Shown here: piece after piece, positions 1 to 64,000 of the stretch
How positions within the stretch are numbered: the stretch's first letter is position 1
How the letters are laid out: each line of letters starts with the position of its first letter
NCBI RefSeq assembly: GCF_000211855.2
Contig: NC_015638.1
Location: 930,001 to 994,000, forward strand
Length of the DNA: 64,000 nt
Direction of reading: 5' to 3'
From: Lacinutrix sp. 5H-3-7-4
GTDB lineage: Bacteria > Bacteroidota > Bacteroidia > Flavobacteriales > Flavobacteriaceae
Program-made: the position numbers and the translations under genes
Notes under the pieces: model-generated
The model's database searches: none
What the model saw: only the letters and a program-made list of their open reading frames with translations
What the model was told of the DNA's origin: nothing

Positions 1-1023
1 ACGTTTAGACATATGTAAGTATTGTGTAGTATATGTTGCATTATGTTTTACTTTTACATAATTACCATTACCGCCACGTCTTGCAGACTCTATAACGGTT
101 CCGTTTGCTGTAGACATAATTGGAGTTCCTACTTTTGCCGCAAAATCTGTACCTTTATGTGGTCTTACACGATTTCCATATAAAGCAATACGTCTTTTTA
201 AATTATATCTAGATGAAATGCGACTAAAACTAACTGGAGATTTTAAAAATGCGCGACGTAAATTTTTTGCTTCTTCACTAAAATAATCTCTAATACCTAA
301 AACGGTATCTGTTTCAAATTCGAAAGCATAAAAAGGCTCTTTGTTATGTTCAAAGTATGCTGCTTTTATTTCATGTATTCCTGCATAAATAGAGTCGTCT
401 ATATACTTTTCTGTATAAACAACTTTAAATTTATCGTTTTTTTGAAGTCTTGAAAAATCTATTGTCCACGCATAAATATCACTCATTCTCAAAGCTAACA
501 TAAAGGGTTTGCCTTGCTCGTCTAGTGCGTTAGATATGTTTGAATTTATAACGCCTGAAACTGTTTTTTCAACGTACTTAATTGGTTTCGTACTTGTATA
601 AGCTTTAATAGAGTCTTGAAAATCTACAACAGCATAACGTTCTTTTGTTGGTTGATATATAAAGCATTTAGGTGTCTGTAACGAATCGTTAGCACATAAT
701 ATGGTATATGGCTTCCCTACCTGAAGTTTTCTTACATCAAAGCTATCTTTTGATGCTTCTGCTATTTCAAAAATTTTTGGGTAACTTATATTATTACGCT
801 CTAAGATTACACCAAACGTATCTCCTCTTTTAATGGTATCTCTTTTTACAACAAAGTCTTTTAAATTAAACCCAAACTCATATAATTCTTCGGGTTCAAT
901 TACAGATACAACTTCTAAATCTTGTTTGTTTTCTTCATCTTCTTTACAACTATTTATAGTTATAAAAAGTAGAAATACTATTATAAGTTTTTTCCCCAAT
1001 CTTCCAGTTCTTGTGTACTCCAT
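1..1023 (-). CDS. M23 family metallopeptidase lipoprotein, C-terminus beyond the window
   Basis: Reading the minus strand from the ATG at 1023 gives 341 uninterrupted codons that run off the window edge. The N-terminus is basic, then hydrophobic, ending in INSC followed by KEDEEN. This is a lipoprotein signal with an acidic stretch after the Cys, which in Flavobacteria favours surface export. Around residues 45-100 there is a LysM/OapA-like segment (IKRGDTFGVILE). The C-terminal part is a peptidoglycan endopeptidase of the LytM/M23 type: RPHKGTDFA carries the first zinc ligands (His near residue 289) and QYLHMSKR the later catalytic His. Expected role: cleaving peptidoglycan cross-links in the periplasm. 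The start overlaps the end of the tryptophan dioxygenase gene by 43 bases. An internal start would remove the signal peptide, so the ATG at 1023 is preferred. Confidence 0.88.
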   Translation of the reverse strand, partial: MEYTRTGRLGKKLIIVFLLFITINSCKEDEENKQDLEVVSVIEPEELYEFGFNLKDFVVKRDTIKRGDTFGVILERNNISYPKIFEIAEASKDSFDVRKLQVGKPYTILCANDSLQTPKCFIYQPTKERYAVVDFQDSIKAYTSTKPIKYVEKTVSGVINSNISNALDEQGKPFMLALRMSDIYAWTIDFSRLQKNDKFKVVYTEKYIDDSIYAGIHEIKAAYFEHNKEPFYAFEFETDTVLGIRDYFSEEAKNLRRAFLKSPVSFSRISSRYNLKRRIALYGNRVRPHKGTDFAAKVGTPIMSTANGTVIESARRGGNGNYVKVKHNATYTTQYLHMSKR

Positions 1024-1904
1024 AGGTCTGGAAAAAATATTCGTCTTTGATATTTTGGATGCATGTATTTTACCCATTCGCTTCCTCCTGTTGCTTCTGC
1101 TGTTTTTCCACCAATGTTTAAATAGTGGTTTGCGGTGTTATAATGTGCCATTACCCATGTTATGTTTACTGTGTAATCATAATGGCGCATGGCTTTAATT
1201 AAATCTTGATCTTCTTTAACTTCTTGTGGTAACCCTTTAAAAATGGTCCACAAATTATGTGTATTATAGAACTCTGCAAATCTAATAAATTCGTCTTTGT
1301 ATTTCTCTTCGAAAACTGTTAATGTATAAGATTTTTTTCCTGTTTTATAGTCTTTTCCTGCTGCTTGCCAATATAAATGCTCAAAAGCATGTTCAAAAGA
1401 CGTATTACGATCTATTGTTTCTCTAAAACGGTTATCTATTAAATTTATTAGCTCTGTTGAGGCAAATTCTATTTTTCGGTATTGCGCACTTTGAAAACCG
1501 CTTGCTGGTGTTAGTGTGTTTCTAAATTTATTATACTGCTCTACATCCATACCATCTTTCATTACTGTAAAAGATGATGTTAACACATCGAAATAGCGAC
1601 TTATACGCATGATTTTTGTTTCGAAAAATGCTGCGGTAATATTTTCTTTTTTTGCGACTTGGTCTATTTCCCAAAGAATCATTTTAAATAATAACTCATT
1701 GACTTGATGATACATTAAAAATACCATTTCATCTGGCAATGTTGTACGTTGCACCTGAAGGTTTAACAATGCATCGGTTTGTATATAATCCCAATAATCT
1801 ATTGGTTTACTATGTAGCAAACCATCAAGATGCGTGTTTACATTTTGACCTAAGTTTTTATATTTATCTATTAATTGATCGGTTGTATTTTGGTCTATAC
1901 TCAT
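981..1904 (-). CDS. kynA: Tryptophan 2,3-dioxygenase
   Basis: Heme enzyme that opens the indole ring of L-tryptophan to N-formylkynurenine, the first step of the kynurenine route. Protein of 307 residues. The family motif near the N-terminus (MYHQVNELLFKMILWEI) and the C-terminal ATGGSEWVKYM, PKYQRRIFFPDLW are visible. An ATG 45 bases further upstream is in frame, but the start at 1904 is preferred because it forms a TAATG junction with the preceding DUF3108 gene (one-base overlap) and gives the usual family N-terminus. It is part of the DUF3108-kynA-M23 operon. Together with hpd and hmgA next door it forms an aromatic amino acid degradation block; no kynureninase or formamidase lies in the window. 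Confidence 0.93.
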   Translation of the reverse strand: MSIDQNTTDQLIDKYKNLGQNVNTHLDGLLHSKPIDYWDYIQTDALLNLQVQRTTLPDEMVFLMYHQVNELLFKMILWEIDQVAKKENITAAFFETKIMRISRYFDVLTSSFTVMKDGMDVEQYNKFRNTLTPASGFQSAQYRKIEFASTELINLIDNRFRETIDRNTSFEHAFEHLYWQAAGKDYKTGKKSYTLTVFEEKYKDEFIRFAEFYNTHNLWTIFKGLPQEVKEDQDLIKAMRHYDYTVNITWVMAHYNTANHYLNIGGKTAEATGGSEWVKYMHPKYQRRIFFPDLWSTQELEDWGKNL

Positions 1905-2686
1905 TAGTTTTCTACAATAATTTTGAATGGATGTTTTAATCCTTTCCAAGCCACTAAGTCTGCTCTTAAAGAACCTACCGCTAAATCTGCTTTTATACGT
2001 AAAGGTAATTTATTTTTATCTTTAGTTACCCATAGCGTTAAACTTTCTTCTTCTTTAAATACTCGTCCTGCCATCACATATGGTCTAAATATTAATGACT
2101 CTACTTTATTTCCGTTATTCATTTTTATAGTTTCTTCTCCTAAATATTTTAATTTGAAACCATAGCTTTCTTCATCAAAAAACATATCTAAAGAGACTTC
2201 GTCTCCTATTTTTAAAGCTGACACGTCTATATTATCTCTTAAATAATAAAACGTTGAAACCATGTCTTGTACATTTGTTTTGGTCTCAATTGTTTTTTTA
2301 GTATTGTATTTTTTATTGTGAATAAAGGCTTTCTTCTCTTCTTGATTAAATTTTATCTCTATATCTTTTGTGTGACCTCCTTCGTCTATTTTTCTAATAA
2401 ATTTATAAGGTAGTATTGTGCTTTTATCGAAATAGCTTTCGTATTGATCTTCTACTTTAAAAAACCATTTAATTGCTCCTGTTGTCCAACCTTTACCAAC
2501 TACATGATATACCGGTTTTCCATCTAGCGTTTTTTCTTTTACAGAGAGTGTTGCGTTACCGGCTTTTAAAAAACCACTGTAACTCATTTTAAACTTAAAC
2601 CACTCACCACTTTTAAATGAGCTTTCTTGAGAAAAACCCAAATTATATATGAGTATTGCTAGTAATATAAATGTAAATTTTTTCAT
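1904..2686 (-). CDS. DUF3108 domain-containing secreted protein
   Basis: Protein of 260 residues with a Sec signal peptide (MKKFTFILLAIL...GFSQ, cleavage around residue 20). The rest looks like one beta-rich periplasmic domain of the DUF3108 type. Recognisable segments are GEWFKFKMSYSGF at the mature N-terminus, MVSTFYYLRD in the middle and LWVTKDKNKLPLRI near the C-terminus. Members of this family are predicted to bind lipid or outer-membrane components, but the function is not established. First gene of the operon with kynA and the M23 peptidase; a TATTTTTG box lies about 75 bases upstream. The pairing with an envelope peptidase suggests an envelope role and makes the dioxygenase in between look like a passenger. 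Confidence 0.85.
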   Translation of the reverse strand: MKKFTFILLAILIYNLGFSQESSFKSGEWFKFKMSYSGFLKAGNATLSVKEKTLDGKPVYHVVGKGWTTGAIKWFFKVEDQYESYFDKSTILPYKFIRKIDEGGHTKDIEIKFNQEEKKAFIHNKKYNTKKTIETKTNVQDMVSTFYYLRDNIDVSALKIGDEVSLDMFFDEESYGFKLKYLGEETIKMNNGNKVESLIFRPYVMAGRVFKEEESLTLWVTKDKNKLPLRIKADLAVGSLRADLVAWKGLKHPFKIIVEN

Positions 2687-2761
2687 AGTTTTTGTCTTAT
2701 TATAAACAACTTAGAAGCTATTTATTTATTGCTCTACAAGGTTAGGTTACAATTACTATTC

Positions 2762-2769
2762 CAAAAATA
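2762..2769 (-). promoter_or_regulatory. Bacteroidetes -7 box upstream of the DUF3108-kynA operon
   Basis: Minus-strand TATTTTTG matches the Bacteroidetes sigma-A -7 consensus TAnnTTTG. It lies about 75 bases before the ATG at 2686 and just after the hpd terminator. No convincing -33 TTG was found. Confidence 0.5.
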
Positions 2770-2771
2770 TA

Positions 2772-2804
2772 AATAAAAAAACACCACTAAAGCATTAGTG
2801 ATGT
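2772..2804 (-). terminator. Rho-independent terminator after hpd
   Basis: Ten-base stem 2781-2790 / 2795-2804 with loop AGCA, followed on the minus strand by a T-rich run. The one mismatch on the plus strand becomes a G-U pair in the minus-strand RNA, which supports a terminator for hpd. Confidence 0.8.
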
Positions 2805-2832
2805 TTTTTATTTGTTATTTAAACTATAGCTT

Positions 2833-3996
2833 TTATAGTGTTCCGCGTTTTGCTTGTTCTCTTTCTATAGACTCGAACAAAGCTTTAAAATTTCCTGCTC
2901 CAAAACCTTTTGCTCCCATACGTTGAATGATTTCGAAAAAGAGTGTTGGCCTATCTTCTACTGGTTTTGTAAAAATTTGAAGTAAGTAACCTTCTTCATC
3001 GGCATCTATCATGATACCTAAACCTTTTAGTTTTTCGATATCTTCTTTTAACTCATGGCTAAATTCTTCTAAACGGCCAGGTACAGATTTATAATATTCG
3101 TCTGGTGGTGTTGATAAAAACTCCACACCATTTGCACGTAATTGCGATACTGTTTTTAAAATATCGTCTGTGGCTACTGCTATGTGTTGTACTCCTGCGC
3201 CTTCGTAAAAATCTAAGTATTCTTCTATTTGTGAGCGTTTTTTACCTTCGGCTGGTTCGTTGATTGGGAATTTTATTCTTCCGTTCCCGTTAGACATTAC
3301 TTTACTCATTAATGCTGAGTATTCTGTATGTATTTGCTTATCGTCAAAAGATAAAAAGTTTTCAAAACCCATAACGTCTTCATACCATTTTACCCATACA
3401 TCCATTTGGTTCCAGCCTACATTACCAACCATGTGATCTATGTATTTTAAGCCTGCTGTTGGTGGATTATAATCTGACTCCCATTTTTGGAATCCTGGTA
3501 AAAATGCACCGTTATAATTTTTACGTTCTACAAACATGTGTACTGTTTCGCCATAGGTGTAAATTCCTGCTCTTACTACTTCGCCATGCTCGTCTTTTTC
3601 TACTGTTGGCTCCATATAAGATTTTGCTCCTCTTGAAGTTGTTTCTTCGTAAGCTTTTCTTGCATCTTCAACCCATAGTGCTACTATTTTAACACCATCG
3701 CCATGTTTTACAATATGGTCGTTTATTGGTGATTTACTGTTTAATGGTGTTGTTAGCATTAACTTAATTTTGTCTTGTGTTAAGACGTAACTTACAGAGT
3801 CTGTTGAGCCTGTTTCTAAGCCTTTGTATGCGTGCGATTGAAAACCGAATGCTGTTTTGTAAAAGTGTGCTGCTTGTTTGGCATTACCTACATAAAACTC
3901 TACGTAGTCTGTTCCTAAAAGTGGAAGGAAATCTTGTGCGCCTTCGAATATTTTTTCTAAACCGTAGTTTACTGATTCTATTTCTTTTTTACTCAT
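2833..3996 (-). CDS. hpd: 4-hydroxyphenylpyruvate dioxygenase
   Basis: Non-heme Fe(II) enzyme converting 4-hydroxyphenylpyruvate to homogentisate in tyrosine degradation. Protein of 387 residues with two vicinal-oxygen-chelate domains (about 25-160 and 183-370). All three iron ligands are visible: His188 in DHMVGN, His271 in QHIAVATDD and Glu355 in FFEIIQRMG, the last within the C-terminal signature. Length is slightly above the usual 355-380. It lies downstream of hmgA on the same strand but is separated by 175 bases that hold a dyad element and a repeat/terminator element, so it probably has its own promoter. A terminator follows. Intact and typical. Confidence 0.97.
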   Translation of the reverse strand: MSKKEIESVNYGLEKIFEGAQDFLPLLGTDYVEFYVGNAKQAAHFYKTAFGFQSHAYKGLETGSTDSVSYVLTQDKIKLMLTTPLNSKSPINDHIVKHGDGVKIVALWVEDARKAYEETTSRGAKSYMEPTVEKDEHGEVVRAGIYTYGETVHMFVERKNYNGAFLPGFQKWESDYNPPTAGLKYIDHMVGNVGWNQMDVWVKWYEDVMGFENFLSFDDKQIHTEYSALMSKVMSNGNGRIKFPINEPAEGKKRSQIEEYLDFYEGAGVQHIAVATDDILKTVSQLRANGVEFLSTPPDEYYKSVPGRLEEFSHELKEDIEKLKGLGIMIDADEEGYLLQIFTKPVEDRPTLFFEIIQRMGAKGFGAGNFKALFESIEREQAKRGTL

Positions 3997-4026
3997 GATG
4001 TTTATATTTTTTCTTCTTGTTTTAAG

Positions 4027-4059
4027 AAGTACTCAATTTTATTGATTGAGCGTGTACTT
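4027..4059. promoter_or_regulatory. Dyad-symmetric element upstream of hpd
   Basis: AAGTAC and TCAAT on the left (4027-4037) are mirrored by ATTGA and GTACTT on the right (4045-4059), with a four-base insertion (GCGT) in the right arm and a 7-base centre. It sits 31-63 bases before the hpd start. It could be an operator or an RNA hairpin in the leader. No regulator gene is adjacent. Confidence 0.35.
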
Positions 4060-4090
4060 TTTGATTTTACTATTACTTAGCTAATATTTT

Positions 4091-4161
4091 AGCCCTGATT
4101 GATGCGGCATCCTTTTTTTATTTTTCTTAAAAAAAGATATAGCGGAAAGCAGGAAATAGCT
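4091..4161 (-). repeat. Flavobacterial intergenic hairpin element, possible hmgA terminator
   Basis: The segment starts AGCCCTGATTGATGCGGC and ends AGCGGAAAGCAGGAAATAG. A T7 tract and an A7 tract pair around a short loop. CCTG and CAGG pair further out, and GATGC-G-GCATC forms its own small palindrome. From memory, very similar elements recur between genes in many Flavobacteriaceae genomes; I cannot search for copies. It lies just after hmgA on the minus strand, so it may act as its terminator. Confidence 0.6.
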
Positions 4162-4171
4162 TCTAATTATT

Positions 4172-5332
4172 TTAATGTTCTAACCAAGATTTGTAATAAT
4201 CTTCGTCTGCTATTTTCATAGCTTCTTCTGTTACCATTAATGGTTTAAAGGTGTCTACCATTACTGCGAGTTCTTCGGTTTTGATTTTGCCTATACTTTT
4301 TTCGGTTGTTCCTGGATGTGGACCATGTGGTATTCCTGCTGGATGCAGCGAAATGTGACCTTGATCTATATCGTTACGGCTCATAAAATCGCCATCTACG
4401 TAATACAACACTTCGTCACTGTCTATGTTACTGTGGTTGTATGGTGCTGGTATGCTTTGCGGATGATAGTCGTACAAACGTGGTACGAAACTACAAATAA
4501 CGAAGGCGTCTGTCTCGAAGGTTTGATGTACTGGTGGCGGTTGGTGTACGCGACCAGTAATTGGCTCGAAATCGTGAATTGAAAATGCGTATGGATAATT
4601 ATAACCGTCGTAACCTACAACATCGAATGGATGTGATGCGTAAACCATATCGAAAATTTCGTCTTGTTTTTTAACTTTCATTAAAAAGTCTCCAGATTCG
4701 TTATTGGTTTCTAACTCGTAAGGTCTGCGTAAATCGCGCTCGCAATATGGCGAATGTTCTAATAATTGTCCAAACCAATTACGGTAACGTTTTGGTGTGT
4801 AAATTGGCCTGCGAGACTCGACTATAAATAGTCTATTATCTTCTGTATCGAAGTCTATTTTGTAAATTACACCTCTTGGTATTATTAAATAGTCGCCGTA
4901 TTTAAAGTCTAAGTTACCTAGGTGTGTACGTAATTTTCCTGAGCCTTTATGGATGAAAATCATCTCGTCTGCATCTGAGTTTTTATAAAAATAATCTGTT
5001 GTAGATTGTTTTGGTGCAGATAGTATAATTGTACAATCGCTATTTGTTAAAACGGCTTTGCGGCTTTTTAAATAATCGTTTTCTGGTTTTACTTGAAACC
5101 CTCTAAAACGATAGGATTGTATGTGGTTTTTTTTGGCAATTTTTGGTGCAACACTGTATTGTCCTTTTATTTCTTTTACTTGTGTTGGTCTTTGTTCGTG
5201 ATAGGAGTTTGTACTCATACCGTCGAAACCTATGGTGCCAAAAAGTTGCTCGTAATATAAAGACCCATCTTTTTTTCTAAATTGTGTGTGTCTTTTATGT
5301 GGGATGTTTCCTAATTTATGATAGAATGGCAT
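4172..5332 (-). CDS. hmgA: Homogentisate 1,2-dioxygenase
   Basis: Opens the homogentisate ring to maleylacetoacetate, the step after hpd in tyrosine and phenylalanine breakdown. Protein of 386 residues, shorter than the proteobacterial/animal form (about 440) but usual for Bacteroidetes. It has a double-cupin layout. The C-terminal cupin carries the metal-site segments DSDEVLYYVDG and HPAGIPHGPHPG; YLIIPRGVIYKID marks the N-terminal cupin. A typical N-terminus (MPFYHKLGNIPHKRHTQ) supports the ATG at 5332. The two remaining steps (maleylacetoacetate isomerase and fumarylacetoacetase) are not in the window. The 213-base leader upstream holds nested inverted repeats. Confidence 0.95.
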   Translation of the reverse strand: MPFYHKLGNIPHKRHTQFRKKDGSLYYEQLFGTIGFDGMSTNSYHEQRPTQVKEIKGQYSVAPKIAKKNHIQSYRFRGFQVKPENDYLKSRKAVLTNSDCTIILSAPKQSTTDYFYKNSDADEMIFIHKGSGKLRTHLGNLDFKYGDYLIIPRGVIYKIDFDTEDNRLFIVESRRPIYTPKRYRNWFGQLLEHSPYCERDLRRPYELETNNESGDFLMKVKKQDEIFDMVYASHPFDVVGYDGYNYPYAFSIHDFEPITGRVHQPPPVHQTFETDAFVICSFVPRLYDYHPQSIPAPYNHSNIDSDEVLYYVDGDFMSRNDIDQGHISLHPAGIPHGPHPGTTEKSIGKIKTEELAVMVDTFKPLMVTEEAMKIADEDYYKSWLEH

Positions 5333-5411
5333 TTTTTTAGTTTTTATGAATTAAAAATTAAAGTAGAAAGCAGCACTTTTACTTTACTAAATGCGAAATA
5401 GGGAACAGGCA

Positions 5412-5477
5412 AATCACTCAGGATTTCTTTTTATAAGAAATTTTAAGAAGGTTAGTAAGTCTTGCCAATGTGATTCC
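5412..5477 (-). other. Nested inverted repeats in the hmgA leader
   Basis: AATCAC (5412-5417) and GTGATT (5470-5475) can pair, enclosing ATTTCTT/AAGAAAT (5423-5429 / 5435-5441). GGCAA and TTGCC flank them in a crossed, pseudoknot-like order. The inner hairpin has no U tract, so it is not an obvious terminator for the patatin gene. This may be a structured leader, or chance in AT-rich DNA. Confidence 0.25.
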
Positions 5478-5545
5478 ATACAAAAACAAATATCGTGAAT
5501 ATTATGCATTTAATAAAATGTATGTTTTTTTAATTTTAAAAAAGC

Positions 5546-7789
5546 CTAGAACCAAAAGCCTAAATTAAAAAACCAAAAACTTTCTCTAGATTCTGGTGAG
5601 TATGAAAACCTACCTTCTAAGGGACCTAAAAAAGTTTCTATACCATAACCTAAAGCATAGCCCGAATAATCTGGTAAAGAAAACCAGTCTACAGTACTAA
5701 ATAAATTATTTTTTGCATTGGCAAAATTTGCTGCAGCCAAAATATGTTGCTTTTTAAATATCTCGTAATCTAAATTTATTGTGCCTTTTAAAACACTATT
5801 AGATTGAATTGATAAATAATCGTAACCATAAAATGATTTAAAGTTATTTATAAAATTGTTTGCATAACCACCAAGTGTAAAATTAAGATATGGGTTATTT
5901 TTTGCGTTTAATTTTGCTCCTGCTTCTGCTAATATATTTACCGAAAATTTTGAAGAAAAACTATATGCATAACCCAAGTCTGCTTTTACAATTGAAAATT
6001 CTGAAAAGTTATTATTAAAATCTGAAGAATAGAAGTAGAAATTAAAATCGCCATTAAAATAAAGTCCTTCGTTAGGATAGTATTTATTATCGAATGAATC
6101 GTACTTGAAATTAGCATATCCAGAAAGGTAATCACTATTATCAAAAGTTGTTTCGGTTTGGTTTGCTGAAGATAAAACAGTTTCGGTTGTAATTTTATAA
6201 TGCTTGTGCTCAAGTCCTAGAGTAAGCGCTAAATCGTTTTTATATTGTGTTTGTACAAATACTCTATTGGTTAAATCTGTTAATTTAAGTCCTAATTTAT
6301 TTACTCCAACAGCAGATAACTGCGTTGGTGTTAAAAATGCAGATGCTAATACACTTTTATTAAATTCATTATATCTAGATTTAACTCCAAAACTCCAGTA
6401 TATACCTTTATCTACATAATATTCAAAATTATACCTTACATTATCTCCTGCTATTAAATCTAGAGATAATACATCACTTTTAAAAAGCAGTTGTTTTCTT
6501 GTAAGGTTTGCTAATAATGCACTTTTGTACAGCCCATCATAATGTAAACCAAATTTTAATGTTGTTGTTTTTTCTGTTTCAAAAACTTCTGTATTTAAGT
6601 TATAACCTTCTACTCCATTTTTAGTTGTAGATGCCAGTTTGTATGTAAAACTATCAAAGTTATTTGTAGCCACTAAATTATTGGTACCACTTATAAACTT
6701 GCCATAGCTTACTTTTTGGTCTGGCCTTAATTTTAGTTTCCCTATTACGTAAGATCTTGTGTAGTTTTCTAGTCCTTTAATATTTATATCTAGAATTTGT
6801 AAACTATCTGGCGCCCGATGGTTTGTTATTTCTATTGGTTTTTTAATTTGATTATCTGCTAATTTTTGTAATTGTGACAGTTTTAATTTAGCTGCACTAA
6901 TACCGTTTTTAATTATTTGTGGTCCATCATCAAAGGAAACAACCGTAAATTTAGAAATATCTGGTTTTATATAAATATCTGTTTTTGGCGCTTTAACTTT
7001 CATATCGTTTATTGTACGAAAATTATTTATTTGAAATAAAATTTCTGGTGCCGAAGACAAATCAGTTCTATTAGCTAACCCATCTTGAACATCTACTCCT
7101 ATTATAACATCCATTCCTTTCGCTCTTAACTCGTCTATTGGATAGTTGTTTGTAACACCACCATCTATTAAAAGCTTATCACCTATTAATACTGGTTGAA
7201 ATAACGATGGAAATGCTCCACTAGCTTTAATAGCTTGTGGTAAATTACCTTTATCTAATATTACTGGTTGGCCATTTTCTATATTTGTAGCTATACAGAA
7301 AAAAGGAATTGGGAGTTTACTAAAATCCTCTATATCATTTACATGCATTGTTAGCTTAGACAAAAGATTAAATGTGTTTTGCCCACGCGATAAGGCTGAA
7401 GGTAATTTAATTTCAAAATCATTAAATGGTAAAATAACAGCATATTTTTCGTTATTTTCTCTTTCATAAAATGTTTTTGCTGCTCTAGGTATATTATCGT
7501 TAATAATTTTATCGAAATCTACAGATCTAAATATTGAATCTAGTTGTTTACCAGAATATCCTGAGGCATATAGAGAACCTACAATAGCTCCCATGCTAGT
7601 TCCTGCAACATAGTCTACTCTAATTCCTAAACTGTCTATTACTTTTAATGCTCCAATGTGTGCAAGTCCCTTTGCTCCACCACCACTTAAAACCAGCCCT
7701 ACTTTAGGCTCTTTAGCTTCACTGTTTTGAGCAGACAAATTAGCTTTAAAAGCTAATAATAGTAATATTACGATAATATATCTTTTCAT
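5546..7789 (-). CDS. Patatin-like phospholipase with C-terminal outer-membrane barrel
   Basis: Protein of 747 residues with signal peptide (1-20). The patatin domain (about 28-310) has all expected elements: oxyanion loop GGGAKG (36-41), nucleophile Ser65 in GTSMG, and the catalytic Asp209 in DGG. A POTRA-like segment (about 320-395) follows, then a beta-barrel of the Omp85/BamA surface-antigen type ending in FWFFNLGFWF with a terminal aromatic residue. This is the PlpD-like (type Vd) layout: a phospholipase passed to or held at the outer membrane by its own barrel. The ATG begins on the base after the uvrC stop codon, so the two are probably cotranscribed. Confidence 0.92.
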   Translation of the reverse strand: MKRYIIVILLLLAFKANLSAQNSEAKEPKVGLVLSGGGAKGLAHIGALKVIDSLGIRVDYVAGTSMGAIVGSLYASGYSGKQLDSIFRSVDFDKIINDNIPRAAKTFYERENNEKYAVILPFNDFEIKLPSALSRGQNTFNLLSKLTMHVNDIEDFSKLPIPFFCIATNIENGQPVILDKGNLPQAIKASGAFPSLFQPVLIGDKLLIDGGVTNNYPIDELRAKGMDVIIGVDVQDGLANRTDLSSAPEILFQINNFRTINDMKVKAPKTDIYIKPDISKFTVVSFDDGPQIIKNGISAAKLKLSQLQKLADNQIKKPIEITNHRAPDSLQILDINIKGLENYTRSYVIGKLKLRPDQKVSYGKFISGTNNLVATNNFDSFTYKLASTTKNGVEGYNLNTEVFETEKTTTLKFGLHYDGLYKSALLANLTRKQLLFKSDVLSLDLIAGDNVRYNFEYYVDKGIYWSFGVKSRYNEFNKSVLASAFLTPTQLSAVGVNKLGLKLTDLTNRVFVQTQYKNDLALTLGLEHKHYKITTETVLSSANQTETTFDNSDYLSGYANFKYDSFDNKYYPNEGLYFNGDFNFYFYSSDFNNNFSEFSIVKADLGYAYSFSSKFSVNILAEAGAKLNAKNNPYLNFTLGGYANNFINNFKSFYGYDYLSIQSNSVLKGTINLDYEIFKKQHILAAANFANAKNNLFSTVDWFSLPDYSGYALGYGIETFLGPLEGRFSYSPESRESFWFFNLGFWF

Positions 7790-9592
7790 TTAATCTATGT
7801 CGTTTTTATGAAAATAATTATATATTTTTTCTGCTCTAGAGACACCAACTACATTTTCTAGCTCGTCTAATTTTGCATTTGCAATGCGTTTTGCAGATTT
7901 AAATACTTTTAATAAATCTACAATTGTTTTTTCTCCTATTCCAGGAATCGATTGCATTTCGGTATTTAAAGCTTGTTTGCTTCTTTTATTTCTATGATGT
8001 TCTATCCCAAAACGGTGTGCTTCATTTCTTAATTGTTGTATAATTTTTAATGTTTCGCTTTTTTTATCTAAATATAATGGAATTGGATCGTTTGGGTAAA
8101 ATAATTCTTCTAAACGTTTAGCGATACCTATTATTGCTATTTTTCCTCTTAAACCTAAAACGTCTAAACTTTTTAAGGCAGATGATAATTGCCCTTTTCC
8201 TCCATCTATAATTATTAATTGAGGTAAAGGCTCTTCTTCTTCCAATAAACGTTTATATCTTCTATAAACAACTTCTTCCATAGAAGCAAAATCATCTGGA
8301 CCTACAACTGTTTTTATATTAAAGTGACGATAATCTTTTTTGCTTGGTTTTCCGTTTTTAAAAACTACACATGCTGCAACAGGATTTGTACCTTGTATAT
8401 TAGAATTATCAAAACATTCTATATGCCTTGGCTCTTCGCTTAATCGTAAATCTTTTTGCATTTGAGCCATAATACGTTTTACATGACGATCTGGATCTGT
8501 AATTTTAACTTGCTTAAAACGCTCCATTCTATAATATTTTGCATTTCTAATAGACAAGTCTAAAATGCGCCTTTTATCTCCTAATTGTGGTAATGAAACT
8601 TTAATGTCCTGACCAACATTTACTTTAAATGGCACATAAATTTCTTTAGATTTAGAATTAAAACGCTCTCTAATTTCAATTATAGCTAACTCTAATAATT
8701 CTTTATCTGTTTCATCAAGTTTCTTTTTAATTTCTAAAGTATGAGAACGAATTATTGAACCGTAAGATATTTGAAGAAAATTTATATATCCATAGCTTTC
8801 ATCACTAACTATAGAAAACACATCTACATTACTAATTTTTGGATTTATAATTGTAGATTTTGCTTGGTAGTTTTCTAAAACCTCAATTTTTTCTTTTATT
8901 TTTTGAGCGTCTTCAAACTGCATATTTTCTGCAAAAATTTGCATTTGCTCTTTAAATTGCTCTAAGGAGTCTTTAAAGTTCCCTTTTAATATCTCTCTAA
9001 TTGCAGTGATGTTTTCTTGATAACTTGCTTCGGTCTCAAGGCCTTCACAAGGTCCTTTGCAATTTCCTAAATGATATTCTAGACATACTTTAAATTTTCC
9101 TGAAGCTATATTTTCATGAGATAACTTATAATTACACGTTCTTAGCTTATAAAGACCTTTAATTAAATCCAGTAGTGTTTTCACTGTTTTCATACTGGTG
9201 TAAGGCCCAAAGTATTCGCTACCATCTTTAATTACTCGTCTCGTAGGAAATACTCTAGGGAAACGTTCTTTTTTTATACAAATCCAAGGATAAGATTTAT
9301 CGTCTTTTAGTAAAACATTATACCTTGGTTTATGTTTTTTTATTAAGTTATTCTCTAAAAGTAAGGCATCGGTTTCGGTTTTAACAACAATATGTTTAAT
9401 GTCTGCTATTTTTTTTACTAAAACTCTTGTTTTACCATTATCATGGGTTTTTGTAAAATACGATGTTACTCTTTTTCTTAAATTTTTTGCTTTACCTACA
9501 TAAATAATAGTACCTTCAGCATTATAATATTGGTACACTCCCGGAGATGTAGGTAGTGTTTTTAATAATATATCTAGTGGTGAATTTTGCAT
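7790..9592 (-). CDS. uvrC: Excinuclease ABC subunit C
   Basis: Nucleotide excision repair endonuclease making both incisions after UvrA/UvrB damage recognition. Protein of 600 residues (E. coli 610). Visible parts: GIY-YIG nuclease at the N-terminus (PGVYQYYN, IIYVGKAKNLRKRV), a UVR helix pair for UvrB contact (FEDAQKIKEKIEVLE, about 213-240), the RNase-H-like 5' nuclease (HIECFDNSNIQG, LIIIDGGKGQL) and C-terminal helix-hairpin-helix motifs (IPGIGEKTIVDLL, VVGVSRAEKI). Intact. The promoter box lies only a few bases before the ATG, so the message may be leaderless. Confidence 0.97.
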   Translation of the reverse strand: MQNSPLDILLKTLPTSPGVYQYYNAEGTIIYVGKAKNLRKRVTSYFTKTHDNGKTRVLVKKIADIKHIVVKTETDALLLENNLIKKHKPRYNVLLKDDKSYPWICIKKERFPRVFPTRRVIKDGSEYFGPYTSMKTVKTLLDLIKGLYKLRTCNYKLSHENIASGKFKVCLEYHLGNCKGPCEGLETEASYQENITAIREILKGNFKDSLEQFKEQMQIFAENMQFEDAQKIKEKIEVLENYQAKSTIINPKISNVDVFSIVSDESYGYINFLQISYGSIIRSHTLEIKKKLDETDKELLELAIIEIRERFNSKSKEIYVPFKVNVGQDIKVSLPQLGDKRRILDLSIRNAKYYRMERFKQVKITDPDRHVKRIMAQMQKDLRLSEEPRHIECFDNSNIQGTNPVAACVVFKNGKPSKKDYRHFNIKTVVGPDDFASMEEVVYRRYKRLLEEEEPLPQLIIIDGGKGQLSSALKSLDVLGLRGKIAIIGIAKRLEELFYPNDPIPLYLDKKSETLKIIQQLRNEAHRFGIEHHRNKRSKQALNTEMQSIPGIGEKTIVDLLKVFKSAKRIANAKLDELENVVGVSRAEKIYNYFHKNDID

Positions 9593-9597
9593 TTATC

Positions 9598-9629
9598 CAA
9601 AGGTAATTATTTTAATGGGTTAGTTACAA
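9598..9629 (-). promoter_or_regulatory. uvrC promoter (TTG-N21-TACCTTTG)
   Basis: Minus-strand TACCTTTG (9598-9605) matches TAnnTTTG, with TTG (9627-9629) 21 bases upstream. The last G of the box is 6 bases before the first base of the uvrC ATG, so transcription should start at or next to the start codon. Confidence 0.6.
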
Positions 9630-9683
9630 TTAAGAAAGTGCTTTAATCATTAAAATAATAAAATTTTTAGATTAATTATTTAT

Positions 9684-9691
9684 TAATTTCG
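9684..9691 (+). promoter_or_regulatory. Possible -7 box for the rloA-rimK operon
   Basis: TAATTTCG differs from TAnnTTTG by one base and lies 21-28 bases before the ATG at 9712. The same C variant occurs upstream of ileS and the MBOAT gene. Confidence 0.35.
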
Positions 9692-9711
9692 GCATTAATT
9701 AAAATAGTAAA

Positions 9712-10137
9712 ATGAATAAAAAAATAATTGGTAGAGTTGATAAAATTGACTTTCCTAAATTAAATTTATTTGGTGTGGATGCCAAGATAGATACAGGTGC
9801 TTATACCTCTGCCATACATTGCTCAAAAATTGTAGAAGAAAATAATATTTTAAAATGCACTTTTTACAGTGAAGGTCACCCTAATTTTAGCGGCAAACAA
9901 GTAGATTTTGAAGATTACACACATACTGATGTAAAAAGCAGCAACGGTTTTGTAGAAAATAGATATAAAATTAAATCTGAAGTTGTTTTTTTTGGTAAAA
10001 CCTACAAGATTAATTTAACTTTAAGCACTCGAGAAGAAATGCGCTTTCCTGTTCTTATTGGCAGGCAATTTTTAAACCAAAAATTTCTTGTTGATGTCGA
10101 TTTACAAAACCTTTCATATAACCAAACAAAACAATGA
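9712..10137 (+). CDS. Retropepsin-like aspartic peptidase (RimB/RloA family)
   Basis: Protein of 141 residues in the family often labelled 'ATP-dependent zinc protease'. The active-site motif DTGA (Asp27) sits in [13 protein letters not shown], and [10 protein letters not shown] matches the second conserved retropepsin block. No signal peptide, so it acts in the cytoplasm. It overlaps the rimK start by four bases (ATGA). Relatives linked to rimK in Pseudomonas (RimB) act on the glutamylated ribosomal protein S6 tail; the same role is inferred here from the linkage. It is a clan AA aspartic-type peptidase despite the common zinc label. Confidence 0.85.
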
Positions 10138-11009
10138 ACATAGTTATACTTTCAAGAAATGCAAATCTTTACTCAACAGACAGATTAGTTGAAGAAGGTG
10201 AAAAACGCGGACACAAAATTGAAGTTATTGACCCGCTAAAATGCGACATTATAATAGAAAAAGAAAAACCGTCTATTTACTATAAAGATAGATATTTAGA
10301 TTATGTAGATGCTGTTATCCCTAGAATTGGAGCCTCTGTAACCTTTTATGGCTGTGCTGTTGTAAGGCAGTTTGAAATGATGAATGTATTTACTACTGTT
10401 ACAAGCGATGCTATACTACGCTCTCGAGATAAATTAAAAAGCTTACAACGCTTAAGTAAAGCTGGTATTGGTATGCCTAAAACAGTTTTTACAAACTATT
10501 CTAGAGATGCCCGTGAAGTAATTGCTCATGTAGGTGGCGCGCCAGTAATTATTAAACTATTAGAAGGCACTCAAGGTCTTGGTGTTGTTTTAGCCGAAAC
10601 AAAAAGTGCAGCAGAATCTGTACTAGAAGCTTTTAACGGTTTACAAGCTAGAGTTATAGTACAAGAATTTATAAAAGAAGCTAAAGGCGCAGATTTAAGA
10701 GCTTTAATAGTTGATGGGCAAGTTGTTGGCGCCATGAAACGTCAAGGTAACGAAGGTGAATTTCGCTCTAATTTACATCGCGGTGGTACTGCACAAATTA
10801 TTAAATTAAGTCATGAAGAATTAAAAGTTGCCCTTAACGCATCTAAAGCATTAAAACTACCTGTTTGTGGTGTAGACATGCTACAATCTGCTCGCGGACC
10901 ATTGTTGTTAGAGGTAAACTCTACTCCTGGATTAGAAGGTATAGAAGGTGCAACAGGAAGAAACATAGCTAAAAGTATTATTGCTTTTATAGAAAAAAGT
11001 ACAAAATAA
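10134..11009 (+). CDS. rimK: Ribosomal protein S6--L-glutamate ligase (ATP-grasp)
   Basis: ATP-grasp ligase that adds glutamate residues to the C-terminus of ribosomal protein S6. Protein of 291 residues (E. coli 300). The N-terminal pre-ATP domain (about 1-95) is followed by the ATP-grasp fold. Visible motifs are [12 protein letters not shown], the glycine-rich loop [25 protein letters not shown] and the metal-binding [15 protein letters not shown]. It starts inside the end of the retropepsin gene (ATGA overlap), and its stop codon is immediately followed by the next ATG, so the three genes are translationally linked. Confidence 0.94.
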
Positions 11010-11984
11010 ATGCTAACAAAAAACGAAAATGACTTACATATTTTAGGCGAAGTTATTAAACTAGGTGAAAGCAAAGAAGTTAGTTTTAATTTAGCCAAGT
11101 TACACACAAGAACACCAGTAGATGTTCCTGTAATTATAGAACGCTCTAAAAAACCTGGACCGACAATTTTAATTACCGCAGGCATACATGGAGACGAAGT
11201 TAATGGCGTAGAAATTGTAAGACAAATTATAGCCAAAGAGATTAATAAACCAAAAAAAGGGACTGTAATATGTATTCCTGTTCTTAATGTATTTGGTTTT
11301 ATTAATATGGAACGTGAGTTTCCAGATGGTCGTGATTTAAACCGTGTGTTTCCAGGAAGCAAAAGCGGCTCTTTGGCTAGTAGGGTTGCTTTTCAAGTTG
11401 TAAGTGAAATTTTACCTCATGCTGATTTTGTTTTAGATTTTCACACCGGTGGAGCTTTACGTTTTAATGCTCCACAAGTTAGAATTGCTAGTGGAAATGA
11501 AGATTTTAATATAGCTGCCGAAATTTTTGGAGCACCGTTTGTTTTGTATTCTAAAAACTTAAATAAATCTTTTAGAAACACCTGTAACCGTATGAACAAA
11601 CCTATTTTGTTATATGAAGGTGGTAAATCATTTCATATAGATGATTCTGTTACAAATACCGGAGTAAATGGTGCCAAACGTATTTTAAACCATTATGGGA
11701 TGCTTAGATCTAAATTTAAAGTTTCAGAACCTAAAAAAGCCTGTATATTTATTACAGAAAGTAGATGGATACGCGCTAACTATTCAGGTATGTTTAAAGC
11801 CTCTATAGATATTAGTACACATGTAAAAAAAGGAGATACTATAGGGAATATAACAGATCCTTATGGAAAATTCAACCATTTTGTAAAAGCTGGTAATGAT
11901 GGTTTTATAATAAATGTAAACCATTCTCCAATTGTATATCAAGGTGATGCTTTATTTCATATCTCTACAAAATTAGCAGAATAA
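11010..11984 (+). CDS. Succinylglutamate desuccinylase/aspartoacylase-family zinc hydrolase
   Basis: Protein of 324 residues with an M14-type zinc amidohydrolase fold. Zinc ligands are visible: His60 and Glu63 in GIHGDEVNGVE and His145 in DFHTGG. The substrate-side motif GRDLNRVFPG (107-116) is also present. A beta domain follows from about residue 235. No signal peptide. It begins on the base after the rimK stop codon. AstE itself belongs to arginine catabolism, but none of those genes is here. The linkage to rimK suggests it removes an acyl or amino-acid group from a protein or small molecule; that is inference. Confidence 0.88.
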   Translation: MLTKNENDLHILGEVIKLGESKEVSFNLAKLHTRTPVDVPVIIERSKKPGPTILITAGIHGDEVNGVEIVRQIIAKEINKPKKGTVICIPVLNVFGFINMEREFPDGRDLNRVFPGSKSGSLASRVAFQVVSEILPHADFVLDFHTGGALRFNAPQVRIASGNEDFNIAAEIFGAPFVLYSKNLNKSFRNTCNRMNKPILLYEGGKSFHIDDSVTNTGVNGAKRILNHYGMLRSKFKVSEPKKACIFITESRWIRANYSGMFKASIDISTHVKKGDTIGNITDPYGKFNHFVKAGNDGFIINVNHSPIVYQGDALFHISTKLAE

Positions 11985-11991
11985 GTTAATT

Positions 11992-12573
11992 ATGACCAAA
12001 ACTCAATTAAGAGAAAAATACACTAAACTTCGTCAAGAATTAAGTACAGAAGAAACCGACAGTAAAAGTATGGACATTGCTAACAATCTATTAAAACTAG
12101 ATATTTGGAATCATAACTTTTATCATCTTTTTTTAACTATTGAAAACAAAAAGGAAGTTAATACAGACTATATTTTAAATATATTATCTGGTAAAGATAA
12201 AAACATTGTTATTTCTAAAAGTAATTTTAAAAACAATACAATGGACAACTTTTTGCTTACAGACAATACATTAATTAAGGCTAATAAATATGGGATTCCA
12301 GAGCCTACGGATGGGATTCCTATAGATAATTCTAAAATACAGGTTGTATTTATTCCATTATTAGCATACGATAAAAAAGGTAATCGAGTAGGTTATGGCA
12401 AAGGCTTCTACGATACTTTTTTAAAAAGCTGTACTGTAAATACTATAAAAATTGGGCTTTCATTTTTTGAACCCGAGACAGAAATTAAAGATGTCTATAT
12501 TCACGATATCGCAATGGATTACTGTATAACACCTAAGAAAATTCATATATTTAACACGCATTTAATCGATTAA
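11992..12573 (+). CDS. 5-formyltetrahydrofolate cyclo-ligase
   Basis: Converts 5-formyl-THF to 5,10-methenyl-THF with ATP, returning a stalled folate to one-carbon metabolism. Protein of 193 residues, normal for the family. The signature RVGYGKGFYD (ATP/Mg site) is at about 142-151, preceded by VVFIPLLAYDKKGN; the basic N-terminus (TKTQLREKYTKLRQEL) is also typical. It starts seven bases after the preceding gene, so it is probably the last gene of the rloA-rimK operon. Confidence 0.92.
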   Translation: MTKTQLREKYTKLRQELSTEETDSKSMDIANNLLKLDIWNHNFYHLFLTIENKKEVNTDYILNILSGKDKNIVISKSNFKNNTMDNFLLTDNTLIKANKYGIPEPTDGIPIDNSKIQVVFIPLLAYDKKGNRVGYGKGFYDTFLKSCTVNTIKIGLSFFEPETEIKDVYIHDIAMDYCITPKKIHIFNTHLID

Positions 12574-12607
12574 ACACGTATTTAAGCGTTAAATTGTTGT
12601 TTTTTTA

Positions 12608-12615
12608 TATATTTG
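12608..12615 (+). promoter_or_regulatory. -7 box for the PAS kinase / response regulator genes
   Basis: TATATTTG matches TAnnTTTG exactly, 31-38 bases before the preferred kinase start at 12647. It also argues against the alternative TTG start at 12617, which would leave almost no leader. Confidence 0.5.
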
Positions 12616-12646
12616 TTTGCAATCCCAAATCTTGCTATTATATAAA

Positions 12647-14092
12647 ATGACAAACAATGGCCTAACAAAAAATATAATTGAAGATAGTAATATTAGCTAT
12701 TGGGAATTATATAACAATACCAGTAACTGGTCTACAGCTTTTTTAAGTAAACTTGGTTATAGTGTTGAAGATGTAGAAATTAACCTAGATTTCTTTTTAA
12801 ATAACCTAATACATCCAGACCAACGTGATGACTTTAGAGATAATTTTTTTAATCTCGTTAGGCATTATTTAGATTTTAAACAATTAATCGCCATAAAGTG
12901 TAAAAATGGTATTTACAAAGAATTTGTTTGTTTAACCAACGACAATCTACAAGTTAATAGTAACGTAAACTCTAAAGTAATTATCTTTAATGAAAAGAAA
13001 TTTAAAACAAACGATAAACTAATAAAAGACACTTTTTACTATCGTGAAAGTGCCGAAATGACCTCAACCGGCAGTTGGTATGTAGATTTTAAAAAACAAA
13101 AAAGTTACTGGGATTACCAAACCAAGAATATTTTAGATTACCCGCAGGATTATGTACCATCTTTAAAAGAATCTGCACAATATTACCCAAAAGAGTACGT
13201 ACAAAAAGCAGCTGATATTTTTTTTAATTGTGCCATATCTGGTAAACCTTTCGATTCTGAAATTAAGATGTTTACTGGTAAAGGCGAGATATTATAGATA
13301 CGAGCCATTGGTAAAGCTGTTTACAATGATAATAATGAAATTATTGGAGTACGTGGCGTATTTCAAGATATTAATGATGAAAAATCTAAGGTTGAAACGC
13401 TTCAAAAAAATTCAGAGATTATTGCCTCACAAAATTCAAGACTATTCAATTTTGCACATATTGTGTCACATAATTTAAGATCACATACAAGCAACCTTTC
13501 ATTAATTGTTCAATTAATTGATAATGTAGATACAGTTGAAGAAAAACTAGAAATGATTGACAACATAAAAGATATTTCTGAAAGTTTAAATTCTACAATA
13601 GAACATTTAAACGAGGTTGTAACCATACAAACACAAACCCACGACAATAAAGTAGATGTTAAGTTTAACAACATTATTGGCTTAGTAAAAAAAGCCATAA
13701 ATAGAATAATTAGAGAAACAAATAGTACTATAATTACAGATTTTTCTCAAGTAAGCTCAATTCCATACATACCTGCTTATATGGAAAGTATTCTACTAAA
13801 TTTAATAACTAATGCCATTAAGTATAAACATCCAGATCGAGCCCCAATAATTAACGTTAAAACGTATAGTCAAGACAATAACACCTTTTTAGAAGTTAGT
13901 GATAATGGTATTGGAATAGACTTAGATAAGTTTGGCAACAAATTATTTGGCATGTACAAAACGTTTCATTACAATAAAGATGCGGTTGGCATTGGCTTGT
14001 TTATAACAAAAAATCAAATTGAATCTCTAAATGGTCAAATATCTGTTGAAAGCACAGTAAACAAAGGCACCACATTTAAAATTCAGTTTTAA
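12647..14092 (+). pseudogene. PAS-domain sensor histidine kinase interrupted by an in-frame TAG
   Basis: One frame runs from the ATG at 12647 to the stop at 14092 (481 codons plus stop) except for a TAG at 13295-13297 (codon 217). Both sides belong to one protein: an N-terminal PAS-like region, a second PAS domain ending EIIGVRGVFQDI after the TAG, a His-box FAHIVSHNLRSH (His near residue 275) and an HATPase domain with NAIKYK, DNGIGID and VGIGLFITK. Related flavobacterial kinases usually have Trp here (pattern I/L-W-I/V-R-A-I-G), so a single TGG-to-TAG change explains the stop. It is a nonsense mutation, a sequencing error or a split gene. The response regulator gene follows after 25 bases. 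Losing the second half would remove all kinase function. Confidence 0.85.
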
Positions 14093-14117
14093 AACTAATT
14101 AATAAATCCCTCAAAAT

Positions 14118-14531
14118 ATGAATTCTCCAGTTGTAGAATTAGCTTGCATTATAGATGATGATAATGTTTATGTAAATCTTGTAAAAAAAATAATTGAAAC
14201 AAAAAAGCTTTGCGAAAATCTAATTGTTTTTAGTGATGGTAAACAAAGTATAGACTACTTTGAAGCACTGCTACAAAACTTAGACCCAACTAATATTCCA
14301 GAAATTATATTTCTAGACCTAAACATGCCTATAATGGATGGTTGGGAATTTTTAGAACGTTTTACAAAAATAAAAAACAGGCTGGATAAAGCTATTACTT
14401 TATATGTTGTAAGTTCTTCTATAAATCCGTTAGATGTAAATCGAGCAAAAGCACTATCTAGCGTAAAAGATTATTTAATAAAACCAGTAAATATAGATGA
14501 GTTAGAAAATATATTTAGCGCAAAAGTATAA
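14118..14531 (+). CDS. Single-domain response regulator
   Basis: Receiver domain only, 137 residues, with no DNA-binding output. The acidic cluster DDD (13-15), phospho-acceptor Asp67 in FLDLNMP, Ser100 region in VVSSS, and Lys122 in YLIKPVN are all present, so it should be phosphorylatable. CheY-like stand-alone receivers next to PAS kinases are common in Flavobacteria. It lies 25 bases after the kinase gene, so it is the likely partner of that kinase, which appears broken here. It has its own terminator. Confidence 0.93.
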   Translation: MNSPVVELACIIDDDNVYVNLVKKIIETKKLCENLIVFSDGKQSIDYFEALLQNLDPTNIPEIIFLDLNMPIMDGWEFLERFTKIKNRLDKAITLYVVSSSINPLDVNRAKALSSVKDYLIKPVNIDELENIFSAKV

Positions 14532-14535
14532 TACA

Positions 14536-15171
14536 CTAGGCGTTTTCTATTGTTGTTTTAGGAAACGCTTTTTTGTTAAAAAATATTAGCAATGCAAAAC
14601 CTATACTAATGGCTACATCTGCAATATTAAAAACGGGTTCAAAAAAAATAAAGTTTTTACCACCAACAAAAGGAATCCATTCTGGTAAATTACCTTGCCA
14701 CATTGGCAAATATAACATATCAACAACATTACCAAAAAACACTTTATCATAACCACCTTCTATAGGCATAAAAGATGCTACTTGGCTAAAGCTATCATTG
14801 AATACAACACCATATAAAACAGAGTCTATTATATTACCCATAGCACCTGCAAAAATAAATACAAGTGCTAAAACAAGTACTTTTGATACTTGCTTTTTAA
14901 TTGAAATTAATAACCAATACCCTATTCCTAATATAGCTATAAGTCTAAATATTGTAAGGCTTAACTTTGCTGTACGGTCGCTTATATAAGGAATAAAGTC
15001 ACTTAATTTAGTTCCCCAAGCCATACCATCATTCTCTACAAAATAAATTTTTAACCAACTAAAAACCTCGAAAGACTCATGCAATTGAAAGTGTGTTTTT
15101 ATATACACTTTGCTTATTTGGTCTACTAACAAAATAAGAATAATAAATAATGTGGCTTTTTTTAAAGTCAT
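14536..15171 (-). CDS. lspA: Lipoprotein signal peptidase (signal peptidase II)
   Basis: Inner-membrane aspartic protease that cleaves prolipoproteins before the lipidated Cys. Protein of 211 residues with four membrane segments. It is longer than E. coli LspA (164) because of an insertion before the second catalytic Asp, as is usual in Bacteroidetes. Family motifs seen: ENDGMAWG, GNVVDMLYL (first Asp) and FNIADVAISIG (second Asp). It converges on the response regulator gene with four bases between stop codons. It is in the same neighbourhood and orientation as ileS and the dksA-like gene. The many lipoproteins in this window are its substrates. Confidence 0.95.
   Translation of the reverse strand: MTLKKATLFIILILLVDQISKVYIKTHFQLHESFEVFSWLKIYFVENDGMAWGTKLSDFIPYISDRTAKLSLTIFRLIAILGIGYWLLISIKKQVSKVLVLALVFIFAGAMGNIIDSVLYGVVFNDSFSQVASFMPIEGGYDKVFFGNVVDMLYLPMWQGNLPEWIPFVGGKNFIFFEPVFNIADVAISIGFALLIFFNKKAFPKTTIENA
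14540..14574 (+). terminator. Terminator for the response regulator, inside the lspA 3' end
   Basis: GCGTTT (14540-14545) pairs with AAACGC (14563-14568), followed by six T. It lies within the last codons of lspA, so coding and terminator functions overlap. Confidence 0.6.
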
Positions 15172-15256
15172 GTTTAATATTTAGGCTATAATTTAAATAC
15201 CTCAATAGCCCAAAATTGCAGTAATTTAAATACGTTTTTTGTAAACAAAAATAGAA

Positions 15257-15880
15257 CTATTTTTTAGTTTTTGTAACGTTTATGTTACCGCTAATAGTAT
15301 TTATTTGAATAGTATAAACTCCAGAAGTTAATTTCTCTCTTGTTACAACCCCATTTTTAGAGTGTGCTGTTACATTTGCAAAATTTGTATTTAAATTAAT
15401 ATGTCCTGTTGTTGTAAATATTTTGGCATTGCTTTTAAAATGAAATAAATTAGCATTGCCTTGCTCTAATTCTAATAAAACATCTTTAAATACTCCCGAA
15501 ATATCAACAGTGGCAATTTCACTTTTTATATCTAGATTAAGATGCTCTGGCAAATATAATTCTATATCAACAGAAAAAACTTTGTGAGCACTAAGTTTAT
15601 CGTTATCTAGTTTTAAAAATGGCTGCTGCGCAGTAGATATAGAAAGAGATTCTTCATTGTTTTTAATTATTACCTGAGAAAATTTACTAAGTTCTCCTTC
15701 GGTTTTAGATTTCACAACAATGGTTTTTCTGTTAGAAGCCACTACTTTTATATTAAACATTTTACTACCAGAAATCACTACGTTTTTAATTTCAGGATTA
15801 TTAAATGTAGAGATATTATTAGTTTGAGCTTTTGTATTGAAAGCTACAAGTAATAAAAGTATGAGAAGTAAATGTTTCAT
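15257..15880 (-). CDS. Secreted DUF4097/DUF2807-like protein
   Basis: Protein of 207 residues when started at the ATG at 15880, which gives a clean signal peptide (MKHLLLILLLLVAFNTKAQ); an ATG 18 bases upstream only adds a polar tail. The mature part is an array of short beta strands (LDIKSEIATVDIS, IFTTTGHINLNTN, TIQINTISGNINV) typical of the putative adhesin/auto-transporter head family. Function unknown. It is separated from the dksA-like gene by a terminator, so it is probably transcribed on its own or with lspA. Confidence 0.75.
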   Translation of the reverse strand: MKHLLLILLLLVAFNTKAQTNNISTFNNPEIKNVVISGSKMFNIKVVASNRKTIVVKSKTEGELSKFSQVIIKNNEESLSISTAQQPFLKLDNDKLSAHKVFSVDIELYLPEHLNLDIKSEIATVDISGVFKDVLLELEQGNANLFHFKSNAKIFTTTGHINLNTNFANVTAHSKNGVVTREKLTSGVYTIQINTISGNINVTKTKK

Positions 15881-15889
15881 TATAAAATA

Positions 15890-15923
15890 AAAAAGCACTC
15901 CAATAAAAATTGAAGCGCTTTTT
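15890..15923 (-). terminator. Terminator of the ileS-dksA operon
   Basis: Stem of about 15 bases (15890-15904 / 15909-15923). The two plus-strand mismatches become G-U pairs in the minus-strand RNA, and a T-rich run follows. It sits between the dksA-like gene and the DUF4097-like gene. Confidence 0.75.
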
Positions 15924-15950
15924 AGTAAAATTATATTTTAATAATAATGC

Positions 15951-16331
15951 TTATTGCATATTTTTTGCTTCAATACTAAGTGTAGCATGAGGCACTAATT
16001 CTAGACGTTTGGCATTTATTAATTTTCCCGTTACACGGCAAATACCATAAGTTTTATTTTCAACTCTAATTAAAGCATTTTTAAGATCGCGAATAAATTT
16101 TTCTTGCCTTATCGCTAATTGAGAGTTAGACTCTTTACTCATTACCGCACTACCTTCATCAAAGGCTTTAAATTGTGGAGAGGTATCTTCTGTACCATTA
16201 TTATGGTCGTTTACATACGCACTTTTAATAAGTTCTAAATCGTGTTTAGCATGCTCAATTTTTTCTAAAATTATAGCTTTAAATTGTGCTAATTCTTTAT
16301 CTGAATATCTTACTGTATTTTCTGTTGCCAT
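15951..16331 (-). CDS. TraR/DksA-family protein without the four-Cys zinc finger
   Basis: Protein of 126 residues. The first half is a long helical hairpin (about 8-85), the part that enters the RNA polymerase secondary channel in DksA. The C-terminal block YGICRVTGKLINAKRLELVPHA resembles the DksA zinc finger but retains one Cys, and the CxxC pairs are replaced (C-x-x-T-G-K). Similar zinc-less versions are the usual form in Flavobacteria. Likely role: RNA polymerase-binding regulator, possibly with ppGpp. The gene starts four bases after the ileS stop, so the two are cotranscribed. Confidence 0.88.
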   Translation of the reverse strand: MATENTVRYSDKELAQFKAIILEKIEHAKHDLELIKSAYVNDHNNGTEDTSPQFKAFDEGSAVMSKESNSQLAIRQEKFIRDLKNALIRVENKTYGICRVTGKLINAKRLELVPHATLSIEAKNMQ

Positions 16332-16335
16332 AGTA

Positions 16336-19300
16336 TCATTTTTTTGTGATAAATAACTTTGTATTTATATTATCGAATGCAATATCTATACCATTATCTA
16401 CCTGTTCTACAACATCAAGACTATCTGTTAATGTTTCTGCCTTGATGTATTCTAAATTTGTTTTTACAGCTTGCGCAATTTGTTTATCGTCTTGCAATTG
16501 TACAGAAATTCTATCTGTTACTTCAAATCCTGAATCTTTACGTAAATTTTGAATACGGTTTACGAGCTCACGTGCAATACCTTCTTCGCGTAATTCATTA
16601 GAAATTGTAACATCTAGAGCTACTGTTATTGCTCCTTCATTTGCTACAAGCCAGCCTTCTATATCTTGCGATGTAATCTCTACATCACTTAGTTCCAAAT
16701 TAATGATTTTTCCATTACAATCGACATCAAGACTACCATTTTGTTCTATTTTTTTTATGTCTTCTGATGTCATTTTACGTATTTCACTGGCAATCAACTT
16801 CATATCTTTACCAAAACGTGGACCTAATGCTTTAAAATTAGGTTTAATTTGTTTTACCAAGATATCTGATGCATCTTCTAAAAGCTCAACTTCTTTAATA
16901 TTTACTTCGCTTTTTATTAAATCTGCCACTGCTAAAATCTCTTCCTTTTGTTCTTGAGAATCTATAGGAATCATTATTTTTTGCAATGGTTGTCTCACTT
17001 TTATTTTTTCTTTAGCTCGTAAAGATAAAACCAAAGATGAAATGGTTTGCGCAGCTTCCATTTTACGTTCTAATGCTTTATCTATAAAGCTACTATCACT
17101 CTCTGGGAACTTTGCCAAATGTATACTTTCAAATGATTCTGTATGTGTCGCTTTTGTTAAATCTAAGTAAAGTTTATCCATAAAAAATGGTGCAATTGGA
17201 GCTCCAAGTTTAGCTATGGTTAACATACAAGTGTATAACGTTTGGTAAGCCGAAATTTTATCTTGCTGGTAATCGCCTTTCCAGAAACGTCTTCTACTTA
17301 AACGCACATACCAATTACTTAAATAATCTTGTGTAAAGTTTGAAATGGCACGCGCTGCTTTTGTAGGCTCATACTCTGCATAATACTCGTCAACTTTTTG
17401 AATTAACGTGTGTAATTCTGATAGAATCCAACGGTCTAATTCTGGTCTTTCATTTAAAGCGATATCATCTTCAGCATAAGAAAACTTATCTATGTTTGTA
17501 TATAAACTAAAGAAAGAATAGGTATTGTAAAGTGTCCCAAAAAACTTACGCTTTACTTCTTCTATACCATCTAAATCAAATTTTAAATTATCCCATGGAT
17601 TTGCGTTTGCAATCATGTACCAACGTGTGGCATCTGCTCCATAAGTATCTAAAGTCTCGAAAGGATCTGTAGCATTACCTAAACGTTTAGACATTTTTTG
17701 TCCGTTTTTATCTAAAACCAATCCGTTAGATACTACATTTTTATAGGCTACAGAATCAAAAACCATAGTTCCAATAGCATGAAGTGTATAAAACCAACCA
17801 CGTGTTTGGTCTACACCTTCGGCAATAAAATCTGCTGGAAACGATTTATTTTCGTCTATTTTCTCTTTATTCTCAAAAGGATAATGCCATTGTGCATAAG
17901 GCATAGAACCAGAATCGAACCAAACATCTATTAAATCGGCTTCACGTTTCATTGGTTGCCCACTTGCTGAAACTAGTACAATATCATCTACAATGTTTTT
18001 GTGTAAATCTATTTTTGCATAGTTTTCTTCAGAGTTATTTCCTACTTCAAAATCTTCAAAAATATCTTTTGCTAAAACACCAGCTAAAACTGCTTTTTGC
18101 ATTTCGGCTTTTAGCTCTTCAACAGAACCAATACAAATTTCTTCTTTACCATCTTCTGTTCTCCATATTGGTAATGGAATTCCCCAATAACGAGATCGCG
18201 ATAAATTCCAATCGTTTGCATTTGCTATCCAGTTACCAAAACGGCCTTCTCCTGTAGATTTTGGCTTCCAATTAATACCTGTATTAAGCTCGTGCATACG
18301 ACCTTTTACATCTGTAATTTTAATAAACCAAGAGTCTAATGGATAATACAATATTGGCTTATCTGTACGCCAGCAATGTGGATAGTTGTGCTTATATTTT
18401 TCAACCTTAAAGGCTTTATTTTCTTCTTTTAATTTAATGGCAAGCTCAACATCTATAGAACGTTCTGGTGCTTCACCATCTTTATAATATTCGTTTTTAA
18501 CGTACTTACCACCAAACTCTGCCATTTCTGGTCTAAATTTACCTTGTAAATCTACAAGTGGTACTAAGTTATCGTTTTCATCTTTTACTAAAAGTGGCGG
18601 AATTTCTGGTGTTGCTTGTTTTGCAACCAATGCATCATCTGCTCCAAATGTTGGTGCTGTATGTACGATACCTGTTCCATCTTCGGTAGTAACAAAGTCT
18701 CCAGAGATTACTCTAAAGGCATCTTGAGGATTATCATTTGGTAAGGCATAAGGTAAAAGCTGTTCGTACTTAATACCAACTAGATCTTTTCCCTTAAATT
18801 CTTTTACAACAAAATATGGGATTTTTTTATCGCCATCTTTATAGTCTAAAAGTGCTGCTTTTTCTTCAACTCTTTTAAATTTACCATCAAATTGTTTGTT
18901 AACCAATGGTTTTGCCAAAATAACATTCATTGGTTTAAATGTATATTGGTTATATGTTTCTACTAAAACATAATCAATTTTTGGCCCAACAGTTAATGCT
19001 GTATTACTTGGTAATGTCCAAGGTGTAGTTGTCCAAGCTATAAAGTGAATATCGCCTTCGTTTTGTAAAAAGTCTGGCAGTGTATTTTCTATGGCTTTAA
19101 ATTGAGCAACCACGGTAGTGTCTGTTACATCTTGATAAGCTCCTGGTTGGTTAACCTCGTGCGAACTTAAACCTGTTCCTGCTTTTGGTGAATAAGGCTG
19201 TATTGTATAGCCTTTATACATTAAGTTTTTAGAGTAAATTTCTTTTAATAACCACCAAACAGACTCCATATATTTTGGTTCGTAGGTAATGTATGGATCG

Positions 19301-19740
19301 TCCATATCTACCCAATACCCCATTTTTTGAGTTAGATTATTCCAAACATCTGTATAACGCATTACGGCTTTACGACAGGCAGCATTATAATCTTCTACAG
19401 ATATGGTTTTACCAATATCTTCTTTTGTAATACCCAATTCTTTTTCTACACCAAGTTCTATTGGTAATCCATGCGTATCCCAACCCGCTTTACGCTTAAC
19501 TTGGTAACCTTTCATGGTTTTGTATCGTGGAAAAATATCTTTAATAGCACGTGCTAAAACGTGGTGTACTCCTGGTAAACCGTTTGCACTTGGTGGACCT
19601 TCAAAAAACACATAAGGTTCTGCATTTTCTCTAGTCGTTACACTTTTTTCGAAGATGTTATTCTCTTGCCAATACGTTAAAATTTCTTTTGCTACGTTTG
19701 GTAAGTTAAGTCCTTTATATTCAGGAAATCCTGTGCTCAT
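16336..19740 (-). CDS. ileS: Isoleucyl-tRNA synthetase
   Basis: Class I aminoacyl-tRNA synthetase, 1134 residues, the longer eukaryote-like (type 2) form that is often less sensitive to mupirocin. The HIGH-type motif appears as NGLPGVHHVLAR near residue 55, and the KMSKR loop (GQKMSKRLGN) near 683. The CP1 editing domain lies between (WTTTPWTLPSN). The anticodon-binding domain and a C-terminal extension of about 250 residues follow. No zinc-finger Cys cluster is seen at the C-terminus. First gene of the ileS-dksA unit. The start at ATG 19740 gives the typical N-terminus ending EYKGLNLP. Confidence 0.97.
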   Translation of the reverse strand: MSTGFPEYKGLNLPNVAKEILTYWQENNIFEKSVTTRENAEPYVFFEGPPSANGLPGVHHVLARAIKDIFPRYKTMKGYQVKRKAGWDTHGLPIELGVEKELGITKEDIGKTISVEDYNAACRKAVMRYTDVWNNLTQKMGYWVDMDDPYITYEPKYMESVWWLLKEIYSKNLMYKGYTIQPYSPKAGTGLSSHEVNQPGAYQDVTDTTVVAQFKAIENTLPDFLQNEGDIHFIAWTTTPWTLPSNTALTVGPKIDYVLVETYNQYTFKPMNVILAKPLVNKQFDGKFKRVEEKAALLDYKDGDKKIPYFVVKEFKGKDLVGIKYEQLLPYALPNDNPQDAFRVISGDFVTTEDGTGIVHTAPTFGADDALVAKQATPEIPPLLVKDENDNLVPLVDLQGKFRPEMAEFGGKYVKNEYYKDGEAPERSIDVELAIKLKEENKAFKVEKYKHNYPHCWRTDKPILYYPLDSWFIKITDVKGRMHELNTGINWKPKSTGEGRFGNWIANANDWNLSRSRYWGIPLPIWRTEDGKEEICIGSVEELKAEMQKAVLAGVLAKDIFEDFEVGNNSEENYAKIDLHKNIVDDIVLVSASGQPMKREADLIDVWFDSGSMPYAQWHYPFENKEKIDENKSFPADFIAEGVDQTRGWFYTLHAIGTMVFDSVAYKNVVSNGLVLDKNGQKMSKRLGNATDPFETLDTYGADATRWYMIANANPWDNLKFDLDGIEEVKRKFFGTLYNTYSFFSLYTNIDKFSYAEDDIALNERPELDRWILSELHTLIQKVDEYYAEYEPTKAARAISNFTQDYLSNWYVRLSRRRFWKGDYQQDKISAYQTLYTCMLTIAKLGAPIAPFFMDKLYLDLTKATHTESFESIHLAKFPESDSSFIDKALERKMEAAQTISSLVLSLRAKEKIKVRQPLQKIMIPIDSQEQKEEILAVADLIKSEVNIKEVELLEDASDILVKQIKPNFKALGPRFGKDMKLIASEIRKMTSEDIKKIEQNGSLDVDCNGKIINLELSDVEITSQDIEGWLVANEGAITVALDVTISNELREEGIARELVNRIQNLRKDSGFEVTDRISVQLQDDKQIAQAVKTNLEYIKAETLTDSLDVVEQVDNGIDIAFDNINTKLFITKK

Positions 19741-19764
19741 TTCTTATAATTTCAATATGAAAAG

Positions 19765-19772
19765 CGAAATTA
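19765..19772 (-). promoter_or_regulatory. Possible ileS -7 box
   Basis: Minus-strand TAATTTCG, one base off TAnnTTTG, lies about 25 bases before the ileS ATG. It is the same variant as upstream of the rloA-rimK operon. Confidence 0.35.
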
Positions 19773-19855
19773 AGGAATTTTAGTAAAAAAGTGTGATTAT
19801 TCGTTGAAAAAGGAACGATAGATTTATAAATTACAGACTGTTTTAAGATTTTATT

Positions 19856-21214
19856 TTAAACTATAAAATTTACCAAATCTTCAATTTTTGAAATCAGTTG
19901 AATTTTTATTGAAGTATCTTTTAGAGAAATCTTATTATATTTTGAAACGAATATAGCTGAAAACCCTAGTTTTTCGGCCTCAAGAATACGTTGTTCGACA
20001 CGTTGTACCGGACGTATTTCTCCAGATAAACCAACCTCTGCTGCAAAACAATAGTTTGCTTGTAATGCCTCATCTTCATTTGAAGATAATATTGCTGCTA
20101 CTACAGCTAAGTCTATTGCTGGGTCGTCTACATTTATACCACCAGTAATGTTTAAAAACACATCTTTTGCACCTAAACGAAAACCTGCTCTTTTCTCTAA
20201 AACAGCTAAAAGCATGTTTAGTCTTTTTGCATTAAATCCAGTTGCGCTTCGTTGTGGTGTGCCATAAACAGCCGTACTTACCAAGGCTTGAACTTCTATC
20301 ATTAAAGGTCGCATACCTTCTAAAGTTGCAGCAATTGCATTTCCAGAAAGTTCTTCGTCTTTTTTAGAGATTAAAATTTCGCTTGGGTTACTTACTTCTC
20401 GCAAACCAGAACCTTGCATTTCGTAAATGCCTAATTCGTGGGTAGAACCAAAACGGTTTTTTTGTGCTCTTAAAATTCTAAATACGTGATTGCGATCGCC
20501 TTCAAACTGCAATACTGTATCAACCATATGTTCTAGTATTTTAGGTCCAGCGATGTTTCCATCTTTTGTAATATGACCAATTAAAACAACAGGTGTATTA
20601 GTTTCTTTAGCAAATTTAATAAGCTCTGTAGTACATTCTTTTATTTGCGAAATGCTTCCGCTTGACGATTCTATATAATCGCTATGCAAAGTTTGAATAG
20701 AATCTATTATAACAATATCTGGCTCTAAGGCTTCAATTTGCTTAAATATATTTTGTGTTTTTGTTTCTGTAAGAATGTAACAACTTTCATTATCTGGATT
20801 AATACGTTCGGCGCGCATTTTTATTTGTTTCTGGCTTTCTTCTCCAGATACATATAATGTTTTATAGGGTAACTTAAGCGATATTTGAAGCAATAATGTA
20901 CTTTTTCCTATTCCTGGTTCTCCTCCTAAAAGCGTTAATGAACCTGGTACAATACCACCACCTAAAACACGATTAAACTCTGCATCTAAAGTGTCTAATC
21001 TCGCTTCTTTAGATGAATCAATTTCTTTTATTGTTAAAGGCTTTGAAACACGTTTTTGAGTATTTGTTGGTGTTTTCCAATCGTTTTTTTCTGGTTTTTG
21101 AATAACCTCTTCTACAATTGTATTCCACTCTTTACAAGCTGTGCATTGTCCTTGCCATTTAGAGTACTGTGTACCGCAACTTTGACAAAAAAAAGTAGTT
21201 TTAACTTTTGCCAT
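19856..21214 (-). CDS. radA: DNA repair protein RadA
   Basis: RecA-like helicase that helps extend recombination intermediates (branch migration). Protein of 452 residues. N-terminal zinc finger with CQSCG and CTAC; Walker A in GGEPGIGKSTLL (about 96-107); the RadA-specific KNRFG motif in RAQKNRFGS; and a C-terminal Lon-like domain (GINVDDPAIDLAVVAAILSS, about 350-450). It shares one base with the preceding gene stop (TAATG), so it is the last gene of the panC-panD-ybhN-esterase-radA run. Intact. Confidence 0.96.
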   Translation of the reverse strand: MAKVKTTFFCQSCGTQYSKWQGQCTACKEWNTIVEEVIQKPEKNDWKTPTNTQKRVSKPLTIKEIDSSKEARLDTLDAEFNRVLGGGIVPGSLTLLGGEPGIGKSTLLLQISLKLPYKTLYVSGEESQKQIKMRAERINPDNESCYILTETKTQNIFKQIEALEPDIVIIDSIQTLHSDYIESSSGSISQIKECTTELIKFAKETNTPVVLIGHITKDGNIAGPKILEHMVDTVLQFEGDRNHVFRILRAQKNRFGSTHELGIYEMQGSGLREVSNPSEILISKKDEELSGNAIAATLEGMRPLMIEVQALVSTAVYGTPQRSATGFNAKRLNMLLAVLEKRAGFRLGAKDVFLNITGGINVDDPAIDLAVVAAILSSNEDEALQANYCFAAEVGLSGEIRPVQRVEQRILEAEKLGFSAIFVSKYNKISLKDTSIKIQLISKIEDLVNFIV

Positions 21215-22359
21215 TAGTACCCAAAGTCTGCTTTAATTTGTTCTGAAAGTTCTAAAACGTGATCTTTTGTAATACCACCAGCTTCTTCTAAAATATATGC
21301 AGATTGATATGTTTTCATTGCTTTTTTAGGGTTTCCTGTTTCTTCATAAAAACGTCCTAAATAATAGTTTCCTAAAAGCGTATTTGGGTATTGTTTTCTT
21401 GCTAATTTCCCTAAAGACTCAAAGTACTCATACTTTTCGGTTTTTTTAATTGCTGCTGCAATTGCTCTAAAATCGTTAATAAGGATTTGTTTATCTAAAC
21501 CAAAAAGATCTTCTATTGTTTCATATTTTTCTATTAAATAATCTACTGGCGACCCTTCTAATTTTAAGATTGTGTCTTTATACTCTTGTTTAGATATTGG
21601 TCTAAAAACAAAAAAGATATCTTCTAGTGCATTAGGTATAGCATGTGCAGGAAGAGAGTAATGTGTTGGGTCTTCAAAATTATCAAAACTACTTAACACA
21701 TTTTTATTTTCTACTGTTTTTATGGTGTTGTTTAAGGCTTTAGTTCCTTCTTGTAGTGATTTAACATCATTGTTTGAAGTTGCCAAATAGTAAAATATTT
21801 TGCTTTCAATTTTCGAGAACTTTTCAGACAAAAAACTAGTCATGTCTGGAGCTAAATCTGGGCTTATTGCTATATAAGCATTAAACAAAGGCTCTTCTTT
21901 TAACAAATAATAGTTTATAAAATTTGCTGTTACACCATGACCAATGGCTACTTTAAATTTTTCGGTTCTATATGTTTTTTCGATGTATGGAATTAACTCC
22001 ATACTAATAAATTCGAAAAAAGCAGCTCCTGTTTCTATTGGTAGTGAGTTTTGCTCTGAGTATAACATATCGTTATCTCGTTTCCCAAATTGATTAACAC
22101 CAACAACAATTGCCTCTGGAATATCTTCCCAATATGAGGCATAATCTACATTTCCTGAAACAATTTCAAACATATAATCACCATCTAAAGTTAAAATTAT
22201 TGGATAACTTTTTTCACCAGTACCATAGCTTTTTGGTAATAAGATTTTAATATCTCTAGCTTCTCCTAATATTTCGGAATTAAAACTCTTAAATGTAGCT
22301 TGCGCACTAATATTTTGTACTAAAAGCACAATAACGAAAAGGTAAATAAAACGTTTCAT
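21214..22359 (-). CDS. Secreted esterase-fold protein with C-terminal TPR-like repeats; nucleophile Ser missing
   Basis: Protein of 381 residues with signal peptide (1-20). Residues about 22-270 resemble the esterase D/IroE-type alpha/beta hydrolases: ILTLDGDYMFEIV, PEAIVVGVNQ, and the nucleophile elbow region KVAIGHGVTANF. The expected GHSxGG is GHGVTA here, with Gly at position 142 where the catalytic Ser should be. The His region (DPTHYSLPAHAI) seems kept. Residues about 300-375 look like a pair of TPR helices (LLGNYYLGRFYEETGNPKKAMKTYQSAYIL). It may be an inactive binding protein, or the Ser may lie elsewhere. It starts 34 bases after the ybhN-like gene and overlaps radA by one base. Confidence 0.8.
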   Translation of the reverse strand: MKRFIYLFVIVLLVQNISAQATFKSFNSEILGEARDIKILLPKSYGTGEKSYPIILTLDGDYMFEIVSGNVDYASYWEDIPEAIVVGVNQFGKRDNDMLYSEQNSLPIETGAAFFEFISMELIPYIEKTYRTEKFKVAIGHGVTANFINYYLLKEEPLFNAYIAISPDLAPDMTSFLSEKFSKIESKIFYYLATSNNDVKSLQEGTKALNNTIKTVENKNVLSSFDNFEDPTHYSLPAHAIPNALEDIFFVFRPISKQEYKDTILKLEGSPVDYLIEKYETIEDLFGLDKQILINDFRAIAAAIKKTEKYEYFESLGKLARKQYPNTLLGNYYLGRFYEETGNPKKAMKTYQSAYILEEAGGITKDHVLELSEQIKADFGY

Positions 22360-22393
22360 GGTAGGATTTTAAATTATACATGCAATGTACAAA

Positions 22394-23353
22394 TTATTTC
22401 TTTCTATTTCTATTATATATAGGCAGGCAAAGTAAAGATATCCCTCCAAATAGAATTACCATTACGGTTTGAGAAGTCCACATTATCCAGCCAAATGCTA
22501 TGCTTGGATCTTCTGGAATAGAAAAAATTGCAAAAGCCCCATAAACCGCAATAGGATACGAACCTAAGCCTCCATTTGTTGCAGCAACACTAAAACTAGC
22601 TGCTATAAAACCTATTAAAACGGCTCCAAAAGGAATAGGCTGCAATCCTGTTATCGCAAAACTTGTAATGTAAAACATAAGAACGTACATACTCCAAATA
22701 AAAAAGGTATGGAAAATAAAGGCCCATTTCTTTTTCATTTTAAATATACTTAATGCGCCTTCTATTAAACCAGACACAAATGATTTTACTTTTAACGCTA
22801 GTTTAGATTGACTTTTTTTTATGTAAAAAACAAAAAAAAGTCCTAATACGAGTAATAGCAAAAAACTAAAAACTACTTTTATTGGGTTAAATTTTTCGAC
22901 AAAAAAGTTGAAAATAAAATCGAATTCCAGGAACAGTGTAATAACAATTATTAAGAGCATTACTATAACATCTGCTACTCGTTCAGCAACTATAGTACCA
23001 ATACCTTTTTCAAACGGCACACCTTCATAATTAGTTAAAATAGAAGCTCTAGCAACTTCTCCTGCTCTGGGAATAGTATAGTTTATTAAATAAGTAGCAA
23101 ATACAGCCATAAAACTATTACCATATTTTACTTTATAACCTAAAGGTTCTAACTGGAACAACCATCTATAAGCTCTAGACATGTGGCTCAATAAACCCAA
23201 TACCACACCTATAATGATATATAAATAATTAGCCGATTTAAAATGTGCTATTAATTCGTTTATAGAGATTTTAGATAAAGAATACCATATTAAAAAAACT
23301 CCCAATATAATTGGGAGTAAAATTTTTAATGTTTTAATTATGGATTTGCTCAA
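22394..23353 (-). CDS. YbhN/AglD-type flippase-like membrane protein (lysylphosphatidylglycerol synthase TM family)
   Basis: Integral membrane protein of 319 residues with about eight hydrophobic segments. Family markers: SHMSRAYRWLFQLEPLGYKV after the second segment, then NYTIPRAGEVARASIL and GIGTIVAERVADV in the middle, and AATNGGLGSYPIAVYG near the C-terminus. This family (UPF0104) includes the membrane part of MprF, but there is no synthase domain here, so lipid movement or modification is only a guess. The start is three bases after panD, so it belongs to the panC-panD operon. Confidence 0.87.
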   Translation of the reverse strand: MSKSIIKTLKILLPIILGVFLIWYSLSKISINELIAHFKSANYLYIIIGVVLGLLSHMSRAYRWLFQLEPLGYKVKYGNSFMAVFATYLINYTIPRAGEVARASILTNYEGVPFEKGIGTIVAERVADVIVMLLIIVITLFLEFDFIFNFFVEKFNPIKVVFSFLLLLVLGLFFVFYIKKSQSKLALKVKSFVSGLIEGALSIFKMKKKWAFIFHTFFIWSMYVLMFYITSFAITGLQPIPFGAVLIGFIAASFSVAATNGGLGSYPIAVYGAFAIFSIPEDPSIAFGWIMWTSQTVMVILFGGISLLCLPIYNRNRKK

Positions 23354-23356
23354 CTT

Positions 23357-23707
23357 TTATTTTAATAAATTTGTTGCTTCGTCTGGAAAAACCAAAGATG
23401 GTTTAAAAACTTTAGCTTCTTCAATATCCATAAAACCATAAGTTATAAGTATTAATACATCGCCAGGAGACACCAATCGTGCAGCAGCACCATTTAATGT
23501 TATTTCTCCACTGTTACGTGGTCCAGGAATCGCATAAGTTTCTAATCGAGCGCCATTATTATTATTTACAATTTGAACTTTCTCGCCTTGAATAATATTT
23601 GCAGCATCCATTAAATCTTCATCAATAGTAATACTACCAATATAATTAAGGTCTGCGCCTGTTACTTTTACTCTATGAATTTTAGATTTTACTACTTGTA
23701 TTTGCAT
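23357..23707 (-). CDS. panD: Aspartate 1-decarboxylase
   Basis: Pyruvoyl enzyme making beta-alanine from L-aspartate for pantothenate synthesis. Protein of 116 residues. The self-cleavage site is Gly24-Ser25 in NYIGSITID, at exactly the position of the E. coli enzyme, so Ser25 becomes the pyruvoyl group. [10 protein letters not shown] before it, and [17 protein letters not shown] after it, are typical. Thirteen bases separate it from panC, its pathway partner upstream. Confidence 0.97.
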
Positions 23708-23720
23708 GGTGCAAAGGTAA

Positions 23721-24569
23721 TTAATTAAGTGCTATATTGTCTATTAATCTTATGTCATCTGCATAAACAGCAATAAAAGCACGATACGTTTTAGATTTGG
23801 ATTTTCTTTTAACTGGTTTTAAGGTTTTAGAATCTGCAATCACAAAATATTCTAATTTTAATAAATCATGATTGTTAAATTGCTTTTCAACCCATTCCGT
23901 TACTTCTTTAGCACTTTTTGTGCCAAACTGCTCTTTGGCAGTGTTTAATATTTTAAAAATAAAAGGCGCTGCAGCTTTATAATCAGGTTTTAACCTTTCA
24001 TTTCTAGAGCTATATGCTAAACCGCTTTTCTCTCTATATATTGTACAACCTTCTACTATAACAGGAATATTATGTTTTTCTACTAATTTTTTTATAATTG
24101 CCAATTGCTGAAAGTCTTTTTCTCCAAAATAAGCTTTATTAGGTTTAACAATTTCAAACAACCTTTTAACTATAGTACCAACTCCATTAAAGTGGCCGTC
24201 GCGAAATTTACCTTCCATTTCATGTTCTAAACCATCAAAAGTAAAATGTTCTGCTACAGCTTTTTGCTCATAGATATCTTCAACAGCTGGAGCATAAACT
24301 AATATATTTGGAGATACTGTTTTTAGCAATAAAACATCTTTCTCAAGCGTTCTAGGGTACTTTTTTAAATCTTCAGGATTATCAAACTGCGTAGGATTTA
24401 CAAAAATACTAACTACACATATGTCGTTTTCCTCTAAAGCTTTATTAACCAAAGATAAATGACCATCATGTAACGCTCCCATTGTAGGCACAAAACCAAT
24501 AGTAAAATTATCACCTTTTTTATTAGAAATATGGTCTTGAATCTTTGATTTTTTGTTAAAAACAGTCAT
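23721..24569 (-). CDS. panC: Pantothenate synthetase
   Basis: Joins pantoate and the beta-alanine produced by PanD, using ATP. Protein of 282 residues. Nucleotide-binding motifs: [17 protein letters not shown] (HIGH-like) and AYSSRNERL (KMSKS-like). [10 protein letters not shown] and [10 protein letters not shown] are also diagnostic. First gene of the minus-strand panC-panD-ybhN-esterase-radA run, divergent from the GT5-like gene. An exact -7 box (TAAGTTTG) lies 25 bases upstream. panB is not in the window. Confidence 0.97.
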
Positions 24570-24593
24570 TATTTAATATAAAATTAACGAGTG

Positions 24594-24601
24594 CAAACTT
24601 A
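24594..24601 (-). promoter_or_regulatory. -7 box of the panC-panD operon
   Basis: Minus-strand TAAGTTTG matches TAnnTTTG, 25 bases before the panC ATG. No well-spaced -33 TTG was seen. Confidence 0.5.
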
Positions 24602-24632
24602 ATATTTTAGTCGCAATCTGCATAAATTTTTG

Positions 24633-24640
24633 TACTTTTG
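24633..24640 (+). promoter_or_regulatory. -7 box of the GT5-like/DUF4270/glmS unit
   Basis: TACTTTTG matches TAnnTTTG and lies about 130 bases before the ATG at 24769, implying a leader of about 120 bases. It is divergent from the panC box 31 bases away. Confidence 0.45.
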
Positions 24641-24768
24641 CGTGTTTTTTATTTTCATTTTTTTAATTATTAGCGTTTTTTGTAAGCTTTTAAGTTAAAA
24701 TTATATAAAAAAGAAGTCAAATAGTTATTGTTTAACTACATTATTAATAAATCGAATAAAGCTAACGT

Positions 24769-25578
24769 ATGAAAGATAAGAGAATATTATATGTGTCGTC
24801 TGAAGTGGTACCATATTTACCAGAAACCGAGATTTCATCTATGTCATTTGAGACTCCTAGAATGGTAAACCAACAAGGTGGACAAATTAGAATATTCATG
24901 CCTAGATATGGAAATATTAACGAGAGAAGACATCAATTGCATGAAGTAATTAGGCTTTCTGGAATTAATTTAGTGATTAATGATTTAGATATGCCTCTTA
25001 TAATTAAAGTTGCCTCTATACCAAAAGAGCGTATTCAAGTATATTTTATAGATAATGATGAATATTTTAAAAGAAAAGCAACATTAACAGACGAAGATGG
25101 GAAATTATTTCCAGATAATGATGAAAGAGCAATTTTCTTTGCAAAAGGAGTTATAGAAACTGTAAAAAAATTAAACTGGTCTCCAGATATTATACATATT
25201 CACGGTTGGTTAGCCTCATTATTACCGTTATACTTAAAACAGTTTTATAAAGACGAACCGTTATTTAATGAAAGTAAAATAGTTACCTCTGTATACAATC
25301 AAAGCTTTGATGAAACGTTAAATACAGACCTAATAAATAAAATTGCTTTTGATAATATTGAAAAAGAATCAATTAAAACATTAGAGAAGCCTACTTATAA
25401 CAATTTAATGAAAGTAGCTATAGACAACTCTGATGCCTTAATTATTGGTTCTCAAGAAATGCCAAAAGAATTAGAAGACTATTTAGAAAATTCAAATAAG
25501 CCAGTATTACCTTTTAAAGAAAAAGACGAATTTGCAGAAGCTTATACAGAGTTTTATAATACAAGCGTACTACAATAA
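24769..25578 (+). CDS. Glycogen/starch synthase N-domain-like protein (half-length GT5, probably not catalytic)
   Basis: Protein of 269 residues matching only the N-terminal Rossmann domain of GT5 glycogen synthases (usual length about 480). KRILYVSSEVVPYL, IRIFMPRYGNINERRH, IQVYFIDNDEYF and PDIIHIHGWLASLLPLYLK are clear family segments. The ADP-glucose-binding K-x-G-G-L loop that should follow VVPYL is replaced by PETEISSM (18-25), and the whole C-terminal sugar-nucleotide domain is absent. It is therefore unlikely to make glycogen. From memory, Flavobacteria commonly carry this short form next to panC, DUF4270 and glmS, so it is a conserved protein and not a fresh truncation. It precedes the DUF4270 gene by 24 bases. 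Confidence 0.85.
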   Translation: MKDKRILYVSSEVVPYLPETEISSMSFETPRMVNQQGGQIRIFMPRYGNINERRHQLHEVIRLSGINLVINDLDMPLIIKVASIPKERIQVYFIDNDEYFKRKATLTDEDGKLFPDNDERAIFFAKGVIETVKKLNWSPDIIHIHGWLASLLPLYLKQFYKDEPLFNESKIVTSVYNQSFDETLNTDLINKIAFDNIEKESIKTLEKPTYNNLMKVAIDNSDALIIGSQEMPKELEDYLENSNKPVLPFKEKDEFAEAYTEFYNTSVLQ

Positions 25579-25602
25579 ATTCTTTTTGAGAATTAAAAAA
25601 CT

Positions 25603-27216
25603 ATGAAAAATACATTTAATACACTTAAAGCAATAGCTTTATTTTCTATACTTTTTACAACTATTATAGCTTGTGATGAAGATTTTGCAAATATAGAAAG
25701 TGACATTCAAGGCGTTAAAAATTTTGAAGGATCAAGTAGAACATTTCCCGTATTAGCTTACACAAAATCTGTAACACCATTTACAGCTTCTGGAGCAGAA
25801 GATATGGTAGGTGTACAAACTACTAGTTTATCAAATAATTTACTTGGAGTTTACAAAGATCCAAATGATGTCTTCGGGACAACATCCGCAAACATAATCA
25901 CTCAAGTTCTTCCTGATTTTTTTGACCCAGATTTTGGAACACAGCCCGAGGTTGAATCTGTAAAAATAACTATTCCTTATTTCTCAACGTTAACTGCCAT
26001 CGAATCAGACGGCAGTAGTAACTATGAATTAGATTCTATTTTTGGAGATCCTGATGTAGGCTATAAATTATCTATCTATGAAAACAAATATCTACTTAGG
26101 GATTTAGATCCAAATACCGGATTTGAAGAAATACAACTTTACTATTCTAATCAAGACAATTTATTCTCTAATCAATTAGGTCAACTTTTGTACGAAAGTA
26201 ACACATTAACACCCTTCAAACCTAGTAATGAGGAAGTTTTAATCTATGACGAAGGAGAAGTTGACGAACGCTTATCTCCTAGACTGCAATTAGAGCTTTT
26301 TGATACGGTAGACTCGAATAATCCAGTTAATACATTTTGGCAAGAATTATTTTTTAGTGAAGAAGGAATAGCAGCATTTAATAGTGCAAATTCTTTTACA
26401 AATCACTTTAGAGGTCTCGTTCTTAAAGTAGAAGCCATATCGCCAGAAGGAGGAAGCATGATAATGTTAAATTTCGCTTCAAGTGATACTTCTATAGAAG
26501 TCGATTTTACAAACTTCGAAGAAACAAATGCTGAAGAAGGAGAATTTATTAGCGAAACAAGTTTCTCTCTAAATTTTGAAGGAAAAAGAATTAATACTTT
26601 TAGTACTACAGAAGTTACCTCTAACTTAAATGGAGATGCTACTACTGGTAGCGAAAATCTACACCTAAAAGGTTTAGATGGCTATATGTCTGTTATAGAT
26701 TTATTTGGTGATGAAGAAACAGAATTTAGAGAAAAAAAAGGCAAGTGGCTTCTTAATGAAGCAAATTTAATTTTTTATGTAAACGAAGCTTTAGTTGCAG
26801 GAGACGAACCTTCTAGAGTAATGTTATTCGATTTAAAAAACAACGTACCAATTGTAGACTACTTTTTAGATGGCACAACAAATAGCACAAGCCCAGATGA
26901 ATCTAAAATTCAATATGCAGAAGCCTTATCAGACGGCAGATATAAATTCAGACTTACAAATCATATAAATAACATCTTACAAAGAGACTCCACAAATGTT
27001 AAACTAGGACTTTATGTAAGCGCAAATGTAAATTTAACTCAAAATTCACAAATACAAGATGCAGAAGTTGATGAAGATGATGAAACACAATTAACTTTAA
27101 TTCCTACAGGAAGTGTTCTTCAGCCAAAAGCAACTATTTTACATGGTAATTTATCATCTACAGTAGATAAAAGACCCGTATTTGAAATTTTTTATACAGA
27201 ACCAGAAAACGACTAA
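25603..27216 (+). CDS. DUF4270 lipoprotein
   Basis: Protein of 537 residues. The lipoprotein signal ends TTIIAC (Cys24) followed by DEDFANIES, an acidic patch that in Flavobacteria favours export to the cell surface. The rest is a large beta-rich DUF4270 region (FPVLAYTKSVTPF, VESVKITIPYFS, EANLIFYVNE, TNHINNIL, KRPVFEIFY). Function unknown. It lies between the GT5-like gene (24 bases) and glmS (5 bases). The tight link to glmS hints at a cell-envelope polysaccharide or peptidoglycan connection, but that is inference. Confidence 0.88.
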   Translation: MKNTFNTLKAIALFSILFTTIIACDEDFANIESDIQGVKNFEGSSRTFPVLAYTKSVTPFTASGAEDMVGVQTTSLSNNLLGVYKDPNDVFGTTSANIITQVLPDFFDPDFGTQPEVESVKITIPYFSTLTAIESDGSSNYELDSIFGDPDVGYKLSIYENKYLLRDLDPNTGFEEIQLYYSNQDNLFSNQLGQLLYESNTLTPFKPSNEEVLIYDEGEVDERLSPRLQLELFDTVDSNNPVNTFWQELFFSEEGIAAFNSANSFTNHFRGLVLKVEAISPEGGSMIMLNFASSDTSIEVDFTNFEETNAEEGEFISETSFSLNFEGKRINTFSTTEVTSNLNGDATTGSENLHLKGLDGYMSVIDLFGDEETEFREKKGKWLLNEANLIFYVNEALVAGDEPSRVMLFDLKNNVPIVDYFLDGTTNSTSPDESKIQYAEALSDGRYKFRLTNHINNILQRDSTNVKLGLYVSANVNLTQNSQIQDAEVDEDDETQLTLIPTGSVLQPKATILHGNLSSTVDKRPVFEIFYTEPEND

Positions 27217-27221
27217 AATAT

Positions 27222-29069
27222 ATGTGTGGAATTGTAGGTTATATTGGAAAAAGAAAAGCATATCCAATTATACTAGAAGGTTTAAAACGCTTAGAATATC
27301 GTGGTTACGATAGTGCAGGAATAGCATTATATGACGGAAACACTATTCAATTATCTAAAACAAAAGGGAAAGTAAAGGATTTAGAAAAAAAGATTTCAAA
27401 AGAAATTGATTCTAATGGAACTTTAGGAATAGGTCATACAAGATGGGCAACACACGGTATACCTAATGATGTTAACTCTCATCCTCACTATTCAAACTCT
27501 GGAAACTTAGTTATAATACATAATGGTATTATAGAAAATTACGCTTCAATCAAAAAAGAATTAATAACTAGAGGTTATACCTTTACATCAGACACAGATA
27601 CTGAAGTATTAATTAACTTAATTGAAGACGTAAAGAAAAATGAAAAAGTAAAACTTGGTAAAGCTGTTCAAATAGCACTAAATCAAGTTGTTGGAGCATA
27701 TGCAATTGCTGTATTTGACAAAAACAAACCGGACGAAATTGTTGTCGCTAAACTAGGTAGCCCATTAGCAATTGGAGTTGGTGAAAATGAATTTTTTATT
27801 GCCAGTGATGCTACACCATTTTTAGAATACACAAAAAAAGCAATATATTTAGAAGATGAAGAAATGGCAATTGTTCGTCTTAAAAAAGGAGTAAAAATAC
27901 GTAAAATCAAAGACGATTCACTAGTAGACCCTTATATACAAGAGCTTCAATTAAATTTAGAGCAAATAGTAAAAGGTGGTTACGATCACTTTATGCTTAA
28001 AGAAATTCACGAACAGCCAGAAGCTATTAAAGACACTTATCGCGGTAGACTTCGCGTTAAAGAAGGTTTAATAAAAATGGCAGGTATAGACGATAATTTA
28101 GAACGCATTTTAAATGCAAACAGAATAATAGTTATCGCTTGTGGTACATCTTGGCATGCAGGTTTAGTAGCAGAATATATCTTTGAAGACTTAGCACGAA
28201 TCCCAGTTGAAGTTGAATATGCTTCAGAATTTAGATATAGAAATCCAGTAATAACAGAAAAAGATGTTGTTATAGCAATTTCACAGTCTGGAGAAACGGC
28301 TGATACTTTAGCAGCTATAAAATTAGCCAAATCTAAAGGCGCATTTGTTTTTGGTGTATGTAATGTTGTAGGCTCATCAATCGCTAGAGAAACCCATGCT
28401 GGTGCTTATACCCATGCTGGTCCAGAAATTGGTGTTGCATCTACAAAAGCATTTACAACTCAAATTACTGTGCTAACTTTAATAGCATTAAAATTAGCCA
28501 AAGAAAAAGGAACAATCTCTAAGTCAGATTTTCAACACCACTTACAAGAGTTAGAACTTATACCTAGTAAAGTAGAAAAAGCTTTAAAGCAAGACGAACA
28601 CATTAAAACAGTTGCTGCAACATATAAAGATGCTAAAAACTGCTTGTATTTAGGTCGAGGCTTTAATTTTCCCGTAGCTCTTGAAGGTGCTTTAAAACTT
28701 AAAGAAATTTCATATATACATGCAGAAGGTTATCCTGCTGCAGAAATGAAGCACGGACCTATTGCTTTAATTGATGATCAAATGCCTGTTTTTGTAATTG
28801 CAACAAAAAAAGGTCACTACGAAAAAGTAGTGAGTAATATTCAAGAAATAAAATCTAGAAAAGGAAAAATTATTGGTATTGTTACAGAAGGCGATAAAGA
28901 TGTAAAACAATTAGCAGACCATGTAATTGAAGTTCCAGAAACTTTAGAGTCTCTTACTCCATTATTAACAACCATACCTTTACAGCTATTATCTTATCAT
29001 ATTGCAGTAATGCTAGATAAAAATGTGGATCAACCAAGAAACTTAGCAAAATCTGTTACGGTAGAATAA
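27222..29069 (+). CDS. glmS: Glutamine--fructose-6-phosphate aminotransferase (isomerizing)
   Basis: Makes glucosamine-6-phosphate from fructose-6-phosphate and glutamine, the entry step to UDP-GlcNAc for peptidoglycan and LPS. Protein of 615 residues. The N-terminal nucleophile Cys2 (MCGIVGYIG) starts the glutaminase domain (1-240) with RWATHG and HNGIIEN. Two SIS sugar-isomerase domains follow (ACGTSWHAG, AISQSGETADTLAA; LGRGFNFPVALEGALKLKE), and the protein ends in KSVTVE, the usual C-terminus. It starts five bases after the DUF4270 gene and is followed by a strong terminator. No glmS ribozyme is expected in this phylum and there is no room for one. Confidence 0.97.
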   Translation: MCGIVGYIGKRKAYPIILEGLKRLEYRGYDSAGIALYDGNTIQLSKTKGKVKDLEKKISKEIDSNGTLGIGHTRWATHGIPNDVNSHPHYSNSGNLVIIHNGIIENYASIKKELITRGYTFTSDTDTEVLINLIEDVKKNEKVKLGKAVQIALNQVVGAYAIAVFDKNKPDEIVVAKLGSPLAIGVGENEFFIASDATPFLEYTKKAIYLEDEEMAIVRLKKGVKIRKIKDDSLVDPYIQELQLNLEQIVKGGYDHFMLKEIHEQPEAIKDTYRGRLRVKEGLIKMAGIDDNLERILNANRIIVIACGTSWHAGLVAEYIFEDLARIPVEVEYASEFRYRNPVITEKDVVIAISQSGETADTLAAIKLAKSKGAFVFGVCNVVGSSIARETHAGAYTHAGPEIGVASTKAFTTQITVLTLIALKLAKEKGTISKSDFQHHLQELELIPSKVEKALKQDEHIKTVAATYKDAKNCLYLGRGFNFPVALEGALKLKEISYIHAEGYPAAEMKHGPIALIDDQMPVFVIATKKGHYEKVVSNIQEIKSRKGKIIGIVTEGDKDVKQLADHVIEVPETLESLTPLLTTIPLQLLSYHIAVMLDKNVDQPRNLAKSVTVE

Positions 29070-29091
29070 ATAAAAAAAAAACGTGAATTTT

Positions 29092-29131
29092 AGCTGATTT
29101 ATCAAATATTGATAAATCAGCTTTTTTTTTA
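29092..29131 (+). terminator. glmS terminator
   Basis: Perfect 14-base stem (29092-29105 / 29109-29122) with a 3-base loop, followed by nine or more T. Confidence 0.92.
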
Positions 29132-29227
29132 CTAAAAATCTTATGCATGCATAATTTTGTTAACTTTTTTTTAAGATATGCTTAAAAAACGTATATTGGC
29201 ATTTATATAATTAACTAAATCTAAAAA

Positions 29228-31966
29228 ATGAGAACAATCTTATCTATTGTATTATTGTGTTTTTGTGCAGTGACCTTTGCACAAACTACAATAACAGGTA
29301 CTGTTATGGACAATAACAGCATACCTATTCCAGGTGCAAATATTATTGTAACCGGAACTTCTTCCGGAAATGTTAGTGATTTTGATGGTAAATTCACTTT
29401 AACAGTAAGTGACAATCCACCATTTACCGTCCAAGCGAGCAGCATAGGCTACTCTACAGAAACTATGGAGGTAACTACTAACAACCAAGAATTAACTTTT
29501 GTTTTAAGTGAAGGTAGTATTCTTGATGAAGTCGTTATTTCTGCTTCTAGAACGCCAGAGAGAATTTTTGAATCTCCAGTAACTGTAGAACGACTGGGCT
29601 TAAAAGAAATAAAAAATACTGCGTCTGCAGATTTTTATGACGGTTTAGAAAATTTAAAAGGTGTTGATGTTAATACTAACAGTTTAACTTTTAAATCTGT
29701 TAACACTCGTGGTTTTGCTACTTTTGCAAACACACGATTTATGCAATTAGTTGATGGTATGGACAACTCTACTCCAGCATTAAACTTCCCTATTGGAAAC
29801 CTTGTTGGTATGATAGAGACAGATGTACTTAGTGTAGAACTTTTACCAGGAGCATCATCTGCTTTATATGGAGCAAATGCTTTTAATGGTATTTTATTTA
29901 TGAGAAGTAAAAATCCTTTTGATCATGAAGGTATTAGTGGTTTTATAAAAAGAGGAATTACCTCTCAAGAAGCTGCAGGAGACAATTCTTATACTGACTT
30001 AGGATTTAGAATGGCCCATAAATTTACAGATAAATTTGCAGCTAAAGTAAACTTCGGTTATTTAAAAGGAACAGATTGGGCAGCAACTAGTGAGGTAGAT
30101 AAAACTACTTTAGGAGGAACTAGAGCAGATACTAACTATGATGGTATTAATGTATATGGTGATGAAGTTTCAACAAACATTAGATCTGCTTCTGGAGGAC
30201 TTGGTTTTATACCAGATGTTGAAGTAAGTAGAACAGGATATAATGAAAGTGATTTAACAAATTATAATGCCGAAAGCGTAAAAGCAGATTGGGGACTATA
30301 CTATCGCCCAATTACTGATAACAGTTTAGAATTATCTTATGTTGGTAAAATTGGAACAGGAACAACCATTTATCAAGGTACTAATAGATATAATATTGCT
30401 GGATTTACACAACAACAACATAAATTAGAAGTAAAACACGATAACTTTTTTGCTAGAGGTTATGTTGTAGCAGATAAGGCTGGTGATTCTTACGATATGG
30501 TTTTTACTGGAATAAATATTAACAGAGCTTGGAAAAGTGATGAAGATTGGTTTGGTGACTACATTAACACCTATGCTGGTATAGAATTATCGGGAAACCC
30601 TCAAGGTTTATCAGATCAACAAAAACATGATGCAGCAAGAGCAGCAGCAGATACCGGACGTTTTTTACCAGGTTCAGAAGGCTTTGAAAATGCTTTTAAC
30701 AGAAGTATTAACGATCCAGATTTATCAACAGGATCTAAATTTCAAGATGCCTCTAAATATTACCATGCAGATGGTAACTATAACTTTAGTCATTTAACAG
30801 ATTTTGCAGATATTCAAGTAGGTGGCTCTTACAGAAATTACAACTTAAATTCAGGAGGAACGATTTATACAGATAACGATGGAGAAATTAAATATTCTGA
30901 ATATGGTTTTTACACACAAATTCAAAAAGATTTCGAATTAAATAACGATATGGAATTAAAAGTTACTGGTTCTGCTCGTTATGACAAATCAGAATTTTTT
31001 GATGGTTTTGTATCTCCAAGATTATCTTTAGGTCTTACTTTAAATAGAGATCATAATATTAGAGCTTCTGCGCAAACAGGTTTTAGAAACCCAACAACCC
31101 AAGATTTATTTATTGGCCTAGATGCAGGTAGAGCAATTTTAATTGGTTCTGCTCCAGACAACTTAGATAGATACTCTAGAACTTTTACAGGTAGCGACGG
31201 TAATGCTTATACTCAAACTGGTGCAGTAGCATATAATAATTCTTATACTTCATCATCTGTTCAAGCTTTTGCTCAATCAGGTAATCCTGCTTCTTTAGAA
31301 ATTTCTAACCCAGATATAGTTAAACCAGAAAGAGTAACATCTGTCGAATTAGGATATAGAGGTAAATTCAATAAAGTTATTGTAGATTTTAGTACTTACT
31401 ATAACAAATATCAAGATTTCATATCAGCAGAAGTAGTTGTATCTCCATACTACGGTTCTGTTAATGATGGTTCTGCTGTAGCTGCAATTGCAAACAGTGA
31501 TTTCCAAGCATATAGTACTTATACAAATTCTGAAGCCGATGTAAACTCTTACGGAGCATCTATAGGGTTGTCTACAAAAGTTTTTGGTGATTTTGATTTA
31601 GGAGGTAGTTATACTTTTACTAAACAAGATTTTGATAGAGAAGAGTATCCAGATTTCATGACAAACTTTAACACACCAGAACATAAATTTAAAGCTACAT
31701 TTGGTAATACAGATTTATTTGAAAACTTTGGATTTAATGTCGCTTATAGATTTAGTGATGACTACTTTTGGGAAGCTACATTTGGTAGTGGTATAGTACC
31801 AGAATTTCATACTGTTGATGCACAAATCAATTATAGAATTCCAAGTTTAAAAACAGTTATTAAAGCTGGTGGAACAAACCTTACAGGACAAGAATACTTT
31901 ACTGCATTTGGTACTGGTTTTATTGGTTCTATGTACTACGTAGGATTAACTATTAATAACCTATAA
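29228..31966 (+). CDS. TonB-dependent receptor with carboxypeptidase-regulatory N-domain
   Basis: Outer-membrane receptor of 912 residues with signal peptide (1-18). A CarboxypepD_reg-like domain (about 20-97; GTVMDNNSIPIPGANI, GNVSDFDGKFTL) comes first. The plug domain (about 105-230; VDGMDNSTPALNF, LLPGASSALYGANAFNG) and a 22-strand-type barrel ending with YYVGLTINNL follow. It is not SusC-like: there is no SusD neighbour and no SusC signature. It lies 10 bases before an SGNH-family lipoprotein, so the two likely work together on one substrate, which cannot be told from sequence. Confidence 0.92.
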   Translation: MRTILSIVLLCFCAVTFAQTTITGTVMDNNSIPIPGANIIVTGTSSGNVSDFDGKFTLTVSDNPPFTVQASSIGYSTETMEVTTNNQELTFVLSEGSILDEVVISASRTPERIFESPVTVERLGLKEIKNTASADFYDGLENLKGVDVNTNSLTFKSVNTRGFATFANTRFMQLVDGMDNSTPALNFPIGNLVGMIETDVLSVELLPGASSALYGANAFNGILFMRSKNPFDHEGISGFIKRGITSQEAAGDNSYTDLGFRMAHKFTDKFAAKVNFGYLKGTDWAATSEVDKTTLGGTRADTNYDGINVYGDEVSTNIRSASGGLGFIPDVEVSRTGYNESDLTNYNAESVKADWGLYYRPITDNSLELSYVGKIGTGTTIYQGTNRYNIAGFTQQQHKLEVKHDNFFARGYVVADKAGDSYDMVFTGININRAWKSDEDWFGDYINTYAGIELSGNPQGLSDQQKHDAARAAADTGRFLPGSEGFENAFNRSINDPDLSTGSKFQDASKYYHADGNYNFSHLTDFADIQVGGSYRNYNLNSGGTIYTDNDGEIKYSEYGFYTQIQKDFELNNDMELKVTGSARYDKSEFFDGFVSPRLSLGLTLNRDHNIRASAQTGFRNPTTQDLFIGLDAGRAILIGSAPDNLDRYSRTFTGSDGNAYTQTGAVAYNNSYTSSSVQAFAQSGNPASLEISNPDIVKPERVTSVELGYRGKFNKVIVDFSTYYNKYQDFISAEVVVSPYYGSVNDGSAVAAIANSDFQAYSTYTNSEADVNSYGASIGLSTKVFGDFDLGGSYTFTKQDFDREEYPDFMTNFNTPEHKFKATFGNTDLFENFGFNVAYRFSDDYFWEATFGSGIVPEFHTVDAQINYRIPSLKTVIKAGGTNLTGQEYFTAFGTGFIGSMYYVGLTINNL

Positions 31967-31976
31967 AAAAATAATT

Positions 31977-33599
31977 ATGAAAAATATTAAATATATATGG
32001 CTGTTAGCTATTGCCTTAGGTTTTACAGCTTGTAACGATGAAGAAGATTTTGAAGATCAATTAGACAATCCACCACAGGATGCAGTCGTGTTACCTGCTT
32101 TAACAGCTGGTTCTGTAGATTTTTCAACTTTTGTTTCTTTAGGCGCATCTTTTACCGCTGGATTTTCAGACAATGCATTGTTTATTTCTAGTCAGGAAAA
32201 TTCATTTCCAAATACGATGGCTAAACAGTTTGCAAAAATTGGTGGCGGAACATTTTCTCAGCCATTAATGAATGATAATTTTGGAGGTTTAGCTATTGGA
32301 GCAACAAGAATTACAGAACCAAGACTTGTTTTTGGTGGTGCAGGACCTGTACCTTTAGAATCTGTAATTGGACCTGTTACCGTTACTACCGATTTATTGA
32401 GTCCACCAACTGGACCTTTTAACAATGTTGGTGTGCCAGGAGCAAAAAGTTTTCACATGATTGCACCAGGATATGGAAATTTAGCTAATTTTCCTGCAGC
32501 AGCAAATCCATACGCTGTTCGTTTAACTGGCGCTACACCTGATGCTTCAATGTTAGAATTGGCAGTAGCTCAAAACCCAACATTTTTTACACTAAGTGAA
32601 GTTGGAGGTAATGATGTATTAGGCTATGCTGTTTCTGGTGGTGACGGATCAGATGTTATAACACCTACAGCAACTTTTGATTTTTCATTAAATACAATGG
32701 TAACTGCATTAACTGCTAATGGTGCAAAAGGAGCAATTGGAAATGTACCAAACATTACAAGTTTATCATATTTCACAACAGTACCTTACAATGCATTAGA
32801 ACCATCTAATCCAGATTTTGGTCCTCAAATACCAACTTTAAATACAATTTTTGGAGCTTTAAACCCTATATTTAATGCTGTTGATCCATCAAGAGCTATT
32901 GTATTTTCTGAAACTGAAGCAAGTCCAGTAATTATAAAAGATGAAAATTTAGCAGATATTTCTGCAATAATAACTCAAGCATTAAATGATAGCGATACAT
33001 TTCCTGCTTTCCTAGCACAGTTTGGTTTGCCTCCACAGGCAGCTCCATTAGTAGCTTCATTATTAGGAAACACCTACGGTCAATCTAGACAAGCAACTGC
33101 TGAGGATTTATTAGTTTTACCAAGCTCTTCTATCATAGGAACAGTTAATGCGGAAAATGCACAATTTTTAATGAACCAAGGATTACCAGCAACTTTAGCA
33201 GGTCAGTTTTCTGCTGAAGGTGTAAGTTTCCCTTTAGAAGACAAATGGGTATTAACTCCAGAAGAGCAACAAGAAGTTGCAGATGCAACAGCTGCATATA
33301 ATGCATCAATTTCAAGTGTAGCTACAGCAAACGGTTTAGCACTAGTAGATTTAAACTCTATTTTAGAACAAGCTTCTACAGTTGGTATTCAGTTTGATGA
33401 TTACGATTTAAATACATCACTAGTATTTGGTGGATTAGTAAGTTTAGATGGTGTACATCTTACAGCTAGAGGTTATGCATTAATGGCTAATTCTTTCTTA
33501 GAGGCTATTGATACAACTTATGGTTCTAATTTTGTAGCATCAGGAAATGTTGCTAAAGCTGAAGATTTTAGCGTAACATACTCTCCTCTATTACAATAA
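31977..33599 (+). CDS. SGNH/GDSL-family hydrolase lipoprotein
   Basis: Protein of 540 residues. Lipobox FTAC (Cys19) followed by NDEEDFEDQ, an acidic surface-export-type tail. The SGNH blocks are recognisable: block I VSLGASFTAG with Ser58 (GASF in place of GDSL), block III VGGND, and block V DGVHLTARGYALMAN with the Asp/His pair. A region rich in Ala/Pro (about 290-400) is inserted between blocks. Expected activity: ester or acyl-chain hydrolysis at the cell surface. The linkage to the TonB receptor ten bases upstream suggests that it releases or binds a ligand taken in by it. A terminator follows. Confidence 0.85.
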   Translation: MKNIKYIWLLAIALGFTACNDEEDFEDQLDNPPQDAVVLPALTAGSVDFSTFVSLGASFTAGFSDNALFISSQENSFPNTMAKQFAKIGGGTFSQPLMNDNFGGLAIGATRITEPRLVFGGAGPVPLESVIGPVTVTTDLLSPPTGPFNNVGVPGAKSFHMIAPGYGNLANFPAAANPYAVRLTGATPDASMLELAVAQNPTFFTLSEVGGNDVLGYAVSGGDGSDVITPTATFDFSLNTMVTALTANGAKGAIGNVPNITSLSYFTTVPYNALEPSNPDFGPQIPTLNTIFGALNPIFNAVDPSRAIVFSETEASPVIIKDENLADISAIITQALNDSDTFPAFLAQFGLPPQAAPLVASLLGNTYGQSRQATAEDLLVLPSSSIIGTVNAENAQFLMNQGLPATLAGQFSAEGVSFPLEDKWVLTPEEQQEVADATAAYNASISSVATANGLALVDLNSILEQASTVGIQFDDYDLNTSLVFGGLVSLDGVHLTARGYALMANSFLEAIDTTYGSNFVASGNVAKAEDFSVTYSPLLQ

Positions 33600-33623
33600 A
33601 TTACCAAAATATTATATAATAAT

Positions 33624-33652
33624 AAAACGCCTTCTATATGAAGGCGTTTTTT
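33624..33652 (+). terminator. Terminator of the receptor/SGNH operon
   Basis: Eleven-base perfect stem (33624-33634 / 33640-33650), 5-base loop and T run. A second, weaker hairpin (AAAAGCT...AGCTTTT) follows at about 33659-33680. Confidence 0.88.
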
Positions 33653-33698
33653 ATATATAAAAAGCTTGAAAACAGCTTTTATTTTAAATTAAAACTCA

Positions 33699-33706
33699 TA
33701 TCTTTG
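33699..33706 (+). promoter_or_regulatory. -7 box of atpD-atpC
   Basis: TATCTTTG, an exact TAnnTTTG match, lies 61-68 bases before the atpD ATG. Confidence 0.6.
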
Positions 33707-33763
33707 CAGCCGAAAACAAATCGTGTTTTCAAACAATTAAACAGCATAATATTAAATAGATAA

Positions 33764-35275
<1,512 letters not shown>

Positions 35276-35281
35276 ATTTAG

Positions 35282-35344
35282 TCCACAGTCCACAGTTCGC
35301 ACTATGCTGTGACTGATGACTGAAGACTGCAAACTGAAGACTAA
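35282..35344 (+). repeat. Array of nine degenerate 7-base repeats between atpD and atpC
   Basis: The 63 bases divide into nine consecutive heptamers. Two are TCCACAG and two are TGACTGA; the others include AGACTGC, AAACTGA and AGACTAA. The 5' units are close to the reverse complement of the 3' units (CAGTCCACAG against CTGTGACTG), so the transcript can fold back. The array fills almost the whole 74-base gap. From memory, similar ACTGAAG-type arrays are scattered through other flavobacterial genomes; this cannot be checked here. Confidence 0.8.
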
Positions 35345-35349
35345 AAAAT

Positions 35350-35628
35350 ATGTATTTAGAAATTGTATCACCAGAAGCTATTTTATTTAGCGGAGAAGTA
35401 ACTAGCGTTACTGTTCCTGGAATTAATGGTGATTTTGAAATGTTAAATAATCACGCTCCTGTCGTTTCTATTTTAAAAGAAGGAACAATTAAAATAACAG
35501 GAAATATAACTTTAGAAAAAGAGGTTGAAAATCAATTTTCTAAGGGTGACAAAAACACTACTCTATTAAAAATTAATTCTGGCACACTAGAAATGAATAA
35601 TAATAAAGTTATTGTATTAGCAGATTAA
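35350..35628 (+). CDS. atpC: ATP synthase F1 subunit epsilon (short form)
   Basis: Protein of 92 residues covering only the N-terminal beta-sandwich (YLEIVSPEAILFSGEVTSVTVPG, FEMLNNHAPVVSIL) that joins the rotor stalk. The C-terminal helical hairpin that inhibits ATP hydrolysis in E. coli (138 residues) is absent. This short form is usual in Bacteroidetes. It also carries an insertion of charged residues around 60-72. It lies 74 bases after atpD, with the heptamer array in between, and a terminator follows. Confidence 0.93.
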   Translation: MYLEIVSPEAILFSGEVTSVTVPGINGDFEMLNNHAPVVSILKEGTIKITGNITLEKEVENQFSKGDKNTTLLKINSGTLEMNNNKVIVLAD

Positions 35629-35647
35629 TACAAATATCTATATTCAC

Positions 35648-35684
35648 AAAAAAAGTCTAATTATTTAATTAGACTTTTTTTTTA
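35648..35684 (+). terminator. atpC terminator
   Basis: AGTCTAATTA (35654-35663) pairs with TAATTAGACT (35666-35675) across a 2-base loop, extended by A7/T9 tracts. Confidence 0.88.
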
Positions 35685-35729
35685 TAAAAAAATAAAGTAT
35701 ATTTAAATGTCATCAAAAACAAATATAAA

Positions 35730-36404
35730 ATGAAAAAAATATTAAAATTATTTTTATTAATCATAACTACTAATTTTGCTTATGGTCAAATGGAGTTTTC
35801 CGACAATACAGCAGGACAAAAAATAAATTGGGCTTCTTATAATAAATCTTTAGAAAAAACTCTAATTAACGTTAATTATGATGGAAATCCTTACTTATAT
35901 GATTCATTCATTATAGGGAAAATAAATCCTATCGCTGGTGTTTTTCCTATCAGGTACCAAATTGTTGATGATATAATGCAGGTTCAAACATCAAAAGATA
36001 GTGTTCTTTTAATAGATAAAAAAAACACTAACTATAAAATAAATATTAACAATAAAATATTTCAATCATATCAATATAATAATGATTATTTTTATTTTAA
36101 TGTACTTACAAATAATAAAAAATACAACTTATTAAAAAGAAGTTACAAAAAATTTATTGCCGAAAAAAAACCAGTTAACTCTTATTCTACTTCTAAAAAA
36201 GCATATTTTACAGAAACAAAAACTGAGTATTTTTTATATTTAAATGACGAAAAAAAGATAGTTGAATTACCTACTAAAGAAAGAAAATTACTAAAGTTAT
36301 TTCCTCATCTAAAAGAAAAAATAAAATCTTTTATAGATAACAAAAAAATAGATATAACAAACAATAATGATTTAATTAAATTAATTAATTTTATAGACAA
36401 ATAA
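35730..36404 (+). CDS. Secreted protein of unknown function
   Basis: I do not recognise this family. Protein of 224 residues with a clear signal peptide (MKKILKLFLLIITTNFAYGQ). The mature part is rich in Lys, Asn, Tyr and Ile. It may be beta-rich to about residue 160 (IIGKINPIAGVFPIRYQIV, DSVLLIDKK) and then helical (KERKLLKLFPHLKEKIKSFIDNKK). The length and the C-terminal layout recall secreted proteins of a few Bacteroidetes, but no motif is decisive. The gene is flanked by its own terminators on both sides, so it is a single transcription unit. The DNA looks more AT-rich than that of its neighbours. Confidence 0.7.
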   Translation: MKKILKLFLLIITTNFAYGQMEFSDNTAGQKINWASYNKSLEKTLINVNYDGNPYLYDSFIIGKINPIAGVFPIRYQIVDDIMQVQTSKDSVLLIDKKNTNYKININNKIFQSYQYNNDYFYFNVLTNNKKYNLLKRSYKKFIAEKKPVNSYSTSKKAYFTETKTEYFLYLNDEKKIVELPTKERKLLKLFPHLKEKIKSFIDNKKIDITNNNDLIKLINFIDK

Positions 36405-36414
36405 TAACATAATT

Positions 36415-36450
36415 AAAAAATAGCCAATGAAAATATATTGGCTATTTTTT
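36415..36450. terminator. Bidirectional terminator between the unknown secreted gene and umuD
   Basis: AAAAAATAGCCAAT (36415-36428) and ATTGGCTATTTTTT (36437-36450) pair perfectly around an 8-base loop. The A and T tracts make it work in both directions for the two convergent genes. Confidence 0.9.
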
Positions 36451-36461
36451 AATTATTTAGT

Positions 36462-36905
36462 TTACACCTTTTTTATAACATTTGTTACTATTCCCCAAAT
36501 TAAAAAATTATTCTCTTCGGTGATATTAATAATAGGATAATCGGGGTTTTCTGGTTTTAACCATATTTCGTCTTTAGTTACACGTAAGCGCTTAACCGTA
36601 AATTCGCCATCTAAAAAACAAACAGCAATTTTATTGTTTTCTGGTTCTAAACTCCTATCAATTACAAGTAAATCATTATCATCTAATCCTGCACCAATCA
36701 TAGATTGGCCACTAACTCTTGCATAAAAAGTAGTTTCCTTATTTTTAACAAGCTCTTGATCTAAAGATAAACGCTCTTGACTAAAATCCTCTGTAGGTGA
36801 AGGAAAACCTGCTGAAATTCCAGTATCAAATAATTGTGCTGCTGCATCTTTAATTGGTTCTGGAACATACAATGTTAATCCCGTAGATTTATGTAAAATC
36901 TTCAT
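36462..36905 (-). CDS. umuD: UmuD-like self-cleaving S24 peptidase
   Basis: Protein of 147 residues. It has the cleavage site Ala32-Gly33 in ISAGFPSP, nucleophile Ser68 in GQSMIGAG and the general-base Lys105 in FTVKRLR, so all parts for RecA-stimulated self-cleavage are present. There is no helix-turn-helix domain, so it is UmuD and not LexA. UmuD2' normally works with UmuC as DNA polymerase V, but no umuC lies downstream here: the gene ends against a bidirectional terminator. The upstream sequence has a near-consensus box (TATCTTTA) but no recognisable SOS operator. Confidence 0.9.
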   Translation of the reverse strand: MKILHKSTGLTLYVPEPIKDAAAQLFDTGISAGFPSPTEDFSQERLSLDQELVKNKETTFYARVSGQSMIGAGLDDNDLLVIDRSLEPENNKIAVCFLDGEFTVKRLRVTKDEIWLKPENPDYPIINITEENNFLIWGIVTNVIKKV

Positions 36906-36982
36906 ATTTAAAACTAGATTTTGTAATTTGTTTAAAGATACGGAAGTTTTACATTTTTTATTTAAAAATAAATAGCTATTTG

Positions 36983-36990
36983 TACCTTTG
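36983..36990 (+). promoter_or_regulatory. -7 box immediately before bioF
   Basis: TACCTTTG, an exact TAnnTTTG match. Its last G is 5 bases before the GTG start of bioF, implying a leaderless or nearly leaderless message. No -33 TTG at the usual spacing. Confidence 0.5.
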
Positions 36991-36994
36991 ATTT

Positions 36995-38122
36995 GTGATA
37001 CCTAAAAAACTAAAAATAAAAATAGATAATCGTAATGAAGAAAATGCATTACGAAAGTTAGACAAACCTAGTAAATTAATAGATTTTTCTTCTAATGACT
37101 ATATAGGATTTTCAAAAAATGAAACTATATTTAAAAACACTTATAACTATTTAAAAAATTATAACATTTCACAAAACGGCGCTACAGGTTCCCGTTTACT
37201 ATCTGGAAATCATGAATTATATACCATAGTAGAAAAGCAACTTTGCGAAATATACAATAGCGAAGCTACATTAATATTTAACTCTGGTTATAATGCAAAT
37301 CTTGGGTTCTTCTCTTGTGTACCTCAAAAAGGAGATTATATATTTTATGATGAATATAGTCATGCCTCTATACGAGATGGCATATCTATGAGTCACGCTA
37401 AAGCTTATAAGTTTAAACATAATAATTTAAACGATTTAAAAGCAAAATTACTTCGAATAAAACCATCAGATAATAACGAAATTTATATTGTTACAGAATC
37501 TGTATTTTCAATGGATGGAGATACACCAGACTTAAAATTATTATCTAAAATTAGCCAAACACATAGTGCCCATTTAATTATAGATGAAGCACATGCTATA
37601 GGTATATTAGGAGAAAAAGCTTTAGGCTTAACACAACATATTAATCCTTTTGCTAAAATTATAACCTTTGGCAAAGCAATGGGATGTCATGGAGCTGCTA
37701 TACTATGCTCTGCAAGTTTAAAAGAGTTTTTAATAAATTTTTCCAGACCATTTATTTACACTACCGCAATGCCACCACATAGTTTAGCAACTATACTATC
37801 TGCTTCTACTATACTATTAAAAACAAAAGAAATAGAAAAGTTAAAGCGAAATATAACCTTTTTTAAATCAGAAATTAAAAGGTTAAACCTTAAAAGTAAA
37901 TTTATAGAAAGTGAATCTGCAATCCATTGTTGTATAATTTCAGGAAATAAAAATGTAAAACTTGTAGCAAAAGCGCTTCAGGAAAAAAACTATAATGTAA
38001 AACCTATTTTATCACCTACTGTAAAAAAAGGAGAAGAAAGGCTTCGTTTTTGTATTCATAGTTATAATACTCAAGAAGAGATAACAGAAGTCTTGCAATT
38101 GTTAGCTAACTTTGCAACTTAG
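36995..38122 (+). CDS. bioF: 8-amino-7-oxononanoate synthase
   Basis: PLP enzyme condensing pimeloyl-ACP (or -CoA) with L-alanine in biotin synthesis. Protein of 375 residues with a GTG start at 36995. Visible are FSSNDYIGFSKN near the N-terminus, GSRLLSGNHELY, DEYSHASIRDG, LIIDEAHAIGILG and the PLP-Lys region TFGKAMGCHGA (Lys near 226). First gene of the biotin cluster. bioF-family enzymes resemble Kbl and serine palmitoyltransferase, but the surrounding bioD, bioA and bioB settle the assignment. Confidence 0.94.
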   Translation: MIPKKLKIKIDNRNEENALRKLDKPSKLIDFSSNDYIGFSKNETIFKNTYNYLKNYNISQNGATGSRLLSGNHELYTIVEKQLCEIYNSEATLIFNSGYNANLGFFSCVPQKGDYIFYDEYSHASIRDGISMSHAKAYKFKHNNLNDLKAKLLRIKPSDNNEIYIVTESVFSMDGDTPDLKLLSKISQTHSAHLIIDEAHAIGILGEKALGLTQHINPFAKIITFGKAMGCHGAAILCSASLKEFLINFSRPFIYTTAMPPHSLATILSASTILLKTKEIEKLKRNITFFKSEIKRLNLKSKFIESESAIHCCIISGNKNVKLVAKALQEKNYNVKPILSPTVKKGEERLRFCIHSYNTQEEITEVLQLLANFAT

Positions 38123-38159
38123 TTTATACTAAATTAATTCCCACAAATGTGAGAATAAA

Positions 38160-38573
38160 ATGAGCAACAAATTTAAAACCATAGCTAGATTTCAATATTC
38201 TACAGAAGCCCAAATAATAAAAGGCAGAATAGAAGCTGAAGGTATTCCCGTTTTTTTAAGTGATAATTTTACTATAGAAACAGATCCATTGGTAAGTAAC
38301 GCCATTGGTGGTATTAAAATGAAAGTACTAAGTCAAGATGCATTAAAAGCACAACATATTTTAAAGTCTATTAGTAAATACTCCTTAGATGATGAAGGTA
38401 ACGCTATTAATTGCCCAAATTGCAACAGTGAGAAAATTGAGTTGTTTTCTACTATTACAAACTTCAAATCCTTTTTTGCATTTATCTTTGGCTTTATAAT
38501 GGGTACTTTACCTTTTCATGCAAAACATAAATATAAGTGTGAAAACTGTAAAACCGAATTTGATTTAAAATAG
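38160..38573 (+). CDS. DUF2007 protein with C-terminal zinc ribbon
   Basis: Protein of 137 residues. The N-terminal half (about 5-75) is DUF2007 (TIARFQYSTEAQIIKGRIEAEGI, FLSDNFTIETDPL), a ferredoxin-like fold whose role is unknown. Two CxxC knuckles (NCPNC and CENC) at about 81-132 can bind one zinc, with a short hydrophobic stretch (FFAFIFGFIMGTLPF) between them that may be a membrane hairpin. It sits between bioF (37 bases) and bioD (25 bases), so it is cotranscribed with biotin genes. A part in biotin synthesis is not known. Confidence 0.85.
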   Translation: MSNKFKTIARFQYSTEAQIIKGRIEAEGIPVFLSDNFTIETDPLVSNAIGGIKMKVLSQDALKAQHILKSISKYSLDDEGNAINCPNCNSEKIELFSTITNFKSFFAFIFGFIMGTLPFHAKHKYKCENCKTEFDLK

Positions 38574-38598
38574 TCGCTTGTTTTAAAACAATAAAATC

Positions 38599-39222
38599 AT
38601 GAAAAATAAAATATACTTTGTAACAGGAATCTCTACCGAGGTTGGAAAAACAATAGCATCTGCAATTATAACCGAAGCATTAGAAGCAGATTACTGGAAG
38701 CCTATTCAAGCAGGAGAATTAGATAATAGTGACACAAAAAAAGTAAAAAACTATATCACAAACAAAACATCGCAATTTCACGATAACAGCTATTCTTTAA
38801 AGTCTCCAATGAGTCCACATGCAGCAGCTGAAATTGATAATACAACTATAGATTTAAAAAAAATAATTGCTCCCAAAACAAAAAATAATTTAGTAATTGA
38901 AGGTGCTGGCGGATTATTAGTACCATTAAATAATACTAGTACTATAGTAAATCTTATAAGACCTAACTATAAAGTAATTGTAGTTTCTAGACATTATTTA
39001 GGCAGCATAAACCATACTTTGCTAACCATAAACCTTTTAAAAGAAAAAGGGTTAGATGTTTCTATTTTATTTAGCGGAAACGAACATAAAACGACAGAAG
39101 ATATTATTACCAAAATGACTAATGTACCAATAATAGGAAGAATAAATGAAGAACCTTATTTTGATAAAAATGTGGTTAAAGAATATGCCGAAACATTAAA
39201 ACCACAACTATTAAAACTATAG
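38599..39222 (+). CDS. bioD: Dethiobiotin synthetase
   Basis: Closes the ureido ring of diaminopelargonate with CO2 and ATP to give dethiobiotin. Protein of 207 residues (E. coli 225). P-loop FVTGISTEVGKTIASA (about 6-21), KPIQAGELDNSD in switch I, and EGAGGLLVPLN (about 99-109) are the diagnostic blocks. bioA follows after 22 bases and carries out the preceding step. Confidence 0.95.
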   Translation: MKNKIYFVTGISTEVGKTIASAIITEALEADYWKPIQAGELDNSDTKKVKNYITNKTSQFHDNSYSLKSPMSPHAAAEIDNTTIDLKKIIAPKTKNNLVIEGAGGLLVPLNNTSTIVNLIRPNYKVIVVSRHYLGSINHTLLTINLLKEKGLDVSILFSGNEHKTTEDIITKMTNVPIIGRINEEPYFDKNVVKEYAETLKPQLLKL

Positions 39223-39244
39223 TTAAAATCAACATTAGCAAATT

Positions 39245-40510
39245 ATGAGTATCAAACAAAGAGACAAAAACCACATTTGGCATCCATTAACTCAACACAA
39301 ATTACATCCAGAAACTATGGCTATTACAAAAGCTAAAGACTGCATGCTATACGATGAAGATGGAAACGAATATATAGACGCTATTGCCTCTTGGTACTCT
39401 AGTATGTATGGACATTGTAATGATTTTGTTACCAGTCGCGTTTATAAACAAATGCAGCAATTAGATCACGTTGTATTTGCTGGCTTTACACATGAACCAG
39501 CAGTAAAACTATCTGAAGAGTTAATTAAAATTCTACCAGAAAATCAAGAAAAAATATTTTTTGGAGACAATGGTTCTACTAGTGTAGAAATAGGAATTAA
39601 AATGGCATTACAATACCATTTTAATAAAGGAAACAAACGCAACACTTTAATTGCTTTTCAAGAAAGTTTTCATGGTGATACCTTTGGTGCTATGAGTGTT
39701 TCTGGGTTATCTGTATACAACGGTCCTTTTGAAGATCTCTTTTTAGATGTTAAACGCATTCCAACACCAAATGGAAACAACCACGAACAAATATTAGAAA
39801 CTCTAAAAGAAATTGTAAAAAACAATGCTGTTGCTGGTTTTATATACGAACCTTTAGTACAAGGTGCTGCTGCAATGAAAATGCATGATCCTAAAGGTCT
39901 AGATCAAATTTTAAAGTTCTGTAAAGAAAATAATATTGTAACCGTAGCAGATGAAGTTATGACTGGATTTGGTAAAACAGGTAGCAACTTTGCTTCAGAT
40001 TTTATGGAAACAAAACCAGATGTAATTTGTATGAGTAAAGCATTAACAGCTGGTTTAGTACCAATGTCTATTACAGCATGTACTCAAAAAATTTACGATG
40101 CTTTCTATAGCGATGATATAGGCAAAGGTTTATTTCATTGCCATACTTATTCTGCTAACCCAATTGCATGCGCAGCTGCATTAGCAGGTTTAGAGTTATT
40201 ACAATCTACTCAAATTCAAAAAAAAATTTCAAGTATAACAGCAAAGCATAAAGCGTTTGGCGAGCATATAAAAAACCATAAAAAAGTAAAATCTATACGT
40301 CAACAAGGTATTATTTTTGCTTTAGATCTAAATGTAGAAATGGAACGTTATGGCGATTTACGCTATAAATTATTCAACTTTTTTATGGCAAATGGTGTGT
40401 TTTTAAGACCTCTTGGAGAAACAATTTATATTCAAGCACCATACACCATTACTAATGCACAATTAGATAAAATTTATACTGTAATAGAAAATGCTTTAGA
40501 AATCGTTTAA
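39245..40510 (+). CDS. bioA: Adenosylmethionine--8-amino-7-oxononanoate aminotransferase
   Basis: PLP aminotransferase that uses SAM as amino donor to make 7,8-diaminopelargonate. Protein of 421 residues. The N-terminus HIWHPLTQHKLHPE is characteristic. FGDNGSTSVEIGIKMALQY, SFHGDTFGAMSVSG, ADEVMTGFGKTGS and the PLP Lys in MSKALTAGLVPMS are present. The 3' end overlaps the convergent Coa1-like gene by 15 bases, so bioA probably ends the first half of the cluster; the synthase gene downstream has its own box. Confidence 0.95.
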   Translation: MSIKQRDKNHIWHPLTQHKLHPETMAITKAKDCMLYDEDGNEYIDAIASWYSSMYGHCNDFVTSRVYKQMQQLDHVVFAGFTHEPAVKLSEELIKILPENQEKIFFGDNGSTSVEIGIKMALQYHFNKGNKRNTLIAFQESFHGDTFGAMSVSGLSVYNGPFEDLFLDVKRIPTPNGNNHEQILETLKEIVKNNAVAGFIYEPLVQGAAAMKMHDPKGLDQILKFCKENNIVTVADEVMTGFGKTGSNFASDFMETKPDVICMSKALTAGLVPMSITACTQKIYDAFYSDDIGKGLFHCHTYSANPIACAAALAGLELLQSTQIQKKISSITAKHKAFGEHIKNHKKVKSIRQQGIIFALDLNVEMERYGDLRYKLFNFFMANGVFLRPLGETIYIQAPYTITNAQLDKIYTVIENALEIV

Positions 40511-40936
40511 TATAGGTTCATCATCGTCATCTAGTAAATCTATAATGTCTCTTTCACCATCAATTTTTACATAAATTTCGTAATAAGCCCATTCGTTATT
40601 TATTTTTTCGGCTTCAACAATTATTTCACCTTCGTCATTTGGTCCTTTAATTGGTATGGTTAGCTCTGCAGCACTCGTTCCGTTTTTATAACTATAACTT
40701 GTGCTTCCTAAACCATTTTTTTCAATTGGTTCGCCTAGTAAAGCAATTACTCTTTCATTGTCTATAGCTTTATTATAAGCGTAAACATAAGGCTCAGAAC
40801 CTGTTACAGTATCAGAGACTTTATAAATAAGTCCTGCAATACCAATACCAAACAAAATTATTACACCTAAACAACCACCACCAAGCAACCAACCCCAATT
40901 TCTTCTTGCCCAACTTTTTTGTCTTATTGTTTCCAT
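40496..40936 (-). CDS. Coa1/Tim21-like single-pass membrane protein
   Basis: Protein of 146 residues. A basic N-terminus (KSWARRNWGWLLGGG) is followed by one membrane segment (about 18-38) and a small extracytoplasmic domain resembling the cytochrome c oxidase assembly factor Coa1 family (NERVIALLGEPIEKNG, GEIIVEAEKINNEWAYYEIYVKIDG). The bacterial function is unknown. It is on the opposite strand within the biotin cluster and overlaps the 3' end of bioA by 15 bases, so it is not part of that operon and would make antisense RNA if readthrough occurs. Confidence 0.78.
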   Translation of the reverse strand: METIRQKSWARRNWGWLLGGGCLGVIILFGIGIAGLIYKVSDTVTGSEPYVYAYNKAIDNERVIALLGEPIEKNGLGSTSYSYKNGTSAAELTIPIKGPNDEGEIIVEAEKINNEWAYYEIYVKIDGERDIIDLLDDDDEPILNDF

Positions 40937-41047
40937 AGTGACTTTTAAATTAAATATTAAATTAATGTACTAAATATAGGTATTCAATTTCTATTATTTG
41001 TTACACATATTATGCTAAATCAAATAGGAGTTAAAACCGATAAGGCT

Positions 41048-41055
41048 TATTTTTG
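41048..41055 (+). promoter_or_regulatory. -7 box of the KAS-hydrolase-bioB unit
   Basis: TATTTTTG, exact TAnnTTTG, 19-26 bases before the GTG start at 41074. Confidence 0.5.
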
Positions 41056-41073
41056 CAAGAAAATTAAGTTTTT

Positions 41074-42213
41074 GTGCTAAAACCAATTTCTATAACTGCA
41101 ATTTCTTCTTATTCTCCTCTCGGAAAAACCTCTGAAGAAGTCTGGAATAATTATAAAACAAATACCCATTGTATAACTTTACAAGATGGTCATTTAGTCT
41201 CTGCTTTATCTAAAAATTTAAAAGCAGAAATATTAGAACTTCGTACTTCAGACCTAAAATACAAGTCATTAGACGATTCTGTTTTATTCGGAATCTTTTC
41301 AGCAAGAAAAGCCTCTGAAGCTGCCCAATGGGATAAAAATGATAATTTTGGTATAAACATTGGTTCATCAAGAGGAGCTACCAAATTATTTGAAAATTAT
41401 CATGAAGATTTTTTAAAGAGAAATAAAACCGAAACCTTAAGTTCTCCAACTACAACCTTAGGAAACATTTCATCTTGGATTGCTCACGATTTACAAACTA
41501 AAGGTCCAGAAATATCACATTCTATAACCTGCTCTACCGCTTTACATGCCATGCTAAACGGTGTCGCTTGGTTACAATCTGACTTAACATCTAAGTTTTT
41601 AGTTGGTGGTAGCGAAGCTCCTTTAACAGCATTTACAATAGCGCAAATGCAAGCTTTAAAAATCTATGCCAGAAACAATATGGCCTATCCTTGTCAAGCA
41701 TTAGACTTACAAAAAAAGCAAAACACCATGATTTTGGGCGAAGGTGCAGCAATGGCTTGTTTAGAATCTGGAATTAAAGAAAATGCACTAGCAACAGTTA
41801 AAGGTATTGGTTACGCTACAGAGGTTTTAAAACACAACGCATCACTATCTACAAATGCAGATTGTTTTCAAGACTCTATGGCAATGGCTCTAGGCGATTT
41901 AAATCCAGATGAAATAGATGTAATCGTTACACACACACCAGGAACAATTAAAGGCGATGCTGCAGAGGTTAATGCAATAAATAAAGTATTTAAAAACAAA
42001 GTACCAGCATTAACTAATAATAAATGGAAAATTGGGCATACACTTGGTGCATCTGGGCTATTAAGTCTTGAAATGGCTGTTTTAATGTTAGTAAATCAAG
42101 AATTTATTGCTGTTCCATATTTAGACACTCAAAAACCTAAAAGACTCAAAAATGTTTTGGTAAATGCCGTTGGATTTGGAGGTAATGCTGTAAGTATATT
42201 AATCTCAAAATAA
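41074..42213 (+). CDS. Beta-ketoacyl synthase (FabF-like) in the biotin cluster
   Basis: Protein of 379 residues with a GTG start, shorter than FabB/FabF (about 405-415). The full KAS I/II triad is present: Cys153 in ITCSTALH, His287 in VTHTPGTIKGDAAEVNA and His322 in IGHTLGASG. The Cys-His-His arrangement makes it a condensing enzyme of the FabB/FabF class and not the KAS III class of BioZ (Cys-His-Asn). It lies between bioA and bioB in a cluster lacking bioC and bioH, so it is a candidate for making or extending the pimeloyl precursor. That role is inferred from location. Confidence 0.88.
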   Translation: MLKPISITAISSYSPLGKTSEEVWNNYKTNTHCITLQDGHLVSALSKNLKAEILELRTSDLKYKSLDDSVLFGIFSARKASEAAQWDKNDNFGINIGSSRGATKLFENYHEDFLKRNKTETLSSPTTTLGNISSWIAHDLQTKGPEISHSITCSTALHAMLNGVAWLQSDLTSKFLVGGSEAPLTAFTIAQMQALKIYARNNMAYPCQALDLQKKQNTMILGEGAAMACLESGIKENALATVKGIGYATEVLKHNASLSTNADCFQDSMAMALGDLNPDEIDVIVTHTPGTIKGDAAEVNAINKVFKNKVPALTNNKWKIGHTLGASGLLSLEMAVLMLVNQEFIAVPYLDTQKPKRLKNVLVNAVGFGGNAVSILISK

Positions 42214-42241
42214 TTATATTTACAATTAATCCATTTTAATT

Positions 42242-43204
42242 ATGCATTCAATTTTAAAATTTCTTTGTGTATCACTTTTCTTTATTACATATTGTAATAA
42301 TGCTCAACAAGATTCTAAAATATTCGAGAAATTTGAATCTAAGTTTTATAATATTGATGGTTATAAAATTAATGTAGAAACTAAAGGTACTGGTGATCCA
42401 ATATTCTTTTTACCAGGTGGACCAGGAAACTCGCATGACTATATGCAAGGCAATTTTGGGCATTATTATAAATCTAATACAGTGGTTTTTTTCGATTGGT
42501 TGGGCCGTGGAAAAAGTGATAATGCTAAAGACCCTAAAGAATACTCTGTAGAAGCAGATGTAGAATTAATAGAAAAATTAAGAATAGTATTAAAATTCGA
42601 TAAAATATCTTTAGTAGGACATAGTTATGGTACTGTACCAGCACAAGCCTATGCTATTAAATATAAAGAAAATGTCGAAAAAATGGTTTTAATAAATGGT
42701 TTCCATAGCGGCGCTATGTGGCAAGCCAATTGCGACAGTTATAACCACTATGCAAAAACACATTTTCCAGAAAAATGGAAAAAAGTAGACTCTTTACGTG
42801 CATTAGGTTATGTTTCAAGTGATCCAGAGTTTATGAAAGTTTACAGTAGCTTTCCTACCAAATATATTTATTATCACAATACAAATTTAAAACAAAACAC
42901 GCCTAAAACTAAACATAAAAGCTGGGATAACACTGTTTATGTTTCTATAATAGGAAAAGATGGTGATTTTGATGTGTCTGGGAGTATGATTACACAAGAC
43001 TATAGAAAAGATTTAAAAACCATAAAAGCTAAAACACTAGTTATAGCAGGACGTTACGATGGTGTATCAACTCCAGAATTTGCTATTCAATACAAAAAAT
43101 TTATGCCACAAGCACAATTTGAAATGTTTGAAAATAGTGGCCACAACCCATATTTAGAAGAACCAAAAAAATTTTACCGCATTTTTGATGCTTTTATAAA
43201 ATAG
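42242..43204 (+). CDS. Secreted alpha/beta hydrolase, proline iminopeptidase-like
   Basis: Protein of 320 residues with an N-terminal signal (MHSILKFLCVSLFFITYCNNAQ). The Cys18 context ITYC is a poor lipobox, so ordinary cleavage near residue 21 is more likely. The S33-type fold has the oxyanion motif PGGPG (58-62), nucleophile Ser128 in VGHSYG, the acid in AGRYDGVSTP and His in NSGHNPYLEEP. It lies between the ketoacyl synthase (28 bases) and bioB (39 bases), where other genomes carry bioH, but its secretion signal argues against a cytoplasmic pimeloyl-ACP esterase. Substrate unknown. Confidence 0.83.
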   Translation: MHSILKFLCVSLFFITYCNNAQQDSKIFEKFESKFYNIDGYKINVETKGTGDPIFFLPGGPGNSHDYMQGNFGHYYKSNTVVFFDWLGRGKSDNAKDPKEYSVEADVELIEKLRIVLKFDKISLVGHSYGTVPAQAYAIKYKENVEKMVLINGFHSGAMWQANCDSYNHYAKTHFPEKWKKVDSLRALGYVSSDPEFMKVYSSFPTKYIYYHNTNLKQNTPKTKHKSWDNTVYVSIIGKDGDFDVSGSMITQDYRKDLKTIKAKTLVIAGRYDGVSTPEFAIQYKKFMPQAQFEMFENSGHNPYLEEPKKFYRIFDAFIK

Positions 43205-43243
43205 AAATAAACTATTTTTGAAACCTGAAACAGATACGATTTT

Positions 43244-44338
43244 ATGAGCGAGATTAAACACAACTGGACAACAGAACAAATATTAGAGATCTATAACAAA
43301 CCATTAATGGAGTTACTTTACGAAGCTGCAACAGTGCATCGTTTACACCATGATCCAAATACCGTTCAAGTAAGTACTTTATTATCTATAAAAACAGGTG
43401 GTTGCCCAGAAGATTGTGGGTATTGCCCACAAGCAGCAAGATATCATACAGATATTGAAGGCAACGATTTAATGTCTGTTCAACAAGTAAAAGCACAAGC
43501 ATTACGTGCAAAATCATCTGGAAGTTCTCGAGTATGTATGGGAGCTGCATGGCGTAATGTAAAAGATGGCGAAGAGTTTGACCAAGTTTTAGAAATGGTA
43601 CGTACCATTAACAAACTAGATATGGAAGTTTGTTGCACACTTGGTATGATAACAGAAAACCAAGCACAACGTTTAGCAGAAGCTGGTTTATATGCTTATA
43701 ACCACAACTTAGATTCGTCTGAAGATTATTATAAAGAAGTAATTTCTACTCGTGGTTTTGAAGACCGTTTAGAAACTATCGATAACGTTCGTAAAACAAA
43801 TGTAACGGTTTGCTCTGGTGGTATTATTGGAATGGGAGAAGCCATAGAAGATAGAGCAGGAATGTTAGTAGCATTAGCCACGCTAAATCCACAACCAGAA
43901 TCTGTACCAATTAATGCACTTGTTGCTGTAGAAGGAACGCCTTTAGCAGAAGAAAAACCAGTTTCTATTTGGGACATGATTAGAATGGTAGCAACAACAA
44001 GAATTGTTATGCCAGAAACCCAAGTACGTTTAAGTGCTGGTAGAACAGAAATGAGTCGCGAAGGTCAAGCCATGTGTTTCTTTGCTGGAGCAAATTCTAT
44101 TTTTGCTGGAGACAAACTTTTAACAACTCCAAATCCAGATGTTAATGAAGACATGAAAATGTTTGAAATGTTAGGTTTAAACCCACAAAAACCGTTTATA
44201 AAAAAAATGCAGCCTGAAACTGTAGAAGCATCAGATTCTAAATTTGAAGCTTTAGGTGAAAAACCAAAATGGTCAAGACCAGAACATAAAATTGAGCGTA
44301 ATGAAGAGGCGAAACAAAAAGCAAAAGTTTCAAAATAG
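43244..44338 (+). CDS. bioB: Biotin synthase
   Basis: Radical SAM enzyme inserting sulfur into dethiobiotin, the last step of the pathway. Protein of 364 residues (E. coli 346), with a Lys-rich C-terminal extension usual for the phylum. The 4Fe-4S site is CPEDCGYC (Cys-x3-Cys-x2-Cys). The Fe2S2 ligands include the Cys residues in SSRVCMGAAWR and EVCCTLGMI, and the Arg of VRLSAGR. NHNLDSSEDYY and GMGE are conserved. Last gene of the cluster; no terminator hairpin is evident after it. Confidence 0.97.
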   Translation: MSEIKHNWTTEQILEIYNKPLMELLYEAATVHRLHHDPNTVQVSTLLSIKTGGCPEDCGYCPQAARYHTDIEGNDLMSVQQVKAQALRAKSSGSSRVCMGAAWRNVKDGEEFDQVLEMVRTINKLDMEVCCTLGMITENQAQRLAEAGLYAYNHNLDSSEDYYKEVISTRGFEDRLETIDNVRKTNVTVCSGGIIGMGEAIEDRAGMLVALATLNPQPESVPINALVAVEGTPLAEEKPVSIWDMIRMVATTRIVMPETQVRLSAGRTEMSREGQAMCFFAGANSIFAGDKLLTTPNPDVNEDMKMFEMLGLNPQKPFIKKMQPETVEASDSKFEALGEKPKWSRPEHKIERNEEAKQKAKVSK

Positions 44339-44380
44339 TTAAAGTATTCACATAAGATTTTCAATTTAGATACGTTTTCT

Positions 44381-44388
44381 TAACTTTG
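44381..44388 (+). promoter_or_regulatory. -7 box of the cupin gene
   Basis: TAACTTTG, exact TAnnTTTG, 24-31 bases before the TTG start at 44412. Confidence 0.45.
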
Positions 44389-44411
44389 ACTGACTAATTA
44401 TTCAGCTTTTT

Positions 44412-45269
44412 TTGAAACTAAATCTTCAACATATTCCTCGTGTAAAGACAATTACAAAAGAGGATTTCCTAAACCTCTACTATAAACCTCAAAAACCAGT
44501 AGTTATTGAGCGTTTTATTGAGGACTGGCCTGCGTTTTCTAAATGGAACTTGGAATACATTAAAGCAGTTGCAGGAGATAAAACTGTACCTTTATACGAC
44601 GATAGACCTGTAGATTATAAAGATGGATTTAATGAGCCTCACGCAACAATGAAAATGCGTGATTATATTGATTTGCTTAAGCGTGAACCTACAAAATTTA
44701 GAATATTTTTATGGAATGTTTTAAAAGAAGTTCCCAAACTTCAAAAAGACTATAAATTTCCAGATTTTGGATTGCGTTTAATGAAAGGGTTGCCAATGCT
44801 CTTTTTTGGTGGTACGAACTCTCACACCTTTATGCATTATGATATTGATCTAGCCAATATATTTCATTTTCACTTTGAAGGGAAAAAACAATGTATTCTA
44901 TTCGATCAAAAACAAAGCAAATATTTATATAAAATCCCGCATTCTTTAATAGTTAGAGAAGACATAGATTTCTCTAATCCAGATTTTAATAAATGGCCTG
45001 AACTAAAAAATGCAAAAGGCTGGGAATGTGAACTAAATCATGGAGAAATATTATATATGCCAGAAGGCTACTGGCATTACATGCGCTACATTACACCTGG
45101 TTTTTCAATGAGCTTGAGAGCAATAACTAGAAACCCTAAAAATTTAGCTAAAGCGTTATATAATATCACAATAATGCGTAGTTTTGACAACCTAATGAGA
45201 CGCATAAAAGGTCAAAAATGGATTGACTGGAAAAATAACAAAGCAATTACAAATACAAACAATAAATAA
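44412..45269 (+). CDS. JmjC-like cupin (cupin_8) protein
   Basis: Protein of 285 residues, probably a 2-oxoglutarate/Fe(II)-dependent hydroxylase. The double-stranded beta-helix carries the metal triad: His and Asp in FMHYDIDLA and the distal His in PEGYWHYMRYI; the Lys in FEGKKQCILFD may bind 2-oxoglutarate. N-terminal landmarks are PVVIERFIEDWPAFSKW. Relatives hydroxylate protein side chains, but the target here is unknown. The only usable start after the upstream in-frame TGA (44391) is TTG at 44412. The small outer-membrane protein starts two bases after its stop. Confidence 0.83.
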   Translation: MKLNLQHIPRVKTITKEDFLNLYYKPQKPVVIERFIEDWPAFSKWNLEYIKAVAGDKTVPLYDDRPVDYKDGFNEPHATMKMRDYIDLLKREPTKFRIFLWNVLKEVPKLQKDYKFPDFGLRLMKGLPMLFFGGTNSHTFMHYDIDLANIFHFHFEGKKQCILFDQKQSKYLYKIPHSLIVREDIDFSNPDFNKWPELKNAKGWECELNHGEILYMPEGYWHYMRYITPGFSMSLRAITRNPKNLAKALYNITIMRSFDNLMRRIKGQKWIDWKNNKAITNTNNK

Positions 45270-45270
45270 A

Positions 45271-45759
45271 ATGAAAAAAATAATACTTATAATTACTTTA
45301 TTCTCGACTTTGGCTAGTTTTGGACAAGCTTTTAGTGGTAAAGGAGACCAAAAACTATCTGTAGGTGCAAATTTACAAGACAATGCAACAGGAATTAGTT
45401 TAAGTTATGACTATGGGTTAGGCGAAAACATATCTGTAGGTATCGTTACTGCTTATGCTTTAAATACAGATGTAGACTCTGCAAGTTTTGGAGATCGTTA
45501 TGATATTAAAGCAAGATTTAACGCAAACCTTGGTAACGTTTTAAATATTAGTGACAACTTTGATATTTATCCAGGATTAAGTTTAGGACTTAAAAATTTT
45601 GGTGGTCATTTAGGAGCACGTTACTTTTTTACAACAGGATTTGGTGTTTTTGCAGAAGTAGGAACAACATTAGCAAAATATGAAAGTGATACACTTAGAC
45701 TAGATCAAAAAATTCATAACCAATTTGTTGGAAATATTGGAGCTGTTTTCAATTTATAA
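45271..45759 (+). CDS. Small outer-membrane beta-barrel protein
   Basis: Protein of 162 residues when started at the ATG at 45271, which gives a clean signal peptide (MKKIILIITLFSTLASFGQA). The mature part is a run of amphipathic beta strands (LSVGANLQD, GISLSYDYGLG, FDIYPGLSLGLKNFGG, FFTTGFGVFAEVG) ending in Phe-Asn-Leu, typical of an eight-stranded OmpW/OmpX-like barrel. An in-frame ATG at 45223 lies inside the cupin gene and only adds a polar extension. It starts two bases after the cupin stop. Function unknown. Confidence 0.83.
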   Translation: MKKIILIITLFSTLASFGQAFSGKGDQKLSVGANLQDNATGISLSYDYGLGENISVGIVTAYALNTDVDSASFGDRYDIKARFNANLGNVLNISDNFDIYPGLSLGLKNFGGHLGARYFFTTGFGVFAEVGTTLAKYESDTLRLDQKIHNQFVGNIGAVFNL

Positions 45760-45777
45760 TTCATAAAATCACACTCT

Positions 45778-45818
45778 AAAAACGCCCTTAAATTTTTAAA
45801 AATTTAAGGGCGTTTTTT
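45778..45818. terminator. Strong bidirectional terminator
   Basis: Long palindrome with arms 45781-45797 and 45798-45815, flanked by A and T tracts. It serves the barrel gene (plus) and recX (minus), which converge here. Confidence 0.9.
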
Positions 45819-45821
45819 ATA

Positions 45822-46295
45822 CTATTTAATTAAAGCATTAGCTTTATCATAAACCAAATGTGGCTCCCAACCACGATACAACAAATAGTTTATAAACTTC
45901 TTCTTTTTCTTTAAAGTATTGGTCTCTCGAATGGAAAGTGCTGTTTTTTCGGCTAAATCATTGAAAAACTCGACATACTCATCGTCCGAAATTTCTGCAA
46001 GCGCAGCATTTATATTAAATTTGGAGATGTCTTTTTTCTTAAGTTCAAGAGTTAATCGACGTCGCCCCCATTTTTTTATATTGAACTTACCTCTAACATA
46101 TGTTTTGGCAAAACGTTCTTCATTAAGATAGTTGTGCTTTAATAAATGAACAATGATTATATCTGAAGCTTCAGGAATCATATTCATGCTTTTTAGTTTT
46201 TGTCTCACTTCGTGATGACACCTTTCTTGATATGCACAGTAATGCTCCAATTTTTTGGTTGCTTCATCCACTGTAAACGTTTTGTTTTTATACAT
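45822..46295 (-). CDS. recX: Regulatory protein RecX
   Basis: Binds RecA filaments and limits recombination. Protein of 157 residues with three helical repeats: EATKKLEHYCAYQERCHHEVRQKL, LLKHNYLNEERFAKTYVRGK-type and the KWGRRRLTLELKKKDI core (YVRGKFNIKKWGRRRL is the family hallmark). No recA nearby. Its promoter box ends 5 bases before the ATG, so the message may be leaderless. Divergent from the first large T9SS gene, with 44 bases between start codons. Confidence 0.93.
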   Translation of the reverse strand: MYKNKTFTVDEATKKLEHYCAYQERCHHEVRQKLKSMNMIPEASDIIIVHLLKHNYLNEERFAKTYVRGKFNIKKWGRRRLTLELKKKDISKFNINAALAEISDDEYVEFFNDLAEKTALSIRETNTLKKKKKFINYLLYRGWEPHLVYDKANALIK

Positions 46296-46299
46296 ACAT

Positions 46300-46328
46300 C
46301 AAAAATAAGCTATTAAACAAATAACCAA
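46300..46328 (-). promoter_or_regulatory. recX promoter (TTG-N18-TATTTTTG)
   Basis: Minus-strand TATTTTTG (46300-46307) with TTG at 46326-46328. The box ends 5 bases before the first base of the recX ATG. Confidence 0.5.
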
Positions 46329-46339
46329 AATGCCCTAAT

Positions 46340-49300
46340 ATGAAAAATTTTTACTCATTATTAACTCTTTTTTTATTCTTCTTAAATTTAGGGTTTGCAC
46401 AAACTATAATTTATGACGAAGATTTTACTGGCCAATTAAACAAAGGAGCAACATATAATACAACTACAAATTTAACCGAAGTAGATTTAAGTGGCGTAAA
46501 CTGGACAATAGATATTTCTTCTGTCACTTTTAATACGGGAGATAGGTTTAAAGTTGTAAACGGAAATAGATTTCTTGAAGCTCGAGATTTAGACGGACAA
46601 GCAATATGGTATTCTCCATCAATAAATATTAGTTCTTTTACAGATATTCAGTTTTCTTTAGACGCTACAGAAAGCTCTCCTGCTAACGATAACCTTGAAG
46701 ATGCAGATACCTTTATTACAGAATTTCGTATAGATGGTGGCGCATGGACACAAGCAGGAAATAATGGTTTTATACAAAATGATTATACTAACACCGTAGT
46801 ATCTCACAACACATTATTAAATGGTAACACTTTAGAGTTAAGAGTTTTAATTACAAATGATGGAAATGGTGAGCGCATGCGTATTGACAATGTTCTAGTA
46901 CAAGGTATAGCGCCAATAACTCCAACAATAACTATTAATCCAAATACTAACACTATTCCTGCATTAAGTGTTGTTGAAAACAATGTGTCATTAACCGAGG
47001 AAACATTCTCTGTTCAAGGTTCATCTTTAACAAATGATATAATTATTACTGCTCCTGCAGAATTTGTTATTTCAGAAAATGCAAATGGCCCTTATTTAAA
47101 TACTATTACCTTAACACAAACTGGCGGAACAATAAATCCAACAACTATATATACAAAACTAGCCTTTGGTTTAACTCCAAATACTTATAGTAATACAATT
47201 ACTGTTTCTAGTACTGGAGCTACAAACGAATTAGTTTCAGGTTCTGGAACTGTAATAGCACATACACCTGCCGCAAACTGTGGAGAATTATTAATTTCTG
47301 AATATCATGAAGCTGCAGCTGGAACAGCAAATGAACAATATATAGAATTATACAATCCTACAAATACTGCTATAGATTTATCAAACTATCAAATAGCAAG
47401 ATTTATAAATGGAAGAGTTAATTATAATCCAGCAATTAGAACAATTCCTGCTGCACAAGGTTTTATTGCTCCATATTCAACATTTTTAATAGCCAGAAAC
47501 AACTCTGAATTATGTAACAACGGTATTGCTGATTACTGTACAGGAAGCGGTGCATTAAATTTTGATGGAAACGATGTTATCGCGCTTCAAAATAGCAATG
47601 GTGTAAATATAGATGTTGTAGGCGTATTAAATGTAAACAACAACTTTGGCCAAAACGTAAATCTAGTAAGAAACTCTAATGTTCAAACACCAACACCAAC
47701 ATATAATAATGCAGACTGGTCTTCAAATCCATCAAACAGTATTACTCTTTTAGGCTCTCATGTAAGTGATTGTGAATGTTCAACAACAGTTACTTGGGAT
47801 GGTACATCATGGACTCCATTTGCACCAGACAGCAGTACAGCAGTAATTTTAACTGGAGATTATAATGCCAGTATGTTAACACCAGGTTTTACAGCTTGTA
47901 GTTTATCTATTAATGCAGGTGTTACTTTAACAGTTGAGAATGATTATACCGTAGAAGTAAAAAATAACGTTACAAATAGCGGAACTATAATTGTTCAAAC
48001 TAATGGATCATTTGTTCAAAACAATGATTCTGGAGTATTTCAAAACACAGGAGGAACTTCAAGCGTTTCAAAATTAAGCGCGTTTGCTAGTGATTGGTTA
48101 GAATATACATATTGGAGTTCACCTGTTTCGGGAGAAACTATTGGCAATGCGCTTTCTCCTTCAAATCCTAACAGAAGATTTAGATTTAGATCAGAAAATT
48201 TTGAAGATAATTATGCTGAAACAAACAACGCAAACCCTGTAATTAATATGCAGGACGATGAAGATGATAATGGAAATGTATGGTTATTAATGAGTGCTGC
48301 AGATGCTATGACTCCTGGTGTTGGTTATGCTTCAACATTATCTGCAACAGCTTTTTCAACTCCACCTGGTGGTGGCACTGCTCCGCCAGTAAGAGTTAAC
48401 CATGAGTTTATAGGTGCATTTAATAATGGCATTATACCAGTTACTATTTATAGAAACGATGCCATTAATACAATTTCAAGTGTAAGTGGTGACAAAAACT
48501 GGAACTTAATTGGTAATCCTTATGCAAGTGCTGTTTCTATACCAGACTTCTTTGCTGAAAACATGTATAGCTCGACAAATACTTCTGGCACAATTGATGG
48601 ATTAATATATTATTGGTCTCACGAAAATCCTCCATTAAACACGAATAACGGTAACTCTCAAAATAATTTTAGCCAGTCTGATTATGTTATGGTTAACGAG
48701 TTAGGAGGAACTACTGCTGGAGACCATAATGGTGACGGCACTATAGATGCTAATGATATTCCTGACGAATTTATACCTTCTGGACAAGGCTTCTTTGTAA
48801 CTTATAACGATATGGCTCCAGGAGCTCCATCATCTATAACCTCATTAGATACAGGTGCTGTAATTATGGAAAATCAAGTTACGTTTAGAAACTCTATGCG
48901 TGTAAGTGGTAATAATGATTTATTTTATAGAAACGCTAACCAGCCAATTGAAACTAATAAGCTATGGCTTAATTTAACTACAGATACTGGTGTATTTAGC
49001 CAATTATTAGTTGGCTATAAACAAGGCGCTACAAATGGTTTAGATGGCGCAAGATTTGATGCTATAAGAAACAGATCTTTTGGAGATCAAACATTTTTTT
49101 ATTCTATAATTGAAAATAACAACCTTAATTATGCTATTCAAGGTAAAGCGCCAGAAAGCTTAACTATAGATGAAGTTATCCCACTTGGTATCTACACATC
49201 TATTACTAATCCTGCAACTTTTACTATTTCTATATCTCAATTTGAAGGTGACTTTTTAAGTAATAATACTATTTACCTTAAAGATAATTATGCAAGTTCA

Positions 49301-49660
49301 ATACATGATTTAAATGCTTCAGATTATAGTTTTACCACAACAAATGGTGAGTTTAGAGATCGTTTTGAAATTGTATTTAATGCAAGTAGTCTTGCTGTTG
49401 AAGCGTTTTCTACTAACGAAACTAATTTAACTATTATAGAATTACAAGATGAAAATGTTCAATTCTCTTTAAATGGAAATAATAATTTAAGAATAGAAGC
49501 GGTTAGAATTATTGATATTTTAGGTCGTGAACTTTATAATTTCCGCGGAAGCGAAAAAACAGAAATTTACAATTTATCTAAACTAAGTACCAGTACTTAT
49601 ATTGCTCAAGTAACACTATCTAATGGAAAAGTAATTGCTAAAAAAGCAATTAAAAAATAA
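46340..49660 (+). CDS. T9SS-exported lamin-tail-domain protein (paralogue 1)
   Basis: Secreted protein of 1106 residues. Signal peptide 1-20; an N-terminal jelly-roll-like region (about 25-195; YDEDFTG start); a beta-sandwich (about 200-310); and a lamin-tail domain (about 313-475; GELLISEYHEAA, QYIELYNPTNTAIDLSNYQI). The remaining 626 residues form a module shared with the next gene: a GTIIVQ beta segment, an acidic cluster (DDEDDNGN), an EF-hand-like loop DHNGDGTIDAND near 794 and a C-terminal Por sorting domain (DILGRELYNF, LSTSTYIAQVTL, KAIKK). It should be exported by the type IX system and attached to or released from the surface. Possible role: adhesion or calcium-dependent binding. 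Confidence 0.9.
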   Translation: MKNFYSLLTLFLFFLNLGFAQTIIYDEDFTGQLNKGATYNTTTNLTEVDLSGVNWTIDISSVTFNTGDRFKVVNGNRFLEARDLDGQAIWYSPSINISSFTDIQFSLDATESSPANDNLEDADTFITEFRIDGGAWTQAGNNGFIQNDYTNTVVSHNTLLNGNTLELRVLITNDGNGERMRIDNVLVQGIAPITPTITINPNTNTIPALSVVENNVSLTEETFSVQGSSLTNDIIITAPAEFVISENANGPYLNTITLTQTGGTINPTTIYTKLAFGLTPNTYSNTITVSSTGATNELVSGSGTVIAHTPAANCGELLISEYHEAAAGTANEQYIELYNPTNTAIDLSNYQIARFINGRVNYNPAIRTIPAAQGFIAPYSTFLIARNNSELCNNGIADYCTGSGALNFDGNDVIALQNSNGVNIDVVGVLNVNNNFGQNVNLVRNSNVQTPTPTYNNADWSSNPSNSITLLGSHVSDCECSTTVTWDGTSWTPFAPDSSTAVILTGDYNASMLTPGFTACSLSINAGVTLTVENDYTVEVKNNVTNSGTIIVQTNGSFVQNNDSGVFQNTGGTSSVSKLSAFASDWLEYTYWSSPVSGETIGNALSPSNPNRRFRFRSENFEDNYAETNNANPVINMQDDEDDNGNVWLLMSAADAMTPGVGYASTLSATAFSTPPGGGTAPPVRVNHEFIGAFNNGIIPVTIYRNDAINTISSVSGDKNWNLIGNPYASAVSIPDFFAENMYSSTNTSGTIDGLIYYWSHENPPLNTNNGNSQNNFSQSDYVMVNELGGTTAGDHNGDGTIDANDIPDEFIPSGQGFFVTYNDMAPGAPSSITSLDTGAVIMENQVTFRNSMRVSGNNDLFYRNANQPIETNKLWLNLTTDTGVFSQLLVGYKQGATNGLDGARFDAIRNRSFGDQTFFYSIIENNNLNYAIQGKAPESLTIDEVIPLGIYTSITNPATFTISISQFEGDFLSNNTIYLKDNYASSIHDLNASDYSFTTTNGEFRDRFEIVFNASSLAVEAFSTNETNLTIIELQDENVQFSLNGNNNLRIEAVRIIDILGRELYNFRGSEKTEIYNLSKLSTSTYIAQVTLSNGKVIAKKAIKK
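47780..49660 (+). repeat. Copy 1 of the shared C-terminal module (about 1.85 kb)
   Basis: Aligns with 53310-55158. Tracts of 40 or more identical bases occur, for example at 48651-48691 and 48963-49013. The reading frame is kept throughout. Divergence is higher in the first third. Confidence 0.9.
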
Positions 49661-49680
49661 ACCCAGTCTTAAAAAAAGAA

Positions 49681-49725
49681 AAAACGTGATATTGCTCTTA
49701 ATAAAGTACTATCACGTTTTTTTTT
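49681..49725 (+). terminator. Terminator between the two T9SS genes
   Basis: AAAACGTGATA (49681-49691) pairs with TATCACGTTTT (49710-49720), 18-base loop, then a T run. The two paralogues are therefore separately transcribed. Confidence 0.8.
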
Positions 49726-49842
49726 AGAAATATAAAAATAACGTTTTCATAACAAATATGTATCTTTAAAACTATATGCAATCCTTTAATTTGTAAAGTA
49801 CTAACTATACTTTTTTTTACCAAAACCCTTAAAATTTTAGTC

Positions 49843-52800
49843 ATGAAAAACGCTAAACTACTCCTAATTTTAATTATTTTTTCACTTTCATATATTGGTT
49901 ATGGACAGGTTTCTGAAAATTTTGATGGTTGGACCGATAATTCATATGGAGGCATCTCTACATATTCAGGTCCATCTGGAAATTGGGAAACTAATAATTC
50001 AATCTGTGCCCCTAATAATGCAAGAACAGGAAATGCAATACGTTTTAATGATAATAGTGGAGAAAATGAATATTTACTGTATAGTGGTTTAGATGGTAAT
50101 GGAAAAGATAATGGTATTGGAGACATTTCTTTTTGGTACAGACATTGGAGTGGTAATGCTAGCAATGTTCAATTTCAAGTACAATACAGTAACGATGGTA
50201 CAAATTGGAATAATGCTGGAGGAATAGTTTCTGCAACCTCAACAACATATAATCAATTTACAACTACGGTAAATATAACTGGTGACGATTATTTTATTAG
50301 AGTAATTTCTATTGATGATGCAGAAAGGTTAATGATAGATGATTTTTTAATTACAGATTATACCGTTGCACCATCAGATTTAGTAATTTCAGGAACTGAA
50401 GATCATGGTTCAAGCTGCATAGGTGTTGCGGCAACAACCATACAATACACAATAACCAATAATGATACTTCTGTAGCTTTAGGTGTAGCTGTTAACTCAA
50501 ATAATTCAGAATATGTTATTAGTGGTTTATCTTCTACAAATATAATTCCCTCTGGTACTGCTACTTTTAATGTTACCTATACACCTACAACAGTTGGACC
50601 AAGTACAGCAACAATTACAGTAAGTAGTTCAACTACAACAAATGCTACTATAGATTTAACTGGATCTGGTGTTTCTGTTCCTACAATAAACACACAGCCA
50701 AATAATCAATTAGTTACAGAGCCCGAAACAGCTTCATTCTCTGTTACGGCTACTAATGCTAATTCATATCAATGGCAAGTTTCAACAAATGGTGGTTCTA
50801 CTTTTACAAATGTAACTACTGGAACTGGTGGAAATACAGCTAATTACACGACAGAAAACACCATTTCAACAATGGATAATTACCAATACCAGTGTGTTGT
50901 TACTAATTCTTGTGGGTCTATTACTTCTGGTACTGCTATTTTAGATGTTTTGCCAATTTCAGAAGTTATTTTAAATTCAAATAATCCTGCTACGGCTGCA
51001 AGTACAATTGTACAAGCCGAAGACAATCATGTTATATATCAGTTTGATTTAGCTGTAACAGCTGCAACATCTAATGCAGAATTAACAAGTGTAGACTTTA
51101 CAACCAGCGGAAGTTATGCTGCTTCAAATATTACTAATTTTAAATTATGGTACGATACTACAAGTACCTTTAATGCTTCGACATCAATATTTTTAGAAAA
51201 TTTAACTACAGGATTAGGCACAGGAACCCATACCTTTTCTGGTCTAAACCAAACAATTAATACAGGATCTACTGGTTATTTTTTTATAACAACAGACATA
51301 CCATGTACTGCGACTGCTGGAAATACAATTCAAGTAGATGCTTTAACAATAGCAAATCTTACATTTATTAGTGCAAATAAATCTGGAACCGCGTACAGTA
51401 GCGAACTACATACTTTTATAAGTGCAACACCAAACAATGTTACTGGCCATTTTTTAAGTGATTGTGAGAATGGAAACACAACAGTGAATTGGACAGATCC
51501 TGCAGGATGTAGTGATAATATATTAATATTTGCCACAGACACATCATTCTCTACACTTACACCAACTGGCAACGGAAGCGCATATACAGCAAATACTATT
51601 TTTGGCAATGGTACTGCGTTCGATGGTGGTTTTTGTATTTATAAAGGTACAGGGAATACAGAAACAATAACCGGTCTAACAAACGGTACTAATTATACTT
51701 ATAAAATTTTTACTAGAAACGACTTATTGTGGAGTACAGGTGTGATTATAGATTGTACTCCCAACATTACCTATTGTGATGCTGGACCAACCTCTACTAC
51801 AGATTCAGAAATTGAAAATGTTATTTTGGTTGGCGAAAATAATTCTATTTCAAATGACACCTCTGGAATATGTACTGGTGCTACTGGTGGAGAGGTTAGT
51901 GATTTTACAGCAATGAGTGCAGATTTAGCCGCAGGAAGTTCATATTCTCTTTCTGTAGAGTTTGGAGATTGTAATGATGGTAGTCAATATAGTGGTGCTG
52001 GAGGCGTTTGGATAGATTGGAATAATGATGGTGATTTTAATGATACAAACGAAACTATTGGTACTTTAGATGTCGCTGTTAATACTGGAAATATAATTGA
52101 AACTTTTTCTATTAATGTTCCAAGTGGTCAAACCATTGGAAATTACAGAATGCGTATTGTTCAAGAAGAAGGCGGAGATTTAAACTCAATTTCACCATGT
52201 GGTACATTTAGTTGGGGAGCTGTAGAAGATTACACTATCGAAGTTATTAGTGCATGTATTGCAACACATAGTATAACTAGTATTTATCCATCTTCTGGGC
52301 CTGTTAATACAAATGTAACTGTAAATGGTTCAAATTTTTCAAATTTAACTACCGCTACTTTTAATGGGCTAACTGCTACTATTGTTTCTCAAACATCTAC
52401 AACATTAGTTATAACAATTCCTCCAGGAGCAACCACTGGAAATTTAGAAATTTTTGATGATCTTTCATGTTCTACTGCAACGCCATTTAATATTATTGAG
52501 AGTTCTGGAAATTGCAATAGTGCTACTAATTTAATGATTACAGAAGTATTTGATAATAATGGAGGTTCATTAGGTTATATTGAAATTTATAACGGTACAA
52601 ATACGACTATTGACTTAACTGAATATAGAATCTCTAGATATGGAGATTTAACTAATACAGTACCTACTTACTCTTATAACTTTCCAACTACAGGAGTTGG
52701 AAGTAGTATTGCATCAGGTGATGTTTTAGTTGGTAAAATTAGTTCGGATGCTGGTGGAGCAGAAGATTTTAATTTTGGCGGCAATGGTTTTAATGATAAT

Positions 52801-55158
52801 GATAGGTTAGAACTTATACATATTGCAACCTCAACGGTTATTGATGATTTTCATGATTCGATAGTTCAGTCTGTTGGGTATGTATATAGAAGAAATGTAA
52901 ATATTTCTAATCCAAATCCAAATTATGACTCTGCTGAATGGACAACGGCTACCTCTGGTTCTACTTCAGATTTAGGAAACTTCTCAACAACATCTACAGG
53001 TGTAACACCATCAATTACATCGCAGCCAAATGTAACCTCTACGTGTGATAATGCAACCTTTGCCATTACTGCTGCTGCTGGAAACTCTGGAACATTAACT
53101 TACCAATGGCTGTATAATGATGGTACAACTACTTCATGGTTTAATGTTACTGATGCTGCATTTTCTTCGGGAGTTGTTACAGGAGAAACAACAAACACTT
53201 TATCAATTTCAGGTTTCGATTTAACTAACTATCAATTTTATTGTTTAGTTACAGAAGATGGTGCTTGTGCAATTGCCAGTAATGCTGCAAGGTCTAACCC
53301 TATGAGCACAACATGGAATGGAACCTGGAGTAATGGCGTACCAAATATAGCTACCCAAGCAATAATAAATGCCGATTATGACACTGCTACTAATGGTAGT
53401 TTTAGTGCCTGCTCATTAATTATAAATAATTCGGGATCTGGTTTTACTGTTACAATAAGTAATAATACATACATAGAAGTAGAAAACAATGTTGTTAATA
53501 ATGGTGAAATTATAGTACAACATAGTGGTTCTTTTGTACAAAACAATGATCTTTCTACCTTTACAAATACAGCTACAGGATTATCTAGAGTAACAAAATT
53601 AAGCGCATTTGCTAACGATTGGTTAGAGTATACATATTGGAGTTCTCCTGTTGTTAATGAAACTATAGGTAATGCATTATCACCTGCAGATCCAAACCGT
53701 AGATTTAGATTTAGAGCAGAAAACTTTGAAGATAATTACGCCGAAACGAACAATACAAATCCTGTAATAAATATGCAGGATGACGAAGATGACAACGGTA
53801 ACGATTGGGTATTGGTTTCTGGAACAGATGTTATGAACCCAGGAACTGGTTACGCAGCAACATTATCTACTACATCTTATAATCCTCCAATGGCTGGAGC
53901 TCCTTTAAGGGTTGCACACACCTTTAGTGGTGAATTTAATAATGGAATTATTCCTGTTACTATATATAAAAATGACAATATAGTAAATGACAAAAACTGG
54001 AACTTAGTAGGTAATCCTTATGCAAGTGCTATTTCAATTCCAGACTTTTTTGCTGAAAACGTATATAGCACAACCAATACTACTGGAACTATTGATGGCG
54101 TTATTTATTATTGGTCACACCAAAACCCACCTTTAAGCACAAACAACGGTAACTCTCAAAATAATTTTAGCCAGTCTGATTATGTTATGATAAATGAAAT
54201 GGGTGGCACTATTGCAGGAGATCATAATGGTGATGGTACTATTGATGCTAATGACACTCCAGATGAGTTTATACCGTCTGGGCAAGGTTTTTATATTACT
54301 TATAACCATGATGCTCCTGGAACAGCTTCAAGTATTAGCTCTCTAGACACTGGTGCTAGCATAGTTGAAAATACCATAGTTTTTAATAACGCTATGCGAG
54401 TAACTGGTAATAATAGTTTATTTTACAAAAACGCTAGTCAACCTATTGAAACTAATAAATTATGGCTTAATTTAACTACAGATACTGGTGTATTTAGCCA
54501 ATTATTAGTTGGTTATAAACAAGGCGCAACAAATGGTTTAGATCCTGCTAGTTTTGATGCCATAAGAAATAGATCTACAGGAAACCAAACCTTCTTTTAT
54601 TCAATTATAGAAAACAGTAACCTTAATTATGCCATACAAGGTAAAGCGCCAGAGAGTTTAACTATAGATGAAGTTATCCCACTAGGTATTTATACATCTA
54701 TTACTAATTCTGCAACCTTTACTATTTCTATATCTCATTTTGAAGGTGATTTTTTAAATAATAATACTATTTATTTGAAAGATAATTATGAAGGCGTAAT
54801 TCATGATTTAAGTGCTTCAAATTATAATTTTACCACAACAAATGGTGAATTTAGAGATCGTTTTGAAGTTGTATTTAATGCAAATAGTCTTGCTGTTGAA
54901 GCGTTCTCTACTAACGAAACTAATTTAACTATTGTAGAATTACAAGATGATAACGTTCAATTCTCTTTAAGCGGAAATAGTAATTTAAAAATAGAAGCGG
55001 TTAGAATTATTGATGTTTTAGGTCGCGAGCTTTATAATTTCCGCGGAAGCGAAAACACAGAGGTTTACAATTTATCTAAACTAAGTACCAGTACTTATAT
55101 TGCCCAAATAACACTTTCTAATGGAAAGATAATTGCTAAAAAAGCAATTAAAAAATAA
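49843..55158 (+). CDS. T9SS-exported multidomain protein (paralogue 2)
   Basis: Secreted protein of 1771 residues, one of the largest in the window. Order: signal peptide (1-21); jelly-roll-like region (22-170); Hydin/DUF1573-like beta domain (about 174-275; YTITNNDTS, GTATFNVTYTPTT); Ig-like domain (about 279-371; YQWQVSTNGG, YQYQCVVTNSCG); beta region (372-650); GEVED domain (about 652-802; GGVWIDWNNDGDFND, GNYRMRIVQEEGG, GAVEDYTIEV); IPT/TIG domain (809-886; PSSGPVNTNVTVNGSNF); lamin-tail domain (889-1039); second Ig-like domain (1052-1152). The last about 615 residues are the module shared with the previous gene, including DHNGDGTIDAND and the Por sorting domain. Likely a surface adhesin or binding scaffold. 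Confidence 0.9.
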   Translation: MKNAKLLLILIIFSLSYIGYGQVSENFDGWTDNSYGGISTYSGPSGNWETNNSICAPNNARTGNAIRFNDNSGENEYLLYSGLDGNGKDNGIGDISFWYRHWSGNASNVQFQVQYSNDGTNWNNAGGIVSATSTTYNQFTTTVNITGDDYFIRVISIDDAERLMIDDFLITDYTVAPSDLVISGTEDHGSSCIGVAATTIQYTITNNDTSVALGVAVNSNNSEYVISGLSSTNIIPSGTATFNVTYTPTTVGPSTATITVSSSTTTNATIDLTGSGVSVPTINTQPNNQLVTEPETASFSVTATNANSYQWQVSTNGGSTFTNVTTGTGGNTANYTTENTISTMDNYQYQCVVTNSCGSITSGTAILDVLPISEVILNSNNPATAASTIVQAEDNHVIYQFDLAVTAATSNAELTSVDFTTSGSYAASNITNFKLWYDTTSTFNASTSIFLENLTTGLGTGTHTFSGLNQTINTGSTGYFFITTDIPCTATAGNTIQVDALTIANLTFISANKSGTAYSSELHTFISATPNNVTGHFLSDCENGNTTVNWTDPAGCSDNILIFATDTSFSTLTPTGNGSAYTANTIFGNGTAFDGGFCIYKGTGNTETITGLTNGTNYTYKIFTRNDLLWSTGVIIDCTPNITYCDAGPTSTTDSEIENVILVGENNSISNDTSGICTGATGGEVSDFTAMSADLAAGSSYSLSVEFGDCNDGSQYSGAGGVWIDWNNDGDFNDTNETIGTLDVAVNTGNIIETFSINVPSGQTIGNYRMRIVQEEGGDLNSISPCGTFSWGAVEDYTIEVISACIATHSITSIYPSSGPVNTNVTVNGSNFSNLTTATFNGLTATIVSQTSTTLVITIPPGATTGNLEIFDDLSCSTATPFNIIESSGNCNSATNLMITEVFDNNGGSLGYIEIYNGTNTTIDLTEYRISRYGDLTNTVPTYSYNFPTTGVGSSIASGDVLVGKISSDAGGAEDFNFGGNGFNDNDRLELIHIATSTVIDDFHDSIVQSVGYVYRRNVNISNPNPNYDSAEWTTATSGSTSDLGNFSTTSTGVTPSITSQPNVTSTCDNATFAITAAAGNSGTLTYQWLYNDGTTTSWFNVTDAAFSSGVVTGETTNTLSISGFDLTNYQFYCLVTEDGACAIASNAARSNPMSTTWNGTWSNGVPNIATQAIINADYDTATNGSFSACSLIINNSGSGFTVTISNNTYIEVENNVVNNGEIIVQHSGSFVQNNDLSTFTNTATGLSRVTKLSAFANDWLEYTYWSSPVVNETIGNALSPADPNRRFRFRAENFEDNYAETNNTNPVINMQDDEDDNGNDWVLVSGTDVMNPGTGYAATLSTTSYNPPMAGAPLRVAHTFSGEFNNGIIPVTIYKNDNIVNDKNWNLVGNPYASAISIPDFFAENVYSTTNTTGTIDGVIYYWSHQNPPLSTNNGNSQNNFSQSDYVMINEMGGTIAGDHNGDGTIDANDTPDEFIPSGQGFYITYNHDAPGTASSISSLDTGASIVENTIVFNNAMRVTGNNSLFYKNASQPIETNKLWLNLTTDTGVFSQLLVGYKQGATNGLDPASFDAIRNRSTGNQTFFYSIIENSNLNYAIQGKAPESLTIDEVIPLGIYTSITNSATFTISISHFEGDFLNNNTIYLKDNYEGVIHDLSASNYNFTTTNGEFRDRFEVVFNANSLAVEAFSTNETNLTIVELQDDNVQFSLSGNSNLKIEAVRIIDVLGRELYNFRGSENTEVYNLSKLSTSTYIAQITLSNGKIIAKKAIKK
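53310..55158 (+). repeat. Copy 2 of the shared C-terminal module
   Basis: Counterpart of 47780-49660, about 5.5 kb downstream. The two copies encode the same C-terminal module with few substitutions in the last 400 residues, and identical codons in long runs. Confidence 0.9.
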
Positions 55159-55163
55159 CTGTT

Positions 55164-57593
55164 TTATAGTACAAATTTAATTGATGTGATTAAATTTCTG
55201 CCTGGCGCTGCAATACCAGATGAATATGTTTTGTAGCGTTGGTCTGTTATATTTTCTAATCCAATAGTTAGATTTGCAAAACTATTTAATTCGTATTGAG
55301 CAGTTAAATTTAGTGTGTACCAAGATGGTGAATAAGGGTTTCCGTTATTGTCTAAAGCATAAATATAGTCTTTACTAACCTCAGATGGCGCTAAATCGTA
55401 GTACGATAATTCTCCATTATAGTTTACAGAAGCATCTGCTTTAAACTTATTTTTTGTCCAGGTTAATCGTGTGTTTCCAAAGTTTGGAGCAACGTGTCTT
55501 ACTGGGTATTCTACTTCATCTGTTTCGTCTGTTCCGCCAACTACATTGTATTGAGAGCTTAGTGCTAAGTTTTTAGAAACGTTTAGTTTTGCGCCAATTT
55601 CAAAACCGTAGATATAAGATTTTGATGCGTTTTGTATGGATTGTACATTACTTAATTCGCCATTATAAACAATTTCTGTTTCACCATTTAAATCGCCATC
55701 TCTTCGTACTAAGGCATTATCTAAATAAGTGTAATATGTTGCCATATCCAATATTAAGACATCATCAAAATTTAGTAACAATCCTAATTCACCACCATAA
55801 GCATATTCTGGTTTTAAATTATTATTAGGCACCACTACAGATCCTGGTTCTGAGTCAAATACTTTACCAATATCATCTATATTTGGAGCTCTAAAAGCAG
55901 TTGAAAAATTTAATTTCCATTGTAATGTTTTATTTGGAATCCAACTCATTCCTGCTGTTCCTGTTAAGGCTTCAGAGTTGTTTTTTGCTTCGTCAAAAGG
56001 TAAATTTAAATAAACGTTATTAGCCTCGAAATTTGCTTTAGATAGTACTTTATTAAAACGTAATCCACTTTGAAATACAAATTTTGAGTTTGGCTTATAT
56101 TTTAAGCTTAAATATGCTGCTAAAGATTGCCAAGTTGCATTATCTGGATATCTGGTTACAATATTTGATGTTTCGGTTGTTTCTATATTTTCTTCTTTTG
56201 CCTTAGAGTTTACTTTATTATAAATATATTCTAAGCCGTAAGATATTTTTGTTTTAGGGTTCAAGGTTTTTTCTAAATCTAAATTAAAAGAAACTGCATT
56301 TACTGCTTCTTCTTTTATACTTTTAAAAACACTTTGGTAATCTCTATCAATACGACTTTCCTGAAAATTTTGATACGCAACTGTAGCTTGTATTTTATCG
56401 TACAAATTAGAACTACTACTTAGTTTAGTAATGTTTAAATTACTCATAAACCAGCGTTGTGGTCCATAATACCATTCGGCAGATCTTAACTCTTCTCCTC
56501 TGTATCTAATTAACCTATCGTATCTAGGAGTGTTTGATGTAGATGTATAAAATAAACCTAAGTTAAAACTCAAATTATCTTTTGGTTCGTAACGCACTTT
56601 TTGCATTACATTTATTTGATTGTAACCTGAGTTTTTTTGCAGCTTTGGTTCGCTGTTACTTACTATTTGATCTTGATTATTTGTAGTAACAACAAACTCT
56701 GGCCTTAAATAATCGTTTGGTCCATGACTTCCCATTTTTAAATCATTAAAATCTGAAAAGCTAGCATTAGTTATAAATGCCCATTTTTTAAAGCCATAAT
56801 TTACACCTAAATGAGCTGTTTTTTCTTGATTAGCTGTTGCATAACGTAATGTTGCAGTAGTTTTATAGTAAGTAGAATCTGTATATGATAGTTGTGGCTT
56901 TTGTGTATAAAAACTCATAACGCCACCTATGGCATCGCTACCATATATTACAGAGCCTGCACCTAAAGATACTTCTGTGTTTTGTATTGTAAATGGGTCT
57001 ATAGAAATTACATTTTGAAGGTTTCCGCCTCTAAATATGGCATTGTTCATTCTAACACCATCTACTGTAATTAATAATCTATTTGTTGAGAAACCTCTAA
57101 TAATTGGGCTACCGCCACCTAACTGGCTTTTTTGTATAAATACTTGGCCTGTTTTTTCTAATAAATCTGCACTGGTTTGTGGGTTTGTGAATGCAATAGA
57201 TTTTGCATTAAAATTTACAATCTTATTTGGAACATCTCTTTTATCTTGTTTAAATTTTGAAGCAGAGATAACTATTTCTTCTAAACCTTGCGTTAGTGGT
57301 TCAAGATAGATTACATCTCCTTTAATTCTGCTTTTTTCTACTGATAAAACATCGAAAGCAATATGTTTAAAAAACAAAATATCGTCTGGATTAAAAATGT
57401 CCAGATTAGCTTTACCATTAAATTTTGTTATAACACTTCGAGATTGGTCTTGATTGTATATAGCTGCACCAACTATTGGTTCTTGCGTTTTTTTATTAGC
57501 AATTAATATTTCTTGAGCCTGTAGGCTTAGTACTAAACAAAATGAGAATATAATGTAGAGTATTGGTTTTTTGTATTTAGTTGAAAACGTCAT
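55164..57593 (-). CDS. TonB-dependent receptor
   Basis: Outer-membrane receptor of 809 residues. The ATG at 57593 is chosen because it gives a normal basic start and signal peptide (TFSTKYKKPILYIIFSFCLV...QAQ); an ATG at 57644 lies inside recO and adds a polar tail. A short carboxypeptidase-regulatory-like domain (VGAAIYNQDQS, FNGKANLDIF) is followed by the plug (about 115-235; SPIIRGFSTNRLLITVDGVRMNN, GAGSVIYGSDAIGGVMSFY) and a barrel ending SIKFVL. The plug resembles heme/vitamin B12-type receptors (BtuB/HmuR class). Ligand unknown. It overlaps recO by 17 bases and converges on the second T9SS gene. Confidence 0.92.
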   Translation of the reverse strand: MTFSTKYKKPILYIIFSFCLVLSLQAQEILIANKKTQEPIVGAAIYNQDQSRSVITKFNGKANLDIFNPDDILFFKHIAFDVLSVEKSRIKGDVIYLEPLTQGLEEIVISASKFKQDKRDVPNKIVNFNAKSIAFTNPQTSADLLEKTGQVFIQKSQLGGGSPIIRGFSTNRLLITVDGVRMNNAIFRGGNLQNVISIDPFTIQNTEVSLGAGSVIYGSDAIGGVMSFYTQKPQLSYTDSTYYKTTATLRYATANQEKTAHLGVNYGFKKWAFITNASFSDFNDLKMGSHGPNDYLRPEFVVTTNNQDQIVSNSEPKLQKNSGYNQINVMQKVRYEPKDNLSFNLGLFYTSTSNTPRYDRLIRYRGEELRSAEWYYGPQRWFMSNLNITKLSSSSNLYDKIQATVAYQNFQESRIDRDYQSVFKSIKEEAVNAVSFNLDLEKTLNPKTKISYGLEYIYNKVNSKAKEENIETTETSNIVTRYPDNATWQSLAAYLSLKYKPNSKFVFQSGLRFNKVLSKANFEANNVYLNLPFDEAKNNSEALTGTAGMSWIPNKTLQWKLNFSTAFRAPNIDDIGKVFDSEPGSVVVPNNNLKPEYAYGGELGLLLNFDDVLILDMATYYTYLDNALVRRDGDLNGETEIVYNGELSNVQSIQNASKSYIYGFEIGAKLNVSKNLALSSQYNVVGGTDETDEVEYPVRHVAPNFGNTRLTWTKNKFKADASVNYNGELSYYDLAPSEVSKDYIYALDNNGNPYSPSWYTLNLTAQYELNSFANLTIGLENITDQRYKTYSSGIAAPGRNLITSIKFVL

Positions 57594-58296
57594 TAAAAAC
57601 TTGTAGTGATTTTGGTTTTTTAAAGCTGCCCAAATGTAGTTCAAAATACAACAAAATAATGGCTAAAAACGATTGTCTTTGTTTTGAATTCATTTTGACT
57701 TCTTCTAACGCATCAAATGTTGTGCCCAAAAGTGTTTTTAAGAGTGTTAAATTTTCGCCCGAAATACAATATTTACTACTACTCATATCTTGAAATTCTC
57801 CTGCCTGAAGATTAAAATATGGCAAGTTTATATCTGTAATATCTGGGTAAAACCCTAAGTGTTTTGTTAGGTTTAATAGAAACAATAAATGAAAGTTTGA
57901 ATAACGATCATTAGTATCTAACCATTGCAAGGTGGTTTCTAAATAATTATATAATGTAGCATTTTGTTCTTCCTCTTGTAAAGTAGTACTTAACACTTCG
58001 GCTAAAAATAAAACAATAGCGCTTTTTAATATATTGGTGTGTAAATTGGAGTAAAGGTGATTTATTTTAACTTCTTTTACATACTGCAAGCCTCTTGCCT
58101 GCTTATAATCTGTTACAAGATGTAATTGTGTTAACAATTGATAGTAAGCAACTTTAGATCCTTTTTTTTTAGATTTTAAAACACCACGTAATAAATAGCT
58201 AACAATACCAAATTCTTGCGTGTAGCATTTTACAATAAGGTCATTGTCTTTGTATTTTAATTTAGAAAGTACAATAGCATTTGTAGTCGCAATCAT
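57577..58296 (-). CDS. recO: DNA repair protein RecO
   Basis: Loads RecA on SSB-coated single-stranded DNA with RecR. Protein of 239 residues. The N-terminal OB fold is clear (NAIVLSKLKYKDNDLIVKCYTQEFGIVSYLLRGV), followed by a helical domain (HLLFLLNLTKHLGFYPD). The zinc Cys cluster of other RecO proteins is absent, with only isolated Cys residues, as is common in this phylum. It shares one base with the porZ stop (TAATG) and overlaps the TonB receptor start by 17 bases, so porZ-recO-receptor is one transcript. Confidence 0.93.
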   Translation of the reverse strand: MIATTNAIVLSKLKYKDNDLIVKCYTQEFGIVSYLLRGVLKSKKKGSKVAYYQLLTQLHLVTDYKQARGLQYVKEVKINHLYSNLHTNILKSAIVLFLAEVLSTTLQEEEQNATLYNYLETTLQWLDTNDRYSNFHLLFLLNLTKHLGFYPDITDINLPYFNLQAGEFQDMSSSKYCISGENLTLLKTLLGTTFDALEEVKMNSKQRQSFLAIILLYFELHLGSFKKPKSLQVFNDVFN

Positions 58297-60659
58297 TACC
58301 TTACTATCATTACTTTTAATACTTTAGTTTCTATAGAATCTAAATCTGTTAACATTATTAAATACACTCCTGAAGCAACAGTAACATTTCCTAAATTTTT
58401 ACCATTCCACAGTGCAGTGCCACCATCTATTTCTAAATTAAAACCTTTAAATTTTCCATTGGTTCTAGATTCTGCTTCTGTAACTAGGTTTCCTTCTATA
58501 TCTGTAATTTTAATATTAACATTATCTGTAAGACCTTTTATTTTTATTTTATCGTTATTGATATTAAAGCTTGGTCTAACAGGATTAGGAAAAACGTAAG
58601 CATCTTCAAGTGTTTCTTCTGGCTTAGAACTTTCTGAGCCAAAAGCAACAAGTCCTTTTTCTGTTGCAAAATATACAAGGCCGTTTTCATCATCTATTGC
58701 GATATCTAAAATATCGTTTGATGGTAATGGTGAGTTATCTTTAGTAAAATGAAATATGGTTTCTTGACCATCTGATGATAAATAATACACACCTGTATCT
58801 AAAGTACCAATCCATTTATTATTTGAACCATCAACCTCAATATCTGTTATATATTGCTGAAAAAGTAATTCTCTAGGCGTACCATCGTCTAAAACTATAA
58901 TATCTGAAACTTGAAATGTTGGGTTACTAAAAAACTCACTAGTATTATAAATCACTCTTAAGCCACGATCTGTACCAATCCATATAGTGTTTTGTAAATC
59001 TGTTTCTACAGTCCAGGTTTTTTCTGAAGGCATATTAAACTCAACATCTTCAATAAATTTTTTATCGCCGTTGGTATCTACTCCAATTATTCCATAATTT
59101 AAACTAGAGATAAATATTTTACCATCATCGGTAAATGTAATATCTGAAAACCCTAAATTACTAGTTCTTGGGTTTATAATATCTTGCATATTTATACCTG
59201 TCCATTGACCATTTTCTAATTTATTTAAACTATTATCAACACGTCCATTCATTACCCATAATGCACCATTACTATCAAAATTATTAGCTAAAACTAAATG
59301 TATGGCACCAGCAAAAGGAACTAATGAACTATTATCTTGATTAAATATAGAAATGCTTTCGGTATTAATATCTAAAAGTCCTGAGAAATAAGAGCCAACA
59401 TAAACTTGGTTTGTATTAAATGGGTTAATTGATAAATATGATAAATACCATGGATTTGATACTGCACTTGCTATAGAGTCGTAGCTAATATTATTCCATT
59501 CTTCATTTTTTAAATGACTTAAACCAGAGCGCCTTAAACCTCCATTAAAATTATATGTAACAGAGTGACCGCCATGTGTTCCCCAAACCTCTCCTGCTTG
59601 TGTTTTTATTTTGAAAAACTTATTTAATAAAGGACTTTCTGGATGTATTTCTTGATATACTGAAGTATCACTTACATTGGTTTGTAATATCCCATAGCCT
59701 TCCTGTCCTATTGCAGTTGTATAAATACCTTGAGTACCAATATATATATTATTATTTTGGCTTAATGATACCGCTGTAAATAACATACTAACGTCCTCTA
59801 TAGTTTGAGCGGTAGCAACAACATTTAAAGACGTCTCTGTATTGTATACGTATGCTTCTTTTTCTGTAGCGATTAAAAGGTTACCTTGCTCTTCTCTTGT
59901 ATCTACAATTAAATCACTATATACTACCAACTCTGAAATAGCATCGTTTATAACGCTGTATAACCTTCGTGTTGATCGTGAGGCAAATAACTTATCGTTA
60001 ACACTCGTAATGCCAACCCAGTTTGCAGATACTATTCTTGTCCATTGGTTAAAGTCTATAAGGTTTGGGTTAGAGACTAAAGCTTTGCTAATACCAACAT
60101 TTGTAGCAGCATAAATTTGATCTTCAAAAATTGTAGTTTGGTTTATTTTTATTTGAGAACCGCCATCACCAATATAATAGGTGTCACCAAATTCAAGGTT
60201 ATTTATATCGTAAAGTGAAATTCCAAAATCTGTAGAAATATATGCGAAATCATTGTAAATCATAAAATGATTTATACGCTTGTTATTTGGTGGTATTGTG
60301 GGTTTATCTATAATATCTACAACGGTTAAAAAATCGTTTTCAGATTCTTTATACACCTGCATTAAACCATTTTCAAAACCAATTAACAACAAACCTTTAT
60401 TTTGAACATATTCTATGCTAGAAATAGTTTCTCCAGATAAACCGTTTATAGTTGATAATTTTTCTATTTCAAGTGTTTGCTTATCATAAGTAAATATTGC
60501 ATTTTCTGCAGCACCATAAACTTTAGTTTCTCCTTGAGAAATATCTTTAATATCTAAGTATGAAAAATGGCCCATCCATGAGTCTGTAAAATCTTGTGCA
60601 AACACATGATTAGAATTAAAAAGCAAAATAAAAGCAACAATTAGTTTAATACTACGCAT
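58296..60659 (-). CDS. porZ: Type IX secretion system protein PorZ
   Basis: Protein of 787 residues. Signal peptide (1-21), then two seven-bladed-propeller-like halves. The N-terminal PorZ domain is recognisable (DSWMGHFSYLDIKDISQGETKVYGAAENAIF, YDKQTLEIEKLSTINGLSGETISSI), with repeated blades further on (TIWIGTDRGLRVIYN, NKWIGTLDTGVYYLS, GLVYFATEKGLVAF). A C-terminal Por-like domain follows (VFPNPVRPSFNI, SGVYLIMLTD). In Porphyromonas PorZ is part of the surface attachment complex that passes A-LPS to the sortase PorU. It is the only T9SS machine gene in the window and lies near two cargo genes. A -7 box (TATTTTTG) lies about 35 bases upstream. Confidence 0.88.
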   Translation of the reverse strand: MRSIKLIVAFILLFNSNHVFAQDFTDSWMGHFSYLDIKDISQGETKVYGAAENAIFTYDKQTLEIEKLSTINGLSGETISSIEYVQNKGLLLIGFENGLMQVYKESENDFLTVVDIIDKPTIPPNNKRINHFMIYNDFAYISTDFGISLYDINNLEFGDTYYIGDGGSQIKINQTTIFEDQIYAATNVGISKALVSNPNLIDFNQWTRIVSANWVGITSVNDKLFASRSTRRLYSVINDAISELVVYSDLIVDTREEQGNLLIATEKEAYVYNTETSLNVVATAQTIEDVSMLFTAVSLSQNNNIYIGTQGIYTTAIGQEGYGILQTNVSDTSVYQEIHPESPLLNKFFKIKTQAGEVWGTHGGHSVTYNFNGGLRRSGLSHLKNEEWNNISYDSIASAVSNPWYLSYLSINPFNTNQVYVGSYFSGLLDINTESISIFNQDNSSLVPFAGAIHLVLANNFDSNGALWVMNGRVDNSLNKLENGQWTGINMQDIINPRTSNLGFSDITFTDDGKIFISSLNYGIIGVDTNGDKKFIEDVEFNMPSEKTWTVETDLQNTIWIGTDRGLRVIYNTSEFFSNPTFQVSDIIVLDDGTPRELLFQQYITDIEVDGSNNKWIGTLDTGVYYLSSDGQETIFHFTKDNSPLPSNDILDIAIDDENGLVYFATEKGLVAFGSESSKPEETLEDAYVFPNPVRPSFNINNDKIKIKGLTDNVNIKITDIEGNLVTEAESRTNGKFKGFNLEIDGGTALWNGKNLGNVTVASGVYLIMLTDLDSIETKVLKVMIVR

Positions 60660-60692
60660 TTAGCAGGATTTACAGGTATAAATATTAAAAAC

Positions 60693-60700
60693 CAAAAATA
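60693..60700 (-). promoter_or_regulatory. -7 box of porZ-recO
   Basis: Minus-strand TATTTTTG, exact TAnnTTTG, 34-41 bases before the porZ ATG. Confidence 0.5.
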
Positions 60701-60713
60701 CTATAATTTATTG

Positions 60714-60721
60714 TATTTTCG
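60714..60721 (+). promoter_or_regulatory. Possible -7 box of the MBOAT gene
   Basis: TATTTTCG, one base off TAnnTTTG, 24-31 bases before the ATG at 60745. It is divergent from, and 14 bases away from, the porZ box. Confidence 0.35.
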
Positions 60722-60744
60722 TTCGAGTAAATTACAAGCAATTT

Positions 60745-62172
60745 ATGCTGTTTAGCAGTCCTATATTTTTATTTCTATTTTTACCAATTACGCTATTTAT
60801 ATATTATATAGCGCCTAAAAAGATAAAGAATTTTGTTTTATTAATTCTTAGTTTAGGGTTCTACACTTGGGGTGAAAAAGAACTTGTTTTATTAATAATA
60901 CTATCTGCTTTTATTGATTTTACAGCAGGTATTATTATAGATAAAGGTAAGCGTAAACTTGGTTTATATTTATCTATACTATTTAATCTTTGCTTACTTT
61001 TTTATTTTAAATATTCTCATTTTATTTTTTCTAATACAACATCAGTTTTAAACCATTTTGGCTTGCCTTTAGAACATGCTAATGCTTTTGCTAATGTTAT
61101 TTTACCTTTAGGTATTAGCTTCTACACATTTCAAACCATGTCGTACACAATAGATGTTTATCGTGGTCATGTAAAAGCAAATAAAAACTTTATAAACTTT
61201 GCCACCTATGTAACACTATTTCCTCAACTTATTGCTGGCCCAATTGTACGTTACTCGCATGTGGAAAGCGAATTAAAATCAAGAAAAACAAGTTTACCAT
61301 TATTTGCAGAAGGTGTTGAGCGTTTTATAATTGGATTAGCAAAAAAAATGATTATTGCCAACAACTGTGCTTTTTTAGTAGATGGCATTTTTAATTTACC
61401 TACAAGTGAATCTTCTGCCTTAATTGCTTGGCTAGGTGTTATAGCCTATAGCTTTCAAATTTATTTTGATTTCTCTGGCTACTCTGATATGGCAATAGGT
61501 TTAGGAAAAATGTTTGGTTTTAATTTTCCAGAAAATTTTAATTACCCATACATTTCTAAATCTATACAAGAATTTTGGCGTCGATGGCACATGACATTAT
61601 CAAGCTGGTTTAAAGATTATTTATATATTTCTTTAGGAGGAAATAGAAAAGGAAATATAAGAACTTACATTAATCTATTTATAGTCTTTTTTATAACTGG
61701 TTTATGGCATGGCGCAAGCTGGACCTTTGTAATTTGGGGTATTTGTCATGGCTTATTTATAGTTATTGAAAAGCTTGGATTTAACAAAATACTAAATAAA
61801 CTTGGTAAAGGTTTTTCTCTATTTTACGCATTTTTTGCAGTAAATATTACATGGCCAATTTTTAGAAGCGACACTATTACACAGGCCTATAACTATATTA
61901 TTACAATGTTTAATTTTAGTGCTAAAACCAATTTTAATTATTTAAACATTTACCTTTCAAAAGAGGTTATTTTTATCTTGATTATAGCACTAATATTTTC
62001 TCTACCATTACATAAAAAAATTAAAAATTACACCTCAACATTAAATCCAGATTCATATAAATATAAAGGAGCTAAAATTTTAAGAGTGACTTCTCTTTTT
62101 TGTTTATTAATTATTAGCTACACATACATTGCAACAGATTCTTATAACCCATTTATATATTTTAGATTCTAA
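60745..62172 (+). CDS. MBOAT-family O-acyltransferase (AlgI-like)
   Basis: Membrane protein of 475 residues with about ten membrane segments. Family landmarks: FLPITLFIYYIAPKK near the N-terminus, LGISFYTFQTMSYTIDVYRG, FPQLIAGPIVRYS, FDFSGYSDMAIGLGKMFGF, EFWRRWHMTLSSWFKDYLYI and the active-site His in TGLWHGASWTF. AlgI-type proteins move an acyl group (usually acetyl) across the membrane for transfer to a polysaccharide. The next gene overlaps by one base (TAATG) and encodes an AlgX/AlgJ-like partner. No polymer synthesis genes lie nearby, so the acceptor cannot be inferred. Confidence 0.93.
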   Translation: MLFSSPIFLFLFLPITLFIYYIAPKKIKNFVLLILSLGFYTWGEKELVLLIILSAFIDFTAGIIIDKGKRKLGLYLSILFNLCLLFYFKYSHFIFSNTTSVLNHFGLPLEHANAFANVILPLGISFYTFQTMSYTIDVYRGHVKANKNFINFATYVTLFPQLIAGPIVRYSHVESELKSRKTSLPLFAEGVERFIIGLAKKMIIANNCAFLVDGIFNLPTSESSALIAWLGVIAYSFQIYFDFSGYSDMAIGLGKMFGFNFPENFNYPYISKSIQEFWRRWHMTLSSWFKDYLYISLGGNRKGNIRTYINLFIVFFITGLWHGASWTFVIWGICHGLFIVIEKLGFNKILNKLGKGFSLFYAFFAVNITWPIFRSDTITQAYNYIITMFNFSAKTNFNYLNIYLSKEVIFILIIALIFSLPLHKKIKNYTSTLNPDSYKYKGAKILRVTSLFCLLIISYTYIATDSYNPFIYFRF

Positions 62173-63266
62173 TGAGCGAGCAAAAAAGTATATATAAAAC
62201 AACTATAACCATTGGTTTTTTACTTGCCTTAATATTACCTAATATTATTTTGTTTTCTGGAGCAGAAAAAAACCTAACTAATAATGAAAATAGAGCACAA
62301 GCTAATGTGCCAAAATTTAACACAAAACAGCCCATACAATCTATAGGAAAGTTTAAAAATTATTACCTACAAAACTTTGGTTTAAAAACAGTTTTAGTTA
62401 ATAATTATATTAAGCTAAAAACAAATTATCTAAATGAAAACCCAATACCTAATCGAACTTTAAAAGGTAAAGATGGATGGCACTTTTTAGGTAATGAAAA
62501 TAATAATGTTTTAAACAATAGCTTTGGTAATGATATATTTAAAACTCAAGAGCTTAATAATACTGTTAACTACCTAGTAACAATTAATAATTATTTTAAA
62601 TCTCAAAACATTGCATTTTACTTTGTTATCGCTCCAGATAAAAACAATATTTATCAAGAGTTTTTGCCATATAAACTTAAACAAAATGCAACTAAACTTG
62701 ATGTTTTAAAAAAAGAAATAAAAAAGAAAAGTAACCTAACAGTAATAGATCTTACACAACCATTGCTTAACAATAAAAGCTTAAAACAACTTTACTTTAA
62801 AACCGATACACATTGGAATTTTGATGGTGCATTTATTGGGTATAATTATACAATAGATGTTATAAATAAAGATTTTAATATTGAAAAAACTAAAATACAA
62901 GATTATAAAATTGAACAAGAAAATTATACTGAAGGTGATTTAATAAAAATGATAAATCAGGTTAAAGCAGAAACTTATAATAAATATGCAAAAATTAAAA
63001 AAACTCAGGTAAAAGAAATTTATTCTGAAAAAAATAAAATGAGATTTAAAAATGAAACTAAACAATATAAAATGTTACAGTTTAGAGATTCGTTTGCAAA
63101 TTACTGGTATTCTTTTTTTAATGAAAGTTTTGCTGAAAGCCTATATCTAAAAAAATATACATTTACTAAAGCCGAAATTGAAAGTTTTAAACCAGATATT
63201 GTGATTTTAGAAATTGTAGAACGTAATATAAATTTACTAAGCGAATTAAAACCTTTCAAAAACTAA
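62172..63266 (+). CDS. AlgX/AlgJ-like SGNH acetyltransferase partner
   Basis: Protein of 364 residues with one N-terminal membrane segment (about 13-33) and a periplasmic SGNH-like domain. KGKDGWHFLGNE is the family opening. KTDTHWNFDGAFIGYN holds the catalytic Asp-x-His, and FRDSFANYW the nucleophile Ser (RDSF in place of GDSF). YFVIAPDKNNIYQEFLP is also typical. It would take the acyl group delivered by the MBOAT protein and place it on a glycan. The start codon overlaps the MBOAT stop. A terminator follows at once. Confidence 0.88.
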   Translation: MSEQKSIYKTTITIGFLLALILPNIILFSGAEKNLTNNENRAQANVPKFNTKQPIQSIGKFKNYYLQNFGLKTVLVNNYIKLKTNYLNENPIPNRTLKGKDGWHFLGNENNNVLNNSFGNDIFKTQELNNTVNYLVTINNYFKSQNIAFYFVIAPDKNNIYQEFLPYKLKQNATKLDVLKKEIKKKSNLTVIDLTQPLLNNKSLKQLYFKTDTHWNFDGAFIGYNYTIDVINKDFNIEKTKIQDYKIEQENYTEGDLIKMINQVKAETYNKYAKIKKTQVKEIYSEKNKMRFKNETKQYKMLQFRDSFANYWYSFFNESFAESLYLKKYTFTKAEIESFKPDIVILEIVERNINLLSELKPFKN

Positions 63267-63294
63267 AAAAGCTTCCAAAAATGGAAGCTTTTTT
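63265..63294. terminator. Bidirectional terminator
   Basis: AAAAAAGCTTCCA (63265-63277) pairs with TGGAAGCTTTTTT (63282-63294) around AAAA. It serves the AlgX-like gene (plus) and gdhA (minus). Confidence 0.9.
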
Positions 63295-63314
63295 ATATAA
63301 ATAAGTTGTAATTA

Positions 63315-64000
63315 TTAAACTACACCTTGCGCTAACATAGCATCTGCAACTTTTACAAAACCTGCAATATTTGCACCTTTTACATAATCTACATTACCAT
63401 CTTTATCTGTACCATACTTTACACAAGAAGCATGAATATCATTCATTATTTGGTTTAATTTAGCATCAACCTCTTCTCTCGTCCAGTTATAACGTAACGA
63501 GTTTTGACTCATTTCTAGTCCAGAAGTAGCAACACCACCAGCATTAGATGCTTTACCAGGAGAGAATAATACTTTTGCTTTTTGTAATACTTCAATAGCT
63601 TCTGGAGTTGTAGGCATATTTGCACCTTCTGCAACAGCTATAACTTTATTACTTACTAAAGCTTCAGCTTCTTCTTTATTTAATTCATTTTGAGTTGCAC
63701 ATGGCATAGCCACATCACAATCAACACTCCAAGGTCTTTCACCTTCATGAAAAGTAGCCGAAGAATATTCATTAACATATTCGCTAATTCTTCCTCTTTT
63801 CACATTTTTAAGCTCCATAATAAATGCTAATTTATCTGCATCTATTCCATCTTTATCATGTATATATCCAGAAGAATCAGACATTGTTACAACTTTACCA
63901 CCAAGCTCTGTTGCTTTTTGGCAAGCATATTGCGCAACATTACCAGATCCAGAAATAACAACTGTTTTTCCTTCAAAAGTATCTCCAATTGTTGCTAACA
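63315..64000 (-). CDS. gdhA: NADP-specific glutamate dehydrogenase, N-terminus beyond the window
   Basis: The reading frame on the minus strand continues from the stop at 63315 to the window edge. About 228 C-terminal codons of an expected 447 or so are present. The Rossmann nucleotide motif SGSGNVAQYACQKA is visible near the cut edge, followed by VVTMSDSSGYIHD. PCATQNELN, VAEGANMPTTPEA, FSPGKASNAGGVATS and LNQIMNDIHASC mark the hexameric GdhA family. An internal Met at 63884 is not the start. The enzyme makes glutamate from 2-oxoglutarate and ammonium. Confidence 0.96.
   Translation of the reverse strand, partial: LATIGDTFEGKTVVISGSGNVAQYACQKATELGGKVVTMSDSSGYIHDKDGIDADKLAFIMELKNVKRGRISEYVNEYSSATFHEGERPWSVDCDVAMPCATQNELNKEEAEALVSNKVIAVAEGANMPTTPEAIEVLQKAKVLFSPGKASNAGGVATSGLEMSQNSLRYNWTREEVDAKLNQIMNDIHASCVKYGTDKDGNVDYVKGANIAGFVKVADAMLAQGVV

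Follow-up and report, generated by a model that had tools for sequence, protein, structure and literature searches.

Two neighbouring genes of the marine bacterium Lacinutrix sp. 5H-3-7-4, here termed A and B, very probably encode T9SS surface proteins of the RemA/RemZ kind, located in the Lacinutrix counterpart of the Flavobacterium johnsoniae remZ-remA locus, and derive from an old duplication that was followed by later gene conversion at the 3′ ends. Most likely, this pair represents the remZ-remA array as it occurs in Lacinutrix. The window analysed is a 64,000 nucleotide long stretch of this genome (NC_015638.1, positions 930,001-994,000); the genome itself (3.30 Mb) is designated G000, and the other genomes are numbered accordingly. 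As predicted originally, A and B are two tandem open reading frames; both are intact and located on the same strand with 182 bases between them. Their features and those of the conserved flanks are listed in the table.

Features of the A/B locus; positions are those of the window.
Feature	Position	Strand	Description	Evidence
Gene A	46340..49660	+	1106 aa, T9SS cargo-like; signal peptide, head, module	ORF; signal peptide by eye; Pfam LTD; sub-threshold Por_Secre_tail
Head of A	46340..47779	+	480 aa; lamin-tail domain 47270-47623 (residues 311-428)	Pfam; module boundary by BLAST
Module of A	47780..49657	+	626 aa; homologous to RemZ 574-681 and 745-1112	
Stretch of A nearly 100% identical in G006	46687..47883	+	most of the head and module start	
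3′ part of module A	48941..49657	+	about where the head-A gene of G006 begins to resemble G000 B rather than A	maximum chi-square
DHNGDGTIDAND loop in A	48722..48757	+		
Inverted repeat and T run 3′ of A	49682..49725	+	intrinsic-terminator-like	direct reading, unscored
Gene B	49843..55158	+	1771 aa, T9SS cargo-like	ORF
Head of B	49843..53298	+	1152 aa; Ig-like (sub-threshold), GEVED 52006-52239, lamin-tail 52519-52845 (residues 893-1001)	Pfam
Module of B	53299..55155	+	78% identical to module A	
DHNGDGTIDAND loop in B	54220..54255	+		
recX	45822..46295	-	conserved flank	
TonB-dependent receptor	55164..57644	-	conserved flank; haem-type models below their cut-offs	
recO and porZ	57577..60659	-	conserved flank	

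A profile of the shared module was compared with the PDB sequences and matched RemZ (574-681 and 745-1112) with an E value of 5.4e-61 and RemA with 2.5e-40. This relationship to the C-terminal parts of RemZ and RemA supports the proposal that the module is a secreted stalk. The Por_Secre_tail model, which has a cut-off of 27 bits, scored 24.6 bits for A and 27.1 bits for B in a six-frame search, and 18.8 and 20.1 bits with the whole proteins. The T9SS type C model NF033708 gave 29.4 and 30.7 bits and stayed below its cut-off of 40. Passages of PMC10994853 describe a near-invariant lysine close to the C terminus of T9SS type A cargo, which is Lys1110 in RemZ. By count in the alignment, K1102 of A and K1767 of B align with this residue, as is characteristic of type A cargo. 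An AlphaFold model of gene A, made with a three-row alignment, had a mean pLDDT of 28.8.

The shared C-terminal module of about 620 residues was confirmed: 615 codons can be aligned, with 78% amino acid and 79% nucleotide identity. A search of the 3.30 Mb genome at E 0.001 revealed no third copy of the module. The description of the two modules as nearly identical holds for the DNA of the last approximately 130 codons (91-93% nucleotide identity; 88% protein identity in module residues 531-626) but not for the first 100 aligned codons, where the proteins are only 51% identical. Runs of DNA identity of 40-50 bases had been reported as well; the longest exact run between A and B is 52 nt (run test, p=0.009, uncorrected, a value that would fail multiple-test correction over the 27 tandem pairs described below).

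The DHNGDGTIDAND loop had been named as part of the module and is indeed present in both A and B. Since only 6 of 71 modules have such a motif at the corresponding position, we rejected it as a core feature.

Instead of even, saturated synonymous divergence, we found silent identity to be uneven along the module. Per 100 codons from 5′ to 3′ it was 0.55, 0.56, 0.68, 0.65, 0.74 and 0.92 (heterogeneity p=0.0005 by permutation, the floor for 2000 shuffles). The cross-species control comprised 11 copies, which came from seven further genomes of the genus; G006 was treated apart, and G008 (two copies) and G005 were excluded. In module residues 531-626, silent identity between A and B was 0.90, and between A or B and the genus copies 0.50-0.68. 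The silent likeness of the tail is therefore specific to the A-B pair and a property of the pair, not of the sequence, which argues against local constraint. As expected for a gene-converted repeat pair, silent divergence is unevenly distributed and smaller between the copies of one genome than between those of different species. In its 5′ part the module is no more alike at silent sites than the background, which suggests an old duplication and a later homogenisation of the 3′ part. Of the two origins considered in the original prediction, gene conversion thus gains support from the way silent divergence varies along the module, from the cross-species control and from the mosaic gene described next, while recent duplication does not apply to the module as a whole.

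The closest relative, G006, is a MAG of Lacinutrix sp. MedPE-SW. Its contig C15 (13,094 bases) is identical to NZ_MPCX01000022.1 over the 11,737 bases compared. The G006 gene has the head of A, a divergent middle and the tail of B. Exact runs with gene A of G000 extend over 46687-46894, 46896-47708 and 47712-47883, and further on the identity is 78-92%. The maximum chi-square method placed a switch toward G000 B at residue 867/868, with 214 A-like and 68 B-like sites to the left and 8 and 52 to the right (p≤0.0002, the lowest value attainable with 5000 permutations). The module at approximately residues 600-870 is close to neither A nor B. The G006 contig stops within the module, at the position corresponding to 49516, and shares exactly 99 bases with the end of the adjoining contig, an overlap that points to an unresolved repeat in this assembly. 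With a MAG contig ending in the module, a mis-join is a possible source of the mosaic.

Around the genes, identity between the window and G006 also varied. DNA at 41192-44191 is 97-100% identical and at 46698-47697 more than 99%, and the stretch 44443-46697, which includes the cupin gene, DUF6646, recX and the start of A, is 78-88% identical. Smaller diverged patches are located at 36423-36922 and 40173-40422. On the other (porZ) side, the G006 contig and the window share 99.0% identity along 8.8 kb.

It is rather unlikely, in our estimation, that the pattern arose by recombination with DNA from other strains and not (or not only) by exchange between A and B, a reading that overlaps with the one preferred here. 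It would fit the observation that G000 and G006 differ by approximately 1% on the porZ side, are only 78-92% identical at 44443-46697 and 47948-49447, and are approximately 100% identical in the head between these stretches; the middle of the G006 module, which resembles neither A nor B well, points in the same direction. DNA from other strains alone leaves unexplained that the tails of A and B are sisters in the trees and alike at silent sites.

To place the A-B pair among others, 27 tandem pairs from 21 genomes were analysed; ORFs shorter than 400 aa were excluded (the C6 end of G006, G004, one piece each of G257 and G243). The run test gave p<0.01 (uncorrected) for six of the 27 pairs (G000, one G010 pair, G220, G048, one G084 pair and G156). 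Silent heterogeneity reached the same uncorrected level in six pairs as well (G000, G001, G002, G048, one G084 pair and G156). Both patchiness tests were passed by four pairs and neither by 19, which suggests that homogenisation is occasional. Exact runs in other pairs were as long as 709 nt (G084), 385 nt (G048) and 168 nt (G156). In trees of the N, middle, C and tail segments, the tandem copies were sisters in 7, 7, 8 and 13 of the 27 pairs, respectively, with uneven support; one G149 pair lost its sisterhood toward the tail.

These pairs also bear on two further explanations. If a whole gene had been duplicated recently and one of the copies had then received another head, the result would be a common module with different heads, and long tracts of 99-100% identity are indeed present in one G084 pair and in the G048 pair. 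We nevertheless regard this as very improbable, since the first module segments of the G048 and G084 pairs are only 68% and 55% identical and the 5′ part of the G000 module has the silent divergence of the background. An old tandem duplication alone, with the 3′ likeness caused by strong constraint on the sorting domain or by an overlapping DNA or RNA signal, is hardly credible: the tail is the most alike protein segment in several tandem pairs (e.g., G001), but the silent likeness of the A and B tails is not shared with the 11 control copies, and silent heterogeneity is not significant (p>0.1) in 21 of the 27 pairs.

The heads of A and B had been called unrelated. Beyond the lamin-tail region our comparison agrees with this, in that no similarity between them was found there at E 1e-5. 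A lamin-tail domain, however, precedes the module in both proteins, and in this region the heads are 28% identical over 162 aa. No lectin domain was detected in A or B with Pfam at E 0.01. We also scanned 51 of 54 heads, those with at least 60 aa. At E 0.001 they matched 16 Pfam families, none of which is an enzyme by description. The lamin-tail family LTD was found in 23 of the 51 heads, others match Ig-like, TIG, fn3, GEVED and similar families, and some heads are without a match. The NCBIfam exonuclease model ExeM matches 11 of the 51 heads; in A the match covers model positions 13-176 of 884 with 84 bits (cut-off 1300) and the lamin-tail part only. Given these matches, some module proteins might still carry an enzyme-linked head. 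A search with the B head (E 1e-10) found matches in seven of 12 genus genomes; G006 had no match in a record that may be incomplete.

To compare heads with modules across species, we used eight genes that carry a head of the A type (28 pairs). Head identity among G000, G006, G001, G003, G007 and G011 was 0.67-0.79 regardless of flank distance, with 0.97 for G000-G006, and the heads of G012 and G002 were 0.47-0.55 identical to all others. Between G001 and G011, the five flanking proteins are 90-99%, the module segments 89-95% and the heads 77% identical. The corresponding values for flanks, module and heads are 87-98%, 59-76% and 72% between G001 and G003, and 63-86%, 44-55% and 73% between G000 and G001. 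Judged from these identities, head and module histories would be decoupled between species, which fits an exchange of head alleles. The suggested swapping of heads on a shared stalk is consistent with these differing histories, to which fast head divergence could contribute.

The module is present in all 13 genomes of the genus at E 0.001, with G004, G005 and G009 having it in part or at another place, and at E 1e-60 it was found in 92 of 299 genomes of the family. Four candidates were scored in most genomes of the family survey, so that copy numbers are minima. We inspected 34 loci from 33 genomes, one genome per species, which were picked by module matches and are mostly multi-copy. In 31 of the 34 loci (30 of the 33 genomes) a module gene is located no more than two listed genes from recX, DUF6646, the TonB receptor or recO; the genomes without this arrangement are G005, G004 and G009. 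Module genes flank recX on both sides in G002, G010, G027, G041 and G159. The module set comprised 59 ORFs above 120 bits, with short pieces in G004 and G257 excluded. Further copies exist outside the sample, e.g., in G050, G168, G237 and G302, and third copies in G096 and G182. In G009 (genome 89% complete), a module gene between recX and the TonB receptor is reduced to its start and its end (L079:10112-10506), which looks like a deletion relic.

According to the explanation we prefer, A and B would each consist of a Sec signal peptide, a variable binding-type head and the shared C-terminal module, a stalk with a sorting domain that is read by the T9SS translocon and PorV. After the old gene duplication, homologous recombination between the direct-repeat modules would have copied 3′ tracts (gene conversion), and crossing over between modules could add or remove copies and join heads to other tails. 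The module would thereby be kept matched to the secretion machinery while the heads diversify or swap. Recombination probably also involved DNA from other strains. Export via PorV, the adhesin role, RecA as agent, crossing over and selection for head diversity are parts of this scheme that we infer.

More tentatively, the remA locus as a whole might be a family-wide cassette for adhesin diversification, with one T9SS stalk and sorting module that conversion keeps uniform and that acts as a platform for recombination, and with heads that are swapped, deleted or imported; we consider this possible, if somewhat doubtful. If true, surface-binding specificity, and perhaps phage sensitivity, would turn over within populations. 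None of the titles and abstract starts of the matches listed describes recombination at the RemA locus across Flavobacteriaceae. The original RemA paper or one on diverse CTDs may already mention the relatives of RemA beside it.

Among known systems, the closest are the T9SS cargo proteins RemA and RemZ of F. johnsoniae (PDB 8gl6 and 8gl8), of which RemA is a mobile gliding lectin. RemZ is Fjoh_0803. The 6.10 Mb genome G443 contains exact RemZ and RemA strings, and we take it to be F. johnsoniae. Its gene order is bioB, cupin gene, four module genes (the first encoding RemZ), recX and RemA. RemA is Fjoh_0808 according to a passage in PMC5445135, and part of PMC12618676 describes it as a type A adhesin with a lectin domain. 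The third module gene of G443, F3, shares 95.6% DNA identity with RemA over 1,410 bp. In four of five 100-codon bins of their modules, protein identity is 96-100% and silent identity 0.87-0.95; in the first bin the values are 57% and 0.71. The head domains found with Pfam are DUF7507 in F3 and a SUEL lectin in RemA, and none of lectin type was found in RemZ. The lectin head thus defines RemA and not the whole RemA/RemZ group. F3 and RemA (L117:12059-15124 and L118:495-4805) face in opposite directions and are separated by F4 and recX; recombination between these modules would therefore invert the segment.

The A-B pair resembles this system in the homology of the C-terminal modules, in the presence of several genes with differing heads on related modules and in the neighbourhood of bioB, cupin gene and recX. 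The likeness is confined to one flank, and the TonB receptor-recO-porZ flank was not found beside remA in G443. A and B differ in having LTD, Ig-like and GEVED heads instead of the SUEL lectin of RemA, module identity is only approximately 29-32%, and RemZ has no DHNGDG-type loop at the place of DHNGDGTIDAND. Altogether, an unexplained gene pair can now be placed at the counterpart of a well-studied gliding adhesin locus, the genomes sampled differ in how many genes and which heads this locus contains, and in the presumed F. johnsoniae genome the cluster includes a sibling of RemA whose module is almost the same but whose head is different. This variation and the RemA sibling make adhesin diversification by recombination testable with existing genetics.

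Repeated T9SS adhesins are also known from type B adhesin-PorP units. Sections of PMC5808330 describe a repeated inverted 10 kb region in F. psychrophilum, which is similar to the A-B locus as a repeated T9SS adhesin associated with genome rearrangement. In contrast to A and B, such a unit has its own PorP/SprF-family gene, and none was found among the scanned A/B neighbours. The Lacinutrix genome itself contains a dispersed pair of large genes approximately 342 kb apart with type B sorting tails and different middles (L120:1501-7179 and L121:1861-7155). They share a 3,499 bp block that is 99.7% identical (L123:1655-5152 and L124:1632-5129) and comprises the C terminus, a PorP/SprF-family gene and an OmpA-like gene related to PorE. 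Another region of this genome (L122:14854-16078, and 3808-5407 with 9411-11031) has four Por-tail matches, an array of repeats of approximately 84 bp each and two stretches that are 76% identical in DNA.

A further comparison is offered by RgpA, Kgp and HagA of P. gingivalis, as they are portrayed in parts of PMC5266723. These are likewise T9SS surface proteins with different heads and shared modular C-termini. Compared by description, they differ from A and B in that RgpA and Kgp have protease heads and in that cleaved-adhesin domains make up the part they share. For RgpA, Kgp and HagA, domain rearrangement, allelic exchange and gene conversion have been proposed in passages of the same source (PMC5266723).
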